DNA of 64,000 nucleotides from Tigriopus japonicus (taxonomy: Eukaryota; Arthropoda; Copepoda; Harpacticoida; Harpacticidae). The notes beneath the pieces were generated by a model. It had not been told where the DNA came from. It made no database searches and saw nothing but the letters and a program-made list of their open reading frames with translations. This document shows positions 1 through 64,000 of this stretch, piece by piece. The stretch lies in contig JAAGOF010000200.1 of assembly GCA_010645155.1 (NCBI GenBank), positions 39,897-103,896 on the forward strand. The letters are read 5' to 3'. Each line of letters opens with the position of its first letter. Position 1 is the first letter of the stretch. Made by a program: the position numbers and the translations under genes.

Positions 1-1520
1 CAGTCCTCCCTGGTTAAACTCATGGGAACAATATCGGCGATAAGGCTATTCACTTTCCGTCGAGCCAAAAGTAAAGTCTCTTGCAAGTCCTCAATGCAAT
101 CGTAACCGCAAAAATGTCTTTGAACTACAATGTCATATTTATAATCCAAAATAAGTAAAGAATAGGACACGGCTTTCTGCTCATACACCAATTGACTTTT
201 GTGCGAGCATTTAGTCAGATTACATAACGTTATCGAGCAAGACTTGGCGGGTGGTGTGGCACAACTTTCCATATCAAAAAAACCGATAAAAGGGGCCTTG
301 AACTTTCTAACAAAGTTGCTAAATTGAAGTCGTTCGCCTTCGGGGGGAAAGTCGAGCTTTTTCGGTTCATGTTGTAAACACTCTGGTAGGTGGTTTTCGA
401 GCGCGCTAGCCAATGAAAACTTTTGCAGACAATTGGGACATGGATGACAATTTTCATAGCGTAGTTCACCCTTAAAATTACGATATGTTTTTCTAAGAAA
501 TTTGTGCAAAGGGTCAATCAAAGCAAAATGGTTGACGGCTTTACCTTGAAACATACATTTGTACAAAACTAGATTAATTGAATGATTACCCGTTAAGTTC
601 CGTGAGGCGCGAATGGGAAAGATATTGTCACCATCTTGGTATAACACGTTGATCCGAAGGGAGAGCTTCGGATTGGCCCGCTCAAATCTTTCAATGTCTT
701 TTATATCTACGGCCACATCCTTGGCGTGAAGCTTTTTTATGTGTTTTTCGATGAAGCGTTGGATATCACTGGGCTCCATTTTCTGTACATGAACAAAGTA
801 GGCCGCAACCGCTCGATAGAAACAGTCCGCTTTCGGACGAGAGTTGAGAGGAATACGGCTCGTTTGCCTCAATTCATTCGGCGTGGACACCACATCAAGA
901 TGACAAGATCCGGACAAGGGGCGACACAATGATACCTCCACTCGAACGGAAAGAACGCGCTCCACTTTCCAGCAAGATCCATCTTCATGAAAATTGTCCA
1001 TTTTGCCAGCCGCAATGTCAAAGCTCGAGGTCAAATCACGGTCCAAGTCATCCTCAATGCATCCCATAAAGGATGGCGCCCGAAAAGGCACATCCAGTTT
1101 GTCCTCGATCTCTCCATTCTCGTTAGCTTTAACGCATTCAGTGATGACTACGATGGAAATTTTGTGAGGACCCTCCGAAAGGAGAACGCGAAGCAATTGC
1201 TTGAGCTTTGAACGAAGGTCACTAGCCACCTTGTAGACGTCGTTTTCCGCACTATCTTCACTGAAGTCGTATTCGAAAGAACGAGCCGCACCGTGGAGAG
1301 CTCGTTGTCTTTCAACGAAGGCGCCCGATGGCGTGTGGGTTCGTCGATGTTGGCTCAAATCAATCCAATTTTCAAACGTAAGGCCACAAATCCAGCATTC
1401 ATAAACAATCGGATGGTAAGCGTGATACCGCCTATTATGCGCTATCCAGCTCCTCTTGTAACTGAATCCAACCTGACAAGTCACGCATTGATAGGGCTTG
1501 CGGGCGAAATTCGTTGACAT
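1..1520 (-). CDS. Family B DNA polymerase, N-terminal part (left arm copy, runs off window)
   Basis: The ATG is at 1520 on the minus strand, and the reading frame follows the right-arm polymerase (9621 onward) with a constant coordinate sum and no indel that I could see. It encodes the two N-terminal C2H2 zinc fingers and the region up to just past the exonuclease I motif. Substitutions relative to the right copy are conservative around the zinc ligands. The gene continues beyond base 1, so completeness cannot be judged. A stretch resembling a 3' splice site sits just before the ATG in both arms. It is likely a second polymerase copy or the other half of an inverted dimer. Confidence 0.8.
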   Translation of the reverse strand, partial: MSTNFARKPYQCVTCQVGFSYKRSWIAHNRRYHAYHPIVYECWICGLTFENWIDLSQHRRTHTPSGAFVERQRALHGAARSFEYDFSEDSAENDVYKVASDLRSKLKQLLRVLLSEGPHKISIVVITECVKANENGEIEDKLDVPFRAPSFMGCIEDDLDRDLTSSFDIAAGKMDNFHEDGSCWKVERVLSVRVEVSLCRPLSGSCHLDVVSTPNELRQTSRIPLNSRPKADCFYRAVAAYFVHVQKMEPSDIQRFIEKHIKKLHAKDVAVDIKDIERFERANPKLSLRINVLYQDGDNIFPIRASRNLTGNHSINLVLYKCMFQGKAVNHFALIDPLHKFLRKTYRNFKGELRYENCHPCPNCLQKFSLASALENHLPECLQHEPKKLDFPPEGERLQFSNFVRKFKAPFIGFFDMESCATPPAKSCSITLCNLTKCSHKSQLVYEQKAVSYSLLILDYKYDIVVQRHFCGYDCIEDLQETLLLARRKVNSLIADIVPMSLTRED

Positions 1521-1684
1521 CTCTCGTCTGTAAGTCGAAAAATAACATTAGAAATATGAAACGCATGGTATGTAACCGAGTTTACTTTACCAAAGTAGAG
1601 GAGTAGGTGGTTTACCGGGCACGATGTAAGTCAGACTGATGAGCCGCATTCAGAAGCTTGTCTCTAAATAGCCCAATATCGCTG

Positions 1685-1945
1685 ACCCTAAATAGTGATG
1701 GTCTCGGGCCGAGAGATAGACTTAAAAGCATATCAACTCTGCGTGTCTCCAAGCATTTAGAGGAATGTTTGACCTTCATTTTCAACGAACAATCAAAACT
1801 GTATGATTTTTGTCGTTATCAGACTTCAAAATACCACCGTGTGTATCTGTACTTATACTCAAAGTATACGTGCACGAGATCGAGACGACACCAAATAATC
1901 GTCTCACCCCTAATCATGAATGTTTAGATCAAAGTAGCTCTGAAT
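1685..1945 (-). repeat. Polymerase 5'-flank repeat, left arm copy
   Basis: About 260 bases upstream of the left polymerase ATG, homologous to 9080-9310 (inverted) and to 25395-25650, which flanks a gag-like gene. In all three places the repeat lies upstream of a coding region in the same relative orientation. It contains a TATA-like box in the polymerase copies. It may be a shared promoter or leader, or the remnant of a repeat inserted before the arms duplicated. Confidence 0.75.
1850..1858 (-). promoter_or_regulatory. TATA-like box of left polymerase copy
   Basis: Read on the minus strand this is GTATAAGTA, identical to the box upstream of the right polymerase copy (9162-9170) and to the TBP-like gene box at 7631-7639. 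It lies about 330 bases before the ATG, so a leader intron is likely. Confidence 0.5.
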
Positions 1946-2107
1946 TTGAGTTTTGATTGAAGATCATCAATCATTTCCAAAACATATTTAAACAGAGTGG
2001 ATGTCAAGTACTAAAACTACCAAAGTTATAGATGAAACAAGTGATTAAATCAGAATTATGTTATGTGATAACCCTCAACTGTGAAAAATCAAGCAAACAC
2101 CAAGTTT

Positions 2108-2253
2108 NNNNNNNNNNNNNNNNNNNNNNNNNNNNNNNNNNNNNNNNNNNNNNNNNNNNNNNNNNNNNNNNNNNNNNNNNNNNNNNNNNNNNNNNNNNNN
2201 NNNNNNNNNNNNNNNNNNNNNNNNNNNNNNNNNNNNNNNNNNNNNNNNNNNNN
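2108..2253. other. Assembly gap (146 N)
   Basis: A run of N covers the 3' end of the left-arm TFIIB-like gene. By comparison with the right arm, the stop codon should fall inside this gap. Any apparent reading frame across it is meaningless. Confidence 1.
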
Positions 2254-2911
2254 TTTGAATTTTCTTGTATAGAGCTAGGATGGTTGGTTTGGAAACATTG
2301 GCAGCTCGCGCGATACGGTTGAGGGGAATATCCAAGCTCTTGTCTAAAACGATCTTATAAAAAGCGCAGGCCACAATTGTGGCTAATTTGGAGTAACTTT
2401 TTTCTTTAATTCTTTCCACTTGACACACCACTTCTGAATTAAGAAAAAATGGGAAATCAAGAGATCCACCCATTTGTTCAACTAATGTGGCTGATGCCAC
2501 TCGGGGTTCGTAGTTCAATTGCTTTTGGACACACCAAAACGTGTGAGGGTCAATACCCGCAGAGTAACACAATTCGTGTTCGGATTTGAATATGCCTCGT
2601 TCGTTTAGGGTGTCAAATAAAGCAAATGTAGCTACAACTTTATTATTGATACGGGACAATCGCTCATCTCCGCGAAGTCGTTGGTAGGTGAAGAAAGTCG
2701 AGTCCATGACTCCCATTGGAATATGGAGATTACACATGATATCACTGAGAAAAATCCGAATTTCACCTTCCACCATCTCATCCACCACTCGCGTTTGATC
2801 AAAATACGTTTTTTCCGTGACCAGCCCGCAGTGAGTACACACTAATTCATGCTCCGGATAGCTCAGGACAAGCGATGGATGATGGCAGAGATCAGGTCGT
2901 GAATACGCCAT
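2254..2911 (-). CDS. TFIIB-like protein, left arm copy (3' end in gap)
   Basis: This is the inverted counterpart of 8232-8900 with very few amino-acid changes. The zinc-ribbon Cys/His residues, both cyclin-like helical regions and the C-terminal helix-turn-helix-like segment are present up to the gap. The start is taken at the ATG at 2911; an in-frame GTG lies 15 bases upstream but is unlikely in a eukaryote. It overlaps the end of the TBP-like gene by 49 bases, as in the right arm. Role as for the right copy: recruitment of RNA polymerase to TBP-bound promoters (inferred). Confidence 0.82.
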
Positions 2912-3471
2912 ATTGATTCTAGGCACTTGGCTCCAACGATGGTATAACTCCCGCTTTGAAACAGGATGATTGTGCCCAGGGATGGTGCCACCTTAACGAA
3001 AAGACCCGGGAAATATTGCCGATTGGATACTACACGGCAATTATCCTCTTTCTTCAAGATTGGACGAAGCCCGCTCAATGGAATGGGGTCATTGAACCTC
3101 CCGCTAGCGCATATGTTATGGATGGTGCAAGGTGAAGCGGACTGGCCGGCCAACTGTAGGATCTCAAGAATCTCTTCACGCGCTTCGTCAATTTGAGACA
3201 AAAATCGAAGGCCCGTGATCGTAACGTAACCAGAGGTCAAACTGATAATGAATGTAAATCGCGTTTTGATTATGCCCAGGTTCCCACAGCACTTCAAACC
3301 ACGATCTCTTATGAGCTCATTCTTCCGAAATGTCCATGAACTGCCCACCTCCTTAGTCCATGAATATCTGAATCCGGCGGTGATATTTTGAACCTGAGGC
3401 AATGAGGCGTTGGAACGGATGTGATTAACGGGATCGATGAGACTGGAGCTGTTGAGAGCTTGATTATTCAT
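2863..3471 (-). CDS. TATA-binding-protein-like factor, left arm copy
   Basis: This 202-residue protein is the inverted counterpart of 7672-8280, with about seven substitutions. Both halves of the TBP saddle are recognisable, including the FPG, LFQSG and VGAK motifs of repeat 2. The start is the ATG at 3471, chosen because a TATA-like box (3504-3513) sits about 40 bases upstream; in-frame codons further upstream would lie before the expected transcription start. Both arm copies are open, which suggests that function has been kept or that the duplication is recent. Confidence 0.85.
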   Translation of the reverse strand: MNNQALNSSSLIDPVNHIRSNASLPQVQNITAGFRYSWTKEVGSSWTFRKNELIRDRGLKCCGNLGIIKTRFTFIISLTSGYVTITGLRFLSQIDEAREEILEILQLAGQSASPCTIHNICASGRFNDPIPLSGLRPILKKEDNCRVVSNRQYFPGLFVKVAPSLGTIILFQSGSYTIVGAKCLESIWRIHDLISAIIHRLS

Positions 3472-3503
3472 GGTATTGTGTCGATTAATCATTAGGCGTA
3501 CAA

Positions 3504-3513
3504 CACTTATATG
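3504..3513 (-). promoter_or_regulatory. TATA-like box of left TBP-like gene
   Basis: On the minus strand this reads CATATAAGTG; the right-arm equivalent is GTATAAGTA. It lies about 40 bases before the TBP-like ATG, in the roughly 195-base divergent region shared with the 262-aa gene. Confidence 0.5.
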
Positions 3514-3599
3514 ATCGAGCGAGAACGGGTCGTTCCGGAATGATCTCGAACTCAACACGCTCCAACATGTCCCAACACGCTTAATCTTCTCTGGGACTA

Positions 3600-3608
3600 G
3601 TATAAATA
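3600..3608 (+). promoter_or_regulatory. TATA box of left 262-aa gene
   Basis: GTATAAATA lies 67 bases before the ATG at 3667, a normal TATA-to-start spacing with a short leader. It is conserved in the right arm (7535-7543, minus strand). Confidence 0.65.
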
Positions 3609-3666
3609 GTGCGATCCCACAGGTTCAAGCTTCATTCGCTCTTGCATTCGCCTTCATTTCAACATC

Positions 3667-4455
3667 ATGTCTGACAACGAAAGTTTGATCTCGGTCTCTT
3701 CCACGATTTCCATGGAGTCTCAAAGCATTTTGTTGGACGAGGTCAGGCCACAACCTTTGGGAGAAGAAGTCGAGCCTCGTCAACGAGTCGATAAGAACAA
3801 GAAGAAAAAGCCAACTCCATCAGAGCTACCAACCTCGGGAGCCGCTACGGAAGCCTCGGGATCTTTGCGGCCTTTGTCTCCTTTGGAGGGTATGCCACCG
3901 GTGCCACCACCACGAGCTTTGCTGGATCAAATAAGGTCTTGGCCCGATTCTCAAAAACGCATTTGGGATTACCCCGAATATTATGACTTTATCCTCAACC
4001 ACAGCGGTCGACAACGGGGTGAGAAGCCGGAGGAGGAGGATGAGAAGAAGGAAGGAGCGGACAAGAAGACGCTGGAGAAGCCGCAGGACGACGGTGAGAC
4101 CCTCGTGAAAAAGCCCAATCCACCGATCCAACCGAGGTTCGACATGACTCGTTCAACCTCGATACCATCAACATCATCGGCCAACGTGGAGAATCGTCGT
4201 GATCGGAAGAAGAGAACCGGTCAATGGCCGCAAATGAATATTCGATTTGGCAAACAATTTCGGGTCACATCCGGATCCATTAAGGTTCAGGCCACGGCTC
4301 GCGTCCCACAAGCCTATGAATACGATGGTATAACGATTGTACGAACGTGGCAACGCGAATCGGAACCGCCCAAGGAATTTACCCTGAGCATGTCGGCCAT
4401 GGACATGAGGCGTCTGTATCAGGCCTTGAAGAGAATCTTGAATAATGCCAAATGA
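3667..4455 (+). CDS. 262-aa acidic/basic protein with possible PC4-like C-terminal domain, left arm copy
   Basis: The protein starts with a Ser/Glu/Asp-rich segment, then a Lys-rich stretch, a long Pro/Lys/Glu-rich linker that is probably disordered, and a compact C-terminal region (about residues 191-262). That region runs strand-rich from IRFGKQFRV through DGITIVRTW to a helix ending in LYQALKRIL. Order and spacing weakly recall the ssDNA-binding coactivator PC4/SUB1, which also has a Ser/acid-rich then Lys-rich N-terminus, but I cannot score the match. It is transcribed divergently from the TBP-like gene. An AATAAA at 4515-4520 follows the stop. A role in transcription or ssDNA binding is inference. 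Confidence 0.75.
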   Translation: MSDNESLISVSSTISMESQSILLDEVRPQPLGEEVEPRQRVDKNKKKKPTPSELPTSGAATEASGSLRPLSPLEGMPPVPPPRALLDQIRSWPDSQKRIWDYPEYYDFILNHSGRQRGEKPEEEDEKKEGADKKTLEKPQDDGETLVKKPNPPIQPRFDMTRSTSIPSTSSANVENRRDRKKRTGQWPQMNIRFGKQFRVTSGSIKVQATARVPQAYEYDGITIVRTWQRESEPPKEFTLSMSAMDMRRLYQALKRILNNAK

Positions 4456-4514
4456 AGAACAGGGGATAATGGATTGTACTTTCTTTTGAATCGTGTCCAA
4501 TGTAAAAAGTTGTA

Positions 4515-4520
4515 AATAAA
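4515..4520 (+). terminator. Polyadenylation signal of left 262-aa gene
   Basis: AATAAA lies 60 bases after the stop codon, mirrored in the right arm at 6623-6628 on the minus strand. Confidence 0.6.
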
Positions 4521-4658
4521 TGGGAAGAAGCAAGCGGTATCACGCCTGATTTTATTATCATTTGCCTCAAAGTTGATTTTGCATTGCACACTTTGTCTGT
4601 CAACCAGCCATGCCCAGCAGTCACTCTACTTCTTTCTCAAGTACCGCGACTCGGGGGT

Positions 4659-5033
4659 TTATTTTGATTGANCAGATGTAGAAAGGGGTGAAGAAGCCCG
4701 ATCTAGGAAAGATGGATCTTGGAAAGATGAATCATTCAACGAATCTCTTTCATCTTCCCGGGGTGGGGAAAAATCCTTAGGCAATCCTGAGACCACTATC
4801 GGTGTTGTAGGATCAGAATCTCCCGGTGTGTTGTCGTTTTGTTTCAAGTTTGAAGGTGGTTGAGAGCCTTTTCGAAAGTTATCGTCATTTCTGATGGTTA
4901 CTTTGCCACCTTCATTAACATCCAAGTTGTTTATTTGACGAACGTATCTCACATGGCCTTCACTGGCTTTAGACAAGAAGGCATTGTACATAGCTTTGGG
5001 AATCATGTACATAATTGCATATGAAGAAGGCAT
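4659..5033 (-). CDS. 124-aa element protein of unknown function
   Basis: The first 50 residues look folded (Met/Tyr/Ile-rich, then a VRQINN...GGKVTIRND motif). The rest is Ser/Pro/Asp-rich and probably disordered. The last codons lie in the inverted-repeat arm and include the ambiguous base at 4672, so the C-terminus is uncertain. It is the third of three consecutive minus-strand genes in the unique centre, 51 bases after the 153-aa gene. Small proteins in this position beside A32-like ATPases are common in Polinton-like elements and some are virion proteins, but I do not recognise this one. Confidence 0.55.
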   Translation of the reverse strand: MPSSYAIMYMIPKAMYNAFLSKASEGHVRYVRQINNLDVNEGGKVTIRNDDNFRKGSQPPSNLKQNDNTPGDSDPTTPIVVSGLPKDFSPPREDERDSLNDSSFQDPSFLDRASSPLSTSXQSK

Positions 5034-5049
5034 GATGATGATGATTGCG

Positions 5050-5055
5050 ACTTTA
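5050..5055 (-). terminator. Polyadenylation signal after the 153-aa gene
   Basis: AATAAA on the minus strand lies between the stop of the 153-aa gene and the ATG of the 124-aa gene, suggesting separate transcripts. Confidence 0.45.
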
Positions 5056-5084
5056 TTGTTGTTTGATCCTTTCTTAAATATATG

Positions 5085-5546
5085 TTAGTGACGTCCATTC
5101 AGCAAGTTCATTAAAATTGGCAGTACAGCTGAAATTATTAGTCCAAGGTTGCCACCAAGCTGTGGGATCAGCTTCCTTTTGCGATCAATATTGTTGGAGC
5201 TCTTAGCAATGTAACGCAACATCTTTTTCTTCTCCCACAGAGCTTCTCTCAGTTTCTTTTGACTGACAGATGGAATACAATTATTGCACAATGCATTATG
5301 GATACACTCGGACAGAAGGTTAAATGCATCGTTGTTTAAATAGGGTATAATAGTTTTAAAATCCTTTTCTTTGAGTCCCTTAATAGATGATAGAAAATCC
5401 ACGTATTTCTCGACTTTTTGTCGACTGATATTTGACTTGGTCTGTTTTTTGCCGGTCTTCTTCTTCTTCTTCACAGGATCCCCCCGTCGAGCAGAGGAAC
5501 GAGGGGGTCTCGCTTTGACTGGAGATTCTTTAGGTGTAGCTTTCAT
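5085..5546 (-). CDS. 153-aa basic protein with hydrophobic Gly-containing C-terminus (possible minor virion or DNA-condensing protein)
   Basis: Residues about 10-45 are strongly basic (runs of Lys and Arg, nuclear-signal or DNA-binding-like). A helical middle contains LLSECIHNALC and a further Lys-rich segment, and the C-terminus has a Gly-Gly followed by about 18 hydrophobic residues. From memory, proteins of this layout sit beside A32-like ATPases in many invertebrate Polinton-like loci. The combination of basic head and hydrophobic tail recalls adenovirus-type core or membrane-active minor capsid proteins, but no specific homology is claimed. It is 58 bases downstream of the ATPase gene on the same strand. 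Confidence 0.6.
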   Translation of the reverse strand: MKATPKESPVKARPPRSSARRGDPVKKKKKTGKKQTKSNISRQKVEKYVDFLSSIKGLKEKDFKTIIPYLNNDAFNLLSECIHNALCNNCIPSVSQKKLREALWEKKKMLRYIAKSSNNIDRKRKLIPQLGGNLGLIISAVLPILMNLLNGRH

Positions 5547-5604
5547 TGTTCCGATTTCGTCTATTATCGAGACTGCTTTTCTTTCTTAAGTTTGCCATTG
5601 ATCT

Positions 5605-6267
5605 TTAGACGTGATTTTTAGGGACCCAAATGGTCATTGGCGCTTCATGAGGCAAAATCCTGGAACGAATTCTGAGTTGGTCACACGTTTGCTGATGGTG
5701 GTCAAAGAACAGATAACTGTAAGGCTTTTTGGTGGCTGCATAGTAGCTTTCTACGATAAATTGAGAGTTTTTGGGATTGACTTGACGGGCAAACGAGGAA
5801 ATTTGAAGAGCGTCACGAGGGTTCTTGAAGACGGATATGTACGTGCTATTGAGAGAAATCTGTCTAAAGATGGGATTCTTGTCAAAGAGATTTTGGGATA
5901 AGAGAAAGACTGCACACTTGGCGTGATGGGATAACACCGTGAAGAGTTCTATGACGTCCGAAGATAATTTATGCGCAAAGTCATCGATGACTACGATGGA
6001 ACCTCGATCAGTGTAGGGCGTTATTCTTTCAGTAACATCCGCCAGACTAGGCACACCCGACACCCAGGAGTCCACAATGCCTCGTTTTTCAAATTCAGTG
6101 AAAGCCGGTTGCCAATGATTATAGTAGTAAATAACCTTAGGATCTGAAGCGATGTTGATCAAGTCTCGCTTTTGCGTTAAAAAATTTAAAACGTGAGTGG
6201 TTTTGCCACTCCCACTACCCCCGCAAACTAGCCACGTAAAGGGAAACTTGAATCTCATGTCGTACAT
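5605..6267 (-). CDS. A32-like (FtsK/HerA superfamily) genome-packaging ATPase
   Basis: This 220-residue protein has a Walker A motif GGSGSGKTT at residues 16-24 and a Walker B motif IVVIDDF at 91-97, followed by a sensor-like FLLSQN segment. The N-terminus (MYDMRFKFPF before Walker A) and the HWQP segment after the first strand are typical of the short ATPases of Polintons, adintoviruses and virophage-like elements. In that family the ATPase pumps DNA into preformed capsids. Its presence argues that the element derives from a virion-forming virus even though no capsid gene is in the window. It is intact, single-copy and lies in the unique centre. The ATG at 6267 is the only reasonable start. 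Confidence 0.9.
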   Translation of the reverse strand: MYDMRFKFPFTWLVCGGSGSGKTTHVLNFLTQKRDLINIASDPKVIYYYNHWQPAFTEFEKRGIVDSWVSGVPSLADVTERITPYTDRGSIVVIDDFAHKLSSDVIELFTVLSHHAKCAVFLLSQNLFDKNPIFRQISLNSTYISVFKNPRDALQISSFARQVNPKNSQFIVESYYAATKKPYSYLFFDHHQQTCDQLRIRSRILPHEAPMTIWVPKNHV

Positions 6268-6687
6268 TTTGATTCACTTTTTTCCTTCCCTTAGCTATCG
6301 TAATATCTTAAATATTAAGAATTCATGCGATCCGACTATAACCTTCTTAGTCAAAGCGTCGTCATACTCATTTTGAGATTATGTCTCGTGTTTAGTGAAA
6401 GTTGGATTGTCTAACCTATTGTCGATCTCAAAAAATGGCTATAGACTAACCAATATGGCAACGCTGGTCAATCAAAATAAACCCCCCGAGTCGTCGCGGT
6501 ACTTGAGAAAGAAGTAGAGTGACTGCTGGGCATGGCAGGTTGACAGACAAAGTGTGCAATGCAAAATCAACTTTGAGGCAAATGATAATAAAATCAGGCG
6601 TGATACCGCTTGCTTCTTCCCATTTATTTACAACTTTTTACATTGGACACGATTCAAAAGAAAGTACAATCCATTATCCCCTGTTCT

Positions 6688-7476
6688 TCATTTGGCATTA
6701 TTCAAGATTCTCTTCAAGGCCTGATACAGACGTCTCATGTCCATGACCGACATGCTCAGGGTAAATTCCTTGGGCGGTTCCGATTCGCGTTGCCACGTTC
6801 GTACAATCGTTATACCGTCGTATTCATAGGCTTGTGGGACGCGAGAAGTGGCCTGAACCTTAATGGATCCGGATGTGACCCGAAATTGTTTGCCAAATCG
6901 AATATTCATTTGCGGCCATTGACCGGTTCTCTTCTTCCGATCACGACGATTCTCCACGTTGGCCGATGATGTTGATGGTATCGAGGTTGAACGAGTCATG
7001 TCGAACCTCGGTTGGGTCGGTGGATTGGGCTTTTTCACGAGGGCCTCACCGTCGTCCCGCGGCTTCTCCAGCGTCTTCTTGTCCGCTCCTTCCTTCTTCT
7101 CATCCTCCTCCTCCGGCTTCTCACCCCGTTGTCGACCGCTGTGGTTGAGGATAAAGTCGTAATATTCGGGGTAATCCCAAATGCGTTTTTGAGAATCGGG
7201 CCAAGACCTTATTTGATCTAGCAAAGCTCGTGGTGGTGGCACCGGTGGCATACCCTCCAAAGGAGACAAAGGCCGCAAAGATCCCGAGGCTCCCGTAGCG
7301 GCTCCCGAGGTTGGCAGCTCTGATGGAGTCGGCTTTTTCTTCTTGTTCTTATCGACTCGTTGACGGGGCTCGACTTCTTCTCCCAAAGGTTGTGGCCTGT
7401 CCTCGTCCAACAAAATGCTTTGAGACTCCATGGAAATCGTGGAAGAGACCGAGATCAAACTTTCGTTGTCAGACAT
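6688..7476 (-). CDS. 262-aa acidic/basic protein with possible PC4-like C-terminal domain, right arm copy
   Basis: Same length and layout as the left-arm copy (3667-4455), with roughly eight substitutions, most of them in the low-complexity linker. The C-terminal domain is nearly unchanged, which suggests that it is the functional part. It is divergent from the TBP-like gene across a 195-base intergenic region that holds both promoters. An AATAAA (6623-6628, minus strand) follows the stop. Confidence 0.75.
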   Translation of the reverse strand: MSDNESLISVSSTISMESQSILLDEDRPQPLGEEVEPRQRVDKNKKKKPTPSELPTSGAATGASGSLRPLSPLEGMPPVPPPRALLDQIRSWPDSQKRIWDYPEYYDFILNHSGRQRGEKPEEEDEKKEGADKKTLEKPRDDGEALVKKPNPPTQPRFDMTRSTSIPSTSSANVENRRDRKKRTGQWPQMNIRFGKQFRVTSGSIKVQATSRVPQAYEYDGITIVRTWQRESEPPKEFTLSMSVMDMRRLYQALKRILNNAK

Positions 7477-7534
7477 GATGTTGAAATGAAGGCGAATGCA
7501 AGAGCGAATGAAGCTTGAACCTGTGGGATCGCTC

Positions 7535-7543
7535 TATTTATAC
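7535..7543 (-). promoter_or_regulatory. TATA box of right 262-aa gene
   Basis: GTATAAATA on the minus strand, 59-67 bases upstream of the ATG at 7476; mirrored at 3600-3608. Confidence 0.65.
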
Positions 7544-7630
7544 TAGTCCCAGAGAAGATTAAGCGTGTTGGGACATGTTGGAGCGTGTCGAGTTCGAGAT
7601 CATTCCGGAACGACCCGTTCTCGCTCGATC

Positions 7631-7639
7631 GTATAAGTA
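7631..7639 (+). promoter_or_regulatory. TATA box of right TBP-like gene
   Basis: GTATAAGTA begins 41 bases before the ATG at 7672. It supports that start over upstream in-frame codons and matches the box before the polymerase gene (9162-9170). Confidence 0.6.
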
Positions 7640-7671
7640 TTGCACGCCTAATGATTAATCGACACAATACC

Positions 7672-8280
7672 ATGAATAATCAAGCTCTCAACAGCTCCAG
7701 TCTCATCGATCCCGTTAATCACATCCGTTCCAACGCCTCATTGCCTCAGGTTCAAAATATCACCGCCGGATTCAGATATTCATGGACTAAGGAGGTGGCC
7801 AGTTCATGGACATTTCGGAAGAATGAGCTCATAAGAGACCGTGGTTTGAAGTGCTGTGGGAACCTGGGCATTATCAAAACGCGATTTACATTCATAATCA
7901 GTTTGACCTCGGGTTACGTCACGATCACGGGCCTTCGACTTTTGTCTCAAATTGACGAAGCGCGTGAAGAGATTCTTGAGATCCTACAGTTGACCGGCCA
8001 GCCCGCTTCACCTTGCACCATCCATAACATATGCGCTAGCGGGAGGTTCAATGACCCCATCCCATTGAGCGGGCTTCGTCCAATCTTGAAGAAAGAGGAT
8101 AATTACAGTGTAGTATCCAATCGGCAATATTTCCCGGGTCTTTTCGTTAAGGTGGCACCATCCCTGGGTACAATCATCTTATTTCAAAGCGGGAGTTATT
8201 CCATCGTGGGAGCCAAGTGCCTAGAATCAATATGGCGTATTCACGATCTGATCTCTGCCATCATCCATCGCTTGTCCTAA
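7672..8280 (+). CDS. TATA-binding-protein-like transcription factor
   Basis: This 202-residue protein is about the size of the conserved TBP core. The two direct repeats of the TBP saddle are visible: repeat 1 at about 25-108 (QNI near 28, SGYVTITG at 80-87) and repeat 2 at about 114-202 (IHNICASG at 117-124, FPGLF at 154-158, LFQSG at 170-174, VGAK at 179-182). In cellular TBP the Phe residues of the FPG and IFxSG motifs kink the TATA box. Repeat 2 keeps both, while repeat 1 has SLTSG where an IFSSG-like motif is expected, so binding may be altered. The 3' end overlaps the TFIIB-like gene by 49 bases in another frame. The likely role is promoter recognition for the element's own genes. Family assignment is by motif order. 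Confidence 0.87.
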   Translation: MNNQALNSSSLIDPVNHIRSNASLPQVQNITAGFRYSWTKEVASSWTFRKNELIRDRGLKCCGNLGIIKTRFTFIISLTSGYVTITGLRLLSQIDEAREEILEILQLTGQPASPCTIHNICASGRFNDPIPLSGLRPILKKEDNYSVVSNRQYFPGLFVKVAPSLGTIILFQSGSYSIVGAKCLESIWRIHDLISAIIHRLS

Positions 8281-8900
8281 GCTATCCGGAGCATGAATTA
8301 GTGTGTACTCACTGCGGGCTGGTCACGGAAAAAACGTATTTTGATCAAACGCGAGTGGTGGATGAGATGGTGGAAGGTGAAATTCGGATTTTTCTCAGTG
8401 ATATCATGTGTAATCTCCATATTCCAATGGGAGTCATGGACTCGACTTTCTTCACCTACCAACGACTTCGCGGAGATGAGCGATTGTCCCGTATCAATAA
8501 TAAAGTTGTAGCTACATTCGCTTTATTTGACACCCTAAACGAACGAGGCATATTCAAATCCGAACACGAATTGTGTTACTCTGCGGGTATTGACCCTCAC
8601 ACGTTTTGGTGTGTCCAAAAGCAATTGAACTACGAACCACGGGTGGCATCAGCCACATTAGTTGAACAAATGGGTGGATCTCTTGATTTCCCGTTTTTTC
8701 TTAATACGGAAGTGGTGTGTCAGGTGGAAAGAATTAAAGAAAAAAGTTACTCCAAATTAGCCACAATTGTGGCCTGCGCTTTTTATAAGATCGTTTTAGA
8801 CAAGAGCTTGGATATTCCCCTCAACCGTATCGCTCGAGCTGCCAATGTTTCCAAACCAACCATCCTAGCTCTATACAAGAAAATTCAAAATAATCCATGA
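8232..8900 (+). CDS. TFIIB-like transcription factor
   Basis: This 222-residue protein has an N-terminal zinc ribbon (C9, H11, C25, C28, with the CGLV motif typical of TFIIB/TFB) and then two cyclin-like helical regions at about 84-135 and 158-219. The last contains a helix-turn-helix-like segment (RIARAANVSKPTI). Cellular TFIIB is about 310-320 residues, so this is a compact version with a short linker. In cells TFIIB bridges TBP-DNA and RNA polymerase II. The start is the ATG at 8232; a GTG 15 bases upstream is in frame but not used here. It overlaps the TBP-like gene, implying a shared transcript or an internal promoter. AATAAA follows at 8929. Confidence 0.87.
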   Translation: MAYSRSDLCHHPSLVLSYPEHELVCTHCGLVTEKTYFDQTRVVDEMVEGEIRIFLSDIMCNLHIPMGVMDSTFFTYQRLRGDERLSRINNKVVATFALFDTLNERGIFKSEHELCYSAGIDPHTFWCVQKQLNYEPRVASATLVEQMGGSLDFPFFLNTEVVCQVERIKEKSYSKLATIVACAFYKIVLDKSLDIPLNRIARAANVSKPTILALYKKIQNNP

Positions 8901-8928
8901 AGCGTGTCTATTTCCCAACTAAATTTGA

Positions 8929-8934
8929 AATAAA
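8929..8934 (+). terminator. Polyadenylation signal after TBP/TFIIB-like genes
   Basis: AATAAA lies 28 bases after the TFIIB-like stop; the only such signal after the overlapping pair, consistent with one bicistronic mRNA. Confidence 0.6.
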
Positions 8935-9079
8935 TGACTCATGCAATTTCCGACAGGTGCCTTATTCTCAATGTTACACATGTGCTTTAAATTAGCTCTC
9001 CACCTTTTTGTTCGTTTCACATCCGCCCGTGTTCATCCATCATCCGACCGACTGAATTTTCAAGGTTGTTGGACACCCT

Positions 9080-9310
9080 GTCCTACTTTGATCTAAAGAT
9101 TCGTGATTAGGGGTAAGACGATTATTTGGTGCCGTCTCGATCTCATGCACGTAAACTTTGAGTATAAGTACAGATACACACGGTGGTATTTTGAAGTCTG
9201 ATAACGACAAAAATCATACAGTTTTGATTGTTCCTCTAAATGCTTGGAGACACGCAGAGTTGATATGTTTTTAAGTCTATCTCTCGGCCCGAGACCATCA
9301 CTATTTTGTC
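9080..9310 (+). repeat. Polymerase 5'-flank repeat, right arm copy
   Basis: This stretch is homologous to 1685-1945 (inverted) and 25395-25650 (inverted). It lies upstream of the polymerase ATG, with a TATA-like box at 9162-9170. Conserved segments include the run from the TATA region through the shared TATTTTGAAGTCTGA segment to the GTCTATCTC segment. Confidence 0.75.
9162..9170 (+). promoter_or_regulatory. TATA-like box of polymerase gene
   Basis: GTATAAGTA, the same sequence as the TBP-like gene box, lies about 450 bases before the ATG. A splice-acceptor-like pyrimidine tract ending in CAG directly before the ATG (around 9600-9613) suggests a leader intron. Confidence 0.5.
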
Positions 9311-9475
9311 CAAAAAGTTTGGGCAGGAAACTGCGTTGTCGCTCTCTATTCCTGCCCCATCAGCCTGCCGTGTAGACGATGCCAGCCAGCACTGACGAAA
9401 GACAATTGCCACACTCCAGGTGCGCTCAGTCGTGAACCTGGGAAGTTAGGGAGGGTCATTGCCATTAGACTATTT
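9307..9475. other. Arm-specific insertion upstream of polymerase
   Basis: About 165 bases are present only in the right arm; the left arm has about 18 unrelated bases between the same flanks. I see no coding content or clear terminal repeats. It shows that the arms have diverged by events other than point mutation. Confidence 0.6.
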
Positions 9476-9620
9476 AGAGACAAGCTTCAGAATGCTGCTC
9501 ATCAGTCTGACTTACATCGTGCCCGGTAAACCACCTACTCCTCTACTCTGGTAAAGTAAACTCGGTTACACACCATGCGTTTCATATTTCTAATGTTATT
9601 TTTCGACTTACAGACGAGAG

Positions 9621-12600
9621 ATGTCGACGAATTTCACCCGCAAGCCCTATCAATGCGTGACTTGTCAGGTTGGCTTCAGTAACAAGAGGAATTGGACTGT
9701 TCACAATAGGCGGTTTCACGCTTTCCATCCGATTGTCTATGAATGCTGGATTTGCGGCATTACGTTTGAAAATTGGATTGATTTGAGCCAACATCGACGA
9801 AGCCACACGCCATCGGGCGCCTTCGTTGAAAGGCAGCGAGCTCTCCACGGTGCGGCTCGTTCTTTCGAATACGACTTTAGTGAAGATAGTGCGGAAAACG
9901 ATGTCTACAAGGTGGCTAGTGACCTTCGTTCAAAGCTCAAGCAATTGCTTCGCGTTCTCCTTTCGGAGGGTCCTCACAAAATTTCCATCGTAGTCATCAC
10001 TGAATGCGTTAAAGCTAACGAGAATGGAGAGATTGAGGACAAACTGGATGTGCCTTTTCGCGCCCCATCCTTTATGGGTCGTATTGAAGATGACTTGGAC
10101 CGTGATTTGGCCTCGAGCTTTGACATTGTGGCTGGCAAAATGGACAATTTTCATGAAGATGGATCTTGCTGGAAAGTGGAGCGCGTCCTTTCCGTTCGAG
10201 TGGAGGTATCATTGTGTCGTCCCTTGTCCGGATCTTGTCATCTTGATGTGGTGTCCACGCCGAATGAATTGAGGCAAACGAGCCGTATTCCTCTTAACTC
10301 TCGTCCGAAAGCGGACTGTTTCTATCGAGCGGTTGCGGCCTACTTTGTTCATGTACAGAAAATGGAGCCCAGTGATATCCAACGCTTCATCGAAAAACAC
10401 ATAAAAAAGCTTCACGCCAAGGATGTGGCTGTAGATATAAAAGACATTGAAAGATTTGAGCGGGCCAATCCGAAGCTCTCCCTTCGGATCAACGTGTTAT
10501 ACCAAGACGGAGACAATATCTTTCCCATTCGCGCCTCACGGAACTTAACGGGTAATCATTCAATTAATCTAGTTTTGTACAAATGTATGTTTCAAGGTAA
10601 AGCCGTAAGCCATTTTGCTTTGATTGACCCTTTGCACAAATTTCTTAGAAAAACATATCGTACTTCTCAAGGTAAATTGCAGTATGAGAACTGTCATCCA
10701 TGCCCCAATTGTCTGCAAAAGTTTTCACGCGCCAGTGTGCTTGATAAACACCTACCAGAGTGTTTACAACATGAGCCGAAAAAGCTCGACTTTCCCCCTG
10801 AAGGCGAACGACTTCAATTTAGCAACTTTGTTAGAAAATTCAAGGCCCCCTTTATCGGTTTTTTTGATATGGAAAGTTGTGCCACACCACCCGCCAAGTC
10901 TTGCTCGATAACGTCATGCAATCTGACTGCATGCTCGCACAAAAGTCAATTGGTGTATGAGCAGAAAGCCGTGTCCTACTCTTTACTAATTTTGGATTAT
11001 AACTACGACATTGTAGTTCAAAGGCATTTTTGCGGTTACGATTGCATTGAGGACTTGCAAGAGACTTTACTTTTGGCTCGACGGAAAGTGAATAGCCTTA
11101 TCGCCGATATTGTTCCCATGAGTTTAACCAGGGAGGACTGTCTTCAGTTTGAACATGCCACTAGTTGTCATATTTGTGAACGAGATTTCCAAGATCGAGA
11201 AGTAGAAATCGTAGTTCGAGATCACTGCCATCTGACGGGTAAATTTTTGGGGGCAGCTCACAATGTCTGTAACTTGAAACGCCCTGAACAAAAACTAGTT
11301 CATATCTATTGCCATAATTTCAGTGGTTACGATTCTCACTTAATATTAAAGCAATTAAAATTCAATCAAGAATTAACAACTATTCAGGGCATGGCTCACA
11401 ATACTGAGAAAATAAGAACGCTGAAAATTCACGACTTTGTGTTTTTGGACTCTTTGTCCTTTTTGCAAGGATCACTAGCTGAATTAGTCATGGACTTGGC
11501 GAAATCTAAGGCCTCATTCAAAGTTCTCGATCAAATGAGTTTTGCTCAGGATGAAAGTAAAAGAGCGCTTTTATTGCGCAAGGGGGTCTTTCCTTATGAG
11601 TTTGCTACTAGTATTGAAGTCCTTTGTAATACCAAGGAAATTCCTAGTCGCGAACATTTTTTTAATCATCTAACTGATTCAGGCGTAAGTGATTCAGACT
11701 ACGAACACGCCCAACGGGTGTTTCGTGAGTTTTCTTGCTCAAACATGCTTGACTACACCATGCTTTACATGCAGCTTGATACGGCGCTTTTGGCTGATGT
11801 CTTTATTCAATTTCGGGAAACGATGTATGACAAGTTTCACCTTGATCCGTGTCAATACATATCTTTGCCAGGCTTTGCCTATGATTGCATGCTCAAGCTT
11901 ACCAAGATTGAAATGGATTTCATTCGAGATCCTGATTTGTTTTTAATGATGGCTAATAATATTCGAGGGGGCTTTTCTTTTGTCAGTAAACGCATGGAGA
12001 GCAACTTTGTGGCAGCCAAAAAAACATTGGCTTCGGATGGTCGATTGATCATGACTCCGGCTCGTCGAAAAGCCTTGTTGTACATTGATGCCAACAATCT
12101 GTATGGGTGGGCCCAGTGTCAGCCATTGCCCATTGGCGAGTATTCATTCTTGAGCGAAAGTGAAATCAAGGATCTGGACATTAATCAACTTAGTCGTGAG
12201 GATGAATATGGCTATATTTTTGAAGTAGACTTGAAGTATCCATCCAGCTTACATGCATTGCATCGTAGTTTCCCTCTGGCTCCGGAAAAAGTAACCGTTT
12301 CTCAAAACATGCTTTCGCCCTATCAGTTACAATGTCAGGAAAAATTAGACATGAAACCAACGAAATCGAGCAAACTATCGGCCACTTTTTATGATAGACA
12401 AAAATATGTGGTACATTACTCTACTCTAAAGTTGTATTTAAAATTGGGAATGCAACTTAAGCAAACTCATAGAGTCGTTCGTTTTCGCCAGTCCAAATTT
12501 CTGAAACAATACATTGATTATTGCACTGAAATGAGACAAAGTGCAACCACGGATTTTAAAAAGCGACTTTTCAAGTTAATGGCCAATTGCATTTACGGCA

Positions 12601-13367
12601 AATTTATAGAAAATACGAGCAAGCATGTAAGAGTCAAGTTTGCCCACAGTAAAGAATATATGATGAAACAAGCCACAAATCCGAGGTTTATGAATTTCTT
12701 GATCATATCCCCTGATTTAGTAGCCGCTTTCCTAAAGTCTCCTGTGACTAAGGCCAAACAGGCCTACCTAGTGGGCTTTTCGATTTTGGACTTGTCCAAA
12801 GAATTTATGTATAGATCGTATTACGAGCACATTTTGCCGGCCTTTGACGGAAAGGCTGAGGTATTGATGAGTGACACGGACAGTTTGTTCATCTCCACCC
12901 CTTATTTGAGTAATCCATTTCAAAGACTTTTACCCATTCTCGACACTTCTAATTTTGATCCCGCTCATCCTCTGGCTTCTTTGGCAAATAAATCTCGTTT
13001 GGGCTACTTCAAATCTGAAACCGGGTCCAAATTGGTGACAAGATTCATTGGACTACGCTCGAAATGTTATGCTTTTGAGACGGAAGGTTCCAAGGACATC
13101 GTGAAGTGTAAGGGTGTGGCTAGAACTTTCAAAAATAAGATTCCCCTAACCCATTTCGAAAAATGTTTAGAAACAATCTCTTCCATCTCCGTTCAGCAAT
13201 TTTCCATTCAAAGTAAAAACCATTTAATGCACATTGTTCGCAGCAACAAATTGGCTTTTTCCAGTTATGATGATAAGCGTTATGTTTTATCTTGCGGAGT
13301 TCACTCACTGCCTTATGGTAGTTCGGAGATTCCGGCCAATTCCCCTACCTGTTCCTTTTGTGTTTAG
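9621..13367 (+). CDS. Protein-primed-type family B DNA polymerase with zinc fingers and endonuclease VII-like motif
   Basis: This intact 1248-residue protein starts with two C2H2 fingers (residues about 12-33 and 42-62); a third, CPNC-type finger lies before the exonuclease. Exo I (FIGFFDMES, about 411-419), an endonuclease VII-like HCHLTG...CN motif (about 535-550), Exo II (HNFSGYDSH) and an Exo III-like YMQLDTALLADV segment follow. Polymerase motif A is DANNLYGW (about 823), motif B is KLMANCIYGK (about 985) and motif C is DTDS (about 1085). This is the DNA_pol_B_2 architecture of Polintons and adintoviruses, which replicate linear genomes from a terminal protein. All catalytic Asp residues are present. 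The first 1520 bases are duplicated in the left arm. AATAAA lies at 13408. Confidence 0.95.
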   Translation: MSTNFTRKPYQCVTCQVGFSNKRNWTVHNRRFHAFHPIVYECWICGITFENWIDLSQHRRSHTPSGAFVERQRALHGAARSFEYDFSEDSAENDVYKVASDLRSKLKQLLRVLLSEGPHKISIVVITECVKANENGEIEDKLDVPFRAPSFMGRIEDDLDRDLASSFDIVAGKMDNFHEDGSCWKVERVLSVRVEVSLCRPLSGSCHLDVVSTPNELRQTSRIPLNSRPKADCFYRAVAAYFVHVQKMEPSDIQRFIEKHIKKLHAKDVAVDIKDIERFERANPKLSLRINVLYQDGDNIFPIRASRNLTGNHSINLVLYKCMFQGKAVSHFALIDPLHKFLRKTYRTSQGKLQYENCHPCPNCLQKFSRASVLDKHLPECLQHEPKKLDFPPEGERLQFSNFVRKFKAPFIGFFDMESCATPPAKSCSITSCNLTACSHKSQLVYEQKAVSYSLLILDYNYDIVVQRHFCGYDCIEDLQETLLLARRKVNSLIADIVPMSLTREDCLQFEHATSCHICERDFQDREVEIVVRDHCHLTGKFLGAAHNVCNLKRPEQKLVHIYCHNFSGYDSHLILKQLKFNQELTTIQGMAHNTEKIRTLKIHDFVFLDSLSFLQGSLAELVMDLAKSKASFKVLDQMSFAQDESKRALLLRKGVFPYEFATSIEVLCNTKEIPSREHFFNHLTDSGVSDSDYEHAQRVFREFSCSNMLDYTMLYMQLDTALLADVFIQFRETMYDKFHLDPCQYISLPGFAYDCMLKLTKIEMDFIRDPDLFLMMANNIRGGFSFVSKRMESNFVAAKKTLASDGRLIMTPARRKALLYIDANNLYGWAQCQPLPIGEYSFLSESEIKDLDINQLSREDEYGYIFEVDLKYPSSLHALHRSFPLAPEKVTVSQNMLSPYQLQCQEKLDMKPTKSSKLSATFYDRQKYVVHYSTLKLYLKLGMQLKQTHRVVRFRQSKFLKQYIDYCTEMRQSATTDFKKRLFKLMANCIYGKFIENTSKHVRVKFAHSKEYMMKQATNPRFMNFLIISPDLVAAFLKSPVTKAKQAYLVGFSILDLSKEFMYRSYYEHILPAFDGKAEVLMSDTDSLFISTPYLSNPFQRLLPILDTSNFDPAHPLASLANKSRLGYFKSETGSKLVTRFIGLRSKCYAFETEGSKDIVKCKGVARTFKNKIPLTHFEKCLETISSISVQQFSIQSKNHLMHIVRSNKLAFSSYDDKRYVLSCGVHSLPYGSSEIPANSPTCSFCV

Positions 13368-13407
13368 TTGTTCCATAACCTTATGTATGATTTTTTATGC
13401 TTGAATG

Positions 13408-13413
13408 AATAAA
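13408..13413 (+). terminator. Polyadenylation signal of polymerase gene
   Basis: AATAAA lies 41 bases after the polymerase stop codon. Confidence 0.6.
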
Positions 13414-13430
13414 AACGTATGTTGGTATCT

Positions 13431-13697
13431 TCATGTTGAGAGTTTTCCTTTATTTATGAGTTGGTCTGTGGTATTAAAATGGTCTTGGAGAAAGGAGATC
13501 AAGTCGTCAACATAACTATTGGACATTGTTGTTGCTCTTACAAGAAATATAATAATGTTAGACATAATCAAACAAGTCAGGACCATCATAGTAAAGCACT
13601 TATATTTTAGAAGCAAGGCTTTAATCCCTCGGGATTCTTCGTTCGCTATCATTTTTGCTTCTTCGGGCGTGAATTGAGCAATTTCTTGCAGTCCCAT
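13431..13697 (-). CDS. 88-aa putative single-pass membrane protein
   Basis: The start is an ATG at 13697. A charged, helical N-terminus is followed by one strongly hydrophobic segment (about residues 36-55, rich in Met, Leu, Ile) and a polar C-terminus. It converges on the polymerase gene with 63 bases between the two stops, a compactness that suggests it belongs to the element. I do not recognise the family. It could be a virion membrane or holin-like protein, or a chance frame. Confidence 0.45.
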   Translation of the reverse strand: MGLQEIAQFTPEEAKMIANEESRGIKALLLKYKCFTMMVLTCLIMSNIIIFLVRATTMSNSYVDDLISFLQDHFNTTDQLINKGKLST

Positions 13698-13879
13698 TTT
13701 TTTTCGTATTTAAAAAACAAACTCGTTAGAGTTTTCGTCGCTTCCATTTCTTATGTAACCAATCTCTTGGTCAAAACCTTCTTTCTGGTAATCCTAACTA
13801 GTTAAAACACTGATTTGCTAATCATTTTTTTAATTGGCTTCAACTTTCAATGACATGAAGTTAAACAAATGTTGTCCAC

Positions 13880-14470
13880 CACTTCTTTTGAGGTTTCTTT
13901 GTTCATTCACCTCTTGTTGCGCACCTGCTCTTTTCCACAGGTTGCGTTAGCCATCAACGCACTTTCCGTATCCCAACTACTCATTTGTTAATCATTTTTT
14001 AATTGACTTTATTTTTCAATGACAGGCAATTAAAAACATTGTCTGTCACTTCCTTTGAGGTTCCTTTGTTCATTCACGTTTGTTTCGCACCTGCTTCTTT
14101 TTCCCCATGATGATGAGTCATCCCTGGGAAATTATTACGTCATCTCATTACATTTTAAATGATTAATGTATTTGAGTCATTATTTTTTTAATTGTACGTA
14201 TTTTGAGCTGTGCAATTTAAACTCACTTCCTTTGAGGTTCAAATTTGTTGTGCACATGCTTTTTTTTTCCAAAATCAGGCCACCTGTGGGTCATTACACA
14301 CTGAGCCGGAAATTAGGGGTTATGCATGATTTACTTGATTGATTATGCAATTTAAACTTTTGTCTTCCTTTCTTTGTTCAAATTTGTTGTGCACCTGCTT
14401 TTTTCCAAAATCAGGCCATTACATCCGGGCCGGAAATTAGGGGTTATGCATGATTCATTTGATTGATTAG
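13880..14470. repeat. Degenerate direct repeats beyond the polymerase
   Basis: Four imperfect copies of a block running from a CTTCCTTTGAGGTT-like segment to GCACCTGCTTTTTTCC begin near 13881, 14047, 14225 and 14360, spaced about 135-180 bases. The last two are each followed by a second shared block (AATTAGGGGTTATGCATGAT, at about 14313 and 14438). No gene is visible from 13,700 to 14,730. These could be subterminal repeats of the viral element, but no matching left end is available. Confidence 0.6.
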
Positions 14471-14731
14471 ATCGAGTCGAAAATCTGGTGCAATCATATA
14501 CTACTGACGTCACTTTATAGCGCAGATTTCAAACATGTGGGAAGTTTATTCAACATTATCATTTTTACCTCACATGACATTTAATTCGTGATATAACTTG
14601 GGGGAGGTGTTGTATTCTCATGACTCGTAGTTTTATGAGCAGACTTGTTCACCTGACAAATCAGCTAAATATACTCACTTGAGTTTGAACCTTCAACGTG
14701 ATCTGGTGTCTTATTATCCAACCTTACACCC

Positions 14732-15032
14732 CTGTTTGGTTTTGGCCGAAAGAGGGCTTAACCGAAACCGAAACCGAAAGCTGCTGATTACAAAATTGTT
14801 CAAATGCAAAATCTTCCTTAAAAATAAGAATGCTCATGTGTTCGATGTTGGGTAGTCGCAAATTTTGAAAAATCGGAAAACTTAAATTTCAGAGGTTTTT
14901 GGACCATTTTTTTTTTTTTGTTGTCAAACTCTATATTACATAGTGCTTGTCTGCTTTCGGTTTCGGTAGGCATAACCGAAACCGAAATTTCGGCCGTAAT
15001 TTCGGCCGAAAGCGCTTTCGGTCCATCACTAG
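14732..15032. mobile_element. Small hAT-like insertion rich in CCGAAA motifs
   Basis: The segment is flanked by the 8-base direct repeat TTACACCC (14724-14731 and 15033-15040), consistent with a hAT-type duplication. It contains many CCGAAACCGAAA and TTTCGGCC motifs in inverted orientation. Terminal repeats are poor, so the assignment is tentative. Confidence 0.45.
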
Positions 15033-15074
15033 TTACACCCTCTTCATGGATTACTACTCAATCATCATATGGTC

Positions 15075-15813
15075 TCTCACTTATAAACGACACACAAATT
15101 AATTCAAGGTTGCGTGAGCAAAAAAGGGCAAAGTTCCGTTGTGAGGTAGGGAAGACAAGATTCCTACCTTTAATGCGTTGGCTTTATACTACTTTCACTC
15201 TTTTCGTTTAAACATAATGTTTTGCGTATTCTTTTGGCAAACTATTTTGTTTTCAAAAGTTTTTGTAAATCAATTTTAAATGTGCGAAAATGGCCTCTGA
15301 ACTTCCCTGCTCCTTTAACAAGATGGGGCTGCTTGACATACCACACAGCTTGTTCAAAATTATTGTCTTTTCTCATTTCTGAGACAAGGATAAATGTCCT
15401 CATTCATCTCCAGGCCTCAATTGAATGAAAATTTCCATCTAGTCCATTCTGAAGAGGCTTTGGGTCAAACTGATTAAGGTACAAGCCTGTGGGAATATTG
15501 AAGGCCGTGGTGAAGACCAAAGGTGGCCATTATGTAAATCGAACTTTTGTTTGCCAAGGTAATGCATCTGGGATTGTAGTTATGTGACAACGCCTTTGAT
15601 TGAATGGATGAATTTTAGGCGATATACCCTGTAGAATCAAAGGTGACACGGCATTCTGGGGAAAGTTGGTTTCTCTACCTTAAATGAGAAGCAAATTTAA
15701 CATTGGAGAAGCAATGTTTACATTCTGGCAATGTCTTCCCCACCTCACATCGGAACTTTGCCCTTTTTGCTCACGCAACCTTGAATTAATTTTTGTGTCG
15801 TTTATAAGTGAGA
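15075..15813. mobile_element. Mutator-like MITE, copy 1
   Basis: This 739-base element has terminal inverted repeats of about 80 bases starting TCTCACTTATAAACGAC. It is flanked by the 10-base duplication TCATATGGTC (15065-15074 and 15814-15823). Long terminal repeats with a 9-11 base duplication are typical of Mutator-like elements. It has no coding capacity. A nearly identical copy is at 48285-49024. Confidence 0.9.
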
Positions 15814-16320
15814 TCATATGGTCAAAATACATGGCATGAACAATGTCATTGGTATAAAAAATGTTTTTTACTATTTGTGTGATCACGTTACATTTTGGGA
15901 TTTTTATGGCCATAGGTCAGATTTCGTTAACGTAATACCATTAACATTGCTTTTAAAGAGTTATAAATCTCATAGCATTTCAGAAAAGAGTCAGTCCGAA
16001 AGATCTTGTTATTTAATATCAATAAAATTTCAAATTTGTTCACAAATTACAAACTAAAACGCGTTCTAAGAGCTACAAATAAATATTTATGAAGGAAAGT
16101 CAATATTCCGTTTTTCTTCGAGAACTTTTGTCATGAAATGTGTATCAAAAGATAAAAGTTGAAATGAAAGTTGAAAAACAAAACTGAAGAATTGACCATT
16201 TTACGTATTCATTGAAGATTACTTCAGCATGATTGACTATTTATGTACATAAGGTTGCTAGTAAAAAGAAATTTGGCGAAAATCTGGCGATTTTTTCAAA
16301 AGAGGTGGCGAATTTTGGCT
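15814..16320. repeat. Partial copy of hAT-like family (full copy at 34835-36293)
   Basis: About 500 bases align with about 35720-36230 in the same orientation, including the final GGCGAAAATCTGGCG segment. The Mutator-like MITE copy 1 has inserted into this repeat. It stops short of the right terminal repeat. Confidence 0.75.
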
Positions 16321-16334
16321 CATTCCTCCTAGAC

Positions 16335-16698
16335 CTAGCTTGTACAACCGTTGAGATGCGTCAACTTCTGAAGAAAGTGAATACATTTGTTTGGTTGCCA
16401 AAGCATGAACAAGAGTTCCGACAAGCACGCAAGCACCTTTGTTCCCCTGCATTGGTTCAGCCTTTTAATTGGTCCCTTCAAACTTAGTTCTTGACAGACG
16501 CTTCAAGACTCCATGGTCTTGGCCATGCTCTGTTACAAGGTGAGTGTAATGGCCGGCCTCGTCTCATCCAATGCGATTCCGACGTTTTGTCTGTCACCCA
16601 ACGAAGCCAAGCAACGATCGAACTTGAAGCATCTGCCATACGCTGGGCGGGAAAACGCAACTTTTTGTGAGGGGATTGAAGTCGTTCACAGTGATCAC
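16335..16698 (+). pseudogene. Gypsy-type reverse transcriptase C-terminus and RNase H start
   Basis: Conceptual translation gives the Gypsy thumb/connection motif (FVWLPKHEQEF...SPALVQPFN) and then the RNase H first strand LTDASRLHGLGHALLQ, with two in-frame stops. It breaks at 16699, where a MITE is inserted, and resumes after 17502 with the VITDHSPLLG motif. Confidence 0.85.
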
Positions 16699-17494
16699 CA
16701 GGGCCACCAGATACATGTAAATTACATTTTACAATGTAATTACCAAAATCTGCGATTTTTGTCCAAAATTACATAAATGAGGAAAAAATTAAATAAATGT
16801 GCAAAAATTGCCTGTTTTGATGGATATGATATGGAAAATTGTTTGATTTCACGTCAAAGTCAAGATAAAGAAGCAAAAAGATAGCGTTTTTAATTTTTTA
16901 CAGGTATATTTAGTTAATCCTCAGGCCCGCTGGGTTGTTATAAATGGTATGTTACATTGTAGTCACAAACAATGTGCATTTTTTGTCGAAAAATACAAAA
17001 ATTGGGAAAATTTCGAAAGAATATAGAAAAAATGCCTCTTCCGTTGAGAGTGATCAACAAAAAGGATGTCAAAAATCAAAATAAGAATAGAAGGTGTTAT
17101 ATTTGCAACAATTGTGACAAAATACGGTCATTTTAGCATCTTTACCTACCCATGAAATAAAATTTAGATGATGCAAGTACATAAAAGGGCAGTTTTTAGG
17201 CGATATAGTGAGAAAAGTATCTTTAATAATACCAAAAAATCCTATTTTGTTACGTCATTTCTCAAAAAAGCACCAAAAATAATAAGTTTCGGCAAAATAT
17301 TTTGCATAAATTTGATGGCCCTGATTGTAACGCACTGTTTTTGTGTGAACAATGAGAATAGGCTTTAAAAAGAAACTTACCAAACAACCAAAAAAACTAC
17401 CAAAAAATCCGATTTCATTACATTATTTCCAAGAAAAACTACCAAAAAAAATACATTTTTTGGCAATTTTTTTTACCAAAATTTGGTGGCCCTG
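16699..17494. mobile_element. hAT-like MITE inside Gypsy RNase H
   Basis: This 796-base AT-rich element has terminal repeats CAGGGCCACCA / TGGTGGCCCTG and the 8-base duplication GTGATCAC (16691-16698 and 17495-17502). Removing it and one duplication copy restores continuity of the Gypsy RNase H frame, which confirms both ends. It has no gene. Confidence 0.92.
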
Positions 17495-17960
17495 GTGATC
17501 ACAGATCATTCACCACTACTTGGAGCATTTTTTAGCAATTTTGCTGCAATCACAAATGACCGCTGCAGAGGATCCGTGAGAAATTAATTAGGCAAGCTCA
17601 GTAAACATCAGCTGGGTCTATTTGTCTACCCCGTAGCACCGTCGTGGCCTCTGGTGTCTCATTGCCTCACTAAAATTCTACGATCGCATCTCATTCTCGA
17701 TCGTTTGTTGCGGAGCAACTGACCGTTTGAAATATTTGATCGAGCGCAGAACAGGAAAGAAGAGAATCACCAGAAAAGGGCGGCGCAACACTACGGAGCA
17801 CAAAATCAACAACCTTTTTCTCACTGTGCTTATTCTATTATTTATTCGTTTGTGTTACGTTGGACTGCTGGAAAAGAGCACCTGATAGCCGACGCCCTAA
17901 GTAGTACCCCATTGTTTCTGGCCAACAACCAATCGGACTTCATTATTCGTATACGCGTAG
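17495..17960 (+). pseudogene. Gypsy RNase H C-terminus and spacer
   Basis: The fragment carries the TDHSPLLG motif and, at about 17852-17920, the RNase H/integrase spacer motif (WTAGKEHLIADALSSTP, matching the GKENxxADALSR consensus of Gypsy). About 250 bases between them do not align and may be another insertion or decay. Confidence 0.8.
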
Positions 17961-18001
17961 CGTACGTGCTTCTGATCCCTCCTTGTTTGCAATTTATGGC
18001 G

Positions 18002-18661
18002 CAATGGGACACTGTAATCGCATGCGTTTTCTTTTCTTACCGCTGGAGCCACCACCCCAACTTCAATCCGCCTGTCTTAGCTTGGAAGAAGCGAGAGTGC
18101 TTCAGTTAAAACGTGATAAATCCCTCCTGTGAAAGGCCTTTTGCCAAAATGAGAACCGAATTGATTAGGGTAGAGACATATCTAAGTCATCAAACAATCA
18201 CGCTCAACATTGGTTGACAAAATGCCGAGCATTTTACGATCGAAATGATTGTGATGATTTCACTTTTCCTCACACTCCAGCCTCAGCTGCCGCGTCTCGT
18301 CTGCCTTCGAGAAGAGAGCGAGCAATTTTGAAATTTCCCGCTAAGGTAACGGAGCGCAGACAGGCAGATGGGCAAAGTAGGGCTGCACTGTGAAGAAGCG
18401 TAATATCATCGCTATCATTTTGATCGTAAAATCCTCAGCATTTTGTCAACCAATGTTGAGAGTGATTGTTTGATGACTTAGATATGTCTCTACCCCAGTC
18501 AATTATGTTCTCATTTTGGCAAAAGGCCTTTTACAGGAGGGATTTATCACGTTTTAACTGAAGCACTCTCGCTTCTTCCAAGCTAAGACAGGCTTTTTGA
18601 AGTTGGGGTGGTGGCTCCAGCGGTAAGAAAAGAAAACACATGTGATTACAGTGTCCCATTG
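18002..18661. mobile_element. Foldback element in Gypsy pol
   Basis: Arms of about 255 bases (18002-18260 and 18410-18661) are inverted copies with few mismatches, starting CAATGGGACACTGTAATC and ending with its complement, around a loop of about 150 bases. No coding region is recognised. A target duplication is not clear. Confidence 0.8.
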
Positions 18662-18850
18662 ACGACGAAAACTTGGAATACGGAGTCGAGGTAATCCTGA
18701 CCCCTCGCGGCATCTACTAAAACTAAAGTCAGCTGATGGTGAGGATTTGATTTTGGGGGGGTAGAAACTAGAAAGTAACGTAGTGAACTGCGGGAATTAC
18801 GTACTCAAAAACCCGTGACGGTTCGTGTCGGTGACTGTCAACAAAAGACC

Positions 18851-20851
18851 ATGGGTCACTTTTGCGCCGTGGTCGGATGTTCGTCCGAAGGGGGTCGAAC
18901 AGGACAAGACGGTCACCTTGGATTCTTCCGCTTTCCCAAAAAGTCCAAGGTTCGACGCGAGCGATGGGTTTCAGTCCTGAAACGAATCAACCGGGACAAA
19001 TCCATGTGGGTCCCCAACGAAAACTCGCGAATTTGTTCTCGTCATTTCCTCACCGGGAAGCCTTCCCGTGATGACACTCATCCCGATTACGTGCCAACAA
19101 TTTTCCCCACTGATCATTTCAAGCCTTTAACCATGACGGACAAATCACGCCACGATCGACTTTTATCCCGAAGGATTCGAATTCAAGAGAAGCTCAAGTT
19201 GCAACAAAAAGGAGACAAACGCGCTCAGCAAAATATCGAGACCATCAATGACTTGATAGCCCAGAACAAAAAGTTAGTGGTTGAAAAGAACTCTCTGTTG
19301 GAAAAGAAACGGGCTTTGGTGATGCGTAAATTCAAATTGCGTAATTTCAATGCGTAAATTCAATTGGAAGTGGGCATCAGTCGAGATTTTGGGAAAAGGC
19401 GTGGTGTAGAAGACCAGTGGAACGAGAAACCCGGTCTAAAGGATGTGGGTTGCCAGACAGATTCTGGACTCTACGATTTTATTGACGGAGATTGCCTCAA
19501 TTTTTCGTGTTTGATGGAAGGCAACAACATCGGTTGCGCAGTACTATCGCCGGGTTTTCCCAACCATGGACCGTTGGTAAGTACCAACTAATTAATCCCT
19601 CTTGGTGTTTCGAATGGGTTTTTAGGTTTGGATCAAAATAGCTAGACGTCTTGGCATTTTTTGGACTCCAAATTGCATGGGGAACAACTTTACTTTTATT
19701 GTAACAATAAAAGTAAAGTTGTTCCCCTTGCAATTTGGTTGGAGTCCAAAATGCCAAAATGTCTTTGGCTAATTTGATACAAACCTAAAAAGCCATTCGA
19801 AACACCGTGCCCTTTTTTTCCCCGAATCATTATATTGACAAATATTTATTTTTCAGAGTTTTGTGGAAACGGTCGTTGATGACGAATATGTGAAGTCAAA
19901 ACCTGAAATTAAAGATCAATTCGATAACAGCTTCTCTGCAGATGACATCGTTGGAGAAAAAAGTTTCAAAGCCGTTTGTGGAGTGTCAGAGAAAATTTTT
20001 ACCACCGTTCATTTGAGTATCAACCCTCAGCTCAAAGCGAGTCCCAAATTTTCTGTGAAAAGGAAATTGGTTCTATTTCTAATCAAGTTGAAGCACAACT
20101 TGTCATACCTTTTTTTGGGCAAAATTTTTCACATTAGTGATAGATACGCCTCTGAGCTTTTTTCCCAAGTTCTTGAGGTTGTGTTCTCCGTGAGTGACAA
20201 GTTTGTTTACTGGATTCCGCAATCGGCCATCAAGAACAGTCTGCCCAAGTCATTCGAATTTGGGTTTCCAAAGTGCACCGGCATCATCGATGCGAGTGAG
20301 GTAAAAATCGAGGCCCCATCTGATATTCGAGGAAGTGTTTTGACTTACTCAAGTTACAAATATGCCTACACATTAAAGTTCTTGGTATGCATCTCGCCCT
20401 CTGGCATATTTACTTTCATCTCCAAATGTTACGGAGGCCGTGTCACTGATTGCCACTTAACTACCGATAGTGGATTTCTCGAACTTCTTCGTCCAGGAGA
20501 TGTCATCTTGGCAGACAAAGGTATGTAAAGTTTAATAGCTCTATCACACGAATATCACTTAAAACCAGATTGTTTTTAGGCTTCCCCCAAGTCGTAGAAG
20601 AAGCAGAGAGGCGTGGTGCTTTCTGCGTTATGCCTCCATTTTGTCGTGGAGATTTCCAACTAACAGAAAAGCAAAATCGAGAGGGATATCAATGCTCGGC
20701 CTTGAGAATACACGTTGAAAGAGCCATTCAACGAATGAAAACCTTTCGAATATTGCAGTTTTGCGAACAAACGTTGTTGCCAGACATTGATAAGATCATC
20801 GTCTCAATCGGATTTATGTGCAATCTCATGACTAACCTTATCAAGGATTAA
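18851..20851 (+). pseudogene. THAP-domain DDE_Tnp_4 transposase (one in-frame stop)
   Basis: The ATG at 18851 opens a THAP zinc domain (residues about 1-85; CSRHF and PTIFP motifs). The frame then meets a TAA at 19355-19357 inside a small repeat of GCGTAAATTC and continues in the same frame from 19358. Introns are 19577-19856 and 20521-20579, both GT-AG and frame-preserving. The last two exons give the DDE_Tnp_4 catalytic core with CTGIIDASEV (first Asp), a Gly-Gly-x-x-x-Asp motif, ILADKG across the second intron and the HVERAIQRMK Glu motif near the end. All three acidic residues are present. The stop may be a real lesion, a sequence error or a missed intron. Confidence 0.85.
19604..19806. 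mobile_element. Hairpin MITE within the transposase intron
   Basis: About 200 bases form a nearly perfect hairpin centred at about 19702 with a tiny loop. The outer ends are GGTGTTTCGAATGG and its complement. It lies wholly inside intron 19577-19856, so the coding frame is untouched. Confidence 0.8.
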
Positions 20852-20990
20852 ACGTGTTAGATAGTTCTTTATTTCTTTGTGTTTTGTCAGAAGACAGTTC
20901 CTAAAAGGGAAAACTTCACAAGTTAGCCTTTAAGGCCAAAACTGGAAGAATTTCCTTGAAATATATTTTTTCCAATTTGGGAATCGTCTT

Positions 20991-22282
20991 CTAAAGCCAC
21001 TCATCATCACGTTCAATGGTTACAATCTTAGTGTCAGCTTCGCTGAAAACATATAGGTAACTCTTCTTCAAATTGAGAATATAAAGGGATATTTGAATTT
21101 GGCCAAAATAGGGGTGATATTTTTTCAACGAATCTTTCTGTAAATAATCCACTATAATCGGACCTTTTTCACATGAGAGTGGGCACTTCACTTCTAAGAG
21201 GGCAATGGTTCCGTCGGTTTCTTGGAGTAGCCCGTCTGGTGAACATGCCAGCAAAGGCTCGTCCGACTTGACACACAATCCAACATTTTTCACGGTAAAT
21301 CCGGTTTCTTGCTCAAAACGTTGTCGAGCTGCATCTTCCAAATCCCGCTCGTACTGCAACGCCTTGAGATTGCTAGGGGGTTTGGATAAGAAGTATTTTA
21401 AGCGTGTTTCCTCTTTCTTAGCGTTTACAATTTTGTAAGCTATTGACGCGGTTATCCTAGATTCTCTCTCAACAAACCAAGTGGGACTTTTTCTTTGAGA
21501 CTGGGTGGTTTGAAAAATTAATTTGCAGCCTTCCTCTGAGACCTTGACCTTTGAAAGATAAAACTTTAATCCCCGAGGGGAAAGGCTGCCAACGAGAGTG
21601 CGAACTGTCACCATTTTTCCCACCTGGGTTGCGATAAGACCTGGGATTCTGTGAATTGGATCGTTGAATAAGCCACTAATCCAAGGTGGAAGATCCTCAC
21701 TTACACTTTCTCCAGACCCATTCTCGTCTTCTTCGTTTCGGGGACACGTTAGAACTTGGAGCAACATCGACTCGTTTAACCCGGCTTGACGCATTTAGCA
21801 ATCATGGTGTCTTTTTCCTCCTCGGTTGGTCCCCTGTGCGACCGTCTCACCATGGGATTTGGATTCCCAATTATCGAATCAATCGTTTCACCTTTTGGGT
21901 AAAGCGATCGGCCTTTATCGGAGGGCTTATTCCACGCACATGCTCGATCAGTTTGCGTTTCATCTCGCTCTGAGTTAATGTAGAGGGCCACGGCTCCGGT
22001 GTGTTTGCACTGTCCCGTTAAGCCCGATCGGCAATTGCAATGGGAGTCTATCACATTCCTCAGCTCATCCAGGGTCAGCTCAACGAGATAAGAGGATTTC
22101 GAGATGCTCATCTCGCGAATGCAGTATCCGGCGATCACGGTGGGTTTGCCTTCTTCTCGTCTCTCCGTCACACTGTGGACATGTTTGGCATACAAAAGTC
22201 GCCACGCTTTAACCTCTAGAGAGTCTCTAACGAATTCGTACTTTATCGATGAAAATCCGCCCTCAAGGCTGAGAGAAGCCAT
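20991..22282 (-). pseudogene. SWIM zinc finger - YqaJ nuclease of ISL2EU (frameshifted)
   Basis: The first part (22282 to about 21776) contains a SWIM finger, CNC...CKH, inside a HCNCRSGLTGQCKH segment. The second part (about 21794-20991) is a YqaJ/lambda-exonuclease-like domain with the ACSPDGLL acidic motif, the LEVKCP active-site motif and a YFGQIQ Gln motif. The two frames overlap around 21776-21794 and differ by one base, so a single protein has probably been split by a frameshift. YqaJ nucleases resect DNA ends; in ISL2EU elements the role in transposition is not established. The start is ATG 22282. Confidence 0.85.
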
Positions 22283-22409
22283 GATCAAATCACGGTTCGG
22301 ACGTCGAACTTACTCGCTTTCTACCCCCCCAAAATCAAATCCTGACAATCAGCTGACTTTAGTTTTAGTAGATGCCGCGAGGGGTCAGGGTTACCTTGAC
22401 TCCGTATTG

Positions 22410-23270
22410 CGAGATTTTATAGCGAGTGGCTCAAAGGTCAACGGTCTTTTCACACCTTATGCGGGATTCCGTGAACAACTACGCATCGAATCTAGGCTGG
22501 TGGTCGCTGGAAGTCGGTTAGTAGTCCCAAGAACAGCTCGCCCAAAATTAGTTGACTTATTGCATAGATAACACTCTGGCATTACTAAGATCACAGCGTT
22601 GGCCACCCTCATGTTTGCTTGGCCTGGACTGGTAAATGAGATTCCCAACAAGATTTCATCCTGTGAGAAATGCATAGAAGCACTAACATCACAACAAAGG
22701 TAACCGCTCTCGGTGAACCCTGCTTTGCACCAAATGGAGAAGATTTCCACAGACTTATTTGAGCTCAATGGGCGCACTTACCTATGGTTGACGATTTTTA
22801 GCGGTTTTCTATTTGTCACTTCACTTCGGAACACTACCATAGAAACTGTTTGCAATATGCCCTCCTCGATTGATTTCTGGAAGTGAGATTCCCAGAGACC
22901 ATTACATCAGATTATGTATCATAGCTCCGTGGACCATTTGCTGCCTTTTGATACCATTACAACATTAACCACACAACTTCCTCGCCCTATAACCCTCTGT
23001 CCAATGGTATGCATGAGTGATGGCTGCCAAAACTTTACTAAAAAAGATTGACAAACCCATTGACAATGGCGAGTTTCGTGAGGCTCTTCTTGCGTTACGG
23101 ACAACTCCTCGATCTGATGAATACAGCCCGGCATATGGCTTCCTTGGACGCACCATCCGCAACCTCCTCCCTGACGTGCGAAGTCACGAGGTATCCAGCA
23201 ACGCAATTGGGGAAGCTACAGCTCCGGCTGCGGCCATTGCTCGCCAAGGGCGTTACGGCATTATCCGACA
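22410..23270 (+). pseudogene. Gypsy-type integrase remnant
   Basis: Translation with stops and frameshifts shows the pre-integrase zinc region (RLVVPRTARPKLVDLLHR...HSGITK, then CEKC), the core start (EKISTDLFELNGRTYLW, first catalytic Asp) and the SPYNPLSNGM motif with a later LALRTTP segment. The integrase Glu position is damaged. It continues the Gypsy copy interrupted at about 17,960. Confidence 0.85.
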
Positions 23271-23464
23271 GCAAAAAATATTGTACATTTTTGATGTAAT
23301 TTTTAAGGTATTTCATAATTCTTGTTCCAGATGCCAGCTTAAGTTAAAAAAAATATTTTGAATACCGTCAAGAACCTCTGGGCGAGAAAATGCCCAACCT
23401 TAGTCGGCATAAATCGGCCAGCATGCTAAACATTCCATATCCCTGGTTTGTATTTGACCATTTC

Positions 23465-23475
23465 ACCTTTATTTC
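23465..23475 (-). terminator. Polyadenylation signal of gag-like gene 1
   Basis: An AATAAA on the minus strand lies about 220 bases after the stop at 23694; no pol frame intervenes. Confidence 0.45.
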
Positions 23476-23693
23476 AAACACAAGATGATATCTACAAGAG
23501 TTCTTTATCTAATGGTTGAAAAATACGGAATCGGAAAGCGACAAATAATATTCCGAATTCGCCAGTTCAGAAAGTTTCGTTGATTTGGAACTATGAGGAT
23601 CTTCAAATGGTGCTTTGATGCTCTTTTGTCAGGATCCAGACCATCTTTTACTTGATTTACTAAACTCTTACATTTACATCTTTTACTTGAATT

Positions 23694-25355
23694 CTATTTT
23701 TCAAGGGGTGCCGTCCGATACTTGTTCATAGGGCACATCAGAATGTTGTGGTCCATGTCATTAGGTTTATCTCGACAATTTCGGCACTTGATGTCACACT
23801 TATGACCAGTATGAAATGATCCCGCACATTTGAAACAAATCGACAAACGGCGACAAATTCCGCGCCATTGTAAACGGTTCATTCCCAAAGCTTTTGGACA
23901 TTGGCTCAAAATATGATCATGGCCATCAGGTCCGCAGACCACGCAGGTTTTTTTCTTGCATGCCGATTCCACATTTACTGGACTAGGGGAAGACTTCCTA
24001 TTATGAGGGTCCTTGGCACTTTCAAGGTCAAGCCAGGCATTGAAAGTCTCGGCACTTTCGGCCATCCCCGCATTCCATGGGGGCATATCCTTCCCTTCTC
24101 GAAGAGCAACCTCGCGTTTCTCCATATATCTCTTCTTCTGGTCACACTTAAATTCCTCCCATCGCGTTTGCAATTTGGGGCACATGACCGATACGAAAGA
24201 GGCAATCAGAGAAAAATTGAACATGTCCACTTTCTCATTCTCAAAAGCATTGCGCATGTTGTGCAAGGCTCCCAAAGATTGCTGGATTGCTTCAACCTTT
24301 TCGGCCTCGGTTTTCTTGAATTGTGTTCCATTACGAATACAATAGCTAGCCAATTGGATGGGATCTTCGTACTTTTGGGTCAGGTTCTTGAAAGCAGTTT
24401 GGTACAAATCGACCGTATCGGGAGTATATCGAGATACCGAAGCCAAGGCTGGACCACTCAAACTCTCTTTTAACGATTTGTAAAGCATATCGTCATTGAA
24501 CAAGGGCTGTTGCTCGAGTTGTCTCACAAGAGCGAACCAAGAGCGTTTCCATTTGGCAAACTTGATCAAAACTTTGGGATCACTTAAATCTCCGTCAAAC
24601 GGTTCGATACGCATGAGAATTTCCGAATGGTTTCGTGCATTTGAGGGTTGTATGGTCCGAGAATTACTGACGATCACGTGATTAAGACCACCATCTTGAT
24701 TAGCCAAGCCTCTAATAGACCGCTCATATTCAAATTGGGCGATCAAGTTAGCGAATTTGTTCATGATCGATGAGAATTCTTGGATGAGAGGGTCTTCGTA
24801 AGGTTTGTACCAAACCTTGGCCACGTTTTGATAATCCTCTTCGAATTTGGCCATTCGCACGGATTCCCAATCTTTGATGACAAGTTGGGCCTGAAAGTCC
24901 TCAATCCGAACTGATGGGTCATTTGGCTCTTTAGCTCGAAGTTGAGCCAATAATTGGGTCAGGTTCGCTTGACTCTGTCGCAATATTTGGCAATCATACT
25001 TGAACTTTTGCTCGATCTTGGTTCGGACAGGGATCAGATTCCGGATCTCGGCGAGTTTGATGTCGAGCAAAGTTTGAAGCTGATCTTCACTGGCATCATG
25101 ATTCTCGAGACGAATGGTTTTGAGCCATTGAGGTGTGAGTAAAGCCACCTCGATTTCCACGGCTGAATGCTTCTGTGAATCTTCAAGCAAGTTGTCCTTG
25201 GATTCGGCTTTTATCTCTGACTTCGCAGGATGGGTGGTTTCTGAATAAGAGTTGGGTCCTTTTGGGGGTACTTCAGGGCCCATTTCCTCCTTGACGTCAA
25301 CGTCTTCCATTGGAGAAGCATCGGCGAATGGCCATGAATTCATTCCAGAGAACAT
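23694..25355 (-). CDS. Stand-alone BEL/Pao-type gag protein 1 (553 aa)
   Basis: An acidic N-terminus is followed by an alpha-helical N-domain shared with the other copies (motif VWYKP), a DUF1759-like capsid region (RIEPFDGDLSDPKV...KWKRSW...ASVSRYTPDT) and two Cys/His clusters ending in a MCPMNKYRTAPL motif typical of BEL/Pao gag. The frame closes there, whereas BEL/Pao elements normally continue into protease and reverse transcriptase. A probable splice acceptor ends at 25388, 33 bases before the chosen ATG (25355), implying a 5' untranslated exon. It is either a gag-only mobile gene or a domesticated gag. Confidence 0.82.
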   Translation of the reverse strand: MFSGMNSWPFADASPMEDVDVKEEMGPEVPPKGPNSYSETTHPAKSEIKAESKDNLLEDSQKHSAVEIEVALLTPQWLKTIRLENHDASEDQLQTLLDIKLAEIRNLIPVRTKIEQKFKYDCQILRQSQANLTQLLAQLRAKEPNDPSVRIEDFQAQLVIKDWESVRMAKFEEDYQNVAKVWYKPYEDPLIQEFSSIMNKFANLIAQFEYERSIRGLANQDGGLNHVIVSNSRTIQPSNARNHSEILMRIEPFDGDLSDPKVLIKFAKWKRSWFALVRQLEQQPLFNDDMLYKSLKESLSGPALASVSRYTPDTVDLYQTAFKNLTQKYEDPIQLASYCIRNGTQFKKTEAEKVEAIQQSLGALHNMRNAFENEKVDMFNFSLIASFVSVMCPKLQTRWEEFKCDQKKRYMEKREVALREGKDMPPWNAGMAESAETFNAWLDLESAKDPHNRKSSPSPVNVESACKKKTCVVCGPDGHDHILSQCPKALGMNRLQWRGICRRLSICFKCAGSFHTGHKCDIKCRNCRDKPNDMDHNILMCPMNKYRTAPLEK

Positions 25356-25394
25356 TTTGTTGAGGTTGTTGGGCCAATCAGATATGTCTGAAAC

Positions 25395-25650
25395 AAGCAA
25401 AATGGCTGGTCGTGAGATAGACTCAAAAGCATATCTGCTTTGTGTATCTACAGACATTTAGAGGAACATTTGGCCTTCATTTCCAACGAAAAATCAAAAC
25501 AGCATGACTTTTGTCTATGTCAGACTTCAAAATACCAGCATGTGTACATCTGTGCTTGAGCTTAAAGTTTTCGTGCACGAGATCAAGACTATACCAAATA
25601 ATTCGTGACACTCGTGACATTAATCACGAGTGCTTTGATCTAAAGTTGGA
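25395..25650 (-). repeat. 5'-flank repeat shared with viral polymerase
   Basis: This stretch is homologous to 1685-1945 (same strand) and 9080-9310 (opposite strand). It lies directly upstream of gag-like gene 1, ending at its splice acceptor. The TATA-like box of the viral copies is replaced here by an unrelated sequence. Confidence 0.75.
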
Positions 25651-25655
25651 CAGGG

Positions 25656-26938
25656 TCAGGAAAGTGCCCATTTTAAGCGGTTGCGGTTTTGGTGGAAACA
25701 ACGCATTACTTATGATTGGCTTTTTGCAATGAGTCATTCGCTCATTGTTTCTCATCAGTCATGAATCATTTTTGTTTATTCCTAACCAGTTCATCCCAGA
25801 GTGGAAATACGCTTTGACACTAGATTATAAAAAGTTTCACAAGATGATTGATTTAAATGAAATGGGAGATATAATAATGTTTTCCTTCAGTTATACCAAC
25901 TTCACATCTAAATTTAAATGTAATGAATCCCTTTTTTTTATTATTGATAACAAACCAATGACTTTTAAATCTTCAACAATTAATGACTTGGGAAAACTCC
26001 ATTTTGAAATGACTCAAGTGAAGTCAGAAAAACTGATCGCGCCTTTAGACTATTTATGTCTTCTGAAGATGGTATGAAACTCGAAACTTTTGGAACACAT
26101 TGGGTGCAAACCCTTTACTTTATTTTATACATCTTTATTCATGTCAAGTCACAACTTGACCCAAATGAAATAACTTGCAGTTTTCTCCAAAACCCATTTT
26201 CGTCAATATTAAGCTGAGAAGTTCTTTTTTCCCGATGAATTTAAAATACTATCTTTTTATTGTCTGATTTTAAACTTGATATCTAAAATTGATCTGATTA
26301 CCTTGTTACACTCTTCCGACAAGATAAATGTTACGCAAAGGTGAGTTCATTGTTGGTCAGGTAAAATAATATTTAGGAAATTTGCGAGTATTTTTTTAAA
26401 CTTTTTGATCCACTTTTCAAAAATCAAAGTTCACGAGGCGAAGTCGCAATGAGTCGAATTCAATTATATTTCAATAGATAGTTGATAACTTGAGATGTTT
26501 CATCTTTTGTCATTTCGTCAAATTTGTTTGCGCCTTTCGATTATTTCGTATCAATTCACAACTTGACCCATCTAATGTAACATGCAGTTTTCTCCACAGC
26601 CAATTTTCGTTACTATTACGCTTTGAAGTTCTTTTTTTAAGATTAATTTTAAATCTATCTTTTTTATTGGCAGATTTTAGATTTGATATCTAAAATTGAC
26701 TTCAATTCCTTGTTCACATTTTTCAACAAGGTGATTATTTTGCAAGAGTGAATTTTTACTCTTGAAAAAGAATTTGATATTTTTTTAACTTTCAACAGTT
26801 CCATTTGATCCACTTTTCAATTATTTTTTTAAATCGCGAAGTAAAGTCGGAATGTCTTGAATTTCAATAGATATTTGATGACGTACATATTTGATCCTTC
26901 GTCATTCCAAAAAAAAGATTTAAAAAATTTGATAGAAA
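25656..26938. other. AT-rich intergenic, no gene
   Basis: One 110-codon frame at 25745-26077 lacks recognisable features. Two segments at about 26120-26420 and 26500-26830 are imperfect direct copies of each other (shared CACAACTTGACCC and TTTTCTCCA blocks), so this is probably old repeat sequence. Confidence 0.5.
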
Positions 26939-26946
26939 GAAAAATG

Positions 26947-27395
26947 CAGACCTGTGTTGTAATTGTTATTGAAATTACAGTTACGTAATTGCAATTGTAA
27001 TTACTAACATTGAAATCAAAATAATTGTTTGAACCAATGCAATTGACATTTATCAATTACAAATTACAATTACTTTTTCACTTACGTTGTGGGATTAATA
27101 TTTTCGCCGATATTCCCCCACCTTTCCAATATTTTTCAGCATGTAAATCGAATCACCCAATATTCTGGATATTCTGGTTTGGATGCTCTTGACATATTTT
27201 GCAACTAAAAACCAAGGAATTCCTGTTATGTTTGGGATATAATGTAATTGAAATGTAATTAAATTATTGTTTGAAAGTAATTGTAATTATAACTAATTAC
27301 ATTTGAAAATAAGGTAATTGTATTTAATTACTTTTGAAACCACCGTAATTGCAATTGTAATTAATTACATTTGTAAGGTAATTGACACAGGTCTG
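26947..27395. mobile_element. hAT-like MITE
   Basis: This 449-base element has ends CAGACCTGTGT... and ...ACACAGGTCTG, flanked by GAAAAATG (26939-26946) and GTAAAATG (27396-27403), an 8-base duplication with one mismatch. The interior is made of repeated GTAATTGCAATTG-like motifs. Confidence 0.8.
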
Positions 27396-27403
27396 GTAAA
27401 ATG

Positions 27404-28680
27404 TATTGAAGGTACATTTTCGTACTTGAAATTGAGGCACATTTTTTAAATTGCATTTCCATATGTGAAGGTTTTGATCATTTTGACGAATTCATAATCA
27501 GTTGGTTTTAAATGTGGTGCTTGCAAACATATCTATGATCGTTCTTTCAAAAGATTATTATTTCCATATTTATATCAATAACATTTCAGAGTTATGAGGA
27601 AAAAATGTCCGGGCTTTATTGGATCAAATTGAACCATTAAAACTTAACATTATTGCACGATTCATTTCAAACGCTAAAAATTGTTACCCCTCTACAAAAG
27701 ATATCATGTTTAAAAACATTAACTCCTAATACAAGAGCGAAGCAAAAATCCATATGGTACTGTACGTAAGTAAAGCGCAATTTGTCGTCTACTGACTCAG
27801 ATGGTTTGGTTTTTGGGTAAATGCATCACCACTGAAATTCTGCAAGGAACCCACACTACTTCTGAAAAATTTCTTGGTGCTCAATTAATGTTGACCATGG
27901 AAAAATCTTTAGCTCTGAGTTCATTTTGTTTCACCCATTTGAAAAAACAAGAGTTATTGTGCTTTTATATGCCAAAAATAACCGTTTTTAGCAACGTCTA
28001 AAGTTGGCGCCTCGACGTTAATTCAATTTTTTTGATCGATTCCTTTCCATTACGGAACTCGAATGACAACAACACCTAAAAGATGATTCTTACCAGTAGA
28101 AGTTGAGATCAATTATTAGGGTGTCAATTTCCTTGGCAGTAACGATCAAACAACGATGTTAACGGATCCAGGAGATTGTTAAGACTGACCACAAATCTCG
28201 AAACCGTCAATGATTTGGTGGAACTGCGACAGGAAGCGCGCAGACAAAAAAACGTTTGTTTGCCTTTGGATGAAATGGCTGTGTTTTGTGGGGCGTTGCC
28301 AATTTCGCGTATTTTCTTTCAGCGTTATTAGTATCAAGATCACACAATGATCAGGGATTGGTGTATTTGGACATTTCTATGCATAATTGCAACATTCTCC
28401 TTACATTTTAATCTGTTCAAAGGGTATCAGTGTAAGTCAAAAGGGGACTTTTGATCTACGATTTTGGCATCACATTCTTCGTCTGCTTTTTTTTTCTCTC
28501 AATTTAACCTCAAAGTATGTCCATAATACATTTATTTTATTCTCACTGTGTTAAAATTTACTTCACGCTCTTTAGGCACCTTTGGGAGTTCTTGGGTTTT
28601 CTAATAGAGCATAATAGCTTCTTTTGAGAATTTCATCTTTTTTTCATCGTCAATGAAATTAAGTTCCTATCACCAGGGAT
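27404..28680. other. No gene recognised
   Basis: AT-rich sequence with short frames only. I saw no conserved motif, terminal repeats or RNA gene here. Confidence 0.5.
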
Positions 28681-29110
28681 CTCCTGGTATTCAGTGGTTT
28701 CAATGAATGTTAATTTTTGCATCATAACCACGCTCTCACTTGTTTTCCCGCCAAAATTCACGATGATGCGACGCCTTTCTACATCCCACGCACGTTTTAC
28801 CCCTCTGCCCGTATACGGATGGACGCTAACTTTTGGCGCCAAACGTGCTGACCCTACGGGCCCTCTAGCGTTACACGGTCGATGCCGTCCTAAATTTGAT
28901 AAGACGCTACCAGTCCTCTTCACTCAACACTCATCTTTATATCAAGAAATCAGTATATCAAGAAATCAGCCAGAGGACAAAGCTCCAGAGTATTGATTTT
29001 CATATTATGTAAGTTAGTTTTTCCTTTCAAAGTTTTCCACTTTTCTATCAATTTCAAATTGTCGCATTTTTTCACCTTTTCAGCCATTTTGTCGTTTTCT
29101 TATAAACATC

Positions 29111-29809
29111 ATGCAAAGCAAAATAAACCCGCAGAAGCACATCGTCTTTGGTCAAGACAAGAACATATCGGAATGGACATCCTACCTCGCTTCACACACT
29201 CCATCTCCTGTTGACGAAGAAATCGAAGCTCTCAAACCAATTTGGCGTGATTCCTTCCGATCAGAATATCCCAGTTTTACCCGCGAGCAATTGGATTCTC
29301 TGACAGACCTGAAGATGACCGAGATTCGGATTCTGATCCCAATCCGAACTGAAGCCGAGGGTTTTGTCCGAGATGAAACCTCCAAAGTTGAGCTCTTTCT
29401 GGAACACATTGAGCAAATCAAGGAAGCTGCCCTGGCCAAGGGATTGACTGATCCACGTGGCAAAGAAGAATTTGACCATGCTAACAATCTTCTTCAGAAT
29501 TGGATCAAGAATTTCCAACCTCAGTTTGAGGCGTCTTATGGCAGGGCCTGTTTGGCCTGGTATAAACCCCAACAAGACCCGATTGTCCCAGAATCTCTCA
29601 CCATATCCCATAAAATCGATTCCTTGGCTGATCGGATGGCTGATGCAAAGTTGCTGTGGGATTGGGCTCTTAGACCTCGCCCAAGTTCGTTGTTTCCATC
29701 CGAACCTGCAGATATGAGACGTGAATCTCGGCCAAGAAACCATGAGGTGCCAAGTCCTTGGGATAGATCTTGGATGGAAAAATTTCTTCCCACTCGAAAC
29801 GATCAATAA
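29111..29809 (+). CDS. Short gag-like protein: N-terminal domain only (232 aa)
   Basis: The protein aligns along most of its length with the N-terminal helical domain of the long gag-like proteins (for example EALKPIWRDSF, a LIPIRTEAE segment and the WYKPQQDPI motif) but lacks the DUF1759-like region and zinc knuckles. A clear leader intron, 29009-29083 (GTAAGT donor, CAG acceptor), precedes the ATG. The stop codon overlaps an AATAAA at 29805, so the short form is a designed-looking end, not a random truncation. Function unknown; it could interact with or interfere with long gag proteins (inference). A rearranged paralogue lies at 43.9-44.5 kb. Confidence 0.72.
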   Translation: MQSKINPQKHIVFGQDKNISEWTSYLASHTPSPVDEEIEALKPIWRDSFRSEYPSFTREQLDSLTDLKMTEIRILIPIRTEAEGFVRDETSKVELFLEHIEQIKEAALAKGLTDPRGKEEFDHANNLLQNWIKNFQPQFEASYGRACLAWYKPQQDPIVPESLTISHKIDSLADRMADAKLLWDWALRPRPSSLFPSEPADMRRESRPRNHEVPSPWDRSWMEKFLPTRNDQ

Positions 29810-30928
29810 AAAAAGTGCCCGAAGATCTTCCTAAACGATTTAGGCAGAAGTTGCTGATGGTGCTGTTTTCTTCAATGGGAGAGGTCGTACGTTCAATTCG
29901 CCTCCCCGAGCTTGCTGGAGAACACTTTTAGACGTTAAATCGCAATCACAAACGAAAAACCAATTTAATCCCGGACATGCGAATTCTTATCGGAATAATG
30001 GATTGGATATTGAAAACTGAACTGCGTAGTTCAAACCTCGCACACTGACTCCCAACAGTCCAACCCATCTTTTTTCAATTTAACAATGTTTGTTAGATTT
30101 GTCTAAATATTTGTTGACGTTTTTAATCCTTTCCATATATTCATTATGTCATATGAACTACTCCTGTAATTTATGGTGTTTGGAGTAAGCTTTCTGGCAA
30201 TAAATTCATCCTTGCAACAAAAAGAATGTGTATTGCTTTCAGCATGTAGGACTTCATCCAAAGCAAGGATTACTTAGGATATCAAATTCAAATTGTTGAG
30301 ATGTTGTTCTCATTTTGTGCCAAAGAATAGTCTGATTTTGGATTTCGTTTGCTCTAATGATGTTCAGGTCGAAGATGCTAAAGATTTTTTAGGGCCAAAC
30401 AAGTTAAACCATTTTATCTTGCATGTTCCGTAAACTTCAAGTCCAGCTCTTCGTTCAACAAGAAATATGTTCATTTCTAAGCTTCAAGTTTTGCTTTCAT
30501 TCTCATTTCTATTTATTTTATCCACAGGAGCACACATCAGTTCATTCCATGACAGGCGTTTAGCGTGCATTAAGATTTTTTGGGCTTAACCTTTGTTTAT
30601 TTTACGGTCCAATTCGAAATTGCATTGTAAAACATGTTTTGGTATTTAGATGTCTTTCAGAGTTCATACCAAACTTCACAAAGTTTTAGGTAGAGTTGGG
30701 CTTAACACTCTCAATGTCCAGTATCTTATCTATCCAAATATTTCAGGGACAAAGAAGGTCAATATCAGAACAGCAATGCCTGTCAAGAAAACGAATAGAG
30801 GAAGTTTCGTGGAGAGTGAGTGAATGTATACCATTGACAGCGACTTTAAAATTGTCAAGGAGCATCTTGACCACAAGTGGGTTTTGATTGTGGAATTAGG
30901 ACCACCTAATTTTAGCTTCAACACCAGG
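29265..30928. repeat. Duplicated block A (copy 1)
   Basis: The block aligns with 44004-45738 in the same orientation, covering most of the short gag-like gene and about 1.1 kb of 3' flank. The offset is constant (14739) through the gene; copy 2 later gains a CATGT-rich expansion. Confidence 0.88.
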
Positions 30929-31815
30929 AAATCTCCGGTCGCCAACTGTTGAGCGGACAAAAGTGCGGGAATATTTGGAATGAGTGACCAAGCAAACAAC
31001 AACTATGAAATTGATGAACCAAAGGTGGAATTGAGTAATGGTTTTGGGTCATTTTTTGCTATTGCTAGTGGTCACTTTCTCGGAAGAACCGAAGACGTCA
31101 CTAGGTGACCATACCTTGGATTTGAATACTTCAACTTGGAACTTTTTTGCCAATACATTGAATAAGTCATTGGTAGGAAGAACATAAATTTAAGCTTTTG
31201 TGTTATGTAGGGTCAATCCAATGCATATATGGACAAAAACTAACTTGTGGCTTCAAGAACGAGTTAAAAAAAAGTTGGTCTTGATTCACATATTCGGTCA
31301 CACTAACTGTCCGCTCAACAGTTGTGATGGCGACATTTTCCTCATAAATTCAACGCATTCCGCCCCGCTTGCCAAATCAGCCAGACTAAAGCTTGCACGC
31401 TATCTAGTGATTATAATTGATCTAAGGTTTTACCCTTCCGCCGGTGGGTTGTCTTGCAGAGGTTACTACACAGGGACCGCATAAAAACGAGGGAGCGGAG
31501 GGAGGGTGGGGAGATCAAAAGCCAGTGCAGACTAGAGTGCTGTAATGCAAGTGGTGTCACTTTTCTCTCTCGCCGACGGAACGGGCCAATGCGACATTTA
31601 GTCATTCAAGATTATCCCTGTTTTCTAGAATGCTTGATGCTATCATATGGTTTATTGATTAATAGCGTATTCAATTAAACGAATTAATACATGAAATGTG
31701 TCTCAGGAAGTATTTGTTGCAACTTTTTGTAAAGACCCCAATTTCGATTTTTTTCAAAGAAAACGAAAATGAATTGTTTTTGGACTAGAGTTCAAATTTT
31801 GTTGATTTGGTTTCA
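30929..31815. other. No gene recognised
   Basis: No frame with recognisable domains. A purine-rich stretch with GAGGGAG repeats lies at about 31488-31515. Confidence 0.45.
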
Positions 31816-31930
31816 GTACAGTCGAATCTCGATACAAGCAATCTCGGTTTAAGCAATTTTCACGATATAAGCAACTTTTCCGAGCTGAGCAAATTTTTAC
31901 TACATGAGAATTGTCGATATAAGAAATTTA
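31816..31930. mobile_element. Possible Tc1/mariner-pogo terminal fragment
   Basis: The segment begins TACAGTCGAATCTCGATA and contains further AAGCAA/ATATAAGCAA motifs, like the terminal repeats of pogo/Tigger elements. I did not find the other end. Confidence 0.35.
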
Positions 31931-32040
31931 ACATTTTTCCTCAAAGAAACATTCGTAAAGTTATCATATTACAATTGTATTGACTTAAAAATAACAAGTA
32001 TTTTTCTTCAAATGATCCTTGTAAGACTGTGGCCTTAGTA

Positions 32041-32250
32041 TTCAAATTTTAAAACGTTTTGCATTTACGATATTTAAACATTTAAAAAAAAACAATTCTA
32101 AGCTATTGTGTTCAAATTCCAAAACGTTTTGCATTTACGATATTTAAACATTTTAAAAACCAACAATTCTCAGCTATTGTGTTCAAATTTCAAACCGTTT
32201 TGCATTTACGATATTTAAACATTTTAAAAACCAACAATTCTCAGCTATTA
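32041..32250. repeat. Three tandem copies of a 71-base unit
   Basis: The unit runs from TTCAAAT through CGTTTTGCATTTACGATA to CAGCTATTGTG, repeated three times with a few differences. Confidence 0.85.
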
Positions 32251-33559
32251 CTGCAATTACTTGTGACGTCATCATTTTTGGCGGGAAAAAAGTTCGGAAG
32301 ACCTGTATTTTTAATGAGCGTGGGAGATAACTAAAACGAAGGTTTAGGCCTGGTTATTGTAGCAATGCCTTTCTTATCTGCACAAATTGAAGTTGAAATA
32401 GTAATTCTTGACATTGTATTTGCAAAAAAGTTTGTTTTGTTGCTTTTATCTAAAATTTTGTTGCATAAGTTGAGAGGGTTCTTCCGAACTTTGAAATTTG
32501 GAATGCCAGACTTTGAATAACAAGATGGCCAGAGGAGATTGGTTCCTGGGGTAACTAAACCTAAAAACAAATAATTTGTTTAATTGAAGGCTTCCAATTT
32601 CTCCATTTGTTTTCAAATTACTTTGCAATACTTCTCAACATACATTAACCATGACATTGCCCATAAATGCATCATCTTTCGAAAATCTGACCCTTGAAAA
32701 CTGAGATTTTTTTGGCAAGCCTACACTGCTAACGGCAGTTAGAGATGGCAGCAGCTCCGTAAAATGATACGGTAATCACTACCATTGTGTTCAAATAGTG
32801 ATCAAGCATTACAGAATTTAATTGCATTCAAGTTTTAACTCTCGGTGTATATTTAAGACAAAATAAAAGTGCTCGATTTGGCCACCCTGACTTCGAGGGA
32901 AACTCAAAAACGAATCGAGGACATTGATTTCACAAACTTCTGCAATACAATGAGCTTTTGAAGGGATGGTAAGGCCATACTTAGACCAAAAGGGCCAAAT
33001 TTTATTCCTTTAATTATTGAATATATTGATTTACATGAGTTTCTAGAAAAATTGATTTCTGCCATTTTCTGCCACTTTCTGTCATTTTCTGCCACTTTTT
33101 TCGCATGAATAAAAGCCATTTTCTGCCACCAATTTCTGCCAGGTGGCAGAAAATGGCTTTTATTCATATGTCATCACTGGGTGGAACTCACACGTATGAA
33201 GAAAACAAGAGAAAACAAGCATTTTTGTTCTCTAAATGGCACCTCTATTGTTTTGAAAGAACGTCTACGCAGTGCTAGTAACGTCATCTATTGATTTTTC
33301 ATGAAACTTTCTCCCAAAATAAATATCTCTGAGTTGCTCAAGGTTACCAAAATATTTTAAAAGACATGGAGGATTGTTATTTCCGTGTTTAATCACAAAG
33401 GATTGTAAATTACCTAGTGCCCACATTGAAAAAGATGAGAATATGCCATACTTCCAACGATTGCATTCGTGAATACTCTTCATATCCAAATAGATCACTT
33501 TTATCCACAATTGAAATCAATAGTTACTCATACAACCAAGTTGATGTTCTGTCTTTCTT
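32251..33559. other. No gene recognised; small CTGCCA hairpin
   Basis: At about 33060-33170, repeated TTTTCTGCCA motifs end in an inverted copy (GGTGGCAGAAAATGG), forming a hairpin. Otherwise I see nothing. Confidence 0.5.
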
Positions 33560-34204
33560 TCTAGCTTAGAAAACCACCCCGCAATGCTAAGTGCAACCTC
33601 ACGTGAGCGAGGTTGCGTGGTAAAAACAAACGTAGCGAATGTTTTGTGTTTGCAATGGAAGCATGTGGTTGCTACAGCTTGATGAGACTTCTCTAAACGG
33701 GAATCACGGGGAATCACCAAACTCCAGGCAGTCTTAAGGACGGGCCGGTACGCTCTTGGACCTAGAAGTCCAAGTTGGCACACGGATTCTCAGTGTCTCG
33801 GCATAGATAAATATGCAAAGTGTATGTTGCAACACAGTTTTAGGATTAGGCTTAAGGCCCTGCAGGTCTAGGCTTTGGGATCATATGTTGTGACCGTTAG
33901 CTTAGGCGAGTTTTTGAAAAGTTGATTGATTACTTCTCCTACTTGCTTCTTAAGAGCGCTGAAACCTATTCTTTTCTTCCGAGACACTGACAATTGCAGA
34001 GCCTACCGTCACGGTACGCAAGAATTGTCGAAACGATTGTGCAAGACTGCCGAAATAAGTTACTTGGCTGCGGTGCCATCACTCGAAAGTCATGCAAGAC
34101 GAAAAACTGCCTCACAGGTAAATTCACGGTACGTTTGTTTTTACCACGTAACCTCAATCACGCGAGGTTGCACTTGGCATTGCGGGGTGGATTTCTAAGC
34201 TAGA
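33560..34204. mobile_element. Foldback MITE with 9-base duplication (Mutator-like)
   Basis: This 645-base element has terminal repeats of about 75 bases (TCTAGCTTAGAAA...GCGGGGTGG and complement), flanked by GTCTTTCTT (33551-33559 and 34205-34213). A 9-base duplication with long terminal repeats suggests a Mutator-like origin. No gene. Confidence 0.88.
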
Positions 34205-34834
34205 GTCTTTCTTCGTTCCACATGCAACGTAGAGACGCTCTAGTACACTGAAGTGCTCTTGATGCCAGCCCTGCTCAAACGATTATGTGCAGGGAAACTG
34301 AAAATTTAACGAGAATTTTTCTCTTAAACAAGTCTGCCAACATGGAGAGTATTTCTTTTATTCATATACTTAATAACTAATTTTGAGCTTTTTTTTTCAG
34401 AAACCCTACGAAAAACTATCAATTTGTTTTCAAGTAGCTTTGCAAAGAAAAAAATTTGGCTTTCAATGGAAAAATATTGAGGCCTGTCCAGAGGAAGCCG
34501 AACATCTTGAACAGCAATTCCACGTACCAATGAAATGACATTCAATGACATCTAGCGGCAGAAACTAGTCTTTCACATTTTGATGCAATCTTTGGCCTTA
34601 ATTTAGCATCAAACAGAATGACTTGGCGATATTCAATCTTTATAGACATTGTTCCTAAGGTCGAGTAGGATGAAAATATGATGAAAAATGGCATTTTAGT
34701 CTCAACCACTAAGGTTCACATCAAGTTAAAAAATATCTACGCTCTATTCTCCCATGACTTTGCCCCTGTTTTGGCGCCATCTAATGGTAAATTTTGAAGC
34801 TTGCACTAAAATCCACAATTGAGGAGGATACAAT

Positions 34835-36293
34835 CAGGGTTGCCAACTGGCGATTTCTATCGCTAGAAAAATTAATCAGGCGAAATCAGCTGATCTGGCG
34901 ATAAATCTGGCGATTTTGATATCACTGGCGATAAATCTGGCGATTTTTGTATTTCTGGCGATAAATTTGGCGAATTGAGCAAATTTGGCGAAAAATTAGG
35001 CGAAATCGGGAAAATTTGGCGAAAAAAATAGGCAAAATCGCCCATTTTTGGCGATATCTCAGGCAAATTTTGATTCTGTCTTTATGATTTTGACTTTTAT
35101 TCTGACTGAAAGCCAAGGGTTAAATATTTTAGATGACAATCACTAAAGGGGAAGAGCTTTGACCAAAGAATTGCTTCTTGATTTGATTGTGCTTTTTCCA
35201 AAACATGAAAATTTTGTTTCACTCTTCTGATGTAGAACTTACTTCCTCCCTCTTTGCGACGAATCTATCCATTAGACGACCCATCATAAGTTTTTAAGTC
35301 TCATCTAGAAGACTTGTTTTCCACTAACTGTGACCTGCCCTACGGACAGGGCATGGGGCATGCCCTTTATGGGGCAGCTAATTCCAACTCCCTACCAGAC
35401 CGATGCTTTTCAGACATGACTTTTCCCCACACGGGTTTTCTCTTTTTTTGACTTTTACATGGCATGACATTCTGTGTACCACTTAAAATCGGTAAAAAAT
35501 GCAAACAAGAATTTTTAACAAGCGAGTTTGGGAAAAAGAGACTTCATGAAGTCAAAAGCTTTGGCAAATGCATGTGCAACTGATTTTAAAAAATTCCCAA
35601 TTTGATTTTCCTAGTGGTAGGGCCATTTGAAATCCTAAATAAATTGTTCATCCTATTATTTTGCGATTGCGCCCGTTTGGTTTTGGTTACGCCCTCTTTA
35701 TGGTTTACTACTCAATATATTATCATATGGTCAAATTACAGAGCATGAACAATGTCGTTGATTTAAAAATATGTTTTTTACTATTTGAGTGATCACGTAA
35801 TATTTTGGGATTTTTTATGGCAATTGGTCAGATTTCGTTAACGTAATGATAATACCATTAACTTTGCTTTTAAAGAGTTATAAATTTCATAGCATTTCAG
35901 AAAAGAGTCCGAAAGATTTTGTTACTTGGCATCAATAAAATTTCAATTTTTTTCACAAATTACGAATTAAAACGCGTTCTAAGTGCTACAAATGAAAATT
36001 TATGAAGGAAAGTCAAAATGGTGGCATTCCGTTTTTCTTCGAGAACTTTTGTCATGAAATGTGTATCACAAGATAAAAGTTGAAATACAAGTTGAAAAAC
36101 AAAACTGAAGAATTGACCATTTGAGGTATTCCTTGATGATTACTTCACCATTATTGACTCTTTATGTACATAAGGTTGTTAGTAAAAAAGAAATTTGGCG
36201 AAAATCTGGCGATTTTTTAAATGAGGTGGCGAATTCTGGCGAATTTCGGTGGCAAATCTGGCGAGAAGAGCCGTCGAAGACTTGGCAACCCTG
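34835..36293. mobile_element. hAT-like non-autonomous element
   Basis: This 1459-base element has ends CAGGGTTGCCAA / TTGGCAACCCTG and an 8-base duplication GATACAAT (34827-34834 and 36294-36301). Subterminal regions are runs of TGGCGAAAATTTGGCGA-like motifs. A partial copy is at 15814-16320. Confidence 0.92.
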
Positions 36294-36327
36294 GATACAA
36301 TAAGTTTCCTTGTGAAATGAAGGCTTC

Positions 36328-38220
36328 TTGCTAACTCCAGCCTTTGTGAGACTTGCGGACGACAACGTGAACTCCGCCGTGATAACAGAAGACACGAGGC
36401 CAGTCAATCGAAATGCCCGACTTGTAGATCGACCAGATCTTTCCGGAGTGGGAGTTTTTTTTCCAAATCCGTGCTCCACCTCCATCAAATTGTGATTTTC
36501 ACCTATTGCTGGGCTAGAGATTGGCCATTGAAAGATGCCGCAAGGGAATCCGGGGGCATGAGCTCCAACACTGTTGTGGACTGGGCCAATTTTCATCGAG
36601 AGGTGTGTCAGGTAAGACGAGTGATGAATTGACATGCCAAAAATGTAACCACTTGGTAAATTGGCTTTTAAATTAAAGCCAGAAATACCTGGAATGATAA
36701 ATTTGCAGATGATACTTTTATCAAGATAAATGATCATAATCAAATAATATTATTGTTATTAATTATATTATTATTAATAAAAGATAAATGATCAATATCA
36801 AGATTCCGCTTTGTTGCAACCTAAAAATAAATAATAGCAAATTCAAGGCAATGCCTTAAATACAATTCCATGTGTCTCATATTTTAGATTTTGCTTGTTT
36901 TTCTTCAGGAGTTTCTGCTACGAAACGGGACCATTATTGGAGGAACGTACATGGACGAAAACGGTGAGATGCAACAAGAGGAGGTCGAAATTGATGAGTC
37001 TCATCTCGAAGGCTAAATATAATCGAGGACGTTGGCCTGCCCAACGTTGGGTATTTGGAGGCGTGGAACGAAGATCGGGAGACTGTTTTATGGTGGAGGT
37101 GCCTAATCGAAACAGAGAAACGTTGGAGCAGGCTATAATGGAGAATATTCGGCCCGGCACCCGAATTTACTCAGATGGATGGGCCGCCTACAACCGCATC
37201 GAGGATATTGGAGGCGGCATTTACACCCATGAGGTAATCATTCACCAGCAAAACTTTGTGGATCCAGGGGATCGGTGGATTCACACACAGACAATTGAGA
37301 GTTCGTAGAACCAAATGAAGAGAAAAATAAAAAGACAAGTAGGCACGTCCGGCCTACTTTATGTAGGAATGAAGTTGAAATAAGTCTCAAATTATTTGGC
37401 CGAGTACATGTGGCGGAGAAGACATTCGAAAGTTGATGCATATGGCTCCATCCTTGTCTGCATTGGGGATCAATATCCTCAACCGGGACTATTTCCTCCT
37501 CATTTGTATGTAGAACCTCCCGCCTTGCCTCTTGCCAGAGAAACCGCTTCGCCACCTGTCGGAAATGGAAAACCCGCTTCGACTCCCGTAGGACCACCCG
37601 CCTCGCACTCTGCCGGACATCCTGCCTCGCTACCTGTCGGCAATGGAAAACCCTCTTCGACTCCCGTCGGACCACCTGCCTCGCACCCTGCCGGACATCC
37701 TGCCGGACATCCTGCCTCGCTTCTTGTCAGAGATGGAGAAACCGCCTTGCCTACCATCATACCACCCTCTGTGCTTCCCATGGGACCACCACTCCCTACT
37801 CATGCTCGAACTCCCGTTTTAACTACATCTGGATCTCTTATCACAAGACAAATGGATCCTCTACCCCCAAATCCTGGTTTAAGAGCTTCTGGATCCCTTA
37901 CTGTGACACCAGTGGGCCCTCCAATTTCGACTTCTGTTGGAACCTCCGTTGTGACTTCATCTGGATCTGTTTTTGTGAGATCCATGGGCCCTCTATTTCC
38001 GACTCCCGGTTTGAGAGCTTCTGGATCCCTTACTGTGACACCAGTGGGCCCTCCAATTCCGACTTCACTTATTATAAGACCAATGCGCCCTCTATTTCCG
38101 ACTCCCAGTTTAAGAGCATCAGGATCTCTTAATGTGACACCAGAAGGCCCTCCAATTCCGTCTTCCATTGGAACTCCAGTTTTGACTTCATCTGCTTCAA
38201 CAACCAAAACCAAGTCTTAG
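36328..38220 (+). pseudogene. Merlin (IS1016/IS1595-like) transposase with Pro/Ser/Thr-rich tail, disabled
   Basis: Exon 1 (to 36611) holds the N-terminal zinc motif (CETCGRQ...CPTC) and TVVDWANFHREVC. Intron 36612-36908 is GT-AG. Exon 2 holds the first catalytic Asp context (VEIDESHLEG), then, after a frameshift near 37013, KYNRGR...WVFGGVER, the second Asp (TRIYSDGWAAY) and FVDPGDRWIHTQTIE. A TAG at 37306-37308 stands where Merlin has Trp, followed by the usual C-terminus YMWRRR. After that the open frame runs on for about 240 residues as repeats rich in PVGPP, ASHPAGHP and GSLTVTP. The upstream start is missing. AATAAA near 38288. Confidence 0.85.
37530..38200 (+). repeat. Coding minisatellite in Merlin tail
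   Basis: Two repeat families are visible: a proximal one around CACCTGTCGG...GGAAATGGAAAACC and GGACATCCTGCCTCGC, and a distal one of about 140 bases encoding GSLTVTPVGPPI...GPLFPTPGLRA, present about three times. The frame stays open in spite of the length changes. Confidence 0.75.
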
Positions 38221-38299
38221 CTTTCAGACTTGAAAAATGTTTTTATTGTTACAGAAATTGCTTAATGTTCCTTGTATATTTTTCAAAGAAAATAAAACA

Positions 38300-39030
38300 A
38301 ATAAAAAGTAGCACTGTATTTTCGTGACTTGTACTTTAGTTACAACTGCCCTCCCTAACAATGATGGACCTGCATGTATTCTTAAAAGGTAAGACTCCTT
38401 TTTCAATTTAGAACTATTTCTTTGTCGAGACTTTAGTAGGCTGTGTTAGTCAGACCAAGAAACCAAGAAAACTTAAGAATGACTTAAACGCAAGGCAGTT
38501 TTGGCAAACTCCACAAAAACAAAATTGATTGAGGTAATATAGTTCCTTTGAACACCCAAAGTGGTGTTCAAAATTACTTAAGAATGTGTTTAACTTTAAC
38601 AAAGGCGCTCAATCGTCGAGTGCCTCTTTTTCGACTGGTTCATGTTTTGAAAGTTAATGATTGGCACATGGGACATGTTTCTATGCGAAATGCAGGCATG
38701 GCCAAGTATTCACAGACAACAGACCAACAAAATCTGTTTCTTAGGTTTGTTTACAGGTTAGTCGCCAATATCTAACCCACCCCCCAAACATTTAATCGGT
38801 TCAGTCTTTCCCTTAGCCCCTCCTAGTCCTCGTCTTCCTCTTTCCATTTCCTATTACTATTTCCTTTCCCTCACCTGAAAGCACTTACCTATACCCTACC
38901 AGTTTAGATTACAAAAAAAATGACGGAGCATTGTTTGTGCTAGACTTTTTACCATTCTACAGGGTAACCCATAACAAAGGGGACACTCATTTGAATTGAT
39001 ATACCTACACTAATTTGAATGTCCTGCGAG
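38300..39030. other. No gene recognised
   Basis: Short frames only; pyrimidine-rich stretch at about 38800-38880. Confidence 0.45.
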
Positions 39031-39039
39031 ATGAGTTCA

Positions 39040-39225
39040 GGCTCATCTTGAATACGCCTCACGCATTTGGGCTCCAATGAGTTCAGCAGGTTTGCAAAAG
39101 GTCGAGCAGGTTCAGCGATGTTTCATTCGAGACATAGCAGGAATGAGAGATCTCTCGTATTGGGAGAGACTCCAGATGTTAGGGCTGTACAGTACTCAGA
39201 GAAGGTATGAAAGGTGTTAGATACT
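39040..39225 (+). pseudogene. Non-LTR retrotransposon C-terminal fragment, plus strand
   Basis: The translation (LEYASRIWAPMSSAG, KVEQVQRCF, GMRDLSYWERL) matches the region after the reverse transcriptase fingers of the copy at 40160-41600, which is on the opposite strand. Two copies in opposite orientation lie about 1 kb apart. Confidence 0.75.
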
Positions 39226-40159
39226 GTATGTCTTCAAGTTTGAATGTTGTAACACTTGTAGTACGTACGCTCGGATACGAGCGAGAAATTTGACCCTACA
39301 ATCGTGCACTTGTTCGGTCGGAAGAGCGTGCAATACTATATGCTTTAAATTACTCTAACGGCCACAAGGTTCAGTCGATCAAATTGAAAGATGACGAAAA
39401 GTTCATTGAATATACCCAGTTGAAAGCTAGTAGAGCATGCTAAGTGTGTGGCTGGATCTATCGTATTTTCAAGTCCGACCAAAGTCCTAGTTTATATCAG
39501 CTATGGTTCAAATTTACTTAGTTTTCCGGTCAGGAGGGCTAAAAATGTTTTAATTTTTTTCCCCATGAGCCGAAAAGTACCCAAAACTGAACCAATTCAA
39601 GAGCAAAAGGGCCCTCCCTTATCTGTCCTGAACTCACTATTGGAATGAAGTTCATAAACCTTTCTATCATTAACAGTATGACAATTGCGTTGAACTTGGT
39701 TGGCTCTAGCGTCGCTACCAATGATATGTTCGTGCAACTCTCCGCTTCTCCGTATAACCGCTTCTCTCTATCCGCTTTGTGCCCTTTCATTTGGATAGGC
39801 AACCTAAAATATGTCCGCTTGACCCTTTCCATGTAGAGGCATTTGATTCTACCTATGATGATGCTTTATTTAGGGTCTCGAGGCAATTGATAGAAAAGAG
39901 ACGAGAATAATTGAGATCTCTAGGTCATGCCATAAACCGAACGGTTTGTTTTAGTGGGACAATCTTGACTAGAAACGACTCCCACTTTACAACAGCATTG
40001 GTTCGACCAGAGCTTCCAACTCCAGTACCCCGCTCATCTAGCACGGAGCTCGAGCCCTATTAAGTTCACCAGGATTTCATGAAATGAAATATGAAAAGCA
40101 TATTGAACCTGATTGTTAATTCAATAAGCACACTGTTGGTGATTCAATCCAAAAATGTA

Positions 40160-41600
40160 TTGAGTTTTGATCAAGAAAACTCTAAGAAAACCAATGATCT
40201 CGTCCAATACGAGAGATCTCTCATTCCTGTGATGTTTCGAGTGAAACATTGTTGAACCTGCTCGACCTTTTGCAAACCTGCTGAACTCATTGGAGCCCAA
40301 ATGGGTGAGGCATATTCAAGATGAGGCTGAACTATCGACTTGTACAGAGTCAGCATTGTGATACTATCTCTGGACTTGAAAGTACGATAAATCCAGCCAC
40401 ACGTTTGAAATGCTTGACCCACTTTCAACTGGATATGCTCATCGAACTTTCCATCATCTTGGATGACTACGCCCAAATCCTTCATGCCAAGAGTAGACTT
40501 TCTCCAAGTCCTCAGCTAAACTTTTCGAGTCCTTACCATTCCTTCCACAAACTCATTTTGTGTCATCAGCATATGATGAAATACTGCCTTTTGTAGTACT
40601 AAACATCTGGAGAGGAGCTATGAAAAGGATGAAAAGGAGCGGACCTAAAATGGAACCTTGCGGAACATCTGACTTGACACCATGCATGTCACTAAATGAC
40701 CCTTCAACCTTAACAAATTGCTTCCTGTCTCTAATGAAACTATCAATCCAATTCAGGACCTTGCCCTGGATCTCAAACTCTTTGAGCTGATTGAGCAAAA
40801 GACCACGATCTACCTTATCAAAGGCCTTGGCAAAGTCAACATAAACTACATCAACAGACTGCAAGCCCGTCAATGATTTTCTCAATATGGTCAACCAATT
40901 GGGTTACTGTACTAAAATGGGCTCGAAACCCATGCTGTCCAGGAGGAATGATATTATGGAAATCCAAATATTCTACAAGCTTACACTTCATGATCTTCTC
41001 TAGAACCTTTGCAATACAGGATGTCAAAGAAATGGGCCTATAATTACTAGGGAGTGACTTGTCTCCGCCTTTAAAAATTGGAACAACATGAGCTACTTTT
41101 AATGAGGAGGGAAACTTGCCCTGATCCAAGATGCGACGCATCAAGTAGGAGAAAACAGGGGCAAGGATCTGTGAGCATTTCAACTATAACTGAGATGTCA
41201 CACCATCAGGTCCAGGAGAACTCGAGAGCTTTAAGTTCTTGATGGCCTCAAAAGCATCTTGATCTGTGGCTACCAGATCCTCCAATCGATTATCCTGGCT
41301 ATCTATATCAGTCTCATCAACAACATTATCACTACAGTCATGACCTGCTTTTCCTACTCATTTTGGAAATGAAAATACACTAGAGAACTGATTTCCAAGC
41401 ATATTGGCCATAACCTCAGTATCATGGACGGTTTTACCGTCGACAAAGGGCCCTACAGGATGTTTCATTTTTCTCTTTGTATTTGCAAAAGAGAAAAATA
41501 CCTTTGGATATGTCTTAACCTCCTGGATCACTCTACCTTCCTCTTCTAACTGATCAGAATTAATGGAGACCCTAATCTTAGCTTGGAGCACATCCAATGC
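40160..41600 (-). pseudogene. Jockey/CR1-like non-LTR reverse transcriptase, decayed
   Basis: Reading from 41600 downward: the pre-RT linker, then RT motifs AHVVPIFKGGDKSLPSNYRPISL, GFRAHFST, VYVDFAKAFDKV, DVPQGSILGPLLF, SYADDTK (catalytic YADD) and the thumb region LTLYKSIVQPHLEYASPIW. Stops and frameshifts separate the blocks, so it is dead. The endonuclease domain is not found. Confidence 0.88.
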
Positions 41601-41729
41601 TTTGGAGGCTAGCTACAACTAATGGGTTTGAAGTACGCCGAAGTTTATTTGAAAGCTGACAACTCCTTTTGATCAACTTCTTTTTAAACTTTGGAATTCT
41701 AGACAATGGTCCACCTTTTGGCACCATTT

Positions 41730-42720
41730 CTTAATAATAATAAGTTTTATTGCGACTCATGGTCATGTCAGGGCGTATAAATATGCAAAAAATATAAAGG
41801 TATATGTTCTATCATATATAATCAATGGTGACATGTCAGTTGGTAAAAACGTTAAAATGGTCGACTAGAAAGTGATATCACAGATGAGCTGACCAGAATA
41901 CGTTTCAGTGCACATGGAAGAAAGGAAGCGGAGATTGACAAACAGAACAGATACAGTTGGGTAGCGGTAGATGGTGAAAATCTTCGTTATTGCAGTAGAG
42001 GGGGTGGGTCAGATTGAACAGATCCTTCGTCAGTTCCCGTCGTTGATGGAGTTGGGCAGGAAGCCGGACGAAGGTGCGAGACCGCCAATATTCCGAAGGG
42101 ATGTCAGGCCAAGGACAATAGGGTGTTGTCAAGTCCTTGACCGGGAAGGACAGCAAATGTCCGGACATCACCTCCGGAAAGGTCAGGTTCCTAACACTGT
42201 TGGACACTAACCTTGCCAACCCGGTGGTGAAGGGCTCGGTTTCGCATATGAAATGCGTCCATGCATTATTGGCATATTGGGGCACGCAGAGGTATCTTTT
42301 CAGGAATTTGATGAAGGTGGCATCGGCGGATTTGAGGGCGGATTGGGCGGAGTTGGGAAGCCAGAGGTGCAGGCCGTAGAGAAAGATGGGGGTGATGTAG
42401 GTCCGGAAGAGTTGAAGGACTATTGGAAGAGGGAGGTTCTTGATTGGAAGTCTATTGTATATGTATCCGATCCTGGCCCTGGCCTTGGTTATTGCGATGT
42501 TGAGGTGCTTGGTGAAGGAGAGTTGGGTGGTGAAAGTGAAACCGACATAGTTAAAAAACTTGACGATTTCTGGAATGTTCAATGACAGATAAACCTCGTC
42601 AAAGATTAAAATCAGCCTATTTATGGCTTCATCTATGGATGGTTTCTGTTTCAGAATGGAAATCAGGTCCAGCTCTTGTGAATGTCTTTTATTAAAAGAT
42701 TGATTATTAAGTTCAACCAT
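41730..42720 (-). pseudogene. Second non-LTR element, 3' end with long open C-terminus
   Basis: An open frame (41905-42720) contains an RT thumb-like segment (FNYVGFTFTTQLSFTKHLN...YITPIFLYGLHLWLP) and ends in a Cys/His cluster (CICSVC...FFHVH). Downstream on the minus strand are an AATAAA and TTATTATTATTAAG, like the microsatellite tail of a non-LTR element. The family differs from the 40-41.6 kb copy. The 5' part is missing. Confidence 0.75.
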
Positions 42721-42724
42721 ATTT

Positions 42725-43870
42725 TTACATTACTCATACAATTACACATTTTAATAGGAGTTGTGATCAAATTCAAAATGCAGCATTTTGGCCCGACAGG
42801 TGGTTTTTAGAGCAAATGCGTGGACAAGTTTCACGGCAAGCTTACATCATGCATGATGCATCGAGAAGAGACAAGACTTGTAGTATTTCCATTAAAGGTG
42901 CAAACTATGTAATCAAACGTCCTTTTTGATGTAGCTAAAGTAAAACATTTAACATGGATGTTTGTCTATGAGAAATGTTGTTCAATGGGATGTGAAAAAA
43001 TGAAATTTTCATGAAATGTGCAGCCCTACGTAAAAGTCTCATTCTGGTAGCAGGTTCAAGTCCTGTAATATTTGCAATTGAGTGGTAATCAAGTCAAGTT
43101 CTCCTCCCAAGACATCATTATTAACAATAAAATCGTTAAGGGTCAATTTTGTGGAAGAACCATCAGAATTTCTCTATAGATCTTTTAAATGTGCCCGAAT
43201 AGCCAATCAACTTTGTTTCCGCTTTTGATTGGCTGTTACAGAAGTAGCTCCGCCAATGATTCGGCTTCTCGTTCTTTTTGTCTTTGCTCATTTTTTTTAC
43301 TCACTGCAGTTTGATTAGTTAACTTTGGATTTAGGGGCGGCGGCATTTAAAAAGCATCTTTTCATGTTGTGCCTCGATTTGTCCGATGACTTTTTTCATG
43401 GCTTCTCTTTTTACAACTTGACCACTTACCTGTTTTACCCTGTTATCCGACGAATTTTGTTCGTTGTCGGTTGAAATTCTAAAACCAGATTGACTCGAGT
43501 ATGAGGAAAAACGATCAAAAAGTCAGCAGAAAAGCCAAAAAACAATCTGGTATTGAAGAAGCCAAAAATGGAAAGAGAAAAATCACATCTTGGTGCTTTC
43601 ATTTATAGAAAGAGAAAAAATGCATCAAATGCTAGTCCTTTGAGCTTTCATTTATTTAAAGAAGGAAAATCGCATCGAATACTAGTCACCTTGGTGCTGT
43701 CTTCTGGTTCGTATAAATGTCCACCTATGCTGGTCACTTCGTAACTTGTTCGTGTTTGAGTGCACTCTCTTTCTTACAGCGAGAATGATTTTCCCACATG
43801 TGACTGCTGCTCACCCTCCCTCCCCACCCTCGTTTTTTCCACGCTCCCTCGTGTTGTCACCTCTGCAAGC
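42725..43870. other. No gene recognised
   Basis: Contains imperfect repeats of a GAAAAATCGCATC...CTAGTC...TTTCATTTAT unit at about 43560-43700. No coding region is supported. Confidence 0.45.
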
Positions 43871-43875
43871 TGACC

Positions 43876-44548
43876 CCGAATCTCGGTCATCTTCAGCTCG
43901 CGGGTAAAATTGGGATATTCTGATCGGAAGGAATCACGCCAAATTGGTCTGAGAGCTTCGATTTCTTCGTCAACAGGAGATGGAGAGAGTGAAGCGAGGT
44001 AGAAATATCCCAGTTTTACCCGCGAGCAATTGGATTCTCTGACAGACCTGAAGATGACCGAGATTCGGATTCTGATCCCAATTCGAACTGAAGCCGAGGG
44101 TTTTGTCCGAGATGAAACTTCCAAAGTTGAGCTCTTTCTGGAACACATTGAGCAAATCAAGGAAGCTGCCCTGGCCAAGGGATTGACTGATCCACGTGGC
44201 AAAGAAGAATTTGACCATGCTCACAATCTTCTTCAGAATTGGATCAAGAATTTCCAACCTCAGTTTGAGGCGTCTTATGGCAGGGCCTGTTTGGCCTGGT
44301 ATAAACCCCAACAAGACCCGATTGTCCCAGAATCTCTCACCATATCCCATAAAATCGATTCCTTGGCTGATCGGATGGCTGATGCAAAGTTGCTGTGGGA
44401 TTGGGCTCTTAGACCTCGCCCAAGTTCGTTGTTTCCATCGGAACCTACAGATTTGAGACATGAATCTCGGCCAAGAAACCATGAGGTGCCAAATCCTTGG
44501 GATAGATCTTGGATGGAAAAATTTCTTCCCACTCGAAACGATCAATAA
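43876..44548 (+). pseudogene. Rearranged copy of short gag-like gene
   Basis: 44004-44548 matches 29265-29809 closely but has no ATG. The piece just before it, 43876-44003, is the inverted copy of about 29185-29330 with an internal deletion of about 20 bases. The gene's 5' part has therefore been flipped head-to-head, removing the leader and start. Confidence 0.85.
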
Positions 44549-45738
44549 GAAAAGTGCCCAAAGATCTTCCTAAACGATTAAGGCAGAAGTTGCTGATCGT
44601 GCTGTTTTCTTCAATGGGAGAGGTCGCAGGTTCAATTCGCCTCCCCGAGGTTGCTGGAGAACACTTTTAGACGTTAAATCGCAATCACAAACGAAAAACC
44701 AATTTAATCCCGGACATGCGAATTCTTATCGGAATAATGGACTGGATTTTGAAAACTGAATTGCGCAGTTCAAACCTCGCACACCGACTCCCAACAGTTT
44801 AACCCTTTTTTTTATTTAACAATGTTTGTTTAATTTGTCTAAATATTTGTTGACGTTTTTAATCCTTTCCATATATTCATTATGTCATATGAACTTCTCC
44901 AGTTTATGGTTTTTGTAGTAGGCTTTTTCGCAATAAATTCATCCTTGCAACAAAAAGAACGTGTATTGTTTTCAGCATGTAGGACTTCATCCAAAGCAAG
45001 TATTACTTAGGATATCAAATTCAAGTTGTTGAGATGTTGTTCTCATTTTGTGCCAAATAATAGTCTGATTTTGGATTTCTTTTGCTCTAATGATGTTCAG
45101 GTCAAAGATGCTAAAGATTTTTTAGGGCCAAACAAGTTAAACCATTTTATCTTGCATGTTCCGTAAACTTCATGTTGGGCAAAGATGTTGTCTTCATTCA
45201 ACAAGAAATATGTTCATTTATAAGCTTCAAGTTTTGCTTTCATTCTCATTTCTATTTCTTTATCCACAGGAGCACACATCAGTTCATTCCATGACAGGCG
45301 TTTAGCGTGCATTAAGATTTTATGGGCTTAACTTTTGTTTACTTTACGGTCCAATTCGAAATTGCATTTTATAACATGTCATTTGTATGACATGTTTTAA
45401 TGTGACATGTTTACATGTTAACATGTAATGTTACATGTTTGCATGTAACATGTATTTAGATGTCTTACAGAGTTCATACCAAACCTCACAAAGTTTTAGA
45501 TAGAGTTGGGCTTAACACTCTCAATGTCCAGTATCTTATCTTTCCAAATATTTCAGGGGCAAAGAAGGTCAATATTAGAACAGCAATGCCTGTCAAGAAA
45601 ACGAATAGAGGAAATTTCGTGGAGAGTGAGTGAATGTATACCATTGACAGCGACTTTAAAATTGTCAAGGAGCATCTTGACCACAAGTGGGTTTTGATTG
45701 TGGAATTAGGACCACCTAATTTTAGCTTCAATGCCAGG
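44004..45738. repeat. Duplicated block A (copy 2)
   Basis: Copy of 29265-30928. It ends just before the 3' region of gag-like gene 2. It includes an added CATGT-rich stretch at 45376-45453. Confidence 0.88.
45376..45453. repeat. ACATGT-rich expansion
   Basis: About 80 bases of repeated ACATGT/TTACATGT motifs, self-complementary, absent from copy 1 at about 30630. Confidence 0.8.
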
Positions 45739-45844
45739 TTATTCTAACTTGCGGATGTCATTTTCAACCAAAGTTATTTCATTCAGATGCCATTGATGTA
45801 CACAAATTGAACCTTTGATTGATTTTAGCTTCCCTAACACTTTA

Positions 45845-47392
45845 TTATTGTTCCTCATTATAAGAACTGCCACATTTGAAGCAAATCGACTGTCTTTGGC
45901 AAACGACTTTCCAATGCACAAAGCTCATTGACAAAGCTCGTCGACATCGGCTCATAAAGTGAGTTGGAAATGGACCACAAATAAAGCAATCTTGCTCCTT
46001 CTTTCCTGAAGTCTTTTTCGACAGAAATTGGGGTTTGGCTTCGGAGAAGGCCAAAGAATGGGGCCTCTTCATTGGTCGGTCAATTTTTGGGGTTGATTGC
46101 TTCACTTTAGCATTTTGTAGACGAAGCCAGGCATTGAATTGTTCGTAATTCTCGACCATACCACATTTCCACTTGGGAAGTGTTTCTCCATTCTTTTCGG
46201 CAGTTATATGTCTTGATTGATAGTCCTTCTTCACTTGGATCTTGTGTTGATCCCACTTGTTTTCCATATCCTTGGACATGGATTTAAGAAAGATGCTAGT
46301 CAGAGCAAAGTTGAAGATATCAACATTTTCTGATTCAAACATATCCTTGAGGTTTTGGAGCCCGTTGAAGGACTCTTTGATGAATTCTAATTGTTGGAAT
46401 GGTGTTTTTCTTTGAGTGAGACCACAATTAACATGAAAATCGTACTTTTCAGAAAGATCTCGGATGGCTGCGTCATAGGAATGTTGAGACGATCCTGGAT
46501 GACGGGAAACTAGTTTTAAAGCAGCTTTTGATAACACCTGCTTTAGTTTCTCAAACAGCAAAACTTTGCTGAATCCGAACATGGTTTTCATCTCTTGAAC
46601 TAGAGCTTCCCATTGAATTTTCCATTGAGAGAATTTAGTACTTGCGTCAGAATGTTTGAGGTCGCCATCAAAAGTATCAATATGACTGGTTACAACAAAT
46701 TGCTCCATTAAAAATGAAAACTGTTCATGAGATACTGGGGCACTATTTGAAAAACCTCCCAAAGGTGGGCGAATGGAACTTTCATATGCATATCTGGCAA
46801 TCAGATTTCCAAATTTGTTCATAATGGTTACAAATTGCGATGTGGGCGGGTCACATTCGGGCTTGTACCACACCCGAGTGGCCTCTTGATAAATGGCCTC
46901 AATCTCAGGTTGACGGATCTTGGTCCAATCACTGATGGCTTTTTGAGCTTGATAATCCTTGGTTCTGACCAAGGGATCATCGATCTCTTTGGCCTGAAGA
47001 GTGACTAAAACTTGAGCGAGGCTGTCATAGATTTGGTCCAAATTCCGACACTTGGCTGTAAATTTTTTCTCGGCCTTCCAACGTGATGGAATGATTTCTC
47101 GGGCTTGCTCGAGCTTGAGATTGACATGAGTCTGGACTTGCTCGTCACTGGCGCCCTTGTTCTCTCGACTCAAAGCCTCAAACCAAATGGGTTCGAGCAT
47201 CTGAAGCTCGACTTTTAAGGCAGAAGGCATGGCTGCCTCATCGCTAAAAGTCGAAGGATCATTGGGCTTGACCAAGTCTGGTTGTTGGGGTTGGGTGTCC
47301 TCGAGCTTCTTGGGCTTCAACGTGTCATTGAAAACTGGCGAGTTTTCCTCACTTTGAAAATAGTTGCTCTTAAGAGACGATTGGGTTGCCAT
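45845..47392 (-). CDS. Stand-alone BEL/Pao-type gag protein 2 (515 aa, shortened)
   Basis: Starts at ATG 47392 and aligns with gag-like protein 3 from the first residues (NYFQSEENSPVFN, KKLEDTQP, MLEPIWFEALSRENKGA). It has the N-domain, the DUF1759-like region (IDTFDGDLKHSDAS) and the first Cys cluster, but stops at CFKCGSSYNEEQ before the last knuckle. The stop overlaps an AATAAA, so the 3' end is defined as in the short gene at 29111. A splice acceptor lies at 47410, 18 bases before the ATG. No pol follows. Confidence 0.82.
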   Translation of the reverse strand: MATQSSLKSNYFQSEENSPVFNDTLKPKKLEDTQPQQPDLVKPNDPSTFSDEAAMPSALKVELQMLEPIWFEALSRENKGASDEQVQTHVNLKLEQAREIIPSRWKAEKKFTAKCRNLDQIYDSLAQVLVTLQAKEIDDPLVRTKDYQAQKAISDWTKIRQPEIEAIYQEATRVWYKPECDPPTSQFVTIMNKFGNLIARYAYESSIRPPLGGFSNSAPVSHEQFSFLMEQFVVTSHIDTFDGDLKHSDASTKFSQWKIQWEALVQEMKTMFGFSKVLLFEKLKQVLSKAALKLVSRHPGSSQHSYDAAIRDLSEKYDFHVNCGLTQRKTPFQQLEFIKESFNGLQNLKDMFESENVDIFNFALTSIFLKSMSKDMENKWDQHKIQVKKDYQSRHITAEKNGETLPKWKCGMVENYEQFNAWLRLQNAKVKQSTPKIDRPMKRPHSLAFSEAKPQFLSKKTSGKKEQDCFICGPFPTHFMSRCRRALSMSFVHWKVVCQRQSICFKCGSSYNEEQ

Positions 47393-48284
47393 TGTAGATC
47401 AAGTGTCACCTGAAATTGAGAGTAAAGGGTCAAGTGCATGTAAACCCCAAATCTCATTACATAGAAGAGTTATATCATTGGAAAATTGGGAGTTAGAATA
47501 ATACTAGTTACCTTCGTTCTGTTCAATTTACATAAGACACACATAGGAATTAGAGGTGTGCATCGGATCCGATCGGATTCGAATCCGATCGGATTCGGAT
47601 TCGTTCGGATTGACGCAAGAATTTTCGGATTCGGATTTGTTCGGATTTTAGCGCAAATTTTCGGATTCGGATTCGTTCGGATTCGCCAAAGCCTGTCGGA
47701 TTCAGATTCGGATTTGCAAAATATTTTTCGGATCCGACACAATCCGAAACGAATCCGAATTTTTTATTTTGCTTTTTTATTTCAATTCACAATATTTTCA
47801 TTATGAGACCTTTTTCGTTTGATAATTTAAATGCAATCTCCTGCCTTCAACTTTGAATTTTTTATTGACTCCACAAGGTATTCAAATGTTTCAGGTTTTA
47901 CCAAATAAATAATAGCATATGCAGATCAAATATTTCTATATTAAGAGAATCAAAGAAAGGTTTTGTAGTAAAAAAGCATCGAAAAGTTACAAAAAAGTCT
48001 AAAGCAAAATCATCCTATTTGAATAAAGTTGAAAGTTTTTGCCAAGTATTCACCCCTAGATTACAATTAAGTGCGTAAATATCAGCCCACTTGACACCAA
48101 ACTGATTTAAAGATAATTTTTTAAACCCATTTGATTACGCGGTTTCTTTCTGCATTTGACTGTTGGTATGATCGTATTTTTTTGAATTAATATCCTTTTG
48201 TAAACATTCTAACATTTTTAGTTCATTTTGGGAAACTCTACTGTGCAAAGAGCATTCACTAATTTGCTCCAATTGTCCTGAAAT

Positions 48285-49024
48285 TCTCACTTATAAACGA
48301 CACAAAAATTAATTCAAGGTTGCGTGAGCAAAAAAGGGCAAAGTTCCGTTGTGAGGTAGGGAAGACAAGATTCCTACCTTTAATGCGTTGGCTTTATACT
48401 ACTTTCACTCTTTTCGTTTAAACATAATGTTTTGCGTATTCTTTTGGCAAACTATTTTGTTTTCAAAAGTTTTTGTAAATCAATTTTAAATGTGCGAAAA
48501 TGGCCTCTGAACTTCCCTGCTCCTTTAACAAGATGGGGCTGCTTGACATACCACACAGCTTGTTCAAAATTATTGTCTTTTCTCATTTCTGAGACAAGGA
48601 TAAATGTCCTCATTCATCTCCAGGCCTCAATTGGATGAAAATTTCCATCTAGTCCATTCTGAAGAGGCTTTGGGTCAAACTGATTAAGGTACAAGCCTGT
48701 GGGAATATTGAAGGCCGTGGTGAAGACCAAAGGTGGCCATTATGTAAATCGAACTTTTGTTTGCCTAGGTAATGCATCTGGGATTGTAGTTATGTGACAA
48801 CGCCTTTGATTGAATGGATGAATTTTAGGCGATATACCCTGTAGAATCAAAGGTGACACGGCATTCTGGGGAAAGTTGGTTTCTCTACCTTAAATGAGAA
48901 GCAAATTTAACATTGGAGAAGCAATGTTTACATTCTGGCAATGTCTTCCCCACCTCACAACGGAACTTTGCCCTTTTTTGCTCACGCAACCTTGAATTAA
49001 TTTTTGTGTCGTTTATAAGTGAGA
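48285..49024. mobile_element. Mutator-like MITE, copy 2
   Basis: This 740-base element is nearly identical to 15075-15813, with the 10-base duplication GTCCTGAAAT (48275-48284 and 49025-49034). Very few differences between the copies indicate recent activity. It is nested in the hAT-like element. Confidence 0.93.
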
Positions 49025-49265
49025 GTCCTGAAATATTTAATATTTTGCCAAAAAAAACGAGAAAATGTTTATTTTTCCTGGAAAATACCAAATTATTAAA
49101 AAAATCAAAGCAAAATGTGGAAATATCAATAAAATATATTAAATTTAAAAGAATATGTCCTGGGCACTTCTAGTTGAAATAGTGTTGGTATTTCCAATTT
49201 TGGCCAAAATAACAAAATAATAAGATTGAAATCGGAATGAGCAAAATTTTCGGATTTACGGATTT

Positions 49266-49450
49266 TGCGCCAAATTTTCGGATTCGGATTCGTTCGGATT
49301 GAGCAGCAAATTTTCGGATTCGGATTCGTTCGGATTGAGTAGCAAATTTTCGGATTCGGATTCGTTCGGATTGAGTAGCAAATTTTCGGATTCGGATTCG
49401 TTCGGATTGAGTAGCAAATTTTCGGATTCGGATTCGTTCGGATTGAATGG
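49266..49450. repeat. Tandem array of 36-37 base unit
   Basis: About five copies of TTTTCGGATTCGGATTCG followed by TTCGGATTGAGTAGCAAA, part of the right subterminal region of the hAT-like element. Confidence 0.88.
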
Positions 49451-49534
49451 AAGCAGTCGGATTCGGATTATGAAATCAAGTTCGGATTGGATTTAGGGGA
49501 CCTTTCGGATCCGATGCACAGCTCTAATAGGAAT

Positions 49535-50135
49535 ACATCAAATTAGGTTGCCTCTTAACATTAATACTTTTTCCATTGAAATAATTACTTTAAGGCTTCT
49601 TGAGAAATGAACAACTTTCGATTTTAAAATATTGTAGCTGTGGACGTATACTATTCTTACATCAAACTCACGTTTGGCCGAATTCGAAAAACCTATTGAT
49701 AACTTATCAGTAGGGCCCGAAAATATTCTTTTTTAAATGTAAAATATTTTTAAATATTTCCCCACTTTTCCCTGATTTCTTAAAAATTTTGGCTGTTTCA
49801 AGGAAAAAATAAATATTTTCTCGAATATTCTTGTCCAAAAAAAATATTTTGGGCAAAATTGAGGAAAAGAAATGAATGACGAATGCTCAATAGAGCCTTT
49901 CCAAAATGAACCTAAAATACAAAATCTCTACAAAATGGCATTTGTACTAAGATTTGACAATCACAATCAATCGTCATATTGTTTATTGTAAGGACCACTC
50001 AAACATCAGAATTTATGATAAAAGAGTAAAGGTGGGGGGTTGATTCTTAGGGAGAAAACCCTATAAGTTAAAAGAAAAGGAAAACAAGACTGGACAACGA
50101 AAAATTAGAACAAAAAAAAATCGGAAGAGAAAAAA
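49535..50135. other. No gene recognised
   Basis: AT-rich, with no supported feature. Confidence 0.45.
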
Positions 50136-50139
50136 AAGA

Positions 50140-50559
50140 TCACTCCCTCGTTGGTTGCGCCAATTTGGCTAAATTCTTCTTGAACGTTATCACTTTATCG
50201 GTCAATCTCACGGTTGGCGGCAAATTGTTCCATATCCTGGTCATTCGAACGAAGAAAGAATGATATCTTATTCGGGACTTGGCCAAAAGTTCAAAAAGTG
50301 GCTTGTTCGCTTGCCGCCTGGTCTCCATTTGTGTTCTCTTCGAGGATAAGCTTTCAAAGAAAGGGGGTGCGTCACCTAGTGGAATAATTCGCACTAAACC
50401 AGAAAACACCTTGAAAGTGTAAACCAAATCTAGTTGTTCGCACCTCTGTTCCAAGGATTGGAGAGAGAGTAGAGAAAGACGGTTTGAGTAAGGCAGATTC
50501 CAAAGAGTGTGAACTAGTGATGGGGGGCAAACAAGAGATTGGGCAAGCTGTACTGGCAC
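50140..50559 (-). pseudogene. Non-LTR retrotransposon C-terminal fragment
   Basis: The 139-residue frame carries the conserved end of Jockey/CR1-type polyproteins: NRLSLLSLQSLEQRCEQLDL, then SRIRYHSFFVRMTRIWNNLP and a final FKKNL. No upstream reverse transcriptase is attached. Confidence 0.75.
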
Positions 50560-50699
50560 AGTGCTTGGGCTTGCTGAAGCTTGGCATAGCTTGGGTGTTT
50601 GTACAAGTACTTTTCCCAGCTAACAGGTTTGCCAATTATGAACGAAGAATAAACTTGCCATCCGAATTTCACTAAACCAGGCTGATTCAGCTAAATAGG

Positions 50700-51730
50700 G
50701 CCCATACCTTTGAAAGGATGTATTTTTAAGAAAATTACACACTTCAATTCTCTCACATGGGGAAATGCAAAATATTTCGAGAATACTAAAAAAAGATTTG
50801 GCATTTTACTTTTTCATGCCGGCAACTCTGAGTAAACGAGATTGTTCTGGAAGTGTGACTTCTAAATCTCGGTCTTGATTAGCCTCAAAAGTGCATTCAT
50901 GTGTGGCCTAGAACCGAAACAAAAAAAAACATGGTTTTGCAAATGCTATCCATATTGAAATATTTTTTGTATCACTTCCACTATTTATTGCTAAATTATT
51001 AAGGTCAAAAGATCATCGAAAATGCAACTTGACAAAAGTCACACTGCAAGTATCTTAACTCTTCAAAGAGCAACTGCCGGCAACTGCATCTTCCAATGTT
51101 CCTTGAGCTTGCCAAGAGTATTGGTGTATTGCCCAAGTAATGCTTGTCAACAACTTGTTCTTGGGTGTCTGTGATGGCTCATTACTTGCCCAAGTCACAT
51201 CACTAGTGTGAACCACCTATTGGCTCTCCTCTGAACCTTTTCAATCATCACGGCATCCCCACATCTATGAAGAATGTTAATTGAAGGTTCCAAAAATTGC
51301 CACTAGATGGGGCCAAAACAGGGGCAAAGTCCCTTGATTTCAGATCCATCCTCAACTTCGATTTGTTACCAACATTGCAGCTTACATCTTAAAATGGATT
51401 TCTCTTCATATTTCGAGTCTTTGGAAGCTCAGCTACGATGTTATTGTGTTCAAAAAGTAAAAAGTCACACTGAGGAATCGCAAATTGAGGCTAAATATTT
51501 ACCATATGCACCCACAAATGTTTCTATTTCAAGATGGCGCTGATTGAAGCTCAACTTTGCTTCCTTAAGAAGACTTGCTCTGACGGCAGACAGAGTTGTT
51601 CATTTTGAAAGTTCAGTTTTGAACGATTTTCCTTCAAACTTTCAAGGACACTAGATTTTCTAGAAATTCAACTAATGATGGCGTTGATGGGGAGACCAAA
51701 AGTGCTTTTTTTTGTTTCAGTATCACTTGT
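50700..51730. other. No gene recognised
   Basis: Only short frames; nothing supported. Confidence 0.45.
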
Positions 51731-51735
51731 AAGAC

Positions 51736-52371
51736 GGTGGTCAAATGAAAAGAGTGGAAAGTTCAAATGTCCAGTTTGGCCTTCAAGTTATTGGCTCATT
51801 TAATGTATTAAGTGTAAGTTTCATATGCTGAATTGACTTATTCTTGCTTAGATTTCGTCAAGTGACGTTTATTTTGGAGAGAAAGTTTGTAGAATGTTAT
51901 TCTAAAAATGTTTTTTAACCATTATTTTTCGAATTACTATTTTTGGACACTTTTGGACACTCTTATTTTTGGACAGCCTTATTTTTGGACACTTTTGGAC
52001 ACCTTTTGGACAGGGGTGGACAAAATGTCCAAAAATCAAATGCCCACCCTGTCGGTGGTCAAATGAAAAGAGTGGAAAGTTCAAATGTCCAGTTTGGCCT
52101 TCAAGTTATTGGCTCATTTAATGTATTAAGTGTAAGTTTCTTATGCTGAATTGACTTATTCTTGCTTAGATTTCGTCAAGTGACGATTATTTTGGAGAGA
52201 AAGTTTGTAGAATGTTATTCTAAAAATGTTTTTAACCATTATTTTTCGAATTACTATTTTTGGACACTTTTGGACACTCTTATTTTTGGACAGCCTTATT
52301 TTTGGACACTTTTGGACACCTTTTGGACAGGGGTGGACAAAATGTCCAAAAATCAAATGCCCACCCTGCTT
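51736..52371. repeat. Direct tandem duplication, 318-base unit
   Basis: Two nearly identical copies (starting 51736 and 52054) each end in a hairpin-prone segment with TTTTTGGACA motifs, GGACAAAATGTCC and AAATGCCCACCCTG. The high identity suggests a recent event. Confidence 0.9.
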
Positions 52372-52379
52372 GTAACTAC

Positions 52380-53487
52380 CAAACCCTAAAGCAGACATGC
52401 ATTTCAAAGACTGAAATTTCACACCAAAGTTGGACATTTCTTGGTTCAGAAACCTTTGCAACTTACTTTCCCTATTTAAAAAAATTGCAATCATTCAACG
52501 TCAAACATAAGAACAATTTCAAATTTAAAAATGAATTTTGCGTGTTAAGAATTTTGTGTAGAGCCACTTTTGATTTAAAAAAAGACCTCTTTTGACGAAA
52601 ATTGTTTTAGTTAGAAGCCCTTTTTATCTATCTTTTTTACTGAAACACTGAATGATCCATTCTAATTTCAATACCTGCTTTTCTGAAGTTGGTGTATGGC
52701 CCCAGAATGTCTTCCGATCTGGGAGATGAGTCATACTGTCATAGATATGGACAAAATATTGACAGGAAGAGCAAAGATTATTTGAACTAAACTTAAACTT
52801 AACCTAACCTAACTAAGCCTTACCTAAACATACCTAAAAATATAGAAAAATAAACAACATTTACTGAAAAACGTTTGAAACAAAAACCCTCATGGAGGCG
52901 CAAACCCCAACTCACAAATCAGTAAGCACGAGTGCTTGCTCTGAGCCACAATGATCTGTTGACAAAGAGATGGGTATTTGTGGTTTATCTAGTGCTGCAG
53001 ATGAGTCGCCTCCCAGATCGGAAGATAGTTAGGACCGATAAAGTTGGTGTTCTAGTTCCATTACAAATCCAATCTTTTTTTTTGAGACAAGTAAAGCTTT
53101 GTGTCCCTTCTCAAGTTGTTGGTAGACAAAGCCTGCCAACAGAAATTTGGTTACCTGCACTGTAGGACCAACTTGACAATAGGGATCACAACTCTTCCAA
53201 TTTATCTTCTTTTAAGTGAGGGAAAGTAGGCAAATTCTGCTGTCAAAATCAGTTGTCTTTGAAGCCCAAAACTGAATGTTTTCCAAAAAGTGGCAGAATA
53301 ATGCTAAAATGCTATGCAAAAATTTTCGACTCAAGAGCCTTTCAAATAATGCCAGAAAGATGCTATAAAATCGAGCGATGCTAATCAAAATTCTGGAATG
53401 CTTTTGTCCTTGAAAAATTGATAATTTTCAGAAATTAGCATCGAAAAATGCTAATTGGCCACACTGGTGACTCGTGTTTTGATTCAA
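52380..53487. other. No gene recognised
   Basis: No conserved motif. A short AACCTAACC-type stretch lies at about 52795-52835. Confidence 0.45.
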
Positions 53488-53493
53488 ATGCAA

Positions 53494-54793
53494 GGTGACC
53501 AAGTCCCAACCAAGCTTTGAAGCTAAATTTTTGAAAAAGCTAGCTTTGGGTAAAATAAAGCTAAATTTTGGGAAAAAAAGCTAAGCAATTGTTTTCTTTC
53601 AGTTGACGCAGAAATTTCAATTTCTTGTTTATGCATTTGGACGGCAGTCGGAGTCACTAGCATGCTACATAGACGCCGACACGACAGCTGACTCAGGCCA
53701 GCCAAGCCATCCCTCTACTTGCACTCACTGTCTTGACTATCAGGGTTGTTGGAGGGGTCGTCGCGATACAAACGTATGTACAACCGAGTTGAACTGATGT
53801 CGCGATACAAACGTATGTATGACCTAAAGATGCTTTAGTATGACCGAGTTGAACTGATGTCGCGATACAAACGTATGTATGACCGAGTTGAACTGATGTC
53901 GCGATACAAATGTATGTACGACCGAGTTGAACTGATGTCACGATACAAACGCATGTACAACCGAGTTGAACTGATGTCGCGAGACAAACGGATGTACTAC
54001 CGAGTACAACTACTACTAGTATCACTACTACTGATGGATACAAGTTCAAGATGAACAAATGGCTGCAGGAAGGAGCTGTCACTCCAGAGTGATTTGAAGG
54101 CATGAACTTAATTTCACATAGTTGAGGCTCTGTTTTTTGATCTAGATTAGGGAGGCAACGAAATTTGTGTTTAATTTAGGGTCCATACCACCTTTGGCAG
54201 TCCTCTTTAGATTTAAGTATCTGACCTGTCTGAAGCCTTTACTCAGATTTGATATTCGTATAACCTCCAACAAGGGTGATTGAACATGCTCAAAATGGCA
54301 TGGCCTATATCTAATGTATTAACAGATCACTTGTATTTGATTACTTCACGTCTACAACGCTCATATTTTGACCCAATGGCATGGCTTTACGTCCACTATT
54401 TCTGGCAAACCTGAAGTCAGCTGTCGTGTCGGCGTCTATGTAGCATGCTAGTGACTCCGACTAACGTCCATAGTTTATGCAAGCATGTTTTACCCGCCGT
54501 AAGACTATTTTATAATAATATTACAAGGAAAAACCGTGTCTCAAAAATGAAACAAAAATACTGACGACAAAATATAACATGAATTTTAACATACTTTTCG
54601 CATTTTAGGTGGAGATTGAACAAAAAAGGCGCAGAAAAACCAAAAAGATGGCAAAAAAAAGGAAAAAGTTAGAAGGTTTAAGACTAAATAGAGGAAAAAA
54701 GGCCATAACGCTGAAAATCAATGTTCAAAGCTAAATTCAAGTACAATCTCGAAATAAAGCTTAATTAATGTTTTTAAGCTAAACCTGGTCACC
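53494..54793. mobile_element. Non-autonomous element with internal minisatellite
   Basis: Ends GGTGACCA / TGGTCACC are flanked by ATGCAA (53488-53493 and 54794-54799). Subterminal AAGCTAAA motifs occur on both sides. An inner pair of inverted repeats of about 55 bases (about 53637-53692 and 54413-54468) encloses the minisatellite. The superfamily is unclear. Confidence 0.7.
53759..54000 (+). repeat. 39-base minisatellite (six copies)
   Basis: The unit begins GTCGCGATACAAACGTATGT and ends CCGAGTTGAACTGAT. One copy carries a 21-base insertion with the palindrome CTAAAGATGCTTTAG. The period is a multiple of three, so frames stay open on both strands by construction; this is not evidence of coding. 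Confidence 0.9.
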
Positions 54794-54799
54794 ATGCAA

Positions 54800-56190
54800 T
54801 GCTTCCATATCTTGTGCTTTTGAGCAAATTTTGCGCTTGTTGGGGGGCCTGTTTGAGCGTTTTTTGGGGGCTCCCACGCCTTGCACTTTTTGGCAAAAAT
54901 TTTACGCTCTTCGGGTCCAAGAAAAAAAAATCACTTAAACTTGCAATTTCGACCACAAAGTCCTCCAAAATCCTTTTTTTCTAATGTAAATGACCACAAT
55001 ACTTTAGTGCATCCAATGAATTTGAACTTTTAGAGTCTGCAAAAAAACATAAGTGTCCCCATCTTAACGCGGATTAATTGCTTTTGCTGTTTAGTAACTG
55101 CCAATTACTAAGCCTTCAAAGTTTGTTTCATTCAATTTCAAAGCAAAAGTGGCCGAGAGGCATCCCTAGAACCTGGCAACCCTGCCTCCGAACCTGTTAG
55201 TTGACGCACTTGAGACGTGACTAGTCTGTAACAAATGTTATTTATGTAACACTACCAACTGATAATCGATGACTTTTGATGTCTTCCATTTCCGTGGATC
55301 CTTGCAATCTCTCACAAATGACGTTCAATTTTGGTGATCTTGATGCCAAAAGTTAGAGGATTATTGTTTTGTCCTTCAATCCATTAATTTGAAACTTTTT
55401 ACTTAACAATAATCGTTTAGTGATTGGACAGCCTGCATGCATCGATGTGTATTTTGATTGTCGACGAGACAAAGTTAGCCTAAGGACAAATAATTTTCAA
55501 CATGTTCAAAGTCACAAATATTTGACAAACAGTTCATTTTTTGGATTTGACCAAATATTTGCCGTTTTGTTTCACGTTTTAACCAGCCTTTTGAGTCCTT
55601 TAACGAGCAGCTGACTGGGAGGTCACAGTACATAAGACTGGGAGGTCACCTTAGTAATACAGCTCCAAATATTGCACCCTGACACAAACGTTTGACCTAT
55701 TTTCGAACTTTGCAATGTATATTGGACACGTAAGAACAAAACATTTGCGTATCAAAGCTCAAAGGTTGCACGTGTTTCCCATTTCACTGGCTGCGCTTAA
55801 AGGACTCTTTAGGTGAGGTTAGCCTGACTTAACCTAACGTTTGTTCGCGAGGAAATGTCAAGGAGTAGATGATGGATTTGAATGACGCTCAAACTAGTTC
55901 AATTTAGAGGGTCATTTTGAACAAGAAACCACAATTGGGGGATATTCAGCTGAAAAACACGACAAATAACTTTTTTTTTAAATCTTGACAACTTGATTTG
56001 TTTTTTTTTCAAAGTTTTGACTCAAGGATATGTTTATGTTGGAGATACATAGGAGATTAAATTTTTAATACATTATGTACATTGCAGATTAAAAAGTAGA
56101 TATATTGTAATCTATATGTTGGAGACTCAGATAAAATTGGCAAAAGCACCTTATAATCTAAGGGTTTTACTAAAAAATGAATGTAGCAGA
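54800..56190. other. No gene recognised
   Basis: AT-rich with short frames; nothing supported. Confidence 0.45.
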
Positions 56191-57000
56191 AATTATTGAC
56201 AAGATGAACAACCCATTGCTAAAGGATTGAGGTAAAGTGGATGAAGGTCAGGGAAGAAAAAATAAAAAGATTTTAAATGATGCCAGTATTTGTAAAAAAT
56301 AATATTTGAAATTAGCACGACTGAATGCAGCAAGATCATTTGACAGGATTAATATGACAGTGGTAAAGGATTAAGGTAAATTGGATAGAGATCACGACTT
56401 GAGGTACAGTGCATGAAGATCATGGATGAAGGTAAAGTGGATTAAGATCAGGCATGAAGGTTAAGTGCGTGAATATCCAGGTATGGAAGCGAAGTGGATT
56501 GAGGAAAAGTGGATGAGGAAAAATGGATTCCGAAAAAATGGGTTGTGTTAAAGTGGATTGAGGTTAAGCAGATTGGAGTAAAGTGGACTTCTTGCAAATT
56601 TTAGGGATTCAGGTAAAGGGGAATTTTAGAGATTGAGGAAAAAATTGATTTAAGGATTGAGGTAAAGTAGATCAAGATCAGGGATTGACGGAAATTGGAT
56701 CAAAATCTTGGATAGAGGTTTTGTTAAAGTTTCGGGATTAAGGTAAAGTTGGATTTTTGGGATTGAGGTAAAGTTGGATTTTAGGGATTAAGAAAACGTT
56801 GGAATTTAGGGATTGAGGAAAAATTGAATTTTAGGGAATGAGGAATATGTACTTGGATTTTAGGGATTGATGAATGGTTGGATTTTATGGATTAATGAAA
56901 AGTGAGATTTTCGGGATTAAAGAAAAGTTGAATTTCAGGAATTGAGGAAAAGTTGGATTTTAGGCATTAAGGAAAAGTTGAATTTTAGGGATTGAGCGTT
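56190..57000. repeat. Degenerate purine-rich tandem repeat
   Basis: Many imperfect copies of GGATTGAGGTAAAGTGGAT, changing to TTTTAGGGATTGAGGAAAAGTTGGA (about 20-25 bases) towards the right end. Strong strand asymmetry (purine-rich plus strand). Confidence 0.8.
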
Positions 57001-58468
57001 AATAAGGAATAAATGACATTGTGTCAAAATATAGCCTCGGCCTCATACCATTTTTTCAAAAATCGGAGTTCGTGTCCACCCCTTTCAGGGGCTCCTGACT
57101 AACCCAACATCTACCGAGAGGAACATTTCTCAGTCAATTGGCAAAAGGCTTGTTGATTGGTAAGCTAAGCTACGCAAATGCAATGGTTGCAACACCCAAG
57201 AGCACTGTAATACCGTTCTCCTTGCAACACCACACTCTGAGCATGCCGGATCTGCCCACAAGGCTATTCAAGTCGCTATTAACGACGTAGCGAGATCAAT
57301 CACGTGAAAATTCTCAACCTTCTCGCTAAGGCTGCCCTTCTTATGAAAAGCTCGCAATCTGGGCAATCGCATTAGAGACATGAAAAGTTCACCACACCTG
57401 TGGGGAAACATGTGGAGTGTGATTGGCAAGCTGTTTTTTTCCATCTGAAAAATCACGCGTCTACATTGTGGAATAAAGCGTTTGCCATCCGGACTTCCAC
57501 AACTAAGCATGCAGCAAACATTACTGATGGGATCAAATAAGGTGATTGGTTGTTTGTTTGGAATTTTTTAAATATTTGTTTGATTGGCAATATTTGCTTC
57601 CTTTTCAAATAATTACAGTGTCGCCAAAATGTCAAAACGTTTAAGATGAACCATTATAACATCTTGTTCCCATCAGTAGCAAGCATAGCTTCCAAAGCTC
57701 TGGCAAAGGCAGCACCTCCTTAGTCAAGAAAATGACGGGCGACAAGGTTCGTGAAATAATTTGCTATTCATATTCTCCATCATTTCAGATGTTTTGTGCT
57801 CTCAATATTCTCATATTTTGTCAAATTATTCACATTACTAACAACTTCTTATTTCAAATCCCAGCATGACGAACTGGTATGTTTCATATGCTAAAATGAT
57901 TGTCCAAGGGACAACAATATCCGATAACGCACGCTAAGGTTTGGGAATCGAATAGGAGGAAAGTAGATTCTTACGTGAATGATCTTAACTTTTTCAAAAT
58001 GAAATGATCCTATCTCACACTAATCCTATCGACTGCACCGTGTTCTGTAATAGCGTGCAGTGAACGACAGAGATTGATGTGGACAAACATTAAATCTCAG
58101 CCTCAACGAAGCTCAAATGCTGACTTCCTTTTTAAGGGGAAAGGGTATTTACAGCGCTGCAGTCCAGCTATGATTCATACAACTTGTGACGAATAAACCA
58201 TATCCATTAGAATGCTAAGTAAGACTCACGTCAAAATGTGATCCATAACAATACGACATCGGAAATGAGTCATTCCAATCACAATTTCCTTTGCAGACAA
58301 CCTTCCGTTTGAGTTCCTGTCATGACCGAGTGTAAATACACCGCAATCAATAACCAGGATTGTGACAAAATTTAACTTTCTAATATGATTAATTAGTTTT
58401 GATTTATTTACACGAACCCACATTGTGTACAATTAATCGAGTTGCTTTTGAGATTCTCATTTTCCCTA
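57001..58468. other. No gene recognised
   Basis: No coding or repeat feature supported. An AATAAA on the minus strand at about 58397-58402 probably serves the gag-like gene that ends at 58469. Confidence 0.45.
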
Positions 58469-60184
58469 CTATTTGGATCCTCTCTTGAAAAGCGTTTTGT
58501 TAGGCTTTGGTTCCTTGGTCAATGGAGCAGTTCTAAACGTGTTCAGAGGACACATGATAGCAACATGATCGTTTTCATCCCGCTTTCCAAAGCAAAGATG
58601 GCATTTCACGTCACAACGATGATTCTCCTGAAAAGGAGTACCACACTTGAAGCAAACAAACCGCTTTTTGCATACGGTTTTCCATTGCTTTAGGGTCATG
58701 GATAATCCTCTTCGACATCGACTTATGTAATGATTCGGATACTTGGGATCACAGATAAGACAATCTACCTCTTTCAATGGAGCCTTCTTGGATGAGGTTT
58801 GATGTTTGGTCTCATTGAAGGCCACGGAATAGGGCCTTTTAACGGGTCGGTCAATCTTGGAAGTCGATTGCTTAAGTTGAGCACCTAGTAGACGTAGCCA
58901 GGCATTAAATTGCTCATAATTATCGACCATACCACATTTCCACTTGGGAAGCGTTATTCCGCTCTTCTTGGCAGTCTCACATTTCAATTGGTAGTCCTTC
59001 TTCAGTTGAATCTTGTGTTCATCCCACTTGTTCTCCATTTCCTTGGGCATGAATTTCAGAAAGGTGCAACTCAGAGCAAAATGGTACATGTCCACACCCT
59101 CCGATTCAAACACGCCTCTGAAACTTTGGAGCTCATTGAAGCACTCCTTGACGAATGCTAGTTGTTTGGCAGACGAACTCCTTCGAATGAGACCACGTTT
59201 GATGTGGAAGATTGCCACGGCCAATCGATCTCCATACCTGATAGAAAGTTCCTGCATGGCTGCATCATAAGAACCTTGGGATGTGGATGGCAAACGTGAC
59301 ACTAGTTTCAAAGCAGATTTTGACAAGACATGCTTTAGTTTCTCAAAAAGCAAAAATTTGTTGAATCCAGGCAGGGCTTCCATCTCTTGAACCAACGATT
59401 CCCATTGAAATTTCCACTGGGAAAACTTGGCACAGGCGTCAGGCTGTTTGAGGTCACCATCGAAGGTATCAATACGGTTTGTCACATCAAATTGTTCCAT
59501 AGAAACTGGGCATTTTTCTCTCAATATGGGGGCGCTGCTCGAACAACCACGCAAAGGTGGGCGAATTGAACTCTCATATTCATAAGTGGCAATCAAATTA
59601 CAGAACTTGTTCACCATAGACATAAAGATTGTGGTGATAGGGTCAGTGTCGGGCTTGTACCACACCCGAGTAGTCTCTTGATAAATGGCCTCAAACTCAG
59701 GTTGACGGGTCTTGGTCCAACCACTGATGGCTCGTTGAGCTTGGTAGTCCTCGATTCTGACCGAGGGATCATCGATCTCTTTGGCCTGGAGAGTGGCCAG
59801 AACTTGGGCGAGACGGTCATGGATTTGTTCCAATATTTGGCAATTGGCTTTGAATTTCTTCTCAGCCATCCAACGTGACGGAATGAGTTCTCGGGCTTGT
59901 TCGAGCTTGAGATTGATGAGAGTTTGGATCTGTTCATCATTGGCGCCCTTGTTTTCCCGACTCAAGGCCTCAAACCAAATGGGTTCGAGCATCTGAATCT
60001 CGATCTCCAAGGCCGAAGACACCGTCATATCGCCACAACTGAAGGAATGATTCGATAAAACCAAGTCTGTTTGTGGCGGGGGTTGGAGATCCTCGAGTTT
60101 TTTGGCCCTCAAAACGCCATTCGAAATTGGCGAGTTTTCATCGCTTTGGAAATATTTACTCTCAACGAGTGTTTGATTATCCAT
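58469..60184 (-). CDS. Stand-alone BEL/Pao-type gag protein 3 (571 aa)
   Basis: The most complete family member. It has an N-domain with MLEPIWFEALSRENKGA and VWYKPDTDP, a DUF1759-like region (IDTFDGDLKQPDA...FSQWKFQWESL...ALKLVSRLPSTSQGSYDAA), then Cys/His clusters (CLICDP, CFKCGTPFQENHRCDVKCHLC) and IMCPLNTFRTAPLTKE. It ends in a basic tail and a stop, with no protease or reverse transcriptase after it. A splice acceptor at 60204 precedes the ATG by about 20 bases. Probable function: RNA-binding, particle-forming protein (family knowledge); mobile or domesticated status unknown. Confidence 0.85.
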   Translation of the reverse strand: MDNQTLVESKYFQSDENSPISNGVLRAKKLEDLQPPPQTDLVLSNHSFSCGDMTVSSALEIEIQMLEPIWFEALSRENKGANDEQIQTLINLKLEQARELIPSRWMAEKKFKANCQILEQIHDRLAQVLATLQAKEIDDPSVRIEDYQAQRAISGWTKTRQPEFEAIYQETTRVWYKPDTDPITTIFMSMVNKFCNLIATYEYESSIRPPLRGCSSSAPILREKCPVSMEQFDVTNRIDTFDGDLKQPDACAKFSQWKFQWESLVQEMEALPGFNKFLLFEKLKHVLSKSALKLVSRLPSTSQGSYDAAMQELSIRYGDRLAVAIFHIKRGLIRRSSSAKQLAFVKECFNELQSFRGVFESEGVDMYHFALSCTFLKFMPKEMENKWDEHKIQLKKDYQLKCETAKKSGITLPKWKCGMVDNYEQFNAWLRLLGAQLKQSTSKIDRPVKRPYSVAFNETKHQTSSKKAPLKEVDCLICDPKYPNHYISRCRRGLSMTLKQWKTVCKKRFVCFKCGTPFQENHRCDVKCHLCFGKRDENDHVAIMCPLNTFRTAPLTKEPKPNKTLFKRGSK

Positions 60185-60739
60185 GATATTTGGAGCGAGA
60201 AACCTGAAAAAACGAGTGGAAACGTAAATGCGAGGATCTGATATGTTTCCAAAGATCCACACAGAAAACCAAAAATGTCAACGAGCCTTCAAATCCTTAA
60301 TTATCTCACCCATCATAAAACTCTTCGAACATTTGAAAGGTGAGAAAAGTTTAAAAGGGTCACGTATCTTCGTCGTTATTGTCCAAATGAATGATGAACA
60401 CGCTATGTTTGTAATTTTAAAACCAAAACAATTTCATTAACCTTTAAATCTGTGAACGTTGTCCGGTTCAGCTCTGAACACGTGAACGGTTTCCTTACAA
60501 CTGAGCGTCACTTTGCCTCTTCTTCAGGGTGACCAACTGTTCAAGATCAAAAAGAGCTAAAACTCTCAGTTAACAGGCAAATTTTAGAGCTAGAAGAGTT
60601 TTCTTGGAATAAGAGCTAATTAAGGGCTAAATCTAAAAATACCAAAAACACTAATATTTTCATATTTTTGGACCAAAAATGAGTGATAGGGCCCTTCTAG
60701 ACTTGAAATAAATTGTTTTAATGTGTTCTCTTAATTTCT

Positions 60740-61790
60740 TATAAAGAAACGCCCAAGAAAATAAGGTTGCATAACCCGCCGAGAACCCAAAACCTTTGTC
60801 GCATCAGATCGAACGTTTGTTTTTGACTTATATGCAGACGTGATTGATGCAAACGCAAAATTTTCATTTCTGCAATTAGTCCCTTTGGTAAAATCACGGG
60901 ATTTTTGAAGTCATGTTGCAAGGAAGATGCTAGATACAATCTTGTTTCAAAGCGAATCATTTCGTCCTCATCGTCCCAACTTACGGGCAGATTCTTGAGC
61001 GGGGAATTAGGCAGCAGTCTATTCTTATGATCCAACTTCCCTTTTTCAGAATGTGTATCTCTTTACTCAAGTATTTTGCTTGTGCACGCTTTACCATCAT
61101 TTTCTTCGCTCATAGCATCTCTTTCATGCTTACAAATAACGGATGAAATGTGTTATTTGAAGTGTTTTCCTTAGATGATTCTCGTTTCCGACTCTCTGCG
61201 AGTCGCTTGATACGAACCAGGACTTTGACAACTTTCATCCAGCTGCCACAATTACCGACAAGTCGGTCTAGCAAGTGAACATCTCCGGGATTCTCATTGA
61301 ATGAAAGCTGTCTTGACTTGCCTCAAAGGTGGCTTGTTCTTCAAGTCTGGCCTTCTGAAGCCAGTAGATGGCTACTTCTGCCATGTCTTCTTTTTGATTC
61401 TCCGATTCTGATTGTATTTTTGTTCTGGACTTGATCCCATCAATGGCTGTCTCGGCCATTCAGTTCTTGGCTGAGACAAAAACTCGGGACCTTGGGACCA
61501 AAACTTAAATTGCTCTTCTAATTCGTTTATAGTGCAACCCTTATTGGGTAAATCCGCTGGGTTCAATTAACCTGAACAAAAACGAATCTCCGAGCCCTTG
61601 GCTCTCTCCAGAATTTTTACAATGCGTCTTTCTTCCCAAATATTACACTGGCCCTCACCCCTCTGGGTTCTCTGAAGGTTCAACAAAGAATCTGTGAAGT
61701 ATACCATTTGTTTTGCTCCGAAGTCTCCCTTGAAGACGTTCACGATTCAAAACGTGGTGTGTCGAAAGAGCTCCGTACGAAACCTTTAGT
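60740..61790 (-). pseudogene. BEL/Pao pol remnant (RNase H to integrase zinc region)
   Basis: The minus-strand translation shows an RNase H end (LNPADLPNKG, then FWSQGPEFL and a WP motif) and the integrase H2C2 region (VILPKGLIAEMKILRLHQSRLHIS...TFDLMRQRFWVLGG). Stops and frameshifts are present. It lies upstream of gag-like gene 3 on the same strand, the wrong order for one element, so it is an independent remnant or a rearranged copy. Confidence 0.82.
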
Positions 61791-62127
61791 GAATGTCTAT
61801 TGAGATGTCAAACTCCGGTTGGTGTGATGTTTTGCGGAGCGAAACGAAAACTTGAGTTCGCAACCTCGCACAACAAAACAGCTGTCAATTTTGCATGGTC
61901 GTACAATACAAAGATTCCGATGGCCATGCCCGAGACCAAGATCACAATTAAAAGGGGGCTTTGAAGCTGTGACAGTGCCTGAAGGCCAGGAAATTTGGGA
62001 TCACGTTCATTCAATTGAAGGTGGCGCAATGCAGTGCAATACCACAACTGAACAATGTCATCTACCCACACCATCTCCTGTAAGATGTAACCAATCATCA
62101 CAGATCGCTTCAGATCATACATACGCG

Positions 62128-63633
62128 ATGGATCAAGAATCAAAGAGACTTGGAACAATGAAAAATAAACGTATCGGTAGACGTTATTGTTGTGTTGTCC
62201 AGTGCCACAACAGGGAGGGAAGGTAAATGCAAACATACATATATAAACATGCGATACTGATTCAATATTGAAAATGTTTTGTTTTATAGATTGAAAAATC
62301 CCGAGGCAAGCATAAAATTTTATAGCTTTTCCAAAAAACACCCTGAACAAACCGAAAAACGGATCATTGCGATAAATAGACTCAGTGATGGTAAAAAAAT
62401 GTGGCAGCCAACCCTCAGTGCAAGAATTTGCTCGGAACATTTCTTGGGAAATCAAAAGAGTTTTGATCCCGACAGCCCTTCTTTTGTTCCTACCATTTTT
62501 CCAACCAATCATCGAAAACAACTAAGTGACCAAGATTTGGCAAGATATGAAAGGAGGACACAGAGACACATTCGTATCAAGGAAACGACAGAAGCTTTAA
62601 ATTCAGAACAATCTACACATTCAGAACAAATTGTGAAGTCAGATGAGGTACTGCGGTTGGACGAAGCCAGTATTGTTGAGGGTGAGGTTCGAGAGGATTG
62701 TCTAGTTTTTCCAAATACCCAGTCCAAGACAATTCACCATGTGATGAGAGAGGAAAATGAGAAACCAAATTTCCTCGAAAGTCCACTCAAAATTTCCATA
62801 GAATATGCGACTCAAACTCCAAAAAGCTGGCAAGAGAAGGAAGAAACGTCTAAAAAACGGAAACTATCGAGAGAAACCAAAAAAGTGGCCAAAACGAATC
62901 AAAAAACGCAAACTGAACAGGTGAAGTTAGTCTCAAAAACGACAATGACTCAAGAATCTGTGTTACACAATGAAGTGTTGATGCTATCGAATTACTCTGA
63001 AAGACAATACCGGGCGTTTTGTGGTATCCCAAGAAGGATGTTTCGCCTTCTCCTATCCAAATGCGAGCGCCAATGTAAGACGTCACGAAGCCTATCCATC
63101 TCTGACAAGATAAACATCGTGCTTATCAAATTAAAACTCAACCTTTCATATGACGTCATTGGTGGCCTATTCAATGTCAGGTAATTACAATACTTGTTAA
63201 AAAAAACCCAAGCTCTACTTAGAGGGTCTCAAGCAATGATCCTTATCCTTTCAAACAATATTCATTATTTTTAGCCGAACAACTGCCCGGCACGCGTTTT
63301 TGGAGACACTGGAGCCGATATATGAGATCACCAAACACATGGTCATTTGGTTTGACAGAGCCACAATCCAAGCCAGAATGCCAGCCTCATTCAAAGCATT
63401 ATTTCCAAATACTCGATGCATTTTGGATTGCAGCGAATTTGAATGCGAAAGGCCGAGAACTGTACCACTCAGGGTCCAATTTTACAGCAACTATAAATCA
63501 AAGTTCACGTTAAAGTACTTGGTAGGAATTGCACCTAGTGGAGAGATCACTTTTGTTAGTTCGGCGTATGGCGGCCGAACAACAGACACGGAAATCACGG
63601 TGAACAGTGGGTTTTTGGATCTAATTGAGCCAG
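62128..63633 (+). CDS. Second THAP-domain DDE_Tnp_4 transposase (3' end missing)
   Basis: Exon 1 (62128-62222) starts the THAP domain (CCVVQCHNREG). Introns 62223-62289 and 63181-63274 are GT-AG and keep the frame. Exon 2 completes THAP (WQPTLSARICSEHF, FVPTIFPTNH), then a charged linker and the start of the catalytic domain (FCGIPRRMFRLLL). Exon 3 has TRCILDCSEF (first Asp) and the GGRTTDTEIT motif, ending near a donor at 63634. No following exon with the last acidic residue is found before 64000. An internal ATG at 62158 is an alternative start. It is related to, but clearly diverged from, the ISL2EU copy at 18.7-22.4 kb. Confidence 0.8.
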
Positions 63634-64000
63634 GTAAAGTTGATTGCAAGTTCCCGAGTGTTGTTAAACCTGAAATGTGAATAATATTTAATACAAAAAT
63701 GAACAATTTGTATTGTTGAAAAGATTAACATTAAAAATTAATAAAGTTTTCACTTGGGTCGGCCACATTTTTTAAATGGTTTCCTGAACCCGTAGAAATG
63801 GTTGAAATATTTTAAGCTTGGTTGATACACAATCATTGGCCAAGTGAATCGTAAATTATTTATTGAACTATAACCCTTGCTGTTAGATATTTGTTTGTTT
63901 GAGTCACCTGTACTAATTTTGGGGCGGTTTTCAGCGTGTTCGAAGGGTTGGTAACACATTGAGTATCTGCAAACATGACAAGTCAATTCATGGGGGGAGA
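63634..64000. other. No gene recognised after last transposase exon
   Basis: AT-rich, with an AATAAA near 63738. The expected C-terminal transposase exon is not here, so it is deleted or lies beyond the window. Confidence 0.5.

Follow-up and report, generated by a model that had tools for sequence, protein, structure and literature searches.

A Polinton-type element in the genome of the copepod Tigriopus japonicus carries an initiation pair, TBP plus TFIIB, that is otherwise known from large DNA viruses. The preliminary description of the window (the whole 64,000-nt stretch of DNA that was analyzed) had placed both genes in a Polinton/adintovirus-like element, and Pfam matches, predicted folds and gene neighborhood confirm the observation. 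An element-encoded pair suggests that the element makes its own choice of start sites and borrows the host RNA polymerase. The most likely mechanism, and in our judgment a probable one, is a dedicated promoter-selection pair that would steer host RNA polymerase II to element promoters.

Results

Overlapping genes encode a TBP and a TFIIB core

The two-repeat, TBP-like protein of the preliminary description is borne out by a Pfam TBP match in two separate stretches (Table 1). At the DNA-intercalating phenylalanine positions, the C-lobe has F and F in all six element rows, and the N-lobe pair is lost in all six, with C/T/I and L in its place. DNA binding by the element TBP may therefore be weak. 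The four-phenylalanine feature is not decisive for membership of the TBP family because only one of the four is retained in host TLF, itself a member of this family; the archaeal rows keep F and E (14/14).

The second protein, described earlier as TFIIB-like with a zinc ribbon and two cyclin regions, has a ribbon match and predicted cyclin folds. All 40 of its Foldseek matches in the PDB at E ≤ 0.001 are TFIIB/TFB/Brf-type chains, and of the 31 BFVD matches at the same threshold, 16 bear the name TFIIB, TFB, or Brf/TFIIB; almost all of these come from large DNA viruses. The fold matches include Brf1 and Brf2 chains, one of them the Ty3-TFIIIB entry 7q5b, which would fit a pair that recruits RNA polymerase III, or that ties the integrase to RNA polymerase III promoters, rather than one serving RNA polymerase II; we consider this quite improbable. 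The zinc ligands (C-x-H and C-x2-C) are present in 7/7 rows, with a first knuckle one residue shorter than in human TFIIB. The start of the cyclin core, near residue 40, aligns with human residue 106, and approximately ten residues separate it from the ribbon. The B-reader and B-linker are therefore essentially absent, and our claim is accordingly for a TFIIB-family core factor and not for a complete TFIIB.

The two ORFs overlap by 49 nt in the window, as the preliminary description had said of the genes. The TFIIB gene starts inside the TBP frame, at an ATG (8232) with A at −3 and G at +4. The copies on contigs C12 and C11 share this overlap, and the TBP tail has degenerated in the latter.

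Table 1. Features of the element copy in the window (positions in the window; boxes are putative)
Feature	Position	Strand	Evidence or remark
PolB, left copy, N-terminal part	1..1520	-	limit 1520 mirrored from right copy
Element TFIIB, left copy	2254..2911	-	98% identical over residues 1-225; end runs into N (2108-2253)
Element TBP, left copy	2863..3492	-	96% identical
p262, left copy	3667..4455	+	
441-aa gene, start only	4659..5033	-	cut by inversion breakpoint near 4650
TATTTAAGA box	5072..5080	-	47 nt before 441-aa gene remnant ATG
p153, basic	5085..5546	-	ORF; same gene in C12 copy
A32-like packaging ATPase	5605..6267	-	AAA_22 1.3e-4, Pox_A32 0.002, both below cut-off
TATTTAAGA box	6306..6314	-	47 nt before ATPase ATG
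p262, divergent to TBP, right copy	6688..7476	-	ORF; kept in other copies
TATAAATA box	7535..7542	-	66 nt before p262 ATG
Element TBP, two lobes, right copy	7651..8280	+	second ATG at 7672; Pfam TBP 9.2e-11, two stretches; PDB matches
Element TFIIB, zinc ribbon and two cyclin bundles, right copy	8232..8900	+	Zn_Ribbon_TF 3.3e-5 (below cut-off); fold
Type-B2 DNA polymerase (PolB), two N-terminal C2H2 fingers, right copy	9621..13367	+	DNA_pol_B_2 3.4e-18, zf-C2H2 3.7e-9
Right subterminal stretch, diverged repeats	13368..14505	.	arm homology fades ~14470-14505

Known contact residues are replaced on both sides of the pair

TBP and TFIIB positions are given in human numbering, part of which is assumed. 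The element TBP has N at E284 in 6/6 rows and Q or R at E286. All seven TFIIB rows have N at R169 and P at K188, and R154 is I or F, in a residue mapping that rests on a weak pairwise profile alignment. Passages of two published studies report that R169E and K188E in human TFIIB weaken binding to TBP (PMC6004067) and that E284R and E286R in human TBP lower transcription (PMC7221094). In this alignment, each partner has lost known residues of the TBP-TFIIB contact, with N at both E284 and R169; such a two-sided change suits a private pair.

The chief alternative is that the pair acts as a decoy: the element TBP and TFIIB would trap host factors or promoters in dead-end complexes and so lower host transcription, without a role at element promoters. 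The near absence of the reader and linker, together with the lost N-lobe phenylalanine pair, could make the two proteins poor initiators. However, a decoy should keep the residues that contact its host partners, and these are replaced on both sides; the zinc ribbon ligands are retained throughout, and both partners are kept together under low dN/dS. We regard the decoy as unlikely.

Selection on the pair and its origin

TBP dN/dS was 0.15–0.24 in 6/10 pairs, the four pairs with C11 being saturated. For TFIIB, it was 0.07–0.34 over nine comparisons (four with dS above 2; left arm excluded), and the two PolB values were 0.15 and 0.18. The selection predates the insertions or took place in between them.

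Gene capture by viruses is common, and the host has canonical TBP and TLF genes, so a source exists for recent capture of host TBP and TFIIB copies by the element; alternatively, the genes might be chance neighbors. However, the element TBP is only 21.4% identical to host TBP over 173 columns. A 22-row TBP tree was built from six element rows, host TBP and TLF, and 14 of 80 archaeal loci. The element TBPs are grouped in a 100/100 clade whose branch measures 5.35 changes per column, and host TBP joins TLF at 95/99, with a bootstrap that is not fully settled. The low identity and the very long branch make recent host capture unlikely, and the same gene order in C105 (the contig of the window), C12, and C11 also counts against this explanation, which we consider highly improbable as a whole. 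The preliminary description had proposed a phylogeny to distinguish host capture from viral descent; the tree speaks against a recent host capture and, as it includes no giant-virus TBP, does not separate a virus-derived gene from an ancient capture.

The window holds a rearranged copy of the element

The window copy is a rearranged inverted duplicate, in which the polymerase half of the element occupies positions 1–14505 twice, head to head. The left PolB extends past the window edge to C105:37673. The arms look as if two related genomes had been joined, or like a snap-back replication product; they differ from each other, with a TBP dS of 0.076 between arms and 99% identity at the PolB end. 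The integrase and capsid side is missing from the inverted duplication, and the part of the window copy that can be read has no retroviral-type integrase. Runs of N, which may be gaps or stretches withheld, occur at 2108–2253 and 4672 and likewise in several other copies.

The neighbors named in the preliminary description fared differently: PolB is secure by its DNA_pol_B_2 match, and the ATPase is A32-like at sub-threshold scores only. Before the PolB ATG, positions 9470–9620 have, when read by eye, the look of a short 5' leader intron (gtaaag ... ttacag); a putative intron at this place would fit nuclear transcription. Pfam gave no match to an RNA polymerase subunit among the 11 element genes scanned and none of any kind for p153 or the right-hand p262. 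A candidate role for p262 as a PC4/Sub1-like third factor was not supported. Its end had suggested PC4; neither Pfam nor the PDB gave a match, the hhalign probability was 0.2%, and the AlphaFold2 model, made from four sequences, had a pLDDT of 42.

Elsewhere in the window, a 281-nt inverted repeat (18002–18661; 92%, 98 nt apart) adjoins two ORFs, one with a THAP domain and one for a DDE_Tnp_4 transposase. At 23694–25457, 45845–47392, and 58469–60262, three long ORFs that are related to one another have zinc-knuckle-like ends and look like retrotransposon gag proteins.

The pair is linked to PolB in other copies

The copy on C12, a 12.8-Mb contig, has the gene order 145-aa capsid-like piece (−), p170 (+), rve/chromo integrase (+), 423-aa (+), 441-aa (−), p153 (−), ATPase (−), p262 (−), TBP (+), TFIIB (+), and PolB (+). 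Its integrase matches rve (2.1e-16) and Chromo (1.1e-5) in Pfam. The 145-aa and 423-aa ORFs are putatively capsid-like, and neither has a relevant Pfam match. An adenovirus-type protease was not found among six C12 ORFs scanned, in a copy where two N gaps of approximately 2.3 kb each hide approximately 4.6 kb. No inverted repeat was found between the left and right C12 stretches, and the C105 arms are an inverted duplication and not classical ends. The Polinton/adintovirus-like label is supported by the C12 run of integrase, ATPase, PolB, and pair, and not by a protease, capsid folds, or classical terminal repeats.

A third copy, on C11, has a 423-aa-type gene (406-aa frame), the 441-aa gene, TBP, TFIIB, and PolB in the same order, interrupted by an N gap; identities are 63% for TBP, 65% for TFIIB, and 74% for the best piece of PolB. 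There are relatives at 59–67% identity. Seven TBP matches were found in the genome, four overlapped by a TFIIB match and a fifth 11 nt away from one. PolB lies within 3.4 kb of four of the seven and on the same contig within 10.5 kb for six. The TBP match on C76 has no PolB match on its contig, and the C76 TFIIB carries a stop. This count used 24/42 PolB, 5/9 ATPase, and 10/13 p262 matches, the rest being on the same contigs or giving no nearer neighbor. Co-occurrence of the pair with the polymerase in other copies, proposed as a check in the preliminary description, was thus found. With cyclin folds predicted and TBP clear by Pfam as well, neither of the refuting outcomes named there occurred.

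PolB matches are spread over 15 contigs, five with a TBP match and ten with none, several of the ten being fragments; of these, C7 and the end of C96 were read. In the 5.5 kb upstream of a PolB on C7 (50% identical), no ORF of at least 80 aa is a TBP or a TFIIB. These related polymerases without TBP indicate that the TBP-TFIIB module marks one lineage. The C7 gene (C7:1269645-1273427) has an open frame and could belong to another lineage or be a retained gene. At C25:506567-509636, two PolB matches abut in inverted orientation, a second PolB palindrome with another breakpoint.

The protein database search gave three TBP, four TFIIB, and one p262 relative. For all three TBPs, there is a TFIIB match on a contig of equal size (1790, 1454, and 4043), presumably the same contigs; the fourth TFIIB (contig 2501) has no TBP match. 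Pattern scans of viral contigs with TBP, TFIIB, PolB, and host TBP queries returned no relatives, a weak absence because each scan rests on two to six short patterns, and tblastn of the TBP against phage records gave no matches.

Putative promoter boxes precede several element genes

In C12, TATWTAAGA precedes the capsid-like gene by 60 nt and the 441-aa and ATPase genes by 47 nt each, and TATAAATA precedes p262 by 66 nt. Four of seven chosen C12 starts have a TATA-type box 35–75 nt before the ATG, compared with 5% of stretches generally (P 1.9e-4, for a motif and a distance range picked post hoc). In the diverged C96 copy, TATTTAAGA precedes the ATPase ATG by 50 nt. L038 has three box matches where 0.25 would be expected, and one of the three could not be assigned to a gene.

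The boxes do not precede every gene. No TATA-type match lies within 220 nt of the C12 integrase, 423-aa, p153, or TFIIB starts, and the nearest to the C12 PolB start is at 164 nt. In C11, there is no box before the 441-aa (approximately 100 nt readable), TBP, or PolB starts. Over the whole window, there is no enrichment: three boxes were found against 1.36 expected, and 16/100 shuffles had as many.

Discussion

Promoter selection for host RNA polymerase II could proceed as follows. The element would make its own TBP and a compact TFIIB from the two overlapping frames, genes that are intact and have low dN/dS. The element TBP would read TATA-like boxes of the TATWTAAGA type, 47–60 nt before several genes. 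The element TFIIB would dock on this TBP by a remade contact that host proteins share poorly, and its zinc ribbon would recruit the host RNA polymerase, most likely RNA polymerase II. Element genes, perhaps those for the virion, would then be transcribed selectively and would depend less on host TFIID and TFIIB. The boxes and the altered contact surface lend indirect support to the idea that the element may set its own promoter specificity. A more specific version, which we put forward tentatively as a possibility, is a private initiation system in which a one-lobe-intercalating TBP and a reader-less TFIIB core meet by an N:N contact on their own TATWTAAGA boxes and use host RNA polymerase II while cut off from host TFIID/TFIIB.

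The element resembles Polinton/Maverick elements and adintoviruses in its chromodomain rve integrase, type-B2 polymerase, putative A32-like ATPase, and integration in an animal genome, its shared genes being among the conserved Polinton genes given in passages of PMC4028283. Unlike them, it has TBP and TFIIB genes. Term searches found neither TFIIB nor TBP in the main texts of three Polinton/adintovirus papers (PMC11071296, PMC11071308, and PMC10120064) and neither TFIIB nor TATA in that of PMC4028283. The preliminary description knew of no TBP plus TFIIB module in this class, and none was found in the open papers searched. Those open papers naming both polinton and TFIIB whose passages were examined concern giant viruses or their marker genes; further literature passages were taken from PMC12638062, PMC4602308, PMC12220804, and PMC12721341.

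Giant viruses (Nucleocytoviricota) encode TBP plus TFIIB, according to passages of PMC12085832 and PMC11464507, and are in this respect like the element. However, they have large genomes and often their own RNA polymerase, whereas here the pair sits in overlapping genes of a small integrating element. KSHV ORF24, from an unrelated virus, is a viral TBP fold that acts with host RNA polymerase II at TATTWAA late promoters and has lost the TFIIB-contact glutamates, as described in passages of PMC12529657. By the same passages, ORF24 keeps and needs all four phenylalanines, unlike the element TBP with its lost N-lobe pair, and they mention no viral TFIIB of this kind. The likeness is one of working principle only and not of descent. 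The poxvirus VETF-l/Rap94 and VITF-3 are virus-specific TBP/TFIIB pairs; in the passages of PMC12917281, they work with a viral RNA polymerase, and their folds are extended or ring-shaped, unlike those of the element pair.

A pair of this kind in a small Polinton-type element would mean that the machinery for promoter selection can travel without a polymerase. It also provides a compact natural example in which the TBP-TFIIB contact is rewired, half of the TBP saddle is changed, and the TFIIB core lacks a reader. With two small proteins and one DNA box, the needs of a minimal initiation machinery become directly testable. The pair is relevant, too, to the spread of such factors among related DNA viruses.
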